Under the pieces are notes generated by a model. That model had not been told where the DNA came from, did no database searches, and saw only the letters and a list, made by a program, of their open reading frames with translations. From Actinostola sp. cb2023 (Eukaryota > Cnidaria > Anthozoa > Actiniaria > Actinostolidae), in contig JAUJYZ010001358.1 of assembly GCA_033675265.1 (NCBI GenBank), forward strand, positions 266,501 to 330,500: 64,000 bases of DNA. The letters are read 5' to 3'. Positions within the stretch are counted from its first letter, which is position 1. The number at the start of each line of letters is the position of its first letter. Positions 1 to 64,000 of this stretch are shown one piece after another. The position numbers and the translations under genes were made by a program.

Positions 1-3000
1 TAGTGGTGTCCTCAATATAGACAGGCAAACAAAATGACGAAGCTAAGAATACAATTATCTTTGCAATCACATTAGCATAGAAGCTTTCAGCTATAGAAAA
101 CTTGGCTTTATTTTATTATTACATAAACGGAAGTCTTCGTGGCAAAATTAAAAATTCGACATGTGTCGTGCTCCTGTTAGCCCGGTTTAAACACTTGGTA
201 TTCCTTCTCGAAGCCATGTTGAATCACGAAACTCTGTCTGAGAGAGTTAAGTTTCAGCTTCACTGAGTTTTTTGAGAACCATGGAATCGTGAGGCCCAGT
301 TTGGCACCAACTAAGAGTTCTATTCAGACATCCTTTTAGCGCATCCAAAGCACTAAGCCAAGCTCTTTCAGCAAATTACTCAGTTATTGTGATTTTCTAC
401 ATCACCGCATGCAATGTCTTTAGCGATTCAGCTGAAAATCTGAATTCCGGCAATTTAACTTTCGATTCTTAATCGGAGTTGAATTTCGACTCGACCGAAG
501 TGTCTTCACTCTATCAGTGACAACTCTTTGATATCAAATTGTGCTGAAAGAAAAAATGTATATGGCGAATTAATCCGATTTGAGCTAAGTTATTCACTTA
601 TTCACATATATTTGCAGTCAATGATGGAGATTATTCAGCCTGAGTTGGTATTTTTTTAAAGCTGTTACAAATCACTGAGTTCTTCTGCGATCTGCCTCAA
701 CTTTGGCAACTCAGACTGTCCGGCTAGGCGAAGATACGTCTTTCCCATAATAAAACGGGAGTAATTTAGTTTTCAGTCGATTGAACGCGCAAGCTAGTGT
801 ACCGCGTAAGTTGACTAGTTTGACTGGAGCGCCGGATCACTGAGGTACGTCACACTAGTCAGAACCTCTCGTAAAGCCGCCGGAATGATTCAGACTGTTG
901 CGATGCATGGACTGTACTAATCACTACACCATACTGAAGAACCTATATTTTTAGCAAAAAGTCTGCAAATATTAAACATCATTTATTTTACAATATTTTT
1001 TAGCAATAAAAGTATAAAGTTTAATATAAGTCCTTCAGTGCAATAAGATACTATTTAACATGCTACTCGAGTCATGATTGTAAGCTGCTCATCGGCTGCC
1101 GTGGGCGCCTTTAATTTGCAGCCCGAAAAAGTCCTCCATCGGCTGTAAAGCGCATTGGGATGAATGTGAAATGCGCTATATAAGAACGACCGTTTATTAT
1201 TATTATTTATTAAGAACTTTCAAGAATTTCATCTCCATAAGACTTGCTCGGGAACTGTCAGTCCTGAGTGACCACGTTCGTTGTCATCTATTTTTCCCGT
1301 ACTTTTCTAAACTGGTAGACTAAACTCTAAACTAATATAAGAAATAGTTTGAAATCGCTGTTGCAGAACGTCCGCCTTTCCCTCCATTTTTTCCCATTCG
1401 TGCCTTTAAAAAAAATGAAAATGGCAAAGAGTCTGAACTAATGTCAAAATCCATGGTCTTTTTTTTTCACCAGAAGTTCGTGCAGTTTTGCTTTTGGTAA
1501 TAGAATTCTCTGTTGTTGAATATTTGGGGATTTTTCCTGAAGATTGTCTATAGCGTTTTGCGTGGCCTGTCATATACCATACGTTATTATGTAAATTTAT
1601 GTAAATGTATGTAAATGTATGCGATTTGACACGAGGTCGCTGCTTTGCGCATGTTGGCGTCTGCCAAAGATCATCACTTCACTTCAGGAAAGGCTTTTTT
1701 GCAGCAACAACTACGCCTCTTTTCGATGGCTTGGAGCCCCTGAAACGAGACCGGCGTATAACCTAAGACTTCAGTAGCGTTGAAGAAAGATTTCAGGTGT
1801 GTTTGAGCCTTGTATGTATTTATTTGGGGGGGAAATTTCACGAGAATCTGAAAATTTCACTTGTTCAAAAGGTTGTTGTTTGGTCGTCAACTGTGCGCAT
1901 CTTGTGAAGAAAAATTCACAGAATTTGACTCTTCAATTGAAAACATTTAACCTAGAGAAGCTTGGGACATAGTGCTTTCTATTGTAATCGTATAAATAGT
2001 CGTTTAAGCTTGATTTTCGTGGGGTTTGTAGGTTTATTTTAGACGATTTTCGCTCGCCAAACCTTCAAAAGTCGAGTCGCTTTTGACGCGCGCCGAGACA
2101 GACGACCTCCATCCGTTGTGTTGTTCGCTCTTGCTGTGAAGAATAATTCCTTTTTATCACTCCAGTTCAAGCCCACTTCCTCGGAAGTTAATATTCCAGC
2201 TATTCTTCTCCTATTATGTGGAATTTTAGAGCATTTTTCCATTATTCTAATGAATTTGTAGATCGGTTTTGGATTCGCGTTCTGGTGCCTCTTTTGAAAG
2301 CGTAATTGCGTGTCTGACACTTTCCTCGCTCTTGCTGCGATTTTCTTTCGTTTTATTCACTTCCCCTGTATCTATTTAACGCTTAAATGTCTTAAATAGC
2401 ACAGGCATGTAGTAGACTTCTTTTATTTCTGAGATATTTACTTTATATCAAACAATTCGCTTGAAATTCTTCAGTGAATTTGAGTGTTTGTGTCCACGAT
2501 GGAGCAAATTGAAGACACGCTTGGACTGCCTTCTCCTTCTAGGCCGATAATTTCCCGAATTCCTCAATATTTTCCCCTAAAATTCCAACAATTTCTTTAT
2601 TCCGTCAATACCTAGATGCTCTTATACTCAAAATCCATGTTTTCTCATCGAATTTCGGGGTTTATACATGAAAATATGGTCATATTTGAACTCTTTTCCT
2701 CAGCAAATTCGCATTGAAATTAAATGACATCTAAAGGCAACATTGTGTATGGACAAGTGAACTGTGGAATCCTTCAGTCCTTCTTAAATGAAGATGCTGT
2801 ATTTTGGATTCTATTGAAACACAGAAGTCATAGAAGATTTAAAATATTGACCACAATTTGTGTAAAATTTAGGACAATTTAGTCAAAATATATTGATAAT
2901 GAAGTGATCTTCCTAAGCAGATTGTCAATGCATTGTGTTGGACCATCTAAATGATGGTCTTTATTCAAAAAGGTAATTCCTTCATTTATTATGAACTAAA

Positions 3001-3320
3001 TTTTCATTTTTGTTGCCTTTGCCGGAAAACAAAATCCAGGAAATTTATCATTTTTTCAACAAAATATTATTTTAACTTCCAATAATTTTATGAAGACATT
3101 TGAAAATGTTCACATTTTACCTGGCTATTTGGGAAATTACAGGAATGTAAATATATTCTAAAATACAACCAGGAATACGTTTGATTTTAATTTTTAAAAT
3201 TTTCTGTTACCTTTCTTTCTCTATATTTGACTACATTTGCTCAAAAAGATCTTGCAATATCTCCTTGTAAACTCATGAATTTGGCCCAAATGTCTAAAAA
3301 CTGTAAGCATTTTCTGCACT
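1..3320. other. Spacer with no recognisable gene
   Basis: I see no exon chain, domain or long open frame here on either strand. The only longer frame (minus, 2039-2320) matches nothing I recognise and has no splice context. The stretch is AT-rich and mostly unique, with a SINE-tail fragment near 1.15-1.21 kb. A 5' untranslated exon of the downstream PRDM gene could lie here, because that gene's first coding exon is preceded by an acceptor, but I cannot place it. Confidence 0.5.
1141..1215 (+). repeat. SINE 3'-tail-like fragment
   Basis: The stretch reads 'TGTAAAGCGCATTGGGATG', then 'AATGCGCTATATAAGAACG', and ends in a (TTA)n run. This AGCGC..GCGCTATATAA plus trinucleotide tail is the 3' architecture common to many marine-animal SINEs. 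A similar tail in reverse orientation occurs near 9.4 kb and 51.9 kb. The family name is inferred. Confidence 0.55.
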
Positions 3321-3690
3321 AGGACAGTATTTGTCTGTCATTTGAAGGCAGATAATGAGATTCATGGACTTTTACCAGCTGATAGTTCTAATCCAAGCAA
3401 TAGAATACTCTCTGGTAGATACACGTAGCATATGAAGGACAGTATTTGCCTGTCACTTCAAGACAGATAATGAGATTCATGGACTTTTAGCAGGTGATCT
3501 ATAGAAACCAAGCAATAGAATACTCTCTGGTTGATAGCACATGAAGGGCAGTATTTGCCTGTTATTTGAAGGCAGATCATGAGATTCATGGATTTTTACC
3601 AGCTGATTGAAACCATTCAACAGAATACTCTCTGGTTCTCTCTGGTAATATAATACATGAAGTGCAGTATTTGCGTGTCAATAAAATTGT
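3321..3690. repeat. Imperfect tandem repeat, about 113 bp, 3-4 copies
   Basis: Units begin near 3321, 3435, 3545 and 3662 with 'GACAGTATTTGCCTGTCA'-like text. They continue through 'AGATAATGAGATTCATGGA' and 'AATAGAATACTCTCTGGT'. Copies are diverged by point changes and indels, and the last is truncated. No coding potential is apparent. Confidence 0.7.
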
Positions 3691-3732
3691 TGGCTAATAT
3701 AATATATGCATATGACTTATACTGTAAGGTAA

Positions 3733-3832
3733 TATACACCTATTCTAAAAATCGATGTCCGGGCCAAAAGCAACAAGCAATAAGCTGACGACCGCAATTA
3801 GGATATTCCCAAAGTTTTTCAGACCACCCTTG
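3733..3832 (+). mobile_element. Half copy of a foldback MITE (family at 59.9 kb)
   Basis: This begins 'TATACACCTATTCTAAAAAT', continues with the CCGGGCC core and 'AGCTGACGACCGCAATTAG', and ends near 'ATTCCCAAAG'. It matches one arm of the full hairpin element at 59915-60220. Only one arm is present, so this is a truncated copy. Confidence 0.7.
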
Positions 3833-3914
3833 GCAAAATCCTGGAAACACCCCAGTGTTCAACATATACATGTACAATGTACACTATATACATGTGGGTG
3901 CATGAATACTGGGG

Positions 3915-4116
3915 TCAATAGACCTCTTTAGCTTGTATGTAAATTGCCCATTTCAAACCATGTGATGTAAACATGATATTCTCTGGAGAATTGTTCCTTT
4001 ATATTTCTGAAATTTATTCGTTCATATTGAAAGGACTAATTCTCCAGAGAACACCATGTTTACATCACATGGTTTGAAATGGGCAATTTACATACAAAGC
4101 TAAAAGAGGTCTATTC
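3915..4116. mobile_element. Foldback (MITE-like) element
   Basis: Long terminal inverted repeats of roughly 70 bp flank a short loop. 'AATAGACCTCTTTAGC' through 'ATTCTCTGGAGAA' on the left is matched in reverse complement by 'TTCTCCAGAGAACACC' through 'AAAGAGGTCTATT' on the right. There is no coding capacity. It abuts a second foldback element on its right. Confidence 0.8.
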
Positions 4117-4217
4117 AATAAAACTTTTACAACTGTCATTTACAAGTGTAGCTACTTGTTCTTGGCAGCTAAAACAATAGCTACACTACAGTTGTAAATT
4201 TGTTATTGAATTGACCT
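4113..4217. mobile_element. Short foldback MITE, second copy at 16.3 kb
   Basis: The arms are 'ATTCAATAAAACTTTTACA' on the left and the complement of 'TTGTTATTGAATTGACC' on the right. The interior pairs 'AAGTGTAGCTA' with 'TAGCTACACT'. The same element is present at 16333-16453. It lies immediately upstream of the first PRDM coding exon. Confidence 0.8.
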
Positions 4218-4285
4218 CGACATAGGCTTATAATATCCTGTTCTATCCCATTGTCTTCTAGAAAGTTTGAAGACATTTGGTCATC

Positions 4286-5232
4286 ATGGCATCATGCCAA
4301 GATGCAACCGGTGCTCAACAGTATCAATCTGATGAAACCATCTGTAAGTAAATTGTACTTGTAATACATTAGTTGCCTCGGTAGCTCAGTGGGTAGAGCA
4401 CCTGTCATGAAATTCGGGGTGTCGTGGGTTCGAATCCCGCTCGAGGCGTCTGATTTTTTCCGAACATTTGTTCTGTCTATACTGAATCATAGTTTCTTTA
4501 TCAAGTAATACATACATTAATTGTAACATTATTTTATACAAACCAAATGTACGTACTAGTTTGTGCAATGTAACCACACACCCCTTGTGTAGTTGACGGG
4601 GCAAATAAATAAAGTTTACTTACTTTAATACTTACATGTACATGTATATACAGCAGATTTCATATGACTGTGAAAAACTTATGGCACGGATGTGCCATGT
4701 GCAACATCATGGCTGTGGCGCCTTCAGGATTTCGAATGAAGCCATGCCATACTATAACAGTTCTATGGTTTGATTGATTGATTGATTTAATTTATTAGGA
4801 AGGTTTCCTGTTATTTATAAGTGAGGCCAAAGCCAGAGGATTAAATGGCTTTATGTCAGCAGAATATTAAAGTAATATGGAAATGGAAATGAGTGGACTT
4901 TTACACACACACAAAAAAAATATTAAAATGTACTTTCACAGCCATATACAACAACTGCTCTATCAGTGCAAGAAGACTGTACATGTACATTGTAGCAGTT
5001 TTGTTCCATATGGCATTAGGAAGTGGAATGCTTGCCCTTAAATTCATAACAGACGTTAGTCAGAAATCTTTCTGCTTATGATGATTTTCTCTATTCCTAG
5101 TGTAGATCATGTATATTTTTGATAATAATTGACCAATAAATGATGATGATGATTATTATTATTATTATTAAACATTTGGAAAAGCATATAATATCACAAA
5201 ACTTAAAGAAAGAAAACAATTTATTGAGCATC

Positions 5233-5267
<35 letters not shown>

Positions 5268-5368
5268 TAAACATTTGGAAAAGCATATGTACATGTAATA
5301 TCACAAAACTTAAAGAAAGAAAACAATTTATTGAGCATCGTATTATTATTATTATTATTATAATAATA

Positions 5369-5415
<47 letters not shown>

Positions 5416-5484
5416 ACATTTGGAAAAGCATATGTACATGTAATATCACAAAACTTAAAGAAAGAAAACAATTTATTGAGCGAC

Positions 5485-5554
<70 letters not shown>

Positions 5555-5623
5555 ACATTTGGAAAAGCATATGTACATGTAATATCACAAAACTTAAAGA
5601 AAGAAAACAGTTTATTGAGCGAC

Positions 5624-5669
<46 letters not shown>

Positions 5670-8600
5670 ATTGCCACCCAAGGATCAATAGCAATATTGT
5701 ACATATATACATTTATGTACATTAATTTGTACTGTATATCAGTGTTGAATAAACATCAGGATGATAATGGAATGAAATGAAATGGTTGAATATAATTATT
5801 ATGAAATGTTACTAAACTATACGTGAATCCACACCATGCTTTTTGGGGGGTGGGGGGTGCTTACTGTGGTGGGGGGGTATACTTACTGTTGAGGGGGGGG
5901 GGGGGGGATAGTTAGTGGGGGGAGTACTTACTTTTTGGGGTTTGAAATTTGCAAAATGGACTTTTGGAGAAAAGTGTTATGGACTGTAGGACATTTCCTG
6001 GGTTGAGCTTTTGGACTTTTTTTTGGCTTTATTCACATCTCACCATCACTCTTCTACCAGTGTACCACCAGAGACCAGGTACAGTACTGGTTATGACCAA
6101 GATGTACAGTGCGTGACACCTCTATTTTAAAGTGGCCACCCTCTGGGAATTGGCAAGTGGCCACTAAATAGAGGCTGGCCACTTAATAGAAGTGTAAAAC
6201 AATGCTAAAGCACTCTTTCAGACATTGACCACTGGTCGCTAAATAGAGGTTGACCACTTAATAGAGGTGTAAAACAATGCTAAAGCACTCTTTCAGACAT
6301 TGACCAGTGGCTGCTAAATAGAGGTTGACCACTTAATAGAGGTGTAAAACAATGCTAAAGCACTCTTTCAGACATTGACCACTGGTCGCTAAATAGAGGT
6401 TGACCACTTAATAGAGTTGGATTGTAGTAGTGTTGATGATAGAGTCGTTTCCGTACGAGTGGGAAAGTGACTGCACCGTCACCGCACCTTGCCGTATTGA
6501 AATAGTTTGATTGGATGAGAAGCATCTGCATGCTTTTTGATTGGGTCAGAAAGGAAGCCATTTGAGTGTCACGGTATGTACCGTGATCAGTGACATTGAG
6601 ATATTTATGAATGAGGAAATATTTTATATCCCAAAGGAGAAAAATTATAAGACAATTTTGAAAAAAAGAAAGAATCCTAAAAATCACTATATCACAGGTC
6701 ATGTGAATATATTATTAGCAGCACTACAATAATAACATTATTGAGCTCATTATGAACAATAATTGGGTACTAAAGTGTGACATGAAAAAATTAATTTTGC
6801 CATTATCAGAACATCAAGAAAGAAGTTTACACACCAAATTTAATGGGAATTGGCTAAATAGCAGCTGAGATATGGCTGGTTGAATAATTAATTTTTGTTG
6901 TCAAATACTGTATTTTTGGTGCAGTTCATACGAACATGATACATAAATATTATTTTAATGACATCATCACTTTAATAATACTCCACAATGTAGTAGGAAG
7001 AAACTATAGCTTCATAGTAAATATTTAATAAATTACATTACTCAATTTAAATAAAAATGACAAATTTTTTGAAGATGCACTTCCCTCTATGACCGACACT
7101 TCTGTAAGACACATGTCACCACTTTATTGTCTGCAGGGCCATACACAGCACAGGAGCAGGGGGGGCAGTCCCCCCCCCCCCCCACCCCCCATTAGCAAGG
7201 CGAAAAAGTTACCAAAAAGTACTGAGAACTGTACTATTTTTTAAAATATTTTGCTGTTAAATACTGCCCCCCTTGAATTTACTGCCCCCCCCCCCCCCCC
7301 CCCCCCTTGAATTTTGGGTTATGTATGGCCCTGGTCTGGTCTCTGCTTGCCTGTCTGTGAGAGGTGATCGAGATGGTCTAGTGGTTTAAGTGCATCAGCC
7401 TCTGGGTCAACAGGCCTGCATTCCATCCCTGACCCGGGCGACGGCATTGTTTCCCTGGACAAGACACTTTACTTTCACATTGTCTCACTCCACCCAGGTG
7501 TACACATGTTGTTGCCTATTATCTATATGTATACAATGTGCATAAGGTGCATAAATGGGTACCAGTGAACTACATGTAGCTGGGTGGAGGTGAAGAAGAT
7601 GAGATATGATTTATTTAAATTTAAAATTTTGTGTCAATAATAATTTTACCTAGAAGAATAATGGAAATGACTTGTGATCAAAATTCAAATTCTGCTTTGG
7701 AATTTAAAGAGCCTCCAGGAGAATTTAGAATTTGATCAGAGTAACCCTAACTGAAGGAATTCATGCAAGAACCTGTAGTGTAACTGACTGGTGATTGAAA
7801 TCCAAATTCTCCTTTAGAATTCAAAGAGCCAAGGAGAATTTAGATTTTAATCAGAGTTTGCTTGGACTCCTTCATTTTAATACATGTATTAATTCATGTA
7901 CATCTAAAAGTTACATTGTACATGTATCAATACACGACTTCACAGTTCTATTGAGCAGCATTGAGTACCCATGAACAATGGTTCCAAGTCAAGGTTGGCA
8001 TTGATTAAATACAGTAAATGTATAAAAACATCAATACACCACTTCATGGTTCTGTTGAGTAATGGTTCCAAGTCGAGGTTGGCATTTAAACATCAATATC
8101 ATGGTTCTGTTGAGTTTGCTTGGTTCCAAGTCGAGGTTGGCATTAATTTTTCATTCATTTGAAAACATGTATACACACCATTCATGGTGATGTTGAGTAC
8201 CCATGAACAACAAGTCGAAAGCATTGATTAAATACAGTAAATGTATATCATACACCACTTCACGGTTCTGTTGAGTACCCATGAACAATGGTTCCAAGTC
8301 GAGGTTGGCATTGATTAAATACAGTAAATGTATGAAAACATCAATACACCACTTCATGGTTCTGTTGAGTACCCATGAACAATGGTACCAAGTCCATGTT
8401 GGTATTGATTAAATACAGTAAATGTATGAAAACATCAATGCCAACCTTGACTTGATACCATTTGTTTGTGGTTACAGAACCATGAAGTGGTGGACTCTAC
8501 ATGTACATGTATTTATATCTAATGTAGCCAGTCATTCATATCTGTTCAACAACACAGTCATTGTATGTCTTTTATTAATCAATTTGATGCCAATACAGTA

Positions 8601-10162
8601 CTGTTACCATAGGACAGTGTACTAGGGATTTTGCCCTCCCCTCCCCTAGCCCCCCTCCTCCCTCCCTCCTTCCCCCTCCCTGACAATTGTTGACCACACC
8701 TCCATGTTCCAATAAATTTTTTTTGAAAAAAAATACTTCTTGATTTACATGTGGTATCATTTAACTTTCTTATTGTTGTCCTTTTGGTCACTGCAGTATG
8801 TGATGACTGTGATAAGATGTATAAGGGTGACTGCCCTCAACATGGTCCCCTCGATTGGATCAAGACCACCAGAGCAGTCGACTCTACCCACTACACACCC
8901 AGTATTGCCTCGCTGCCCGACGGCCTACTCCTTAAAGAATCTGGTATCCCTGGCAACGATATGGGTGTCTTTGCTGCTCGGTTGATTTATAAAAGGACTA
9001 TGTTTGGACCTTTTCAAGGAAAGCAGCTTTTTCAAAACGATATCCCACATGGGAAAGACTTGACTTATTCTTGGGATGTAAGTACTAAGGTTACCACAGG
9101 TAGCCCAAATATTGTCTATGAGGCTAATGTGTACATGTATGCACACATCTTTTGTAGCTGTGGCATAACCATACTATCTCATTGCATAACCGTACTAAGT
9201 CATTGCGTAACCGTACTAAGTCATTGCGTAATCGTACTAAATCATTGCGTATCCGTACTAACTCATTGCGTATCCGTACTAACTCATTGCGTAACCGTAC
9301 TAACTTATTGCGTATCCGTACTAACTCATTGCGTAACCGTACTAACTCATTGCATAACCGTACTAACTCATTGCATAACCGTACTAACTCATTGCGTAAT
9401 AATAATAATCTGCATTTATATAGCGCAAATAACCGTAACCGTACTAACTCATTGCGTAACCGTACATGAGCTATTTAGTAACCATGCTAACTCATTGCGT
9501 AACAATACATAACTCCTTGCGTATCCGTGCATAGCTCATTGCATAACCATACTTACTCATTGCGTAACCGTACTAACTCATTGCGTAACCGTACATAGCA
9601 CTGTAAGCCATTTCGTAACCATACTAACTTACTAACTCATTGCGTAACAATACATAACTCATTGCATATCCGTGCATAGCTCATTGCGTAACCGTACTAA
9701 CTCATTGCGTCACCGTACTAACTCATTGCGTAACCGTACTAACTCATTGCGTATTATCCGTGCATAGCTCATTGCGTAACCGTACGTAAGTCATAACGTT
9801 ACATTGCTTAAGTCATAGCGTTACATTGCGTGGCATTTCTTATATAAAACCCTTTGTTTTCTCAGCTTCTCAAGGAAGGTATCCCAAACTCTATCCTGGA
9901 CGGATCAGACGAAAAGAACAGTAACTGGATGCGTTTCGTTACGTACGCACGTGATAAACGAGAACAAAATTTGATCGCATTTCAGTTCCAAGGACACATA
10001 TTCTACCGTACGTTTCGTGATGTTTATCCTGGTGAAGAATTAATGATTTGGTATGAAGACGAATATACTTGTACTCTGGATGAACTACAGGGGGAGTGTT
10101 CCAAAGATCGAAGTAAGGATACTATTATTTGATAGTACAGAAATGATAATGATAACGATGAT

Positions 10163-10198
<36 letters not shown>

Positions 10199-13100
10199 GT
10201 TGATGATGTTTTTGTTTTATATATATTTGTTACATTTTTGTTCACGTTTTAACGAGTTTTGTAGCTCCTAGGTGATATGTGTTTTTGTAAAATAACACAA
10301 TTCTAACGCGCGCTCTGATTGGTTAGCTACTATGTTTACATGAGGCTGTATTTATATTCATATTGTATACAAGCATCAATAATTCCAGACTTCCGGTACG
10401 CACGCAATGCATTATGAGATTATTACAAAGGAAAAGTGAGCACCAATTCTAGACACAGGGAGCCCAAGCTATGTTTTTGCTCACTTGGTGCTCACTTTTC
10501 CTTTGTAATAATCTCACAATGCATTGCGCGCATAAAGAAGTCTGGAACTCTTTATGCTTGTATTGTATAATTTTTTGCTGATGTTTTTACCGTGTTTAAA
10601 TAATGTTTATTGGATTGACCGTATTTCATTTACAACGTCTTATCTGTCAGTAGATAATGCTGAATATACTGATGATGATGATGATGATGACGACGATGTA
10701 TAATTTATTATTATATTTATATTTATTATTATTATTATAATGACGATGAGAATAATAATAATGATGATAATAATAATAACTTTCTCATTGTAATTCTTAA
10801 ATTTATTATCTTTCAGTGCCCGAGTTTACATGCCAGCGTTGTCGTTTGGTGTTTGCAGGATCCACATACCTGTATAAACATCACAAATTTCGCTGCCCCG
10901 ACGGACCCCTCCACAGTACTTACGGTGCACGCACGACTGGCCTGGTCGGTGCCTTGTTTCGCCTACCCGTTGCCATAGCAAACGATTCTTGGTCGAGTCC
11001 CGTAACCAATAGCAACGAGAGTAAACCTCGTTCTGAAAACGAGGCTCATCATGGCAGACGCAAGAGAAAACCGCGCAAGCTCCCTCGTCCGTCGGAAATC
11101 GAGGAGACCTGGAACTCAGAACCACAAATGAGTGATGTGAACGAGAACGAGGCTGATTTAGAAGAGGCTATGATGGTTATGTTACCGCCAGATGCACAAG
11201 CACTGAATGCTAACAACGTTGATGATAATGCTGTCGAGCTCGAAAATAATAATACCAACTATCTAAAGAGACTTACTTCAGACGAGATTTCGGCTCCTCA
11301 GCTTGAGAAAAAACCTAAACTCGACAATGGAGTTATTGTGGAGGTCGACGAGAACGACAACAAGTACCCCTATCATTGTGGAACGTGTGGAAAGATGTTT
11401 GCACGACCAACTTGGTGGGCAAAGCACGAGTCTGGTTGCAAAGAAGCCGCAAACTCGGGCAAGCAAAACCAAGACAAATCGAGGGATCGTGAGGAAACTA
11501 CACCCCCTATGAAGACGAGGAAGGAGCCCTACGAATGTCGGTACTGTAAAAAGACATTCGCATGTCCTTCGTGGCGGACAAGACACGAGAAAGTTCATAG
11601 CAAACACTTGAAAACGAACCAAGAAGAACCACCTGCCAAGTCAAGTAGCACTACAATGGATGGCTCTACCCCACATGTATGTGACACATGCGGTAAAGGA
11701 TTCTCATTTCCTTCTCGACTTGCGCGTCACCGAGCACAGAAGCACCCCCCAGCTAAAGCCCCTGCAGCGGAGATACCACAGGATACCCGCAAGCACGTTT
11801 GTCGTGACTGTGGTCGAGGGTTTGCTGTAGCCGCGTGGCTGACACGTCACAGAATGAAAGCCCACACGAACAACTTCTCCAAGAAACACATGTGTGGGGT
11901 GTGTGGTAGGTCATTCGCTGTGGCGTTCTGGTTGACCAGACATCAGAAAATCCACCAGGAATCGGGTGCGGTAGACTCCGGCGTAGCGAAGGCAAAGGCG
12001 ACTTCTACTTCTGTCCAATCAAACAAGAAAACGTTAGCTCTGCCATGGGTATGCGGAGAGTGTGGTCTTAGGTTCAGGTTTATATCATGGCTTAAAAGAC
12101 ACCAGAAGAACAACAAGCATACAAATGGTTACTATGAAGAACAAGAGAAGACCCAGTGGCTCTGTGATCGGCCAAGTTGTGACAGAATCTTCCAAACCAA
12201 GCACCATCTCGCTAGACATAGAAAAGCTCACCTTGATAAAGAAAATGCTAACGAGGCAGCTACTGAAGAACCAACCCCGTTTGTCTGTGAAGTCGAGAAC
12301 TGCGGCAGAAAGTTCCAGACGAAGAGGATGTTCACAAGGCACACGATGAAACACTCGAAGAGCACCTCGAATCCAGAAGAGTTGCCGAATTGTAAATCTG
12401 AATGCAGTGTATGTTGTAAGGTGTTCGGCACCAAAGATTTGCTTGAGAGGCATTTTAAGAGAATCCATGGAAATGAAGGCTCAGCGGTCAAGAACCAATC
12501 CACTGGGAGAGGCCCTCCATACGTGTGCAAACACTGCGACAAGGAGTTTGATTTTCCATTGCAATTTGGGCGCCACGTAGCTACACATAAGAGACGAGAT
12601 AAGACTCCAAAGGCACCGAAAGTCCCACGTGGGAAAGAAGACAACCAAACATATCGTTGCGAAGGGTGCAACCTCTCTTTCAAAAGTCATGATCTTTGGA
12701 GCAAACACGTGGCAGCACAGCATAATACAGATCAGCCCACCAAGAAGACCACGTCCAAGCGTGACGGGAATTACCCATTCGAGTGTGACATCTGCGGACG
12801 CCGCTTTGCTGTGTCCTTCTGGCTGACAAGACATAAGAGGGAACACCTTAAGGACCATCCTCATCGATGCGATGAGTGTGGACAAAGCTTCGCTGTAATG
12901 GCCTGGCTGACAAGGCACAAACGAAAGCACGAAACAGCAGCATCATCGGCACCACCGCTAGTCCAAGACCTCCCTCATCGATGCGATGAGTGTGGACGAA
13001 GCTTCGCTGTAATGGCCTGGCTGACAAGGCACAAACGACAGCACGAAACAGCAGCATCGGCACCACCGCTAGTCCAAGACCTCCCTCATCGATGCGATGA

Positions 13101-15246
13101 GTGTGGACGAAGCTTCGCTGTAATGGCTTGGCTGACAAGGCACAAACGACAGCACGAAACAGCAGCATCGGCACCACCGCTAGTCCAAGACCTCCCTCAT
13201 CGATGCGATGAGTGTGGACGAAGCTTCGCTGTAATGGCATGGCTTACAAGGCACAAACGACAGCACGAAACAGCAGCATCGGCACCACCGATAGTCCAAG
13301 ACCTCCCTCATCAATGCGATGAGTGTGGACGAAGCTTCGCTGTAATGGCCTGGCTGACAAGGCACAAACGACAGCACGAAACAGCAGCATCGGCACCACC
13401 GATAGTCCAAGACCTCCCTGATGTCAAACCAGAGCCTATCACTAGAGGCAACACCAAAGTGTATAAATGCGATGTGTGCGGAATGGAATTTCCATGGCCA
13501 TCGTGGCTCATGAAGCATCGTAAATTACACCAAAGAAAACTCACGAAAGTAAAGGTTCAGAAAGAGAAACCGAAGACGACTGGTAAGAAGAAGAAGAGGA
13601 AGAAGGCCGCAGTGGCAACTGACGCCGAGAACTTCGAAGGCAAGAATGTCAACGAAATGTTTGAAATGATTGAGAAAAACGGTGTCAAACAGTATGAATG
13701 CATAGCATGCAAGAAATCAACAGTCTGGCATACGGGGATTATATATCACATCCGGGTCCACCACACCCACGAGAGGCCATTCAAATGTCATATTTGTTCG
13801 AAAGGCTTTCATATGTCTGGTGACCTGACCAAGCACAACAGACGTCATACGGGAGAAAAGCCATTCTACTGCCAACATTGTAAGAAACGATTTGCAACAT
13901 CGCAGCAGGTAAGGAAGCACGAAGTTGTCCATTCCCAGACATCGCCTTTTCACTGTAAGCATTGCGGCAAAGGTTATCGTGATAGAAGTTCAGTGTGGAG
14001 GCACATAGCAAGGAAATCGTGTCCTCAAATGCCTCGAGTGAAAGCAGATTCAGAAAGCAAAACTAGTGCTACATCAGTGCAAAAGAAACAAAAGAAAACC
14101 CTTAAATCTGAAAGACAAGATGCTGATACCCAAACTTGCAATCCTGAAAAACTGGTTAAACTGGACAAACCTGATAAATCGAAAAAAGCTGAAAAACTGA
14201 ACAAACCTGAAAAACTGGACAAACCTGATAAATCAATAAAAGCTGAAAAGCTGAACAAACCTGAAAAACTGGTTAATCTGGACAAACCTGAAAAGCTGAA
14301 CAAACCTGATAAACTGGATAAACTAGTCAAACCTGATAAACTAGAAAAACGTGCCAAGATGAAGAAACCAGTAAAGAACAGCTTCAAAAAGATGGCGAAA
14401 AAGAAGACTTCTTTCCTGTGCAAGAACTGCAGCAAATCCTTCCCTAGCTCTGATTTATTCAAAGCTCATATTGAGAGCTACAAAGAAGCTGATCAAATCG
14501 TGTGCGAGTATTGTGGAAAGTGTTGGGTCCGCACTGCCGACCTCAAGCGGCACCTACGAGTTCATACAGGGGAGCGACCCTATCTTTGTCCCGATTGTGG
14601 CCTTGGCTTCAAAGTGTCCGACGCGCTTAAACGTCACATGCAAAAACTCCACCCAAAGTCCACTAAGAAGATGATTAAAGTGAAGACAGAGCCTGCCACT
14701 CCCGCTGAATCCAAACACTTCACAGTTGATACAACGGCGAGCACTAAAGATACCGAAGTAACGGACGCTGAAGATGTGCAGGAGCCTGTCGACACCCCCT
14801 CTGAGAAACTTCAAGAGGGTGAAAACCCTGATCCCACAAGTGATACACAATGTAGTGTAGAGGTACTTGAAGAACTGGACATCTCAGAACCACTTGTTCC
14901 AGAAAGTATTCCAAATGCACCAGACTCCCACGCAAATGAAGAGGTCAGCGGCGTTGCGTTAGAGGATAAACCAAAGGAAGCCCAAAACGGTATTGTTCCG
15001 GAAGTGGCGACTGAGGACGTTATAGAGCACCCAGCGATCGATTCCAAACCGATTGATACGAAAAAGGGTAATAATAAACAGACTCGAAGGTGTAGCTATT
15101 GTGGAAAGGTATTCTCTGGGCCAGGAAACCTAGCGCGCCACATTCGTCTGCATACCGGAGAAAAGCCATTCAAATGTAAAGAGTGTGGTGAATGTTTCAT
15201 GCGTACTGACATATTGACACAACATATAGGTAAATACCATTACTAG
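4286..15246 (+). CDS. PRDM9-like: PRDM9-like PR/SET domain zinc-finger protein
   Basis: Four coding exons are supported by matching splice phases: 4286-4343 (its exon opens at 4262 after TTCTAG), 8797-9077, 9866-10112 and 10817-15246, giving 1671 codons. A zinc knuckle (C-x2-C-x8-C-x2-H, residues about 21-36) precedes a PR/SET domain (about 35-185). That domain carries NWMRF, an EQNL..F stretch, IFYRT and a terminal WYEDEY, matching the PRDM9/7/11 type. WYxDEY is the motif that supplies a catalytic tyrosine in PRDM9, so H3 methyltransferase activity is plausible. The last exon encodes about 28 C2H2 or C2HC fingers, a tandem block of near-identical fingers, a Lys-rich repeat linker (14137-14356) and two C-terminal finger pairs. 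Only 19 residues precede the knuckle, so the KRAB and SSXRD domains of vertebrate PRDM9 are absent. An upstream 5' exon is missing from the model. Probable role: sequence-directed nuclear histone methylation. A meiotic role is inference. Confidence 0.9.
4375..4448 (+). repeat. tRNA-like sequence (SINE head or tRNA pseudogene)
   Basis: A 7-bp acceptor stem (GCCTCGG with TCGAGGC), a D-arm (GCTC..GAGC) and a perfect T-arm (GTGGG-TTCGAAT-CCCGC) are present, so box A and box B are intact. The anticodon stem (CCTGT with TTCGG) pairs poorly and no loop places T33 before a proper anticodon. I therefore do not call a functional tRNA. A T-rich 3' flank follows. It sits 31 bp inside the first PRDM intron. 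A tRNA-derived SINE head is the best guess. Confidence 0.55.
5150..5668. repeat. Compound repeat: about 70-bp unit alternating with (TTA)n
   Basis: A unit running 'AACATTTGGAAAAGCATATG' .. 'GAAAGAAAACAATTTATTGA' recurs at about 5171, 5270, 5415 and 5553. Each copy is separated by an expanded (TTA)n tract of varying length. The unit is highly conserved while the microsatellite tracts vary. The whole block lies in PRDM intron 1. Confidence 0.9.
5838..5945. repeat. G-rich tract with G-quadruplex potential
   Basis: Several runs of 6 to 16 G on the plus strand are spaced by 'TACTTACT'-like text. The spacing of four or more G-runs fits intramolecular quadruplex formation. Polymer runs this long may have assembly length error. 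Confidence 0.6.
6135..6420. repeat. About 88-bp tandem repeat, 3-4 copies
   Basis: Units contain 'GACCACTTAATAGAGGTGTA' and 'AATGCTAAAGCACTCTTTCA'. Copies start near 6180, 6250 and 6330 with few differences. This block is intronic and non-coding. Confidence 0.75.
6430..6600. mobile_element. Degenerate copy of the 'GAGTGGGAAA' foldback family
   Basis: It starts 'GTTTCCGTACGAGTGGGAAA' and contains 'TTTGATTGGATGAGA' and 'GGAAGCCATTTGAGTGTCAC'. Both motifs are shared with the better copy at 35138-35290. The right terminus here is lost or diverged. Confidence 0.65.
7135..7336. mobile_element. Poly-C containing element, second copy at 33.3 kb
   Basis: The ends are inverted: 'GGGCCATACACAGC' on the left and 'TATGTATGGCCC' on the right. 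The interior holds 'AGCAAGGCGAAAAAG' and long C runs at about 7172 and 7286, followed by 'CCTTGAATTTTGG'. The same order occurs at 33300-33463. Confidence 0.7.
7355..7610 (+). mobile_element. tRNA-derived SINE
   Basis: The head resembles a tRNA: 'GATGGTCTAGTGGTTTAAG', then 'CATTCCATCCCTGAC' as box B remnant. The body 'CCTGGACAAGACACTTTAC' .. 'TCACTCCACCCAGGTG' .. 'ATAAATGGGTACC' is typical of SINEs widespread in marine invertebrates. A related body fragment is visible at 63675-63735. Family name not assigned. Confidence 0.65.
7665..7872. repeat. Two-copy repeat shared with 60.4 kb
   Basis: Two diverged units of about 130 bp contain 'TGATCAAAATTCAAATTCT' and 'AGGAGAATTTAGAATTTGAT'. The same paired arrangement occurs at 60418-60612 inside the RRM gene, so this is a dispersed element that itself has an internal duplication. 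Confidence 0.7.
7925..8445. repeat. About 95-bp tandem repeat, 5-6 copies
   Basis: Units carry 'CACTTCATGGTTCTGTTGAG', 'AACAATGGTTCCAAGTC' and 'GGTTGGCATTGATTAAATAC', with several internal deletions. The last copy at 8430-8480 appears partly in inverted orientation. Located in PRDM intron 1. Confidence 0.8.
9160..9795. repeat. 21-bp minisatellite carrying TACTAAC in most units
   Basis: The unit is essentially 'TAACCGTACTAACTCATTGC' plus G, repeated with variation across about 630 bp in the intron between the two PR/SET exons. About 14 units contain the heptamer TACTAAC. The array is interrupted at about 9399-9432 by a SINE-tail fragment in reverse orientation. Confidence 0.9.
9397..9433 (-). 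repeat. SINE-tail insertion within minisatellite
   Basis: An (AAT)n run followed by 'CTGCATTTATATAGCGCAAA' breaks the 21-bp array. In reverse it reads as the GCGCTATATAAAT tail of SINEs. The array resumes on the other side in the same phase of its unit, so the insertion came after array formation. Confidence 0.6.
10386..10550. mobile_element. Foldback MITE in PRDM intron 3
   Basis: The arms of about 65 bp match well: 'CCAGACTTC' and 'GAGATTATTACAAAGGAAAA' on the left are answered by 'TTTTCCTTTGTAATAATCTC' and 'GAAGTCTGG' on the right, with a loop of about 40 bp. It lies between the second PR/SET exon and the zinc-finger exon. No coding capacity. Confidence 0.85.
12856..13419 (+). repeat. In-frame 111-bp zinc-finger tandem array (5 copies)
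   Basis: Five consecutive 37-residue units each encode one complete C2H2 finger (helix FAVMAWLTRH) plus the linker HETAASAPPLVQD. The unit length is 111 bp, so frame is kept on expansion or contraction. Four copies are almost identical at DNA level, with a few synonymous changes (for example GCC/GCT/GCA before TGG), an R to Q change and L to I changes. The first copy is the most diverged. This resembles the minisatellite structure of PRDM9 finger arrays, but here the base-reading residues are identical. Confidence 0.95.
14137..14356 (+). repeat. In-frame Lys-rich repeat linker of the PRDM protein
   Basis: Short repeated words such as KLDKPDK, AEKLNKPEK and KLVKPDK fill about 73 residues between two finger groups. 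The DNA repeats 'AAACCTGAAAAACTG'-like text. This is a low-complexity basic linker, likely disordered, and it may expand by slippage. Confidence 0.85.
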
Positions 15247-15269
15247 CTTTAACACTTGACTGCAGATTG

Positions 15270-15815
15270 AAACCAAGCCATTCGACTGCTACATATTGAA
15301 AAAGCCATTCGAGTGCTCATGCCACTGCATACTAAACAAGCCGTTCGAGTGCTCATGCCACTGCATACTAAACAAGCCATTCGAGTGCTCATGCCACTGC
15401 ATACTAAACAAGCCATTCGAGTGTAACATTTGACTACATGCTAATTTGACTACATGCTAAAAAAGCCTTTCGAGTGCTACATTACACAACATACTGAAAA
15501 AGCCATTCGAGTGCTACATTTGACAACATATTGAAAAGCCATTCGAGTGCTACATTTGACAACATATTGAAAAGCCATTCGAATGCTACATTTGACAACA
15601 TTGAAAAGCCATTCGAGTGCTACACATGACACTTCATACTGAAAAAGCCATTCGAGTGCTACATTTGACTACATACTTGAATAAGCCATTCAAATGCTTT
15701 ACTTGACAGCCAACTGCAAAAAGCCATTCAAATGCTTTACTTGACAGCCAACTGGAAAAAAGCCATTCAAATGCTTTGCTTGACAGCCAACTGCAAAAAA
15801 GCCATTCAACTGCTA
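15270..15815. repeat. Decayed tandem array of zinc-finger-linker-like units
   Basis: More than ten units of roughly 40-60 bp carry 'AAAAAGCCATTCGAGTGCTA'. One frame reads HTEKPFECY followed by a stop in most units, which is the C2H2 inter-finger linker plus the first cysteine of a finger. It begins about 25 bp after the PRDM stop codon, so it may lie in the 3' UTR. Units lack the second Cys and the helix, so it is not a coding finger array. Confidence 0.8.
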
Positions 15816-16191
15816 CATCGGTGTACATGAGACACGTTCATCATCGTTAACATTGACTACTTGAGAGTATAACATAAACTGTCCAGCATTTAAACTCACA
15901 TAAACCCTTTGAAGTGTAAAGATCACATTCAGCCAAGCATAATCGTTCTACTCTGCGTTGAAAAGGATACTTCTGTCATCTCGTTGCGTTTGACGTTTCT
16001 GACGACCATTGGAAAATTAGGAATCAAATCCTAAATGTGGGAGTGGGGAGTGTGTTTCTTTGGTGAACAACGACGTTGGGTAGTTGTCATGTGCCTGGGT
16101 GCAGCATGCCTTCTGCCTCGACGACGTATTGCGTCTTTGTGGAAACACAGGGAAGTATATGTATAAAGCTGTTTCAATATCGTTGCCAGTA

Positions 16192-16330
16192 AGGCCCTGT
16201 TAACATGACAGAGAGATAATCCTAGCACTAGGGTCAACTCTATTGTTCGCATATTCCCTGTGGATGATAAAACAATAGAATTGTCCCTACTGCAAGGGCT
16301 ATCTCTCTCTCGTGTAAACAGGGCCTAAAT
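16192..16330. mobile_element. Foldback MITE 'GGCCCTGTTTACATGA', copy 1
   Basis: The left arm has 'GGCCCTGTTAACATGACAG' and 'ATAATCCTAGCACTAGGG'. The right arm mirrors this with 'CTATCTCTCTCTCGTGTAAA' and CAGGGCC. The centre 'ATATTCCCTGTGGATGATAA' matches the copy at 57377-57613. Confidence 0.85.
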
Positions 16331-16332
16331 CC

Positions 16333-16453
16333 TGGGGTCATTCAATAAAACTTTTACAACTGTAATTTACAAGTGTATAGCTATTGTTTTAGCTGCCAAG
16401 AACAATAGCTACACTTGTAAATTACAGTGTAAAAGTGTTATTGAATTGACCTC
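16333..16453. mobile_element. Short foldback MITE, copy of the 4.1-kb element
   Basis: The arms 'TCATTCAATAAAACTTTTAC' and 'AAAGTGTTATTGAATTGACC' are inverted repeats, and the interior pairs 'TAGCTATTG' with 'CAATAGCTA'. The order is the same as at 4113-4217. Confidence 0.85.
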
Positions 16454-16454
16454 T

Positions 16455-16755
16455 GGTCTTCGCTAGCGATGCAAGCACAAGAGGCCTTATTGAAAACGGG
16501 CCTGCGCAAGCATAAACACCGTGGAGGTTTCTTGGTGTTGCAGAACACCAGATGACGCTAGACAATGAACACAAAGGACGAGAAGAATGAACTCGAACCA
16601 AAACAATACCCTGCATACAAAGAAACCTAACCAAGAATACAATGCAGACTGCAACACCAAGAAACACCCAACACCGTGATGGATAACGACATTCCATTTC
16701 TTATGCTTCCGCTTATGCTTGCGGTCAGGCCCAGTTTTACTGACAACCTATATTG
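16455..16755. mobile_element. Element with 'CAAGCACAAGAGGCC' ends
   Basis: The left end is 'GCAAGCACAAGAGGCCTTAT' and the right end 'TATGCTTGCGGTCAGGCCC', both in inverted relation. The interior also contains an inverted pair around 'TTTCTTGGTGTTGCAG' and 'CTGCAACACCAAGAAA'. The end sequence is the unit of the satellite at 47205-47635. Confidence 0.65.
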
Positions 16756-16839
16756 AAACAGGTGTATGTGTCGAGATTTGAAACTGGTTTCGTTGAGACT
16801 GTTGATAGAATAGTTGTACGTTACACATCGTTGGAACGT

Positions 16840-17265
16840 CGTAAGGCCCGATTCAGACGTCGAACGTTATCCATTGCAGTAGAAAACAATGGATAACTAG
16901 TCGGGGGGTCCATTATCATCACTGAGGGGCGTAGCGAGGACCCAGGAATTGGGGGGAGGGGAGGTGATTTTACTCAGAATAAAAAAATAACAACAAACAT
17001 CTTTACCAAAAATTAGGGGGGCACGTAAGACCCACCATCCTCCCTACGCTAGTGTTTGCCATTTCAGACCACGTGTCATTCCCCTGAGTATTATTTTCTT
17101 TCTATATCAGTAATGCTTATGAAGAAACATAAATATGGATGTCACTCGAACAAAGAATCTAATACTCAGAGGAATGACACGTGGTCTGAAATGGGAAAAG
17201 ATCACGCCCAAGCTAAATGGGCCTATTAGATCGATTAGAGTTCGCAGTCTGAATCAGGCCTAATA
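16840..17265. mobile_element. Nested foldback element
   Basis: The outer ends are 'AGGCCCGATTCAGACG' and 'GTCTGAATCAGGCCT'. The inner arms are 'CATTTCAGACCACGTGTCAT' and 'ATGACACGTGGTCTGAAATG' around 17046-17200. This looks like one foldback element inserted into another. Confidence 0.75.
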
Positions 17266-17509
17266 CGACAAAAGATCTTGAATTTACAATGTTAATAGTA
17301 TTCGATTTATTGTCAAAATTATAATATTTAGTACAGACAAATCTATGTACAGTTATATTGAAATTAAAATGAAATCTATCTATATAACACATTGAATGCC
17401 ATCATACTAAAAGAACTACCGGTATGCTAGTATGACGTCTCATTTACCCAGCATCCTTAGCGCCCACAGTGACAGTAATTTGACATTATAAATTGGTAAA
17501 TCTGTTTTT

Positions 17510-18425
17510 GTAGCTACTGCCTTCTGGGAAGGCGTAGCTACTATGCCATCGAGTGTGTAAGTAAGTATGTCCGTAAGTATGTCCGTAAGTGTCCAAATTT
17601 TCGGGTTGACTCGGATTCGTTCGGAAAACCCGATTGAAGTGAGTCGAATTACTCGAACGAGAGCGAAGACGAGTGAAGACTAGAAAACCTTTTCACGATG
17701 ATACCAGATGTATTGTTGTTCTATTCTCGTCTCGACCGGCGTTTGGTTCGACTACATTTTGTTGATTTTGTCAACTTAGTCGCGTCTATAAGCGACTTCT
17801 TATCGATTGCAACGTTCAAGCAGGCAAACGATCGCCGAACCTTAAGGTGGTTGTTCAGTTGACGATTTACTTGTTTAGCACAGTATTAAAACAGACATTG
17901 CTATTACAATTAGTTTGTTCTCTCAAATAAATGATTCATGGTTACGATTACCAAATGTTGTTGTTGATTAAATTTTAAATAACAGTTATTTTCGTACGTA
18001 GTTATTCTCTTCGTGTAGACAAGGGAGCTGTGCCAGACTGTTGTTTGTTGTCGATTTCCGTTCATATCGTTTACTGAATTAAGTTGCTTGTGTAAAACTT
18101 GTGAACACTTGAAATCTCACTCTTAGCTTTGATTCAAACGTTTGTTTTTATTTTTGTTATTATGGTTCATTATATAAGTTATATATTTATAGCTTTACTT
18201 TGTTCTTTTGTTCTTTCAAAGAGCCACTTCGGTGGAAATGCAATCATTAACCATTTATTATTAAGTTATATTTATTATCATTTTTGTTACACCATCACAA
18301 CATTTTCTTTTCACATTACATTTCTTTTCTCCATAATTTCTTTCCTTCATTTCTCTCCTTTCTCTATTTTTTCTCTTTTCTTATTAAACTCATTGTCTAT
18401 TCTGGCTTCACAGCAGTAGCTACAT
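17510..18425. mobile_element. Possible 0.9-kb TIR element
   Basis: The left terminus 'TTGTAGCTACTGCC' and the right terminus 'GCAGTAGCTACATG' are inverted over about 12 bp. The left end also forms a local hairpin (GTAGCTACTGCCTTC..GAAGGCGTAGCTAC). The interior is AT-rich with no recognised transposase. The boundaries are tentative. Confidence 0.4.
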
Positions 18426-18524
18426 GCAGCCCTAGACTGCCTATTTTTATCACTGGCGACGCAAGCATAAAGTCAAGAACGAGAGTCATTCTTTCATCGT
18501 ACATGCTTGCATCCCCTTCACAGT

Positions 18525-18690
18525 TCCCTGCGCCATCTTGAAAGGTAGCCGTGCCTTTGCATCGAAGCGAGACCAACGGTGACATGATAGAGACCTTTTT
18601 TTTTAAAACACCTTGAACAATTATTCACATGTCTCTATCATTGCAAGGTCACCGTTGGTCTCGCTTCGATGCAAAAGCACGGCGGGGACT
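18525..18690. mobile_element. Foldback MITE, copy 1 of pair with 22.1 kb
   Basis: The arms read 'TTTGCATCGAAGCGAGACCA' plus 'ACGGTGAC' and the complement on the right. The loop region is 'ATGATAGAGACC' .. 'CATGTCTCTATCATTGCAAG'. The right half recurs at 22060-22190. Confidence 0.85.
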
Positions 18691-18719
18691 ATTACCCACC
18701 GGCTTGCTCTCAGTCTGGC

Positions 18720-18805
18720 CTTGTAGCGAGCTCAGCTGGTAGAGCATCGAGGATCAGTTCCGAAGGTCGTGAGTTCGAATCCATCTGAGTCGGATATTTT
18801 CTCCT
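18720..18805 (+). repeat. tRNA-like SINE head
   Basis: 'GAGCTCAGCTGGTAGAGCAT' (D-arm and box A) is followed by 'GTCGTGAGTTCGAATCC' (box B), then a T-rich run. The acceptor and T-stems do not pair well, so this is not a functional tRNA. It resembles the 4.4-kb tRNA-like copy in box positions and 3' flank. Confidence 0.55.
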
Positions 18806-18924
18806 TTCTTTCTATGGCTAACGCTCAGAAGAACTTCATGGGTATCTTTATAGCACTTTAACTTTCCCTCGATTTCTATCTATATTGATTCTAAGGACAT
18901 TTCTGCCTAATTCCTTTCCATAGG

Positions 18925-19036
18925 GCTAACACTCGGGCCTGGGTTCTGAAAGGCTGGTTAGCGATAACCCAGGATTAAATCTAAAGAAAACCATTCATTT
19001 TAAACCTGGATCTAATTGGGCTTTCAGGAACCAGGC
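18925..19036. mobile_element. Small foldback element
   Basis: The ends 'GGGCCTGGGTTCTGAAAG' and 'CTTTCAGGAACCAGGCCC' are inverted repeats. The interior 'ACCCAGGATTAAATC' pairs with 'TTTAAACCTGGATC'. About 110 bp, no coding. Confidence 0.75.
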
Positions 19037-19285
19037 CCAGAGCTCCAGCTTTCCCCCAATTTCTAAGTGGAAATGATGTTTGCTTTTATTTATAATGCGA
19101 ACCGGCTGAGTATGTCCCATCGCTCACAGGGGCGGATAATAATAATAATAATAATAATGACTTTATTCAGCTTTTCCACTAGGTGGCTCTTCATCTGAAG
19201 TCCTAACTAAAATTAGGGTTTAGGGCGAGGCGCACGTCCCCCTTTTGGAAATTCGACTGAAACCAATGTCCAACCTGAACGCGCC

Positions 19286-19290
<5 letters not shown>

Positions 19291-19317
<27 letters not shown>

Positions 19318-19321
19318 CCCT
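19291..19321. repeat. Poly-C run
   Basis: About 30 consecutive C interrupt otherwise unique sequence beside a SINE-tail-like (AAT)n 'TGACTTTATTCAGC' fragment at 19138-19200. Length is likely unreliable in assembly. Confidence 0.8.
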
Positions 19322-19335
19322 GGCTCATACAGAAA

Positions 19336-19526
19336 GTAAATAAACCCCTTCTGGCGGCTGGTATATCGGCTGATAATGTCCGCGGCTGAGAGATGGTCCG
19401 AAAAATGAACAGTTGGCCGAGAAGCAAAGCTTCGAGGGCATGCAACTGATATTTTGAGGACCATCTCTAAGCCAAGGACATTATCAGCCGATATACCTGT
19501 AAGCCAGAAAGGGGTTTATTTATTTT
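19336..19526. mobile_element. Foldback MITE
   Basis: Arms of about 70 bp pair: 'AAATAAACCCCTTCTGGC' and 'TATATCGGCTGATAATGTCC' against 'GGACATTATCAGCCGATATA' and 'CAGAAAGGGGTTTATTT'. A further inner pair, 'AGATGGTCC' with 'GGACCATCT', extends the stem. Confidence 0.85.
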
Positions 19527-20424
19527 ATAACCCTTCGATAAATTTTCTTCGTCGACTTCAATGTTGAAGAAACCGAAACAAAATGACGGATGAAGAAAAC
19601 AAGTTTCATCGAGTTCAAATATCCGTTCCGTTTGAGATCTTTTCATGTGTAAACTTCTGAAAACGTTTTCGAAAATAAAAGATTGATAGTTTTTGAAGCT
19701 TTTTGAGTGGTTTTCTTGATATTTTGGGTTTTATTTGAGTGACTATTTTGGGCGCCGATTTTGACGTTTGTCAGCGATCGTTTTTCAAGGATCGAAAAAT
19801 TATAAAAATAGCTCAAATACCTGTCGTATCGACGTTAAAATCCCCATAAAGGAACAAGTAAACCACATGTATGTTGTACAAGCTAATTTACCTATTGAAA
19901 ATACATTACAGTCTTAAAAAAGTTCAGATAATTTCATTTTTCTCCAAAGTGGGGGATATCATCTCAAAACTGGGGGATATTACCTGACATCCGAATCGTA
20001 CCACGTGACCCGTTTTAACCAATGGGCGCACGCGAAAATTTATCGATGGGTTATAATAGGTGATAGTCTAATAGTTCGCTGTACATCCGTTTACACCGAA
20101 ACCTCGAAGGAATGCATCTCATGGGCTGAACCATTTGGTTCTATCTCATCATTCGGCACTATTTGCCGCAAGTCCATGTTCCTGATTTTCCATTGATGTG
20201 GTATCCTAGGTAACGAAGGGACTACTTCGTTGACGCTCGGTTCTTCTTCGGGTGGTTCTTCTTCCTTCTTGGAAAGTACAATGTCGCTACAAACGCGACT
20301 TAGTCGAAGGCCGAGTGCTTGGAGGCGGCCTTTTGGTCCCTAGTAACACATTAACGTACAAAGTTCAGTACACGATGGCACGCAAAATCTGCTTGCCATG
20401 GCGTGAATTTCAACTTAGGGAAGC

Positions 20425-20582
20425 TGACGGGTGGTCGAGTGGTTACTCCTCTCACAGCTGTGGTACCTAGTACAATCCCCGGTCCGGGCGCTATATGTGA
20501 GTTGAGTTTGTCAGTTGAGTCGTTCTCTCCCTTGGTTTTCTCTGGTTTTCTTCCCTTCCATATCAAAATGATCTAGTCCCCC
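20425..20582 (+). mobile_element. tRNA-derived SINE, copy A
   Basis: 'GGTGGTCGAGTGGTTACTCC' (box A-like) and 'TAGTACAATCCCCGGTCC' (box B-like) are followed by 'ATGTGAGTTGAGTTTGTCAG', 'GTTCTCTCCCTTGG' and 'TCTGGTTTTCTTCCC'. The same body is present at 50602-50755. The style recalls SINEs of coral-type genomes, which is my impression only. Confidence 0.7.
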
Positions 20583-20633
20583 TCCTCCACCTAGCTCCTT
20601 AAAATTACCATCATTCCCCGTCCCGCTCCCCCT

Positions 20634-23600
20634 TTAGACAACCAATATTCCCCATGCCCCACCCTGTAAACGTACCTGTTTCGTAGCCACGTCCCTAATA
20701 CAAGCATATATCCATTCCATTATCATAAAGATGAAGCCAAGACCAATACCGATACCCATAAAGATGAAGACACCAAGCATGTCCTTTAGACTAACGCGCT
20801 TAATGAACGTTGACCCTATGAATAGATCCAATAATGGAGATGTGGGTAACATCTTTGAGAGCAAAGCCGAACGTACGAACAAGTTTTCCTTGACAAGTTT
20901 TCCTTGACAAGGAAAAATTGACAATTTTTTGTCATCTACACGAGCAAGTTTTCCTTGACAAGTTTTCCTTGTGACAAGTTTTCCTTGACAAGGAAAAATT
21001 TGGCGATGTTTTGTCGTCTCAGGAGCAAGTCTTCCTTGTCAAGGAAAATTTGCTCGTGTAGATTCGGCTTAAAGTGCCTATGAAACGAAAAAACAGACCC
21101 CGTTTTTATTTGCTACTACGAAAGTTTACTATTTGCTTGTTTACATGCGTTAATAAAAAGTGAATTGAGCTTCAGGACCATTTTTTATTTCGCGCACGAA
21201 GTTGGGCATTTTGGGTTTCAAAGTGCGACAATTCCCGCTCGGTCAAACTATAGAAATGTGATGTCATAAGTTGTGCAAACAAAGGCATACACAACTTATG
21301 ACGTCACCGAGCCATTGTCAAGGGCCCAGTCTCTTGTCGCACATTTTGGTTGAAAATGATAATTTTCGAACCGCGAAAAGAAAATATTCGCACGCTCAAA
21401 GTCGATGTTTAAATACAGCAAATGTTCAGAGAAAGACCAAACAACAATAATGTACAATAAAACAAGGATCGACATTTTCGTTTCATAGGCACTTTAAGGT
21501 CCGCACTGTTGGTTTTCTAATTTATTCAATCTATATTTTGTTCATTTGTTTCTTTTAATCCTTCTCTGTTTCCTCTTTCTTCTCAGCTTTCTTTCCCACT
21601 TCCTCCTCTTTCCCACTCCGTGTCTCTTTCATCCTTTCTTCTCTCTTTCTAATTTTTCTTTTTTTTCTTTCTTTCTCTCTCTATCTTTCAGTTTCTTTCC
21701 GTTAATTCTTTCTCTTTTTAAACCTAATCATTCCAGTGCAGACAATCTCTTACCTCCTTTGCCGTTTTCTTTCTTCACATTATCAACAACAACCTTACAC
21801 GTGTCCTTGCCCGACCATTTGTGCTTCAGTTGGTCGATAAACAGATCTCTTTGAAGGCGGAATATTTCCATGTTGAACAGATTAGTAGTCGGAGACTGGT
21901 GAGGAAGGGCGAACCCATAACCGTACGTGTTCCCAAACCTGAGGTACAACAAATAGATGATTAAAGAACAGAGAGGGAGAGAGAGGGAGAGAGAGAGAGA
22001 GGAGACTAGAGACGAGATACTAAATGAAGCCAGCAATAGTCCCCTTCATAGTTCCCGGACCTTGCAATGATAGAGACCTTTTTTAACACCTTGGACAAAT
22101 TATTATTCACATGTCTCTATCATTGCAAGGTCACCGTTGGTCTCGCTTCGATGCAAAGGCTCGGCTATCTTTCAAGATGGCGCAGGGAACTGTGAAGGGT
22201 TCAATTTTTTTGTGGTTTGTAATTATTACTTTGGAAGTTATCTAGTCTACACAAGATGCCGTCCAGTCATCAATATTCATAATGTCTCATGATGTCACAC
22301 GTCATGTATGACGTCATAGGAAAATTATTTACAAGATCGCAGCAGCCATCAGTTTTGAATGAGAAAAATGACGTCAAAAATTAATACGTCATATGTCACG
22401 CACGCAGCGAACTTAAAGTTTACAACCATGTTTTGCCCATTGCGTTACTCCAAATGTCACGTAATGTGTCCTCTTAGTGTCACTTGTTATTTTCATGGTT
22501 ATAAGGTTGGTGAAGGTTTTCTTGCATCCCAAGCCCGAAATGCACTATGGGCGATGTGAATGGAATCAGCGAAAGGTCACAACAATACTAAATTTGAAAC
22601 TTGAACTTAAGTCGGCATATTTTCTTCTGTACGTATGTGCATGCTGACATTATTTACATATGATCCACAATACATTTCGGGCTTGGTGTGCAAGATGCAA
22701 GAAAACCTAATTCACCAACTTTTTTTGAAATAGCTGTATGTTCTACAATAGATGTACAACCAATTACACCAATTATACCACTGAAGTATATATTAAGTCA
22801 TTATATCGGGTGCATTCTCATGCCTCTGCTTCATCCTTTGTAAGAAAACCCTAAAAGCATTACCCATAATGCACCCGATATGTTGATAGAAATGAAAGCC
22901 GTAAATTTTGCAATTGGCTGTAAATGCAATAAATATAAAAATATAATATTACGTCATCAAGTCACGCCCAACGTAAGTCAACTTTGTCGTCTTGGTGTTT
23001 TTCCCCTTCGTGTTTGTTATCGTTTGTATACAGCTATTTGTACAAACGGTACGATGATTGCTATAGTGCAGATTTCGTATGACCGTGAAAAATCACGGCA
23101 CGGTCACGGCACGGCACAGTTACGGACACGGCACGGTAACGGCACGAACACGGCACGGTCACAACACGGCACGGTCACAACACGGCACGGTCACGGCAAG
23201 GCACGGTCACGACACGTCACGGCACGCGGTCACGGCACGGTCACAACACGGACACGGAACGGATACGAACACGGAACGGTCACGGACACGGCACGGACAC
23301 GGCACGGATACGGCACGGACACGGCACGGACACGGACACGACACGGACACGGCACGTATACGGCACGGACACGGCATGATCACGGCACGGTCATGGTCAC
23401 GACACGGACACGACACGGCACGGTCAAGGACACGGCACGGCACGGCACGGTCACGACACGGACACGGCACGGTCACGGCACGGTCACGGCACGGACACGA
23501 CACGGACACGGACACGGACACGGCACGTACACGGCACGGTCGCCACACGGACACGGCACGTACACGGCACGTACACGGCACGGTCACGACACGGACACGG

Positions 23601-25550
23601 CACGTACACGGCACGCACGCACGCACGCACACGGCACGTACACGACACGGACACGGCACGGTCACGACACGGACACGGCACGTACACGGCAGGGACACGG
23701 CACGTACACGTTAGAGATAAAAAGAGATAATGTTACCCACAATTCCTTTCGGTCTTTCATCGACAACATAAATCGGTTATATAAATCAAGAATACGCGCG
23801 AGAGATGAATAGAAATAACGCTTTACCTACCCTCCAATAACCTTGAGTATACCACAGTATTTCTTCTGTCGAGTGATGTATTCCAGTATAGGTCGGTCAG
23901 CGATAAAAGCAAAGTTATTGTTCATGACACGATCGATGGCAGTGTCGTAATCTGGCATCCAGGTCTTCTGCTGTTCCATGAACTGCCCCATTACCAGAAA
24001 CCTGACATAAGCAACGAACTGCTAAGCCGGGGGTGTAGGGCATACTTAAGGTACAGACACACACTGCAATTTATGGCAAGTTTGTTGCAGCGTGTGTCCA
24101 CCCCTGCAATGTTGCTCGCGATTGACCAGCACGCGCTCACACGACGTAATTTGTTGCTCGCAATGTTGCAGAAGTAGGACTCGATTCAACTTCTGAAATA
24201 TTGCTGGCAATGTTACGCGCAACATGTGGTTGACACGCCAAGGTACGGACACACGGTGCAACATTGCGCGCAACATTCCCTGCAACAACATGTATTGTTG
24301 CAGCGTGTGTTCACCTCTGCAACATGTTGCGCGCAATGTTGCAGAAGTAGAATCGAGTCCTACTTCTACAAAATTGCGAGCAACAAATTACGTCGTATTA
24401 GCGCGCGCTAGACAATTGCGAGCAATGTTGCAGGGGTGGACACACGCTGCAACAAATTTGCCAGCAATATTGCACGCAATGTTGCACCGTGTGTACGCGA
24501 CCACGATTCCGGCCGCAACATTTCGTGCAACATGTTCTATTGCAGCGTGTGTCGTCCAGCTCTGCATCATGCAGGTTTTTCACTAGCTAGCAACACAAGC
24601 AAAAGTCACATGGAAATGACTCTAAAATGATTACCTTGGTACATCGGTATCCAAGAAAAACTTCTGTAGCTGAGAATCCATCAGAGTCCCATACTTTATC
24701 TTAGTCTGCAGAGCCAAATCCTCTACACTTTCAATAGGAGTCTGCATGCGCGACACTGTTAGATGCGCTGCTAGATTGGCCGTGTACGTAGCGTTGAATA
24801 TCAATATAGCAAACCAGAACACCAACACAGCGATTTTACCAGAGAGTGACGCAGGGTGTTGTCCCCCCTGACGAAGGTAGCATAGCCACGACGACCATAT
24901 CGCGTTGACGAAACTGAACGTGTTCTTGGTGGCTTTGATTTCACGTTCAACCTGACACGAAAAGTGGTAAAATATGACTGAAATTTGAGTAAGTAGAGGT
25001 TTCGATCATACGGTTTCGAGTTCAATTTGATTTTCAAAGAGTATCAAAACTGCACGAGCCCGTAGGACGAGTGCAATTTGAGCTCTTTGAAAAACACACG
25101 CGAGTGCAAATTATTCCAAATTGAACGAGAAATCGTATGATTACCAATTAATAATATTCAATTTGCACTGCAGTGCAAATTACTTTTCAACTGTACTGCT
25201 CTTAGCCAATCAGAACCAAGCATTTTTTTTCATGAATATTATTAAGCCGGTTACAGACGAGCAAATACAACTTGTCAATGCAAAACTTGTCATAGAAAAC
25301 TAGCCTGCGTAGCAAGCGTTTTATAGGCCGCAAGGAAGAGTTTTCGTTTTTTGGCCGCGCGAAAGATAGAAAACTTGCTCGTCTGTAAGGGTCTTAATCA
25401 TGTATATATATATGTGGCTCTGACTTGAAAAAATGGCACAAAAAAATAATTGATTTAATTCTCAATATTTTAAGGCTCAATATAATGAAAGAATAACTGT
25501 GATACATCAGAGAAATAACTAGCTGCTAATTCTGTCATAGCAGCAGTGTA

Positions 25551-25581
<31 letters not shown>

Positions 25582-25594
25582 GTGGTGTTGATGA

Positions 25595-25628
<34 letters not shown>

Positions 25629-25682
25629 GCACTGGTAATGATGACGACGATGATGATGGTAATGATGATGATGATAATGATA

Positions 25683-25714
<32 letters not shown>

Positions 25715-25983
25715 TGGGGTGGTGGTTGATGATATGATGATTGCTGGCGTATTTCATCGAGTATGCTAAATGTTCCTAGGCGTTATGTGGGTATATAAAC
25801 GATTGATTGATGATGATGATGATGCACTGGTAATGATGATGATAATGGTGGTGGTGGTGGTAGTTGTGGTGGTAGTTGATGATATCTGGTGGCGATGAAG
25901 AGTCTTTGATGATGATGATGATGATGATGGTGCACTGGATTTGATGATGATGGTGGTGGCGGTGGTGCACTGGTAATGATGAC

Positions 25984-26067
<84 letters not shown>

Positions 26068-29000
26068 TGGGGTGGTGGTTGATGATATGATGATTGCTGG
26101 CTCATTTCGTCGAGTATGCTAAATGCTCCTAGGCGTTATGTGGGTATATAAACGATTGATTGATTGACGATGATGATGATGCACTAGTAATGATGATGAT
26201 GATGGTGGGGGTGGTGGTAGTTGTGGTGGTAGTTGATGATATCTGGTGGCGATGAAGAGTCTTTGATGATGATGATGATGATGATGATGGTGCACTGGAA
26301 GTGATGATGATGATGATGGTGGTGGTGGTGCACTGGTAATGATGACGATGATGATGATGATTATGGTAATGATGATGATGATGATGATGATACTATTATT
26401 ACTGATACCTTTAGTTTATTAGGATGCTGGGCGTAACGTCCATAGAAACCAAATGGACTCAACATACTAAAGTTCCACAATACAAGTCCCATTGCCACCA
26501 CCATACCACATATAGCAATCCATAGGTCTCTATGTGAACACAAACAATAGCATTATCATGTAGAAATATAAATACATGGATGGATGAATTATAAATGGAT
26601 GGATGGATGGATGGATGAATGAATTGTAAATGGATGGATGGATGGATGGATGAATGGGTGCATGAATAAATGGATGAATGGATGATTGAATAAATGGATG
26701 AATGGATGGATGAATAAATAAAATATAAATACATGGATGAATAAATAAATGGCTAAATGAATAAATAAATGAATGAATGAATGAATACATTTTTAAATGA
26801 ATAAATGAATGACTAACTAACTAACTAAATACATATCGCAAGGTTTGAGTATTCACCGTCAACGTTCTTAACTGTACATACCTGTGATAGGGCCTCAAAA
26901 ACCGGAAGTAGTTTTCGTGCACCTTGTTGACCCGCATCACAAAAGCGATGCCAAATGTCATGTATGGGTGGGTGAAATCAACCACATTCTGTCCGTCGGA
27001 GTTTATGGTCAGCGGTGCAATACTAAGTTTTGCCCTCTGAAAGCAAAACAAATGTTGTTGTAAAGATCACGTATATTATTTTCTTCACATAAGTATGGCG
27101 AATAAAGGGGACACGCCAGAGCAGCCCATAAGTAAGTAAGTAGTATTTATAGTTTATTTATTCACGATAAAACTCGTCAGAACGGCCAAAAGGGAGCCGG
27201 AAGGGAGGGATAGATGCATGGAGGAAGGAGCAAGGGACGAGGAAGTAAGAAGGAATAAAGGCAGGAAGGAAGGAGCAAGGGACGAGGATGTAAGAAGGAA
27301 TAAAGGTAGGAAGGAAGGAGCAAGGGACGAGGAAGTAAGAAGGAATAAAGGCAGGAAGGAAGGAGCAAGGGACGAGGAAGTAAGAAGGAATAAAGTCAGG
27401 AAGGAAGGAGCAAGGAATGAGAAAGTAAGAATCAGCAAGGGAGGAAGGAGCAAGGGAGGAAGGAGCAAGGGAGGAAGGAGCAAGGGAGGAAGGAGCAAGG
27501 GAGGAAGGAGCAAGGGAGGAAGGGCAAGGGGCAAGGGGAAGGAGCAAGGGAGGAAGGAGCAAGGGAGGAAGGAGCAAGGGAGGAAGGAGCAAGGGAGGAA
27601 GGAGCAAGGGAGGAAGGAGCAAGGGAGGAAGGGCAAGGAAGGAGCAAGGGAGGAAGGAGCAAGGGAGGAAGGAGCAAGGGAGGAAGGAGCAAGGGAGGAA
27701 GGAGCAAGGGAGGAAGGAGCAAGGGAGGAAGGAGCAAGGGAGGAAGGAGCAAGGGAGGAAGGAGCAAGGGAGGCAGGGAGGAATAGAGGCAGGGAAGGAA
27801 GGAGTAAGGGAGGAAGGAGCAAGGGAGGCAGAGAGGCATATAAGGTGTATAACAATGTTTTTTTTTCGCACAGTGTCTACTCACTATTTGAAAGTGGCAA
27901 CGTAATGACGTACCTCGTCGATGATCTCACGCATGACCCCGTTCCACTTCCCAGTCATTCTGTCTCTAGTTCCAAACTTCCCATCAGGCGCAAGAAAGAT
28001 TTTATATCGAAATCCAAGTTCTTTACTCATGTAGTTCAAGATATCAATGCTTAGTCCCTCGAACTGGTCAGTTTGATTGTTACCTCCATGTGAGGACTTC
28101 TTTCTCATTACAAATGGGGGAGCCTACAGAAAGACATTCATCATAATCATCATATCATCACTAACGCCATCAGTCGTTTCCCCTAAAAAAAAACCATAAT
28201 GCCTCGCGAACACACTAGTTACCAGTTTGTCTGCGCATTTCCAAAATATAAATTGAAGGTTGTGTGTGATAGTCTCATATTAATAAATTTATTTAAAAAA
28301 AAAATAGATTCACAAAACGTCCCATAATTCCTTGCGATCACACTAGTTACCAGTTTTACCGCGCATTTCCAAAATTAATTACCAATAGATTCACAAAAAC
28401 GTCCCATAATTCCTTGCGATCACACTAGTTACCAGTTTTTCCGCGCATTCCCGAAAAATAGATTACAGATAGATTCATTACTTACCAAAACTGACACAAC
28501 ATCAACGGTTTTGTTCTTCAGGTAGTTAGGAATGGCAAAGGGGACCTTAGTACTACCAGACGTCCACATCACTGTCGTTTGATTTATTGTAGTAAGACCT
28601 CTATTAGAGTCCCATTCGGCAAACTAAAGGTAACAAGACGCTCTATAAGCGTTCACTCGGCGGACTTCAGCAATGAGCCTTCGGTTTCCTCAGCGGCACA
28701 GAGCGCATGCGCCTTGGTACCAAGTTGGCGATTTGTGGCCATAAGAAAAAGAAAGCCCATCTTTCAACGTGCGTGCCACAGGTAGCCCGCCGAATAATTA
28801 TGGATAAACTCACCTTCACCGAACCAGAACCTCGAACATTAATGACGTCAAAGTTGGCACATCTTGGTTCTCCTGTTTCCTCGAAACTCAAGTCATGCAT
28901 GGCGCCGTCCATGGTTGCCTAGCAACAACACACAGGAAAACGACGACGAATTGATTTAATTAACAATGCAGTACGGGACAAAACAAAGATGGCGGATTAA

Positions 29001-32000
29001 GTAACATTTACCACAATCCATCGCGCGCTGATAAACCAGTAGACCTCGAGTTTTTAAAACATCACAATTAGCAAGTGTGAAGCTGTTTCCTGCTTTACTG
29101 ATTGATGTGAACGTGTCAGATAGTTTGTAGATGTGAGTAGTACTGATTTAGGTTAAGTATGAAGCTGTTACCTGCTTTATTTATGTGAACGTGTCAGACC
29201 GTTTCGGTAGCTACACGGATGTGAGTGGTACTGATCTAGGTTCGCAAAGGATTACTGGGTAAAATGTACGGCCGCCATCTTTTTTTCTGTACGGTGGGTT
29301 GGAATGAAAGACACAATTTTCACAATTTCCTTTGCATGTGCTGGCGCTTCATCTCCTTGCGTCACTAATGACATCCTAGGGCTCATCTCCAGTCCCCCTC
29401 CTGTCCCCCTTCCCTGTGAGAGCCTGGTACGCAGGCTAGTGACATCACAGTGTACCTTTTTGATGTTGTGGAAAAGTTCCGCTCCACCTTTTTTGACCTG
29501 CTTATCGTGAGAGCAAATACCCATGGACAAGCCTGACGACGATAGTTGTATGCCTTGATGTAGTGTATCGTGAATCCCTTTAGCAGCAATAAGCACCGAG
29601 TCAAACACGTACCCAGCTGATGCCTGTCATAGACAAGATTACAAGATCAATCATGTAATGATGTACCGGCCAACTCAGGAACCTCTAAATATTATTTCAA
29701 TATCAAAACATTATTGATTCTGAAACTGTGGTGAAACGAGAGTTGACACCCGCCATCTTGTCAGCCGCATTAGGCACCTTTTAAGGCTTTAAACACCCAT
29801 TCCACGATAAACGAGGCGAATAGGGTATAAGAATTGACAAAAATATTATGGAATACTTTCTATTAAAAAATTAGGTACTCCAAAAGTCAAATTATTCAAA
29901 TTTGAGTATCTGGAAAAAAAATGATGTAATCTTTTAATGCAAAAAATTGCGAGCATATAATCGATAGGCTGTTGTTTCCCAATCGTGAAAATTATAAAAA
30001 ATAGAAATAAATCCTTAAAAAATTCTTGTATTTTATGAGAAACAGAATAGACGACTCATATGTGCTCGGGTGGTGCAAAACATACCGCTAAAACAGCAAA
30101 CACACAAAAATATACCTGAAGAAAGATACTTTTCTCTATTTTCAGTTTTTTTTAAATCAGAGAGCATATATGTCAAAATAAATACTGTATAGGATACTTC
30201 TACCGTAGAATACGTCTATGGGACGATATATTTTATATTTGTCGATGAGTTTACCTTGAACGATTATAGTTTGAGTCAGAAATAATCAGAATTGTGCTAT
30301 GAATAGACGTTGGGGAAAAAATTATATATTATATTGGTAACTACAAAAAGTAACGGAGGTTTCTACGAGGCAGATATGTTTAGTAAAATCATATAGCCAT
30401 TAATATAATCATGATAAACATTTATCATTGTGTTCTTCACGATCTCTGATGAATTATTAAATACTATTGACTTGCTATAAAACATGCAATCATTGGCATG
30501 CATGAACATTAGCGTGCTTGCTGCTCATCCATTTGAGGTATCATTATAAACTAATAATAACCGAATTTGTCCAAACACTCGATGTTCTTGGTTTATAAAT
30601 GTTTAGCTGCCGACAATGCAGCTGATGAGTTGTCGAGAGTAATATATATCACTACAGCAATTTGCACTAAGATAGATCGGAGAACACATTTGGTAACGGA
30701 GGTTACTGTTTCGTTCATCTGCTGATTTTCTTGATTTTCCAGTTTAATAAATCAAAAATCAGAGTTTTAAGCCTCTCTGGATGCAACGGACCCTTGCTAA
30801 GATGCCTGGTAGAGATTTAAAATCACTCTCTACAGAGGTTTCGTCGATTGACAATACTCTCTGGCTTCTACCACAAGAGAAACAATATGGCGGATACAGC
30901 TTAGTTCCAACCTCGATCTCGAGCAGCTTAGTGGACACTGTTTGTACTTAAGATATCACTCTCTTTGTGTCGTCAAACATACGCATTTCACGGTGCAGCT
31001 TAGCATTCCATCTTCGATGCTTAAAGTCCCTATTAATCTCCCGAGTGCATGACGTCGAATAGCCCGAGAACCAATCAGATTGCACGATGTATGTAGATTA
31101 ATTCATGAGTTGGTAATTAACTATAAATAGATTGTAAATATGTCATATTTGTGTTTTAAATAAAGTATGTATGTAGGTTCATGAGTTGGTAGAGATAGAG
31201 AACCAATCAGATTGCACGATGATGTATGTGTTGGTGTAGGATGTATGTCATGAGTTGGTAGAGATAGAGAACCAATCATATTGCACGATGTATGTAGGTT
31301 CATGAGTTGGTAGAGATAGAGAACCAATCATATTGCACGATGTATGTAGGTTCATGAGTTGGTAGAGATAGAGAACCAATCAGATTACACGATGTATGTA
31401 GGTTCATGAGTTGGTAGAGATAGAGAACCAATCAGATTACACGATGTATGTAGGTTCATGAGTTGGTAGAGATAGAGAACCAATCAGATTGCACGATGTA
31501 TGTAGGTTCATGAGATGGTAGAGAGAGATAGAACCAATCAGATTGCACGATGTATGTAGGTTCATGAGAGTTGGTAGAGATAGAGAACCAATCATATTGC
31601 ACGATGTATGTAGGTTCATGAGTTGGTAGAGATAGAGAACCAATCAGATTACACGATGTATGTATGTAGGTTCATGAGATGGTAGAGATAGAGAACCAAT
31701 CAGATTGCACGATGTATGTAGGTTCATGAGATGGTAGAGATAGAGAACCAATCAGATTGCACGATGTATGTAGTTCATGAATGGTAGAGATAGAGAACCA
31801 ATCAGATTGCACGATGTATGTAGGTTCATGAGTTACACGATGTATGTAGGTTCATGAGTTGGTAGAGATAGAGAACCAATCAGATTACACGATGTATGTA
31901 GGTTCATGAGTTGGTAGAGATAGAGAACCAATCAGATTACACGATGTATGTAGGTTCATGAGATGGTAGAGATAGAGAACCAATCAGATTGCACGATGTA

Positions 32001-35000
32001 TGTAGGTTCATGAGTTGGTAGAGATAGAGAACCAATCAGATTACACGATGTATGTAGGTTCATGAGATGGTAGAGATGGTAGAGATAGAGAACCAATCAG
32101 ATTGCACGATGCATGTAGGTTCATGAGATGGTAGAGATAGAGAACCAATCAGATTGCACGATGTATGTAGGTTCATGAGTTGGTAGAGATAGAGAACCAA
32201 TCATATTGCACGATGTATGTAGGTTCATGAGATGGTAGAGATAGAGAACCAATCAGATTGCACGATGTATGTAGGTTCATGAGATGGTAGAGATAGAGAA
32301 CCAATCATATTGCACGATGTATGTAGGTTCATGAGATGGTAGAGATAGAGAACCAATCATATTGCACGATGTATGTAGGTTCATGAGATGGTAGAGATAG
32401 AGAACCAATCATATTGCACGATGTATGTAGGTTCATGAGATGGTAGAGATAGAGAACCAATCATATTGCACGATGTATGTAGGTTCATGAGATGCATGGT
32501 TCTTACCGTGATCTCAGAGGATCGATTCAAAGTCTTCATTTTATCCTCAATGTTGTGCTGTAGATTTCTGAACTCGGTTCCTTTGCCAATGGACGGTCTC
32601 AAACCAACCAGACCTCTCATGTATGGGGGGACAACGCGAAGAGATCCCACCAAATGTTTCTGGAAAGAAATACAATAAGTATTGTTTAATAAACGAGCAG
32701 GAATCCATGGATATAGTTTACAGATCTTTTCTTTTCGTCTTCAAAGCAAATTACGATGATGAGCGTCTTTATGATACTCTACTTACATCATTGTTTCCAA
32801 GATCCGAGAAAATCCAAGCCCACTCCTCGAGGTGAATCAATCTCTGCGCAACCTGTAGTAACTCCTTGACGGCCCAGAACGGACAGAACACGATCACGAC
32901 GCGTAGATCAGCGTTTGACAGAGCTCTCAGTTCACGATATGGAAAGATCCTTCGCTTGGACATTGGATGCGGTGGGAACAGACGATCCAGAGGGATGTCG
33001 ATTTCGTGCTCCGCTGCGAGGATTCTGAACGCATTTTTGCCTTGTGAATCTATGAGTGTTAAGAGCAATAATCAATAACCAAAAACAAACGGGGCCCTAC
33101 TGACTGAATGGTAAGGGGTGGACTACTTGTCGAAAAAAATTATCGTATGAGTGGGAAGTAGTTGTGGTACGGTTCGTGCCGTGTCCAAGCATTCTGATTG
33201 GTTGAGCAATGATTTTGCGCGCTGTGATTGGTTGAATAGACTGTCTTCGATTCCGTACCGTGACGGTAAATCCGGCCGTACCGTACGTTCCCACTCATAC
33301 CAGAGCCATACACAGCTCATGATCAGGGACAGGAGGGGCAGTTGCCTCCTAGCAAAGCGACAAAGATAGCAAAAACTAAAATAACTGTACTATTTATTTA
33401 TTTTTGTTGTTGTTTTAAAAATACGTACTGCCCCCCTTGAATTTTGGTTTATGTACGGCCCTGCGTCGACAATGCCTACTATGATTATCTTACATTCTTT
33501 GTAGTCGTCGCCCCGTAGACCTAAAACAGCAACTCTCTTCCATTTGTAGTTCCTAACGATATCTATTAGGGCCTGGGCCTTCAGCTTCTCGGACGGGCTC
33601 ATGCGCAGTAAATACCCATACTCCTGTGAATTTAGATCGGAAGTGTCCCAGCTGGTCAGCGGTAAGATTTGTGGTACATGCGCGATTGACGTCAAGGGGC
33701 CTGTTACTGGAATGGCGGCGCTCGTCATTGGGCCAATCAGAGCAACGACTCCAAGGGAAAGAAGCTTATTGGCTGCAAGCAAAATATGGTATGACGTCAT
33801 CAGCTGGAGGAGCATGGCAGCACTGGCTCTGCAGTACTTTATAAATAAAAAGATAGATGGATAGACAGATGGACAGACAGACGGATGGGTGAACAGACAG
33901 ATGGACAGACAGACGGATGGGTGGATAGACAGATGGACAGACAGACGGATGGGTGAACAGACAGATGGACAGACAGACGGATGGGTGAACAGACAGATGG
34001 ACAGACAGACGGATGGGTGAACAGACAGATGGACAGACAGACGGATGGGTGAACAGACAGATGGACAGACAGACGGATGGGTGAACAGACAGATGGATAG
34101 ACAGACGGATGGGTGAACAGACAGATGGACAGACAGATGAATGGGTGGACAGACAGATGGAGAGACAGACGGATGGGTGGACAGACAGATGGACAGACAG
34201 ACGGATGGGTGGACAGACAGATGGACAGACAGATGAATCGGTGGACAGACAGATGGACAGACAGACGGATGGGTGGACAGACAAATGGACAGATGGACAG
34301 ACAGACGGATGGATGGGTGGACAGACAGATGGACAGACATCCAGACAAACAGACAGACAGGTCGACAGGTATTACTCTACCTTTATGAATATTATCATAA
34401 TCGTCATCAGGGTCGACCTTCTCTACGTATCCCCTCAACGGTTTACCAAGGAAGCTACCGTCACCATTCACCTTGTCAATTGCCAAATAAAAAGCAATTT
34501 CTTCAGGAGACTTCTGAAAGCGAGGTTCGTTGTAGCTTAAAATCGCCCCTTGTGACGTAATAAAGAAATAATTAGTTAGTGACCTTTGTTCAGAAGTCAG
34601 GTGCAAACCAAAATGGCCGCCATGAAGTCACGTGCAAGCCAACAATAACAACATGGCCGCCATGAAGTCACGTGCAAACCAACATGGCCGCCATGAAGTC
34701 ATGTGCAAACCAACATGACCGCCATGAAGTCATGTGCAAACCAACAATAACAACATGGCCGCCATGAAGTCACGTGCAAACCAACATGGCCGCCATGAAG
34801 TCACGTGCAAACCAACATGGCCGCCATGAAGTCACGTGCAAACCAACATGGCCGCCAGGACGTCACGTGAAGTCTATCTTTAACTATTTGTTTTCTAAAT
34901 GACTGCAGAGTGCAATGATTTAATTTTATTGTTTCCTTGCATGTAACTAAACATTTCAGTCTATTAAAGATTTTCAAAGCCGTAACACCTGAATTGAAGA

Positions 35001-36095
35001 AAAACAGAAGCTCTAGCGGCGAGAAATCTATAGATTCCGCATAAAAATTCATGAAGTCACGCCTTCATTACGCTACAGACTGAAGCCACAAGTAGCTGAA
35101 TTCGAAATAATCATCATAGCGAAAAATACACTTAGAGGCGTTTTCGTATGAGTGGGAAAGTCACGGTACCGCGCCGTATTGAAAAAGTTTGATTGGATGA
35201 GATGCATCTGCACGCTTTTTGATTGGTTCAGAAAGGAAGCCATTTGAGTGTCACGGTACCGTAGGTTTCCCACTCATAGAAAACGACTCAGTATCACGCA
35301 TATAAGCCACCGAGTTGGTTTTTGCTCATTTTAAAATAGGATTTTTTCATTCCTATTTCTTTTATCTGTTTTGCACGAAAATGGAGCCACGCATTACTGA
35401 ATCAAACGCTTTTAACAGAGGTGTCGCTTAATGTGCAAAAGTTGAGAAAGCAGTGTTGTTCATGTGGTAATTGAATGTTAATGAGTAACTTGTTCAGGCG
35501 GCTAAACAAAAACAAATCTAAATCTAATTTCACAGCGATATTGTTCGTTCGTTCACGATATTTTCGTGGCCTTAAACTGTGTCTCAGTTGTAGCTCGAGT
35601 GCCGAGTGAAGAGCTACTTCAAATCCGTGCTTATTTTATATAGGATTTTGTCAGAAAATTTCCTTAGTTCAAAGTGTATTAAAGAAAATGTCTAAGTTTC
35701 GTGCTGCGAAGCAATGTCAACTCAGTGCAGTTGCCTTGGGCTGCAAGGCAAAAAAAAGTCACATTAACCGATAGACTAAAAGAAGGAAATCTAAAATAGC
35801 AAGAACAAATAGTTCACAAAGTCTTTCTTTAATTCTTGAAAACATAGTAGTTTTCATTTCAAACTAGAAAGTACTTCATGTATTAAAAGGTATTTTGTCG
35901 GAAAATCCAAATGTTTCTAAATCAGTTAAAATTAACAGTTGACCAAAATCCTGAATAAATAATTTTGAGGGTGAATTATATTGTTACTAATATGTTTACC
36001 GTTATTTTTGCGTTAAACTCACCTATTCGTATCTCATTCCTTTGGCCAAGAGAGACGAAGACTTGAAATAGTAAAATACAAGTCAATGCCAACAT
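20634..36095 (-). CDS. AMPA/kainate-type ionotropic glutamate receptor subunit
   Basis: Fifteen exons join in frame: 36095-36023, 34548-34381, 33772-33494, 33049-32787, 32659-32507, 29623-29456, 28918-28814, 28623-28486, 28123-27914, 27036-26882, 26529-26409, 24951-24635, 24001-23831, 21938-21754, 20815-20676 (882 codons). The order is signal peptide (about 1-18), ANF-like N-terminal domain, S1 (about 440-570), M1, M2 pore and M3 with ATYTANLAAHLT in one exon, S2, and M4. S1 keeps DGKFGTRD, WNG and APLTI and S2 keeps KWSGKDTC, as in AMPA receptors. Odd points: the ligand carboxylate arginine after APLTI is Gly534, the GluA2 Ser654/Thr655 positions are Gln705/Leu706, Glu705 is Asp752, and the Q/R pore site is genomic Arg638. 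The last exon either stops at 20634-20636 after 13 more codons or splices at AACAG|GTACGT (20676) to an unseen exon. Exon 15 start is the least certain border. Confidence 0.94.
20880..21070. mobile_element. 'AAGTTTTCCTTGACAAG' foldback family, rearranged copy
   Basis: Multiple direct and inverted copies of 'CAAGTTTTCCTTGACAAGG' occur, with 'TGTCATCTACACGAGCAAG' and a right end 'TTGCTCGTGTAGATTCGGCT'. A cleaner copy is at 44810-44933. The left part touches the region upstream of the last receptor exon and supplies decoy AG acceptors on the minus strand. Confidence 0.75.
21068..21500. mobile_element. 430-bp TIR element
   Basis: The termini 'AAAGTGCCTATGAAACGAAA' and 'TTTCGTTTCATAGGCACTTT' are perfect inverted repeats of about 20 bp. 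The interior holds a further inverted pair 'ATGACATCATAAGTTGTG'-like with 'CACAACTTATGACGTCA'. No open frame. It lies within the last receptor intron. Confidence 0.85.
22030..22200. mobile_element. Foldback MITE, copy 2 of the 18.5-kb family
   Basis: 'CTTGCAATGATAGAGACC' .. 'CATGTCTCTATCATTGCAAG' forms the inner hairpin, followed by 'GTTGGTCTCGCTTCGATGCA'. The outer arms are 'AGTTCCC' and 'GGGAACT'. In intron 13-14 of the receptor. Confidence 0.8.
22500..22725. mobile_element. Foldback element in receptor intron
   Basis: The arms are 'GGTTGGTGAAGGTTTTCTTG' with 'CCCAAGCCCGAAATGCA' and the complement 'ATTTCGGGCTTGG' with 'CAAGAAAACCTAATTCACCA'. Just upstream, at 22300-22380, TGACGTCA-like palindromes cluster. 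Confidence 0.75.
22815..22885. mobile_element. Short copy of the 'ATCGGGTGCATTATGGGTAA' foldback
   Basis: Left 'ATATCGGGTGCATTCTCATG' and right 'TTACCCATAATGCACCCGAT' are inverted. A longer copy is at 37790-37985. Confidence 0.75.
23085..23712. repeat. CACGGN hexamer-type satellite
   Basis: Over 600 bp consist of CACGG followed by a variable base or two (CACGGA, CACGGC, CACGGT), giving open frames on both strands that encode HGHGT or PCPCR-like repeats. No conserved protein is implied. Located in the receptor intron between S2 exons. Confidence 0.9.
24048..24570. mobile_element. Nested foldback element with 'GCAACATTGCGCGCAAC' words
   Basis: Two related inverted-repeat arms appear: 'GGTACAGACACACACTGCAA' and 'GGTACGGACACACGGTGCAA' on the left, with 'GTTGCACCGTGTGTAC' on the right. 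'CAATGTTGCAGAAGTAG' pairs with 'CTACTTCTACAAAATTG'. This fits an element inserted into a copy of itself. Confidence 0.75.
24985..25240. mobile_element. Foldback element, related to 43.4 kb
   Basis: 'TCATACGGTTTCGAGTTCAA' pairs with 'TTGAACGAGAAATCGTATGA'. 'TCTTTGAAAAACAC' and the tail 'GTACTGCTCTTAGCCAATCA' are shared with 43375-43560. Located in the receptor intron next to the pore exon. Confidence 0.7.
25545..26398. repeat. (GATGAT)n region with about 360-bp higher-order duplication
   Basis: GAT/GGT trinucleotide tracts alternate with unique words. 'AGTATGCTAAATG' .. 'GGCGTTATGTGGGTATATAA' occurs at about 25760 and 26117, and 'GGTGGCGATGAAGAGTCTTT' at about 25887 and 26245. The spacing of about 358 bp shows a tandem duplication of the whole compound block. 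Confidence 0.85.
26570..26825. repeat. (GGAT/GAAT)n tetranucleotide repeat
   Basis: Runs of GGAT, GAAT and AAAT tetramers lie between the M1 exon and the preceding S1 exon of the receptor. Open frames through it (for example poly HPSIHPSI on the minus strand) are artefacts. Confidence 0.9.
27205..27835. repeat. 15-bp 'GGAAGGAGCAAGGGA' minisatellite
   Basis: Two sub-arrays are visible. Longer units of about 60 bp with 'GACGAGGAAGTAAGAAGGAA' span 27215-27420. A pure purine 15-bp array spans 27440-27770. One strand is almost all purine, so triplex or H-DNA formation is possible. Confidence 0.9.
28190..28466. repeat. Three-copy repeat 'CACACTAGTTACCAG'
   Basis: Units have 'CCCATAATTCCTTGCGATCA', 'CACTAGTTACCAGTTT' and 'CCGCGCATTTCCAAAA', starting near 28195, 28320 and 28402. 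Located in the receptor intron between exons 8 and 9. Confidence 0.75.
29075..29245. repeat. Two-copy tandem repeat, about 82 bp
   Basis: 'GAAGCTGTTTCCTGCTTTA' .. 'GTGAACGTGTCAGA' .. 'GATGTGAGT.GTACTGAT' is present twice in direct orientation with small indels. Confidence 0.7.
29640..31060. other. Unannotated part of receptor intron 5
   Basis: About 1.4 kb of AT-rich, apparently unique sequence. I see no exon, RNA gene or clear repeat in it. Confidence 0.5.
31070..32495. repeat. 52-bp minisatellite with a CCAAT box in every unit
   Basis: About 25 units of roughly 52 bp read 'AACCAATCAGATTGCACGAT', then 'GTATGTAGGTTCATGAGTTG', then GTAGAGATAGAG. Variation is limited to a few positions (CAGATTGC/CATATTGC/CAGATTAC, GTTGG/GATGG) and small indels. 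It fills the 3' half of receptor intron 5 and ends about 15 bp from the exon at 32507. Confidence 0.95.
33135..33300. mobile_element. 'GAGTGGGAA' foldback family, copy 2
   Basis: The termini are 'GTATGAGTGGGAAGTAG' and 'CGTTCCCACTCATAC'. The interior holds two 'CTGATTGGTTGA'-type boxes and the pair 'GGTACGG' with 'CCGTACC'. Confidence 0.8.
33300..33465. mobile_element. Second copy of the 7.1-kb poly-C element
   Basis: Starting 'CCATACACAGCTCATGATCA', it carries 'AGCAAAGCGACAAAGATAGC' and 'ACTGCCCCCCTTGAATTTTG', and ends 'TGTACGGCCCTG'. The C runs are much shorter than at 7.1-7.3 kb. Confidence 0.75.
33845..34372. repeat. 32-bp 'GGACAGACAGACGGATGG' minisatellite
   Basis: About 16 units of GACAGACAGATGGACAGACA plus GACGGATGGGTG text lie in receptor intron 2. 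The right edge is 9 bp from exon 2. Long open frames through it are simple-repeat artefacts. Confidence 0.95.
34605..34872. repeat. 31-bp minisatellite pairing GGCCGCCATG with GTCACGTG
   Basis: Eight units contain 'ACATGGCCGCCATGAAGTCA' followed by CGTGCAAACC, two of them separated by 'AACAATAACA'. Most units keep TCACGTG, with some TCATGTG. It lies in the first intron of the receptor, about 60 bp upstream (in gene sense) of exon 2. Confidence 0.9.
35138..35292. mobile_element. 'GAGTGGGAAA' foldback family, copy 3
   Basis: 'GCGTTTTCGTATGAGTGGGA' and 'TTTCCCACTCATAGAAAACG' are the inverted ends. The interior has 'GTCACGGTACCG' and 'GTGTCACGGTACCG' in inverted relation, and 'TTTGATTGGATGAGATGCAT'. 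Confidence 0.85.
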
Positions 36096-37090
36096 CTTGT
36101 TCAGTGCTTCAGCGTATACCAAGGTGAACTTAATCGGAGCTCAAATCCTAGGAAAGTTCACTTTTGATATTCACACTTTCAGAATAGAGAATTATCTTGG
36201 TGTTAAAAGTCCTTAAAAGAGCTACCCAGGCGCTTTAGTAGTTGAACGGCTTGAGCAGGCTTAAATACATCCTTGGAGGTGAAATCCTGTCACTCTGAAA
36301 ATAAAAGCGAACGCTATAAAAAATTAATGCTCTTTGTACATGAACTTTTGAATTATTACGATTATACGGTAAACTAGTCTACAGTAAATGCATATACAAT
36401 AAAAGATGAATCGGATAAACAATGAGAATCAAAACTAGACATTTTGTCGCCTTAAAATGGAAATCAGTATTTTCGCAGAAATTGCGGTGAAATGTTACCA
36501 GTAGATGAATTGTTGAAATAGTATTTTCACACGCAAAAAAGTGCAGGTTAAAAAGTACCTCAAGATTGAATGAAAGGGTTCAGGTGTTGAATAATTGAAC
36601 AAGGATACACAGTTCTTCACGATAAGAAAGAGCGTTTAACAATAATAAAAAGAAATGTCAAAACACTAAAGAGATGTTAATGTAGAAGTGACAGTCAGAA
36701 AGCACTCACACCACAAACGTGGTGATATGGTTTACATATACAAATCTCACTACTCTAAAAATAATAATAATATTTAAAAGACTATTAAATAAACAAATTT
36801 AAAATTTAATTTTCCGTGTTTTTAGTTTTGCTCAGTTTTGCAGTGCATGACTGAGAGCTTCCCCGCCGACGAAAGCTATAGTCATAACAAACTCTTTGGC
36901 TCTGGTTTGGCTGTTTAAGAGTCGAAAATACAAAAACAGTCACAAAAACACTTTCACAAAGTAAAGATAAGATAATTTAGCTCATTTCTTTTGAGTTCTG
37001 AAGTATGTCGTTTATTATGAATTTCTCATTTTATACAATTAATTCAGCTGACATGGAAAGACAACAACAACGAAGAGGAAGCCATTTCAC
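36096..37090. other. Upstream region of the receptor gene
   Basis: About 1 kb, AT-rich, between the receptor start codon (minus) and a candidate plus-strand start at 37097. It presumably contains the receptor promoter and 5' UTR. No convincing TATA box is seen. Confidence 0.45.
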
Positions 37091-37096
37091 AACAAG

Positions 37097-37304
37097 ATGG
37101 CGGATAACTTCACTTCGGTAAAAAAACAACTTTATTTTCTTAATTTTGTGAATTGTATTTTAAGCTTCTTAATTTTGTGAACTGTATTTGTGCATTGAGC
37201 ATTTGCATTTCTATTATTAGCTCGTGCTAGAACAGAAGTTGACGGAAAGTATTTCACTGTGCCACATTCTCGACAGGATTAGATCTTCTCTGGCAAGACA
37301 GTTA
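37097..37304 (+). CDS. Candidate 5' exons of an unrecognised gene
   Basis: An ATG in good context (ACAAGATGGCGG) opens MADNFTS, followed by a donor GTAAAA at 37118. After the acceptor CTATTATTAG, exon 37221-37304 continues in the same frame (LVLEQKLTESISLCHILDRI then RSSLARQL) to a donor GTGAGC. Phases agree (7 and 28 codons). The peptide looks helical and unlike repeat translation. I found no convincing third exon, and no domain is recognised. It could be the start of a gene whose remaining exons are in the 38-47 kb region, or a remnant. Confidence 0.35.
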
Positions 37305-37704
37305 GTGAGCCATAACTTTGTAAAAATAAAACTAATTATTGTTAATTAATTTGGACAGTCATAATTAAGCCAATTTGACGGCATTTTGTGATCAAGAATG
37401 TCCTACTGACATCCGTATATTATCAAACTTTGCTATCTTGTCCTTTTCCTGATAAATCATCGACGAAATGGCTGCCTAGTTATTTAGATGAGGATTTTAT
37501 ATTTTTCACAGGAAACCAAAAAAACGTATCTTACTTTATATTTGAATCTACTTTATATTTGAATATTTGAATCTTGTCTCGCCTTGCTTGCAGCTACTAC
37601 TGTGATGGCGTCAATATTATTCGTATTATTTGTTTGGAAATTGGGCTGGATTAGGTGTTAATCGTGTCACCTGTTAATGAGTTTCTCTCGGCAATTTTTC
37701 ATCG

Positions 37705-37741
<37 letters not shown>

Positions 37742-37789
37742 CAGTCATTTGCAAAAATTCTGGCCGCTACGAAATATCAATATATCAAT

Positions 37790-37986
37790 ATATCGGGTGC
37801 ATTATGGGTAATTAAATAATCGAAAATTCCCCTTAAAACGGGTTAACGCCAGCAAAGTTGGTAGAAATATTTAGTATAATGGTTATTTTAGTCTTACGTT
37901 TGTTGTTTGTAAATTTTGCTTCATTTTTAAAATAAGTTAGGAAACTCAAAATAGTATTACTTAATTACCCATAATGCACCCGATAT
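37790..37986. mobile_element. Foldback MITE 'ATCGGGTGCATTATGGG'
   Basis: 'TATCGGGTGCATTATGGGTA' plus ATTAA at the left is inverted at the right as 'TTAATTACCCATAATGCACC' plus CGATAT. About 195 bp. A shorter copy is at 22815. Confidence 0.85.
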
Positions 37987-37987
37987 T

Positions 37988-38182
37988 TAAGAAATATAAA
38001 ACAGTTTTCCGTTTTATATACTCTGATCTAAACACGCGGGAGTTGGGAGAACACGAGAGAAGCGTAGGAAACCACGACGCGAAGCGGAGTGGTTTCCAGC
38101 TCAGTTCTCAAGTGTTCTCCCAACATCCCAAGTGTTTAGATCAGAGTATATAAAACGGAAAACTGTTTTATATTTCTTTTAT
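37988..38182. mobile_element. Foldback MITE adjacent to the previous one
   Basis: The arms of about 60 bp are 'AAATATAAAACAGTTTTCCG' .. 'ACTCTGATCTAAACAC' and the complement ending 'CGGAAAACTGTTTTATATTT'. The interior pairs 'GTTGGGAGAACAC' with 'GTGTTCTCCCAAC' and 'GGAAACCAC' with 'GTGGTTTCC'. Confidence 0.85.
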
Positions 38183-39255
38183 AAAATAACTACAATGATT
38201 TCTTTTTGAAAAAAACGTTTATTTACGCGAGATTCTACTGATCAAATTTGCAATTCTCCTGAAAAGCATCAGAAATCGCCCATCAGCCAATCAAATCTCG
38301 CGAAAGAAATCAAAATGGCAAGCGACTCGACAACTTTTCGCCGTTTAATAAGTGTTTTGACAGGAAAAACGTTTTGAAGAATGCTATTTTCTGTCAGAAA
38401 ATTAAAGAAGAATGCTTCTTACGGCTTCCTTTATCAGTTTGTGTATCCTGTAAATACGAAAAACGAAGAAAAGCTGAGCTAATGAAGACGAATCGCCAAC
38501 TTTTTGCCGAAATATTTGACAACTAGATGAATGAGCACGAAGTCAGGTAGCCAAATATCCACAGTTTTTGTCGTATTTTAAAATCTTTTCAGCGTTTTTC
38601 TCGACAAGAATGTATACACGATGGACGTTTTTGAGACATATGACAATATTTTTTCTCTTTGACATATTTTACTAGAGATATTGTCTGGCGAACACTTGTC
38701 AATTTGTAATTGTAGCTACAAGAATCGCTCTGTTTTGTGAGTAAACGGTTTATATTAAATACGGATATCGTTACGGCTATTTTCAGTCGTTAACTGACTT
38801 GACAAACTATAGAACTCATAGAACGGTTAGTATGTGATTGAGAAAACTGAGCAGTTAGATTATTTAGTTCTCTTCGTTTATATTGTGATTTGTCGACAAA
38901 AGTGGACGATTAATTCGTCGCCAGTTTTTGGTGTTCTTGCAAGTTTTCAGTTTCAAAACAGCAAAATCACATCTAGATAGAACTTGAACTTGAGAAAACA
39001 AGAAAAACTAATTATATGGCTTTCGTTGAAAATATGTTTATTAAATAAAACATGTTTAACAGCAGAAAAACAAATACTTTGGTGTCGATCAAATCCACTG
39101 CATCGCTTCAAGGTCGTTCAAGGTCATGACGTAGCGTGTTTATATACTCTCATCTAAAACGGTGTTTTGACCAATGAGAGCGCGCGTTATATCTAAATTA
39201 TTTTATAAATTGATATATTGATATTTCGTGGCGGCCAGAATTTTTGCAAATGACT

Positions 39256-39257
<2 letters not shown>

Positions 39258-39323
<66 letters not shown>

Positions 39324-39368
39324 TAATAATAATAATAATAATATAATAATAATAATAATAATTTATTT

Positions 39369-39399
<31 letters not shown>

Positions 39400-39411
39400 T
39401 AAATAACAATA

Positions 39412-39452
<41 letters not shown>

Positions 39453-39453
39453 T
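39258..39453. repeat. (AAT)n microsatellite
   Basis: Near-pure AAT trinucleotide repeat with a few interruptions ('ATATAATAATAATTTATTT'). Open frames through it are artefacts. Confidence 0.95.
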
Positions 39454-40594
39454 TTTTTCTTGAAACGCAATGTACGGCTGCGAGGAAGACTACAATGTAT
39501 ACAGCTAATTCAAAAAACGTTGTCCTAGGTTTTGTTACATATTGCATTCCATACCGAAGTGCATTATGCACTGATCAATACATGTGTGTTCTTCTATACC
39601 CACAAACAAATATCAGGGAAGCTCTGACAGTCAACCATGATCTCAGTTTCGGTAACGCAACGCAATGCAATATACAACAAAAGCTAGGACAATGTTTTTT
39701 GAATGAGCAAAATCCAAAAATCTTTGCCCGTCGACGTGTTGGTGCATAAAGTGAGTTCTGCAGCAAAAATGTTGAAAAAATTCGGCGAATGTCAAGGATA
39801 GCGTGCAAGGGGCGACATGTTGAAGACTTCTTCACAGGATTGTTCATGCCAGGAAGGCAATTAATGAAATCATTTTGCATGTTTTAACAGTTAAACTGGA
39901 GACCCAAAACAATCAGGTAACCGGCCATGAGATTAAAGAAAACCTAATTGCATTCTAATCCCAATGACAGCATGAATGACCTGACCGCAGTTGGTTGAAT
40001 GACCTGACTTGCCGCAGTTGGTTGAACGGCGGACTCGCATGCCAAAAGAACTTGCAGTTTGGGAGGGAGTTGAAGCAAGAGAAAGACGGCGGATCAATCT
40101 GCATATCAAACTTAGAACTGCATCAAATTTCTCCTGTTGGGACAGCACGCGGACAACGTTTTTTTGTTAATGCTTTGCGCGCGCGCGGATAATTGTTAAA
40201 GTTTTTGACTATGACCGCTAAATAAAGCGATCAAAGGTTTATCATTTCTGAATCATATTTTTCCTTTGACATGTGTAAATCAGTAGCTAAAAATAATGAA
40301 ATGTGCATATGTTTCCTCAACGGGAAAATATATCACAAATTCGAACTAACTTATGCGTGTAAATATTGGAAATTGCCTTCAAAAAACGTCCAAGAGAATT
40401 TGCCCGCCGGCCTATGTAGCTTCTACATCTCAGGAGCACCGAACTTATTAGCAAACAAAAAAAATCATTTTACATTTGAGAAAAACGAATTACAGAGAAT
40501 TAGAGGGATTTTGTGTGCAGCGTATGCGGTATCTCTTCAGAGATTTTTGATTGACTTTTGAAGAAACGGAAATTCATGCCATATTCCTTTTATT

Positions 40595-41220
40595 TCCCAA
40601 AGAGTTATCCCCCATCAGCTATATTTACGTGAATTCCATAGCTTTCATACCCAGAAAGCACTCACGCCGCTACATCAGAAAAGTTCGAACACATGAAAAA
40701 CCTTTTTAAAATATAATACATAAATAATTCCGTTAGTAGGTTTTTAATAACTCCTTTTGCAGTAAAACAGAAAAAAGACAAAATGTCTTTTTCCAATCTC
40801 TGCTGGCCCTTTTTGTATAGTAAGTTTGATATGCTTCGAATCACACTGCGGGTCAGGGAACCATGTAGCCTAATCTTAGTCCCGAGCAGGCAAAAAGTGG
40901 TGAGGAAGACCAACTTTACGTCCCTCCGGATCAATGTCAGCTTACGTGAATTCCATAGTACCCAGAAAGACGCTGCTTCAGAAAAGAACATGTAATTTTA
41001 AAATATGTGGTCATCCGACTCCGGGTTGTGGACAATGTCTTTTTTCTAATCTTTTGACCGAAGAAATATACTGTACACACCGTGTACTCCAATCTATCGA
41101 ACGTGGTGTCGGTCTTTTACGTCCCTCCGGATCAAAATCAGTGTGGAGAGACGGGACCGCCATTTTATGTGGTCATCCGAGCCGAGTTGTGGCTTAGTTT
41201 CTAATTTTGACCGAAGAAAA
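40595..41220. repeat. Locally duplicated intergenic segment
   Basis: 'TTTACGTCCCTCCGGATCAA' occurs at about 40914 and 41117, 'TGTGGTCATCCGA' at 41005 and 41169, and 'TTTGACCGAAGAAA' at 41054 and 41204. A third partial match pairs 'TACGTGAATTCCATAG' at 40626 with 40943. This is a diverged tandem duplication with no recognised coding content. Confidence 0.7.
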
Positions 41221-42401
41221 AATGACAGGATCGAGAAAATTGAAATTAGTTTTTGTCTGCAGACAAAAATATGGATCGAAAAAATCTCAGCTAGATTTCT
41301 AAAAATCTCAAGCTAGAGAGAGAAACCCTGGCAGCGCCAGACAGGCCGTGCGTCCGTGACTTCGTTGCCCGACACTTCTAAGTCCAACTCAATGAATGGA
41401 CTTTCTTTGCCAGTAGTCTACAAGTATTACCCGCTCAAATCTCAACGTATTTGCAATACACTAATACAGCATACTTACATGAATGGTCCAAAACTGTACA
41501 CCATCTGAAGACAATTCCAGGATATTTTAGATTGCGTTCGGCCGAGAGAAGAGCATGCCGTTTTGGAAAAAGCGCCGAATGTGAACATATGACTGAGAAC
41601 TGAATGTTTACTTTCTCCCGGCGTTGATTGCATGTATCAAGCTGTGGTTTAAAAGCGTTGGTCATGTGGTACCGAGTGTGTTAATTATGTAGACTAGTGC
41701 GTAAATTAGGTGTGATTGGTTTAAAGAGAGAAATTTGTGGGAAACCGTACCGTACTTTCTGACATTTTTCTTTTCTCTTCAATTTTTTTTCTTGCCTTTA
41801 AACAAAAGGGAGTTCACCACTACAACCATTACATTTGAAACTAAAATTGAGCCATTCAGCCACCTTTGCTTCTAGAACAGTCTTTTCATATTGGCTGCAC
41901 TTTCGCCGAACAGTGAAAGCAAGTCATGTCACAACCACAACTGAAGAACTGATTACACCAAGAGACCTTATGCTCTCTTGATTATACACTGATTTGTAAA
42001 TTCGGAAATTGACAGAGCCACCTTTACTTCTAGATACAGTCTTTTCATATCAGTGGCTGCATTTCGAACAGCAAAAGCAAGTTGTTAAGTCACAGCAAGT
42101 TACTGGAATGAATTACCTTCATTGCTGCTTTGCAATCAATCCCTGGAGATTGAGGTATACAAAGACGGTGCAGCGGTCATGTTGGTGGTGTGTCGGTGGT
42201 ACAAACAAGACCTGACTTGTCTCTTTCGCATCAATGTTTCCTTTACTAATTTGTTACGCAGCGCTCCCCCAAGATACACTAGTGAAATAATATCTAGTAA
42301 TCAATAACATGTTAAACTTTCTTCACATTTTAGGTCAGTCTCCCCGATTAGCAAAGCACTTGTGCCAAACTAGAGAAGATCGACTTGAAACTCAAATAAA
42401 G

Positions 42402-42546
<145 letters not shown>

Positions 42547-43374
42547 GAAAAACTCGAGAAAATCTACTTCATCTGCATCAAGTGTGACTCACTTACTGCC
42601 TTCCCAGGCATCCTTGCGGTCGTAGCTTCTATGATTCATGAATTTCAACCATACAACGATTATTCAATCAGGTGTAAGTCAGTAATACTCGCCAGCATAT
42701 GGCGCAAGTCACTCTTTGAGCACGACAGGAGAGACGAGATAGACAAAAAAAATTGGGAAACGTTTCAGATATACACCAGAAGGAGAACAAAAGGACACTT
42801 GAAAGTAATTTTACAAAGAACAACCGCCAAGGATTTTATTCTTTAGTTCCGATTTTAAAAGCTAGATTAAAATTGTTGTGAAGATTTGTTTTCGTGAAGC
42901 GTCTCAAGCGTATCACGATATGACAGTTTTAAACCCAGTTTACTTTTACTATCAAACTAATTACTTTCTTATCAAATACAGAACAAGTGGTAAATGGATT
43001 TTACGTTTATACTTTTGCGGTATGCGAACTGGGAGAGTTTTATATAGACGAGTTCGAGGCCGGTTTCTATGAGGCAATGACTATCCTCCATGATAGAAAA
43101 CGACTCGTCTAATTGTTTTAGCATAAACCATCCAGTAGGTCAGCAGAAACTGACAGAAACAAACAACAGACAATAATTCGTCGAGAAACTCCTCCGAAAC
43201 ATTAGTAAAACGCGACGATCGCGACGAAGCGGCCATTTTGTTTGTTTACCTCTACTCGGGGTCTATGAGCTGATAGACCACTAGTAGCGAACCAATCAGA
43301 TTGCAGGATTCGCGATAATTAACCTCGTTGATGAGAGGGCCCTGGGGACGAGGTTGATCAGGTATCACGTGATT

Positions 43375-43565
43375 TTCTCGCGTAATTTGGAATTAATTTG
43401 AACGAATGTGTTTTTCAAAAAGACAACACGAGAAATTAATTCCAAATTACATGAGAAACCATATGATTATCCATTAATAACTTTCATGATTTTTTTAAAT
43501 TTGCAGTGCAAATTACCTTTTAATGGCACTGCTCTTAGCCAATCAGAATCGAGAAATGTTTTATC
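43375..43565. mobile_element. Foldback element related to 25 kb
   Basis: 'CGTAATTTGGAATTAATT' pairs with 'AATTAATTCCAAATTAC'. The tail 'TGGCACTGCTCTTAGCCAAT' plus CAGAATC matches 25185-25215. Confidence 0.7.
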
Positions 43566-44044
43566 CCCGGAATACAATTTTAAAATCTGTAAAAAAATTC
43601 TGGTGAAAGTTCTTTTTGTGCAAAATTGTGAAAAATATTTCAATCATACAATGAAAAATGTCACGCCTGCAGAATAATTATTTTACAACGATATCTAACC
43701 AATTCTTTCTTCCTCCTTCTCTGTTTCTTTTATCTTTTTATCTTTTGAATTTGATAATGGAAGCGAATGCAACACTGAAAAATATGAAAAATGAGCAATA
43801 TTATTTAATTTAGCAAAGAAAATATAACACCAGGAAAGATACCATCCACAGATGTCAACGTCGATAAACTTCGAATAAATAGAGGAAATGAACGTGGAAT
43901 TTCGAAATTTCGGTTGTCATCGTAGTTTGAGAATCAGACTTGATCTGATCTACAATCGTAATCTGGGTCGGATTTGCATAAACGAATGAAAGGAAAGATA
44001 AAAGGATATCACTAGAGACTGATGTAGTGAAACTCTTACAATGT

Positions 44045-44362
44045 TTATTCATTTTTTTCTTTCGTTCGTTCATTCATTCGTTCATTTATTCGTTTATTTA
44101 TTCGCTCATTTATTCCAGTCATTCATTCATTCGTTCGTTCGTTCGTTCGTTCATTCATTCGTTCATTTATTCGTTCATTTATTCGTTCATTCATTCCAGT
44201 CATTCGTTCATTCATTCGTTCGTTCGTTCATTCATTCATTCGTTCATTTATTCGATTCGTTCATTTATTCGTTCATTCATTCGTTCGTTCGTTCATTCAT
44301 TCGTTCGTTAGTTAGTTCATTTATTCATTCGTTCGTTCGTTGATTGGTTCATTCGTTCATCC
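44045..44362. repeat. (TTCATTCG)n tetranucleotide-type repeat
   Basis: TTCA and TTCG tetramers alternate, with CCAGTCATTC interruptions at about 44116 and 44196. Translated frames (poly HSFVRSF) are artefacts. Confidence 0.95.
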
Positions 44363-44807
44363 AGTCACGACATAAAATAAAACCTTAATCGAACTTGTCT
44401 GCTAAATATTTAATTTCAAATTGTTGAATTGAACTCAACTCATACATTATTTATCCATCCGCTCATTTTTCTAATATAAAAACAACAATTTTCAAACTTT
44501 TTTCTTAAACATTAATTTGATTAAATTGTACTCCTGATTTGTATTTTTATGAAACAATTAGGTGTTAATTGTTCCATACTTCTTGAACAATTCCTTCCAG
44601 TACATTGCCTAGCAATTACAAGCAAAACAGAATAATTCAAACTTGCGTTGGAGGATAATCGATCGATGGCGATGCGCGACATGGAAGCCAGTTTGAATAC
44701 AATTCTGCCGATCAGTTGGTCAAATTTGCGAGCTTCAAAATACAATTGTTCAAAAATCAATTAATTTTCCCTTTTGCCGTCTATCGGCTCGGTATTTGTA
44801 AAGCCAC

Positions 44808-44935
44808 ATCTACACGAACAAGTTTTCCTTGACAAGGAAGACTTGCTTGTGTAGACGACAAAAACATCGCCAATTTTTCCTTGTCAAGGAAAACTTGTCA
44901 AGGAAAACTTGTTCGTGTAGATGCGGCTTAACTGT
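44808..44935. mobile_element. 'AAGTTTTCCTTGACAAG' foldback MITE, clean copy
   Basis: The ends are 'AGCCACATCTACACGAACAA' and 'TTGTTCGTGTAGATGCGGCT'. The inner 'TTGTGTAGACGACAAAAACA' also occurs in the 20.9-kb copy. About 125 bp. Confidence 0.88.
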
Positions 44936-44939
44936 TTTG

Positions 44940-47200
44940 ATTATAACAATAACAATAATTATTGTATATAATAAACTGAGTTCTGTAGAAGTTTATTTTA
45001 AATGCTTCCTTGAAATGTGTTTTTCTGTAACTGGAAATTCCGGTACGAGGTACAATTGTACAATTGTGTAATTTCTATGATTTGCATAAGATGGAGTCTT
45101 ATCTTGACTGGATAAAAAGCGCTGTTTATTGATCGTTGTAAATTACTAAACTTTGAAGTCAAACTCCAGTGATATTTACACTATAGTTCCTTAAAATGAC
45201 ACTGTTTTTTTTGTCGAAGTTGAGACTCAAGTCAAAGAAGCGCAAGTTACATTAATATGAATTCCAACAACTCGTTTTTGCACGCATTAATTCCTTGTTA
45301 CTCGGAGCTATGCTAACTAAACGATGGTCTATTCAAATTCCACTTGACAAAGATTGAACAAAATCTCTTTCAATAATGTTTGTCATGAGCTATATCATCC
45401 GTGCTGAAGTGGAAGTGAACTCACAAGGCTGTATAGGCAAAGAAGTTGCTAAATTAAAGAAGCGGGGAGTTTTACAATGATTACTATATCAATACTTACC
45501 AAAACACAAACTACATCCAAGATAAAATCAAGATGTTATTCTTCACGAAGATCTGCTCCAAAACTCTATTTTCAGCTGCTTTTAGAGTCTTGTGAACACC
45601 GTGTATTACAAGTTTATATCATGTCCCCTGACCAGATTCTAATTATCGAGAAAAACTGACCATTAATTCACAACTTAGAAGGAATTCTACGATTGGCTGA
45701 CAGCATCAATACTAATACCAAAACTGGTTTTGGCTAATTTTTAAAATAACATTTTTTTTTTAGGTTTTGAAGAAAGCTTTTAAGTTTAAAATTTGTAAGA
45801 GTATATCAGTATTAATATTTTGAATTAATTGAGATTGGAAACTAAGAGTTATAAAATGCTTTCATGTAATTTCAAAATCAAAATCAATTTCTAAATAAAG
45901 TAAGCTATTTTTACTACGAATCTCAGACGGTTTTCTACAATTTTATATCACTGATTCACAAAACAACTTTTTCTACTACTCTTAATTAGCATCGAGCGCG
46001 ATCAATCATTCATTTTTGGCCGAGTTTGACAATTTCTGTCTTTCAAATATAAGCCTCAGTATACTCCGACATTGAGATCTTCTTTGACGATTTCGAATTC
46101 GGACACAATTTCTTGTGTTTTCACTAAGAAAAAGTATAGCCTAAAATTCTGGATAAAAACAGGCATTAGAAAGAGTAGTTTTTAGCATTACCAACATACC
46201 ATTTAAGTGTCTATCTATCCCTCGTGTATGCCAGCACTGCGAAGCTAATCGAGCGAGGAGTCCAGGCAGATATCATTTGATCTTTTCTTTTCCGTGGACA
46301 AACCATAACCAGGCCAATACTAAGTCATATACCTTGGCTGGCATTAAAACGGCTATATAATTAACAAAAGAATAAACTTATATCTTCTCAAGAAGCCATT
46401 CAAGTGTAAAACAGTATGCATCTCATTTCCCTTTTTCAAAGTAGGAACTTAGAGATTTCAATAAAGGATTTTAAAACGTGATTTTTTTCTCGGTAAAATG
46501 CTACTTAGATATATTGACTGCTCGTTTAACACCGTGGTTTTTAGAAATAAAACATTCCAAATTATGCGTTATCAGGAACCCGCGAAAACTATTTTATTTA
46601 CAGCGGTAATTCAATGATACGCGGTCTCAGAAGTTTAAACGCTAATTTCGTTTCGTCCGGTTTTGGCTTCTATCGATGGGATGGCTGAATCTGGTATTTC
46701 CGTGTCATTTGAACGATCAGTGAATGGGTGTTTTCAAAGATGGCGCTCTACGCTCGGGATAGTTCGGCTTTCACTCGAGAGGCGTTCGGAAGTTTGATTG
46801 ACAGAAGCCAAAAACCTCGATACGAACTTCCGAGCCCGCGTAATACTAAAAACCGCTGTACAAAAACAAGTCATTTTAAAACATTTTGACCATGTGATGA
46901 CGTAATATCGTGGTAAATAAGAGGACATCCCACGGCTAGCCATCGTAAATTTGAAAACTGCGAAGGAGGCTAAGTGAATAGTACTTTTCGCGTGCTCTGA
47001 TTGGCTACTCAATCACAGAATATCCTTGGCTATTCACCTCCGAACAAAACAAGATGGCGTCGCGTTTCCGGCGAGCGTGTCTCTTTCTTCTTGAAAATAA
47101 ATTTTATATATTTGGCTGGCTATTCACTTGTGTGGTATATACGTACTAAAACAATTATTCCCCTCCGTGTCGGTGAGTAGTGGTGGATATTTACCTCTCC
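44940..47200. other. Spacer with no recognisable gene
   Basis: Mostly AT-rich unique sequence. A possible foldback around 46975-47150 contains 'CTCTGATTGGCTACTCAATC'. An ATGGCGTCG at 47054 opens only a short frame. No exon chain is seen. Confidence 0.5.
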
Positions 47201-47204
47201 GCTC

Positions 47205-47640
47205 AAAGACGCCTCTTGTGCTTGTGCTTATGCTTGCGTCAGGCCCGTTTTCACAGTGAAATAAGGCCTCTTGTGCTTGCATTTTACAGTGTGCCTCTTG
47301 TGCTTGCGTTCAGGCCCGTTTTCACAGTGAAATAAGCCTCTTGTCTTGTGCTTGCGCATTGTTTTCACAGTGAAATAACGCCTCTTGTGCTTGTGCTTAT
47401 GCTTGCGTCAGGCCCGTTTTCACAGTGAAATAAGGCCTCTTGTGCTTGCGTTTATGCTTGCGTCAGGCCCGTTTTCACAGTGAAATAAGGCCTCTTGTGC
47501 TTTGCTTATGCTTGCGTTAGGCCCGTTTTCACAGTGAACTAAGGCCTCTTGTGCTTGCGCTTATGCTTGCGTCAGGCTCGTTTTCACAGTGAACTAAGGC
47601 CTCTTGTGCTTGCGCTAAATATGCTTGCGTCGCTAGTGTA
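47205..47640. repeat. About 57-bp 'GCCTCTTGTGCTTGCG' satellite, 7-8 copies
   Basis: Units read 'AAGGCCTCTTGTGCTTGCG' .. 'TTATGCTTGCGTCAGGCCCG' .. 'TTTTCACAGTGAAAT' with small indels. The unit corresponds to the inverted terminus of the element at 16455-16755, so a transposon end appears to have been amplified in tandem just downstream of UBE2T. Confidence 0.85.
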
Positions 47641-47669
47641 AACCAATCTTAATCATTATTAATACCAAG

Positions 47670-47675
47670 TTTATT
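47670..47675 (-). terminator. AATAAA polyadenylation signal of UBE2T
   Basis: On the minus strand GGAAATAAACTTGG lies about 52 bp beyond the UBE2T stop codon, a good place for a short 3' UTR. It is a six-base match only, so position is the main support. Confidence 0.6.
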
Positions 47676-47726
47676 TCCATGTGATGAAAAGCACGACTAG
47701 CTATAACTATTTAAATATTTTTATTT

Positions 47727-52923
<5,197 letters not shown>

Positions 52924-53351
52924 GATTGATTGATATTACTGAATCTAGATCAACAAAGTACATAAAAACCAATCCAACAGTACTCAAAAAGACGAAATTC
53001 TGTGGATTTGTCAAAGTCAAAGAAATCTAAAAGTTTCAGACATTTCGCGCCAAAACAAAAGTCCTAAACACGTTACCAGTCTTCACTCGTTCCTATTTTG
53101 GAACGCCTGCTTGACATTGATAAAATACTGAATTTGAGAAACATTTTGACGCCAAAGAAAAGGAAAAGGAAAAACAAGACTCCATGTATTCATCGGGTAT
53201 CTTGGGATTAAAACTATTGTTTTAAATTGAAAATTTATGGTGATAAGCGGGTCAAATAAAGTTAATATTCGTGTTGGGTTACCTGTGCTTTCCCCCGCGA
53301 TGCATTGATGTTGTCAGTAGTGTTCCATGCTGCCGCACTGAACCAGAAATA
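52924..53351. promoter_or_regulatory. Probable bidirectional promoter, UBE2T / RRM gene
   Basis: The two start codons face away from each other with 428 bp between them, and no repeat fills the gap. Both transcripts must start in or near this segment unless non-coding first exons exist. No TATA box is clear. Confidence 0.6.
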
Positions 53352-56300
53352 ATGGCAGAAGAAGTTGAAGAAAAAGGAAAAGTGTTTGTCAAATACGTGC
53401 CTGTTGGAACAACCAGGGTAAATATAACTATACGACTTATTAGTATTGCTTTTGATATATATAAGCTTATATGGAGATACCGTGAATCGAATACGTGTGA
53501 AGGCGCTGGCAAATAATTAACCATGGCATCTACTACGAACTCCGAAGTTTAGTTATTAAGCTTTATACTGTACTAAGGGATACTTCGGCTCGTAAATACA
53601 GAGATATATAGACAGAATAGCCGAATCTCTTGATCCCAAGGTAAAGAAAGAGTCGAGGCTGTTATATTTCCTTTGGATCTTTAATAGTAAACTCTGTCGA
53701 ACTTGAAGTCGAACTCCGGCTTCGGGACCACTTAGAAAGGTGTCGTTTTAGTATCAGACACAAGAGATGGTTTAGATGGATATCCGTTGCTCCTTTGGGT
53801 CAAGAAACCATTAGCTTACTAAACAGTGACTATAAGTTAAATTGTTGGGATTGTGAACCATATATGATGGACAAAAAAGTGTTAGAGAGATGTTCATCTT
53901 AGAGAGGTGTTGGTCTTAGAGAGATGTTGTGAAGAAGTGTGGGGACAATGGAACATGTATATGTATACAATCAGACACCTTAGAGAGATGCAAGGCTTAG
54001 AGAGGTGTTGCTTAGAGAGATGCTTCATCTTCATGGTAAACCATCTTAGAGAGATGGTGGAGGATTGGTCTTAGAGAGAATTAAGAGTCTTGAGAGGTGT
54101 TGTTGTTCGAAAGTGTTCATCTTAGAGAGGTGGGTTAAATAGACATGTTCATCTTAGAGGCTATTTGGTTGGATGAGAGGCTATCTATGAGAGGGTGTTG
54201 GTCTTAGAGAGATGTTAACCTTCGAGTCGTGTCATCTTAGAGATATGTTCTCTTAGAGACCTTGGTCTTTACAAGATGTTCATCTTCAGAGTGTGGTTTT
54301 TCAGTGTGTTCATCCTAGAGAGGTGTTCATTAGAGAGAAAGAGGTGTCTCTTAGAGAGGTGTTGGTCTTAGATAATTGATCCGAGAGATGTTTCTTTGAG
54401 CCGTCAGTGGTCTTAGAGAGATGTTGGTCTAGCAGGTGTTGGTCTTAGAGAGATGTTCATCTTTGAGAGGTGTTGGTCTTAGAGAGGTGTTCATCTTTGA
54501 GAGGTGTTGGTCTTAGAGAGATGTTCATCTTCGAGAGGTGTTGGTCTTTAGAGAGATGTTCATCTTCGAGAGGTGTCATCTTAGAGAGATGTTCATCTTC
54601 TGGTCTTAGAGAGATGTTCATCTTTGAGAGGTGTCTCTTAGAGAGGTGTTGGTCTTAGAGAGGTATTGATCTTAGAGAGATGTTCATCTTTGAGAGGTGT
54701 GGTCTTAGAGAGATGTTGGTCTTAGAGAGGTGTTGTCTTAGAGAGGTGTTCATCTTTGAGAGGTGTTGGTCTTAGAGAGATGTTCATCTTTTAGAGGTGG
54801 TCTTAGAGAGATGTTCATCTTTGAGAGGTGTGGTCTTAGAGAGATGTTCATCTTCGAGAGGTGTTGGTCTTTAGAGAGATGTTCATCTTTGAGAGGTGTC
54901 AGTCTTAGAGAGGTGTTGGTCTTAGAGATGTTGGTCTTAGAGAGTTGTTGGTCTTTAGAGAGATGTTCATCTTTGAGAGGTGTCAGTCTTAGAGAGGTGT
55001 TGGTCTTAGAGAGGTGTTGGTCTTAGAGAGTTGTTGGTCTTAGAGAGGTGTTGGTCTTAGAGAGATGTTCATCTTTGAGAGGTGTCATCTTAGAGAGGTG
55101 TTCATCTTTGAGAGGGTGTGTCAGTCTTAATAGAGAGATGTTCATCTTTGAGAGGTGTTGTTCTTAGAGAGATGTTCATCTTTGAGAGGTGTTGGTCTTA
55201 GAGAGATATGTTCATCTTTGAGAGGTGTTGGTCTTAGAGAGATGTTCATCTTTGAGAGGTGTGACCAGTCTTAGAGAGGTGTTCATCTTTGAGAGGTGTT
55301 GGTCTTAGAGAGATATGTTCATCTTTGAGAGGTGTTGGTCTTAGAGAGATGTTCATCTTTGAGAGGTGTGACCAGTCTTAGAGAGGTGTTCATCTTTGAG
55401 AGGTGTCTTTCTTTTACAATATTATGTACATGTATGTACTTAATCTCCATCTTACATGTATGCAGGAAGAACTTCTTCAACTGTTCTCTGCCATTGGACC
55501 TTTAAGAGAAGTTATCCTTCCCAGACCCAAAGGTCATTATACCACTGTTTTTGGGTAAGAGCTCTTTAAAAATAATCGGGCTTACTGAGATTAATTCTCA
55601 GTATCATGCGAACTCAGACATTCGAGCAGTTGGCTTGTAATTTGGTTTTTCGCTTTTGTCAATCAACATAAAAAATCAGAAAACTTAAAAATATAAGTCA
55701 GAAGACCCACCAAATGGAAACCAAATATGATTTTGAGCTAAATTATGGATCATTTGGTTGAAGAATGTATTTAGTTTTGAATTTGTTTGAGTTTTCAATT
55801 TGATTGACAGAAGCGAAAAACCAAATTCCAGCCGAGTGTTTGAATGTCGGAATTCGCATATAATACTGAGAACCACAGTAATGATTATAAACATCTTTTT
55901 TATTACAATGCATATAATGTACATGTACATTGTACATCCAGTACTGCTTGATATTTTTATGAGTTGTGCCATATTTTTTGCAAGTGAAAATGCAAACACG
56001 AGTATAAATTGATTATTGAAGCAAATTTATAGTTTGTAAAATTTTCAATTCCAATGAAAATTCTCACAGGAAGCAAGTTTGAAGTTTCAGAGTTCCCAAA
56101 CTCAAGGCAAACTTGTGAAAATTAGTGAAACTCACTGTAAAGATCTGACACGACTTTGTTCTACAGGTTTGTTTCATTCCAAGAAGCAAAAGACACTGAG
56201 AAAGCCATTTCACAGTACAACGATTTTGAATTGTGTAATTCTATTGGAAATAGTAGTAGACTGTCCGTGGGGAAATCTTTTCAAAGGTAAGAAAAATGTT

Positions 56301-59300
56301 CATTGTCACCCTTTGCATGAGTACTGGTATGTGGACAAAATTCGTACTTCAAATAAGCCACTTTCAGCATGTTTGATAGAGTGCAAACAATATATCCGTG
56401 AAACAATAGACAGTACTAACTAATTAGTACTAAATAGCACTGATGAAACAATAGAAAACAATAGAGATAACACTATTTAGTACTATTTAGTATTATTATA
56501 TATAACTTCAAGTCAATCCGCACGCTCTGATTGGCTGAAAACTGTGCTTTATCAGAGAATAGAGCATGGTTTGATGACACTATATTTTTCGAAAAGACCA
56601 AAATTCTGAAGAATACAAACCCAGCGTGTGCTTGATGGCGTAACTGGCGTCAGTAGCTCACACACTTCACTCGCTAAAATTTTATTCAAAAACACAACGG
56701 AATCCTCAAATTTCTTGCCATAAATTCATAGTTTCTATATAATAAAGCAAATAGAACAGCTTCAATCGTGCTCCATTCAGTAATAAAGCACTTAGGAAGT
56801 GATGAGAGCACTCAAGAAGTACAAATGTAGGAAGAAACACGAGCTACATGTATATATCCCTACACTGCTTTCGTGCTCTCGTCACTTTCTGTGTGCTTTT
56901 ATTACTGAACGGAGCACGGTTGAAGCTGTTCTATTTGTTAAATAGTTCTATTTCACGGTTATATTGTTTGCACTCGATAATAATCATTTATGTGATTATA
57001 GGATATACATTGTAATTATTGTACAATGTAGGTCCGACACTCTCGTCTGGGACATTATTTATGCTTGTAGAAATAATAGTTCAATTTATACACTCTAAAC
57101 ACTAATGCTGTTATACAGAATTCATAACAATAATTATTCTTCCAGTTCTTTCAGAACTATATACATATACATGTACATGTATAGGCCCTTAGAGAAGTAG
57201 TTATATAATGGTACAGTATGTGTGTTGACCGTGCCATGGGAATGATTCTCACATACAAAGACTTATTGAATAAAACTGCTGTTCTGTAGGGTTTCTAGAC
57301 TACAGTCTGGTCTTAATAAAGGTATTTCCTCGTCACTGTGGTCAATAGGAAGTCAGGAATCAGACAAAGTAAGACTTTAGGCCCTGTTTACATGAGAGAG
57401 AGATAAACCTAGCAGTAGGGACAATTGTATTGTTTTATCATCCACAGGGAATATGCGATCTCTTATCGCCGGCCACGCCCGGACGAGGTCAGTACTTCGC
57501 TACTTTACCATTGTGATAGATTATTTTGAAAAAGAGCGCCAAAATGACAATAGAGTTGACCCTATAGTGCTAGGATTACCTCTCTCTCATGTACAAATGT
57601 ATACAGGGACTTAGACTTGAGCATTAAGCCATAAACCAACAACTGAAGGCACTTCAACTTCGCCTCAATGTCGTCAGCACTACAATATAATAATTCATTA
57701 CAATGTAATACACATTAATACACAGTCTCTATAATATGAACATATTGCTCATCACTTCAGTCTCCATACAAAGAGGTTTCATTGGTCACAGGCAGCCCAA
57801 TACTGCATTTCTGCAGACAGTCTTACAAGACGCACACAGGCAGCCCACCACAATACTTATTGCGCATGCTCTACCACAGGAAACCATAAAAAAGGTGGTT
57901 GTGCACATGGCTGCCTGTGGTTTAACTGTATTTGATTTTACTTTTAATGCAGGCATCAAGCGATGGTTCAGTCCCTGAGATTAAATTACCAGACCCAGAA
58001 GCCGAGTGGATGAAAGAAAGAAAAGCTTTGTTGGCAATAATTGATGAAAATGATAGAAAGATAAGAGAAATGGAAAAGGTCACTATCGTTATTAGCAGGA
58101 ACTAAATTACTTAAAGTACATAAATTTTGTACAAGACAGTGTAGATAAAAATGTTAAGATGAAAAACTAATTCAATTGACTTTTACAGAAAAAAGGACAG
58201 GAAGAACTTGGAGACGATGCTCTTGAGAAAAAGGTAAGACAATGCCTCCTTTCAATCCATGTGCTTTTGGAATTGTTGTATATTCACCATTGTTTTGATG
58301 GATGTGCATTGTAATCACCAGTGCTATCATCATCATTGTCATCATCATCATTGTCATCATCATCATTGTCATCATCATCATTGTCATCACCATCATTGTC
58401 ATCATCATCATTGTCATCACCATCATTATTATCATAATTATCATTGTTATCATCATCATCATTGTCATCATCATTGTTATCTTTATCATTGTCTTCATCG
58501 TCATCATCATTGTCATCATCATTGTCATCACCATCATTGTCATCATCATTGTTGTCTTTATCATTGTCTTCATCGTCATCATCATTGTCATCATCATTGT
58601 CATCATTGTCATCATCATCATTGTTGTCTTTATCATTGTCTTCATCGTCATCATCATTGTCATCATCATTGTCATCATCATTGTCATCATCATCATTGTC
58701 ATCATAATTATCATTGTTATCATCAGTCTTTATCATTGTCATCATCATTGTCATCACTATCATTGTCATCACCATCATTGTCATCATCATTGTTATCTTT
58801 ATCATTGTCTTCATCGTCATCATCATTGTCATCATCATTGTCATCATTGTCATCACCATCATTGTCATCATCATTGTTGTCTTTATCATTGTCTTCATCG
58901 TCATCATCATTGTCATCATCATTGTCATCATCATCATTGTCATCATAATTATCATTGTTATCATCAGTCTTTATCATTGTCATCATCATTGTCATCATCA
59001 TCATTGTCATCACCATCATTGTCATCACCATCATTGTCATCATCATTGTTATCTTTATCATTGTCTTCATCGTCATCATCATTGTCATCATCATTGTCAT
59101 CATCATCATTGTCATCATAATTATCATTGTTATCATCAGTCTTTATCATTGTCATCATCATTGTCATCACCATTGTCATCACCATCATTGTCATCATCAT
59201 TGTTATCTTTATCATTGTCTTCATCGTCATCATCATTGTCATCATCATTGTCATCATCATTGTCATCATTGTCATCACCATCATTGTCATCATCATTGTT

Positions 59301-61165
59301 GTCTTTATCATTATCTTCATCGTCATCATCATTGTCATCATCATTGTCATCATCATTGTCATCATCATTGTCATCATCATCATTGTCATCATAATTATCA
59401 TTGTTATCATCAGTCTTTATCATTGTCATCATCATTGTCATCACCATCATTGTCATCACCATCATTGTCATCATCATTGTTATCTTTATCATTGTCTTCA
59501 TCGTCATCATCATCATTGTCATCGTCATTGTCTTTATCATTGTCATCATCATTGTCATCACCATCGATGTCATCACCATCATTGTCACCATCATTGTTAT
59601 CTTTATCATTGTCTTCATCGTCATCATCATCATTATCATAGTCATCATCATCATTTTCATCATTGTCATTGTTATCACCATCAATGTCATCATCGTTGTC
59701 ATCATCATCATCATTGTCATCATCATTGTCTTTATCATTGTCATCATCATTGTCATCATTGTCATCATCATCATTGTCATCATCATTGTCATCATCATTG
59801 TTATCTTCATCATTGTCTTCATCGTCATCATCATCATTTTCATCATCACCACTGTCATCACCAACAAACATGGTTTATAATCTAAGTTCTATATTTATAA
59901 CTAATAACTACTCTAATATACACCTATTCCAAATATCGTTGTCCGGGCCGATTGCAACAAGCAAGAAGCTGACGACCGCAAAGGGCATTGGGACTTTCTC
60001 CTTATTCATTTATTCATCCGTAGACATTTTGACAACATGCATTTTCAAATGGCCGAATAGTTCCAAATGATTGCTATTCAACGCTCGTAGGGATAACTTC
60101 TCAAGTACCACGGATAAGTTAATTAATTAGGAGATTCCCAAAGACCTTTGTGGTCATCAGCTTCTTGCTTGTTGCTTTCGGCCCAGACAACGTTCGATAT
60201 TTGGAATAGGTGTATACTAATAACTCAGTACTCTATCATAAAGTCAATGCTACTCTGTTATACATGTAAGCTAAAACTGTCTCAATAATAATTCATCTCA
60301 TAGGAGAAGCAGCTATTAGAAGATCTGAAAAAGTTTACGAACAAGGTAGAGAGAATGCATTACATCAGCAAATGTTTACTTCAAATGTGATTGCAATCCC
60401 TGGTCAAGAACAATGCAAACTTGTGACTTGTGATCAAAATCCAAATTCTCCTTTGAAAATCAAAGAGTCTTAAGGAGAATTTATATTTTGATCAGAGTAA
60501 CCCTAACTGAAGGGGTTCATGCAAGAACAGTGTAAGTGACTTGTGATCAAAAACCAAATTCTCTTATAGAATTCAAAGAATCTCAAGGAGAATTTATATT
60601 TTGATCAGAGAACACTGATGTTGGTCTTGAATTATATGTAGGAGTGTATCACCTCAATAAAATAATATAGTTTCTGAATGGTAAATAATAATTTATATTC
60701 TAAGGATTTTAAATCTGTTTTCCTTAGAAAGAAACACTGAAGGAAGAGATTCAAGTGTTAACTCTGCAAGTTAGATTAAAAGTTAGTACATTACCATCAC
60801 CATTACGTCATCAGTATAGGTTATTACCATCCCACATCATCATCATCATCATTATCATCATCATCATTATCATCATCACCATCATTGTCATCATTAACAA
60901 CATCACCATCATATTACCCCCCCCCCCCCCCCCCCCCCCGAAAATTAACAAAGTTATTTACCGGCCTCCTTGGTCGGTACGGATAGGGAAAAACTGTGTC
61001 CTGATGTTGCTGCTAGTTACCACACTCCTCCCCCACCCACTGTGGAAATATAATATATAACCATTTCTCCCCCTCCCCATAGTGGTGAGTTTTGTGTGTG
61101 TATTCTAATCTAATGTGTTTCTCTAGGAACTAGAGAAAGAACAGAACCAAATACTAAACCAGTGA
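53352..61165 (+). CDS. Small RRM plus coiled-coil RNA-binding protein
   Basis: Eight exons join in frame to 190 residues: 53352-53417, 55466-55554, 56167-56286, 57961-58078, 58189-58233, 60304-60345, 60728-60781, 61127-61165. Residues about 9-92 form one RRM: RNP2-like VFVKYV, then EELLQLFSAIGPLREV, the RNP1-like TVFGFVSF (its usual basic-Gly start is lost) and a last strand LSVGKSF. After a short PEIKLPDPEAEW linker the C-terminal half is a charged heptad-rich coiled coil (ENDRKIREMEK .. LTLQVRLKELEKEQ). It is expected to bind RNA and to oligomerise. I cannot name the orthologue. Frame requires the second of two AG acceptors (57961, not 57953) at exon 4, or an unseen exon before it. The donor of exon 4 (GTCACT) is weak. 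All internal boundaries rest on phase and composition. Confidence 0.8.
53885..55415. repeat. About 30-bp minisatellite in RRM intron 1
   Basis: The words 'CTTAGAGAGATGTTCATCTT' and 'TGAGAGGTGTTGGT' alternate across 1.5 kb. The left third is strongly degenerate, the right half is regular, and larger repeated blocks (for example ending 'GGTGTGACCAGTCTTAGAGA' near 55260 and 55370, 110 bp apart) show recent expansion. Confidence 0.92.
56745..56948. mobile_element. Foldback element in RRM intron 3
   Basis: 'AAATAGAACAGCTTCAATCG' .. 'CAGTAATAAAGCACTTAGGA' is answered by 'GTGTGCTTTTATTACTGAAC' .. 'GTTGAAGCTGTTCTATTT'. The arms are about 75 bp. Confidence 0.85.
57375..57615. mobile_element. Foldback MITE 'GGCCCTGTTTACATGA', copy 2
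   Basis: It has the same arms and centre as at 16192, but about 95 bp ('CCGGCCACGCCCGGACGAGG' and more) are inserted after 'GGGAATATGCGATC'. The right arm is 'CTAGGATTACCTCTCTCTCA' with a short extra segment before CAGGGAC. Confidence 0.8.
58318..59872. repeat. (ATC)n with higher-order repeat structure
   Basis: About 1.55 kb of CATCATCATTGT-type text. The marker words 'ATAATTATCATTGTTATCAT' (58702, 58944, 59116, 59390) and 'TTATCATTGTCTTCATCGTC' recur at irregular intervals of about 170-275 bp, so blocks and not only trinucleotides have been duplicated. In RRM intron 5. Confidence 0.92.
59913..60222. mobile_element. Full-length 300-bp foldback MITE
   Basis: The left arm is 'TATACACCTATTCCAAATAT' .. 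'AGCAAGAAGCTGACGACCGC' and the right arm is its complement ending 'ATTTGGAATAGGTGTATA', about 85 bp each. CTAA directly precedes the left end and follows the right end, a possible 4-bp target duplication. A half copy is at 3733. Confidence 0.88.
60415..60614. repeat. Second locus of the two-unit 7.7-kb repeat
   Basis: 'TGACTTGTGATCAAAATCCA' and 'AAGGAGAATTTATATTTTGA' occur twice in tandem here, as at 7665-7872, with 'AACCCTAACTGAAGG' between. Confidence 0.72.
60836..60942. repeat. (ATC)n followed by poly-C run
   Basis: A short ATC microsatellite is followed by about 23 consecutive C, within the last RRM intron. Confidence 0.85.
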
Positions 61166-61419
61166 CTGTAAAATATGGAACCCTAAAGATCTATATGGAT
61201 ATAATATACTTACAAGTGTTTAAAGATGCGTTGGTCTACAGATCGATCCCTGGTTTGAGCAATCACATTATAGGCCCATTTAAGTCTACACAGAATTTAC
61301 ACGAAATTTGCACCTACCAAGAGCGTAAATTCTGTGTAAATTTCACCGGCAAAGAGCGAGCTCGCGCATTGTGTAAATTGTGTGTAAATATCGTGTAAGG
61401 TTTTGAACAATTTACACAT

Positions 61420-61652
61420 AATTTACACATAATTTACACATAATTTACACATAATTTACACATAATTTACACATAATTTACACATAATTTGCACATAATT
61501 TACACATAATTTACACATAATTTACACATAATTTACACATAATTTACACATAATTTACACATAATTTACACATAATTTACACATAATTTACACATAATTT
61601 ACACATAATTTACACATAATTTACACATAATTTACACATAATTTACACCAGC
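61420..61652. repeat. 11-bp AATTTACACAT array
   Basis: About 21 nearly perfect copies in direct tandem, with one T to G variant at about 61490. Flanking text ('CCTACCAAGAGCGTAAATTC' left, 'CCAGCCAAGAGCATTTTATC' right) suggests that it grew inside an older repeat. Confidence 0.95.
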
Positions 61653-61769
61653 CAAGAGCATTTTATCCAGCGTTTTTTTGTGTAAACAATAGAAAATAAG
61701 CTGCGGCTTATAGCTAATCGCAAGCGACTCATATACACATATCAAAACATTACATTTCCAACTAAGATG

Positions 61770-63570
61770 TGGCTTAGCTAAGCCTAGGGGTTCGAGCTAG
61801 TCTAGGTTAAGCCACGGCTTAGCTAAGCCTAGGGGTTTGAGCTCGTCTAACTTAAGCCACGGCTTAGCTAAGCCTTGGGGTTTGAGCTCGTCTAACTTAA
61901 GCCACGGCTTAGCTAAGCCTAGGGGTTTGAGCTTGTCTAACTTAAGCCACGGCTTAGCTAAGCCTAGGGGTTCGAGCTCGACTAACTTAAGCCACGGCTT
62001 AGCTAAGCCTAGGGGTTCGAGCTCGACTAACTTAAGCCATGGCTTAGCTAAGCCTAGGGTTCGAGCTCGACTAACTTATGCCATGACTTAGCTAAGCCTA
62101 GGGGTTCTAGCTCGACTAACTTAAGCCATGGCTTAGCTAAGCCTTGGGGTTTGAGCTCTTCTAACTTAAGCCATGGCTTAGCTAAGCCTGGGGGTTCTAG
62201 CTTGACTAACTTAAGCCACAGCTTAGCTAAGCCTAGGGGTTTGAGCTCGTCTAACTTAAGCCACAGCTTAGCTAAGCCTAGGGGTTTGAGCTCGTCTAGG
62301 TTAAGCCACGGCTTAGCTAAGCCTAGGGGTTTGAGCTCGTCTAACTTAAACCATGGCTTAGCTAAGCCTAGGGGTTCGAGCTTGTCTAACTTAAGCCACG
62401 GCTTAGCTAAACCTTGGGGTTCGAGCTTGTCTAACTTAAGCCACTGCTTAGCTAAGCCTGGGGTTCGAGCTAGTCTAACTTAAACCATGGCTTAGCTAAG
62501 CCTAGGGGTTCGAGCTTGTCTAACTTAAGCCACGGCTTAGCTAAGCCTAGGGGTTCGAGCTAGTCTAACTTAGCCATGGCTTAGCTAAGCCTAGGGGTTC
62601 TAGCTCGACTAACTTAAGCCATGGCTTAGCTAAGCCTAGGGGTTCGAGCTCGACTAACTTATGCCATGACTTAGCTAAGCCTAGGGGTTCTACCTCGACT
62701 AACTTAAGCCATGGCTTAGCTAAGCCTTGGGGTTTGAGCTCGTCTAACTTAAGCCACGGCTTAGCTAAGCCTGGGGGTTCTAGCTTGACTAACTTAAGCC
62801 ACAGCTTAGCTAAGCCTAGGGGTTTGAGCTCGTCTAACTTAAGCCACTGCTTAGCTAAGCCTGGGATTCGAGCTAGACTAACTTAAACCATGGCTTAGGT
62901 AAGCCTAGATGTTCGAGCTTGTCTAACTTAAGCCACGGCTTAGCTAAGCCTAGGGGTTCGAGCTAGTCTAACTTAAGCCATGGCTTAGGTAAGCCTTGGG
63001 GTTCGAGCTTGTCTAACTTAAGCCACGAGCATTTTAGCTAAGCCTAGGGGTTTGAGCTTGTCTAAAATAAGCCACGGCTTAGCTAAGCCTAGGGGTTCTA
63101 GCTCGACTAACTTAAGCCATGGATTAGCTAAGCCTAGAGGTTCTAGCTTGACTAACTTAAGCCATGGCTTAGCTAAGCCTAGGGGTTCGAGCTCGACTAA
63201 CTTATGCCATGACTTAGCTAAGCCTAGGGGTTCTAGCTCGACTAACTTAAGCCACGGCTTAGCTAAGCCTGGGGGTTCGAGCTCGACTAACTTATGCCAT
63301 GACTTAGCTAAGCCTAGGGGTTCTAGCTCGACTAACTTAAGCCATGGCTTAGCTAAGCCTTGGGGTTCGAGCTTGTCTAACTTAAGCCACGGCTTAGCTA
63401 AGCCTAGGGGTTCGAGCTAGTCTAACTTAAGCCATGGCTTAGCTAAGCCTAGGGGTTCTAGCTCGACTAACTTAAGCCATGGCTTAGCTAAGCCTGGGGG
63501 TTCTAGCTCGACTAACTTAAGCCATGGCTTAGCTAAGCCTGGGGGTTTGAGCTCGTCTAACTTAAGCCAA
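61770..63570. repeat. 45-bp satellite with GGCTTAGCTAAGCC palindrome
   Basis: About 40 units read 'CTTAAGCCACGGCTTAGCTA', then 'AGCCTAGGGGTTTGAGCTCG', then TCTAA. Each contains a perfect 14-bp palindrome and often CTTAAG and GAGCTC. Because 45 is divisible by 3, an open frame of 15-residue repeats (LSHGLAKPRG..) runs through parts of it, but unit indels break it and no start or splice context supports translation. Confidence 0.95.
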
Positions 63571-63574
63571 GCCA

Positions 63575-64000
63575 CTGCTTTGGTAGTTTTGACCCATTTA
63601 TACGAGTCATTCGAGACTTTCCTAAGCCACGGCTTTGCGAACCTTCGACTTATTTTGTCTCGTATAAATGTGCCTATTGTGTCCTTGGACAAGACACTTC
63701 ACTTCCGCATTGTGAGGAGTAGAGGAGAAGAGACTGGTTTATAACCCAGCGAGTAAACAGAAAGACTATCAGCCTTGCACTTAACGTGTGGGCTTGCATT
63801 TTCACTCGCCCATTTTTACAGTAAAATAACGCCACTTGTTGACCTGACACTGGATGCCCAGGGGGGGGGGGAGCCCATACATGAGGTGATGGGGATGCTC
63901 ATCGTACCTTTTAGGGATTGAAATCCACGAATTGGAAACGCTTATGGGGTCTCAGATTTAAAAGGACCACCAAGACACCAAGTCGGTACCTTTTAGGGTG
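63575..64000. other. Right-hand end: SINE fragment and unassigned sequence
   Basis: 'CCTTGGACAAGACACTTCAC' with TTCCGCATTG at about 63678-63707 matches the SINE body at 7440. A poly-G run is at 63861. 'CGTACCTTTTAGGG' occurs twice in the last 100 bp (63904 and 63985). No gene is recognised. Confidence 0.5.

What the first reader, a model, noticed from the sequence alone, without database searches (positions are those of the whole stretch)
26882..27036. Glutamate receptor without the ligand-binding arginine
In AMPA, kainate and NMDA receptors the arginine four residues after APLTI binds the ligand alpha-carboxylate. Here the text is APLTINSDGQNVVDF, so this position is Gly534, in an otherwise well-conserved S1. 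In S2 the GluA2 Ser654/Thr655 positions are Gln705/Leu706 and Glu705 is Asp752. At least three classical contacts are changed while pore, M3 and fold residues are kept. The gene looks intact (15 in-phase exons), so this suggests an orphan receptor with another ligand or an auxiliary subunit rather than a pseudogene.
Basis: partly seen in the sequence, partly recalled or inferred. Interest (0 to 1): 0.85.

Follow-up and report, generated by a model that had tools for sequence, protein, structure and literature searches.

The report
Anemone glutamate receptor missing ligand-gripping arginine
A sea anemone gene encodes an intact glutamate-receptor-type ion channel in which the one arginine that normally grips amino-acid neurotransmitters has become a glycine, while its coral relatives kept the arginine, so it probably answers to something else or works only as a partner subunit.

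Summary
Confirmed, with corrections. The window is from the sea anemone Actinostola sp. cb2023. On the minus strand, 16 exons (not 15) encode an intact 964-residue ionotropic glutamate receptor; exon 10 is exactly 26882-27036 and the alpha-carboxylate arginine (GluA2 R485) is Gly534. Of 213 aligned rows, 209 have Arg; the four exceptions are this gene and its Nematostella orthologue. Seven orthologues (one named, the coral Oculina) and five paralogues keep Arg, so one Arg-to-Gly change on the sea-anemone stem suffices. The other "lost contacts" are not losses: Gln705, Leu706 and Asp752 are identical in all seven Arg-bearing orthologues. Nine of ten other pocket positions are invariant in nine orthologues, and the binding domain is conserved like the pore, so the gene is not decaying. 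Probably Epsilon subfamily. Receptors lacking R485 are already reported (placozoan GluE2-alpha; changes at R485 or 705 in 28 of 122 proteins), so the kind is known; this case was not found in my searches. Most likely an orphan receptor retuned to a carboxylate-free ligand, or a modulatory subunit; function untested.

The parts
36023..36095 (-). exon 1: start codon and signal-peptide-like stretch MLALTCILLFQVFVSLGQRNEIRI (aa 1-24)
   Evidence: GT donor, phase 1 joins exon 2 in frame; not supported by transcripts here
32507..34548 (-). exons 2-5 (34381-34548, 33494-33772, 32787-33049, 32507-32659): amino-terminal domain, first part
   Evidence: GT-AG, phases match; exon 3 acceptor set after alignment with orthologues; Pfam ANF_receptor in the NCBI model of the same gene
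28486..29623 (-). exons 6-8 (29456-29623, 28814-28918, 28486-28623): rest of amino-terminal domain and linker to S1
   Evidence: identical to P0001
27914..28123 (-). exon 9: S1, first half of the ligand-binding domain, with Phe453 (GluA2 position 450)
   Evidence: Pfam Lig_chan-Glu_bd in P0001
26882..27036 (-). exon 10: S1 strand APLTINSDG; Pro527, Thr529, and Gly534 (codon GGA) in place of GluA2 Arg485
24635..26529 (-). exons 11-12 (26409-26529, 24635-24951): M1, pore loop with Arg638 at the Q/R site and Gln642 four residues on, M3 TYTANLAAHLT, start of S2 with Ser704, Gln705, Leu706
20676..24001 (-). exons 13-15 (23831-24001, 21754-21938, 20676-20815): rest of S2 with Asp752, Ile755, Tyr781 and the S2 cysteines, then M4
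20091..20339 (-). exon 16: cytoplasmic tail and stop codon

Best explanation
The gene is an intact, probably Epsilon-type ionotropic glutamate receptor subunit of a sea anemone. On the sea-anemone stem lineage the arginine that clamps the ligand's alpha-carboxylate changed to glycine, once, while the rest of the pocket was kept. Shown here: the sequence, the intact gene model, the single Arg-to-Gly change and its direction, and conservation of the other pocket residues and of the whole binding domain. Inferred: without the arginine the clamshell can no longer hold a free alpha-amino acid in the usual pose, so the subunit is not gated by glutamate or glycine in the usual way. Most likely mechanism (about 0.4): the retained aspartate (Asp752) and hydrophobic pocket hold an amino group of a ligand without a carboxylate (an amine-like molecule), much as amine-sensing insect IRs lack this arginine while acid-sensing IRs keep it. 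In Actinostola this would probably happen in heteromers, because the pore Q/R site is encoded as arginine. Confidence in the evolutionary and structural statement is about 0.93; the number below is for the whole statement, mechanism included.
For: 16 in-phase GT-AG exons without stops. Arg in 209 of 213 rows, Gly only in this gene and its Nematostella orthologue. The window and Nematostella form a clade (bootstrap/SH-aLRT 100/98) beside seven Arg-bearing orthologues (100/99 for that seven and for all nine), with Arg in the five paralogues next to them; one change on the tree of 36 rows, built with the trait's own column left out. Nine of ten other pocket positions are invariant over nine orthologues against 114 of 265 other binding-domain positions (one-sided Fisher p 0.004). 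Window-Nematostella identity: S1 96 of 133 (72%), S2 108 of 140 (77%), M1-M3 88 of 115 (77%), amino-terminal domain 216 of 404 (53%). The Nematostella protein is predicted to keep the clamshell: ten-residue block means of pLDDT 86-97 in S1 (loop 1 at 78) and 87-95 in most of S2, but 51-79 around the odd insert of the RefSeq model. Insect precedent: Arg kept in acid-sensing IRs and divergent in amine-sensing IRs (PMC7882480, passages). Arg at the Q/R site in the window and in all seven coral-clade orthologues.
Against: No ligand, current, expression or structure was measured for this gene or its orthologues. The pocket-conservation contrast is not significant for the two anemones alone (9 of 10 against 193 of 265, p 0.21), so it mostly reflects the Arg-bearing relatives. 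Gly instead of Arg may still allow weak amino-acid binding. The IR precedent is not strict: the moth receptor CpomIR41a1 has the arginine although Drosophila IR41a is amine-sensing and lacks it (PMC12147327, passages). The Q/R-site arginine is Ser in Nematostella. Only two named sea-anemone species gave orthologues.
Confidence: 0.45

Rival explanations
1. Modulatory, ligand-insensitive subunit: the protein assembles with an Arg-bearing paralogue and sets conductance, calcium permeability or trafficking, while gating comes from the partner's binding domain.
For: Arg at the pore Q/R site in Actinostola and in the seven coral-clade orthologues; PMC12226733 (passage) notes that mammalian AMPA and kainate homotetramers with four Q/R-site arginines conduct poorly, which would favour heteromers. 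An Arg-bearing paralogue is present in Nematostella and Actinia (P0011, P0121). Fold and pore are conserved.
Against: The pocket has not decayed, though a ligand-free site would be free to (significant over nine orthologues, not for the two anemones alone); Nematostella has Ser at the Q/R site; no assembly data.
Confidence: 0.35
2. Constitutively leaky or ligand-inhibited channel: loss of a backbone contact uncouples gating from agonist, as reported for Trichoplax AKDF1, which lacks the position-705 acid.
For: PMC12226733, section 6 part 2, reports that the natural lack of D705 in T. adhaerens AKDF1 gives constitutive leak currents blocked by ligands, glycine most.
Against: Here the acid is kept and the arginine is lost, a different contact; the M3 motif TYTANLAAHLTV is the same as in the aligned Arg-bearing orthologues.
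Confidence: 0.1
3. Still an amino-acid receptor with a different pose: another group or bound ion replaces the arginine, for instance the anemone Lys522 (AKLSIAPLTI), where orthologues have Asp or His.
For: Both anemones have Lys at that place; six of the seven coral-clade orthologues have Asp and one has His.
Confidence: 0.07
4. Relict on the way to a pseudogene.
For: No transcript evidence for Actinostola here; the NCBI model is partial and mis-spliced (P0001).
Against: 964 open codons over 16 in-phase exons; Nematostella orthologue with the same Gly and 72-77% identity in S1/S2; end branches 0.18 and 0.17, not flagged as long.
Confidence: 0.03

Closest known systems
Coral-clade orthologues (P0003-P0009; only P0006 is named, Oculina patagonica)
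   Same: Same orthologue group (100/99), same residues at nine other pocket positions (Phe, Pro, Thr, Ser, Gln, Leu, Asp, Ile, Tyr)
   Different: They keep the arginine; 55-59% identity to the window over residues 460-905
Nematostella vectensis orthologue P0002 (named 'kainate 2 isoform X2'; P0010 is another model of it)
   Same: Same Gly, same orthologue group
   Different: Ser instead of Arg at the pore Q/R site; its model has an odd 22-residue stretch in S2 and lacks part of M4
Epsilon iGluRs, e.g. amphioxus GluE1 and placozoan GluE1alphaA (glycine-gated; PMC6307864; PMC12226733)
   Same: Ser653, hydrophobic 655, Asp705, extra residues between M1 and M2 relative to kainate receptors
   Different: GluE1alphaA is modelled to bind glycine through R485 and D705; here R485 is Gly
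Placozoan GluE2alpha receptors (PMC12226733)
   Same: Epsilon receptors reported to lack R485; consequences unknown
   Different: Predicted by their authors to bind glutamate; their sequences were not examined here
Amine-sensing insect ionotropic receptors IR41a, IR76a, IR92a (PMC7882480, passages)
   Same: Diverged at the S1 arginine that acid-sensing IRs keep
   Different: Arthropod chemosensory family with highly divergent binding domains; tuning IRs lack a typical amino-terminal domain, which is present here

Membership tests
Animal ionotropic glutamate receptors | Amino-terminal domain, S1/S2 binding domain, pore with M1-M4, in this order | tested here: met
Animal ionotropic glutamate receptors | Arg in S1 that binds the ligand carboxylate | tested here: not met
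   Gly534. Reported lacking in other iGluRs too, so it defines classical ligand binding, not the protein superfamily
Epsilon subfamily | Groups with Epsilon receptors apart from AMPA, kainate and delta | tested here: inconclusive
   28 of 36 rows (those with names: cnidarian, amphioxus and one annelid) separate from the eight AMPA-, kainate- and delta-like rows at 100/100, but no sequence labelled Epsilon by its authors was available; P0033 has the Ser653/Trp704 described for GluE1
Epsilon subfamily | Extra residues in the M1-M2 loop | tested here: met
   Seven more residues than GluK1/GluK2 in the printed alignments
Epsilon subfamily | No loop-1 cysteine pair outside ctenophores | tested here: met
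   APPFVMRKKSSHGGNNQTDQFEGL has no Cys
NMDA-Cnidaria class | Groups with NMDA receptors | not tested
   No sequence named as NMDA was put in the trees; the sequence search placed GluK1/GluK2 first
Glycine-type binding site | Ser653, hydrophobic 655, Phe732, with R485 and D705 | tested here: not met
   Ser, Leu and Asp present; Tyr at 732 and Gly at 485; rule
Insect-type IR | Orthology to arthropod IRs | not tested
   No IR was included on purpose; the comparison is by analogy only

The most novel reading that the evidence does not exclude
Sea anemones have an iGluR retuned from amino acids to a carboxylate-free ligand such as an amine, by one Arg-to-Gly change in an otherwise nearly unaltered pocket: an amine-gated receptor evolved independently of the insect IRs.
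Probability: 0.3. Interest if true: 0.75.

Novelty: new variant of a known kind. Interest (0 to 1): 0.45.

Why it matters
The arginine was present in 209 of 213 rows compared here and holds the amino-acid carboxylate in classical iGluRs. Receptors lacking it are known by sequence, but what they do is not. Here one placed step (after the coral-anemone split, before Nematostella and Actinostola parted) separates orthologues with and without it, in a pocket otherwise almost frozen. A coral/anemone pair, plus the single-residue swap in each direction, would directly test whether loss of the arginine makes an orphan, an amine receptor, a leak channel or a modulatory subunit.

Tried and rejected
Second exon 10 with Arg: tblastn of the window's and the coral-clade's exon 10 against the window found only 26881-27036; the other hits had E of 2.6 or worse. 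Shifted arginine: rejected, no gap in the alignment here. RNA editing back to Arg: A-to-I editing can turn AGA into a Gly codon, not GGA into Arg (own knowledge), so it would not restore the residue. Pseudogene: rejected. The first gene model had 18 extra residues at exon 3; corrected after alignment; the extra residues are also in the NCBI model P0001. Placing exon 5 failed on a mistyped splice context and succeeded.

Looking for more anemones: searches (786 matches, 120 listed; 8 matches; only the 7,996 candidates sharing most words were scored) gave orthologues only from Actinostola and Nematostella among named anemones. One search, queried with the Nematostella paralogue P0011 (158 matches, 120 listed; 7,997 candidates scored), found an Actinia tenebrosa paralogue with Arg (P0121), so Actinia is in the collection; but P0121 was not among those listed, so absence of an Actinia orthologue is only weak evidence of loss.

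No model coordinates reached the Python box, so pocket distances, docking and surrogate-residue geometry were not done. The spliced window protein is not contiguous in the DNA and was therefore not folded; the Nematostella (P0002) and coral-clade (P0003) orthologues were folded instead. Whole-protein TM-scores are low (0.30-0.42 by query length in the listed rows) because domain orientation differs; they are no evidence on the binding domain. No dN/dS was computed: nucleotide sequences of the orthologues were not at hand.

Rows left out: P0001 and P0010 (second models of the two Gly genes) from the trees and from the counts; the careful tree used 36 of 213 rows and the quick tree 44 of 121.

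Literature: seven searches; by titles and abstract openings none listed a paper on this gene or on R485 loss in sea-anemone Epsilon receptors. PMC6307864 (sections 7, 9 and 11, part 1 of section 6, passages) reports 28 of 122 proteins with changes at R485 or 705, particularly common in amphioxus Phi and in NMDA-Cnidaria; its residue figure supplement was not seen, so I cannot say whether the Nematostella gene is among the 28. PMC12226733: abstract, part 2 of section 6, section 15 and passages seen. PMC7882480, PMC12147327, PMC13335744, PMC10861852: passages only. GluA2 numbering follows the first two papers; I assigned the matching columns.

Full report
What is there. The window is from the sea anemone Actinostola sp. 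cb2023: the NCBI protein P0001 of that species matches the window's gene without a difference over 531 + 163 residues, around a 46-residue stretch of intron read as coding (taxonomy). On the minus strand, 16 exons between 36095 and 20091 give a 964-residue ionotropic glutamate receptor; all 15 introns are GT-AG, phases agree and there is no internal stop. Exon 10 is exactly 26882-27036.

The observation. In S1 the protein reads AKLSIAPLTINSDGQNVVDFTHPYMTFG. The GluA2 Arg485 column holds glycine, codon GGA. I aligned 212 proteins from three searches with the window: 209 of 213 rows have Arg, four have Gly. The four are the window, P0001 (the same gene), and P0002 and P0010 (two models of one Nematostella gene). 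Only listed hits were available (120 of 786; 8 of 8; 120 of 158), so the 213 rows are those most like the queries, not a sample of all iGluRs.

Direction of change. In a tree of 36 rows chosen from the 213, with the Arg column left out, the window and Nematostella pair (100/98), next to seven orthologues (100/99 for the nine), next to five paralogues (100/100 for the 14). All twelve of these relatives outside the pair have Arg, and the fewest changes is one. Of the seven orthologues only P0006 bears a name (Oculina patagonica, a stony coral by own knowledge). A first, quick tree of 44 rows gave the same grouping. So the arginine was lost on the sea-anemone stem, not in Actinostola alone. End branches of window (0.18) and Nematostella (0.17) are not flagged as long.

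What else changed. At positions 450, 478, 480, 653, 654, 655, 705, 708 and 732 all nine orthologues are identical (Phe, Pro, Thr, Ser, Gln, Leu, Asp, Ile, Tyr); 704 is Ala in the window and Ser in the other eight; 485 is Gly in two and Arg in seven. So 9 of 10 pocket positions other than 485 are invariant, against 114 of 265 remaining binding-domain positions (one-sided Fisher p 0.004). For the two anemones alone the contrast is 9 of 10 against 193 of 265, not significant (p 0.21). Among binding-domain positions (434-568, 690-830) where six of the orthologues and four paralogues agree on one residue that neither anemone has, 534 is the only one also constant in the eight far rows checked; outside the binding domain, position 650 in the pore region (Lys for Arg) behaves likewise. 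Identity of window to Nematostella is 53% in the amino-terminal domain, 72% in S1, 77% in S2 and 77% in M1-M3.

Fold. The Nematostella orthologue and the coral-clade P0003 were folded with 58-row alignments (mean pLDDT 82.8 and 85.1). Both keep the iGluR architecture; GluK2 chains rank first in Foldseek and by Z, with AMPA, NMDA and plant GLR chains close behind.

Subfamily. The protein has features described for non-ctenophore Epsilon receptors (PMC6307864, section 7): residues added between M1 and M2, no loop-1 cysteine pair, and a clade with amphioxus rows of which P0033 has the Ser653/Trp704 described for GluE1. No sequence labelled Epsilon by its authors was in the data, so this is likely, not proven. 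By the published rule (Ser653, hydrophobic 655, Phe732 for glycine) the orthologues are mixed, since 732 is Tyr.

How it may work. R485 and the acid at 705 hold the ligand's carboxylate and amino group (PMC12226733, section 6 part 2). With Arg gone and Asp kept, the site should prefer ligands without an alpha-carboxylate (inference). In Drosophila IRs the arginine is kept in acid-sensing and divergent in amine-sensing receptors (PMC7882480, passages), with an exception in a moth IR41a (PMC12147327, passages). The rival is a modulatory subunit: Arg at the pore Q/R site in Actinostola and the coral clade suggests heteromers. A third possibility is a leak channel, as reported for a Trichoplax receptor lacking the 705 acid. 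None was tested. [quoted passage not shown]

Novelty. Loss of R485 is already in print for placozoan GluE2alpha, with consequences unknown, and 28 of 122 proteins of newer iGluR groups have changes at R485 or 705. The sea-anemone case with Arg-bearing coral orthologues was not found in seven literature searches, which cover open-licence papers only. It is a new variant of a known kind, well placed for a test.

Noticed in passing
window 9848-15246, + strand: PRDM-like gene: a PR/SET exon (Pfam PRDM2_PR 92 bits) followed by a 1,481-codon C2H2 zinc-finger reading frame with five 111-bp tandem units, 97% matches (12859-13419), as expected of a recently homogenised zinc-finger array.
   Followed up: partly
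window 24871-24873, - strand (codon of Arg638): The pore Q/R site is encoded as Arg in the genome, as in all seven coral-clade orthologues, but Ser in Nematostella; the residue four on is Gln here, Glu or Asp in the other orthologues.
   Followed up: partly
P0001 (NCBI QZH41_013510): The deposited protein model of this gene is partial and mis-spliced: it starts 18 residues too early at exon 3, reads 46 residues of intron as coding before the pore exon, and ends after exon 13.
   Followed up: yes
window 52005-52241, - strand: Reading frame with a ubiquitin-conjugating enzyme match (Pfam UQ_con).
   Followed up: no
window 27200-27830, 25470-26420, 58170-59890: Introns and intergenic DNA full of simple repeats (GGAAGGAGCAAGGGA-like, GAT and ATC/CAT units), the first two directly beside coding exons of the receptor.
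   Followed up: no
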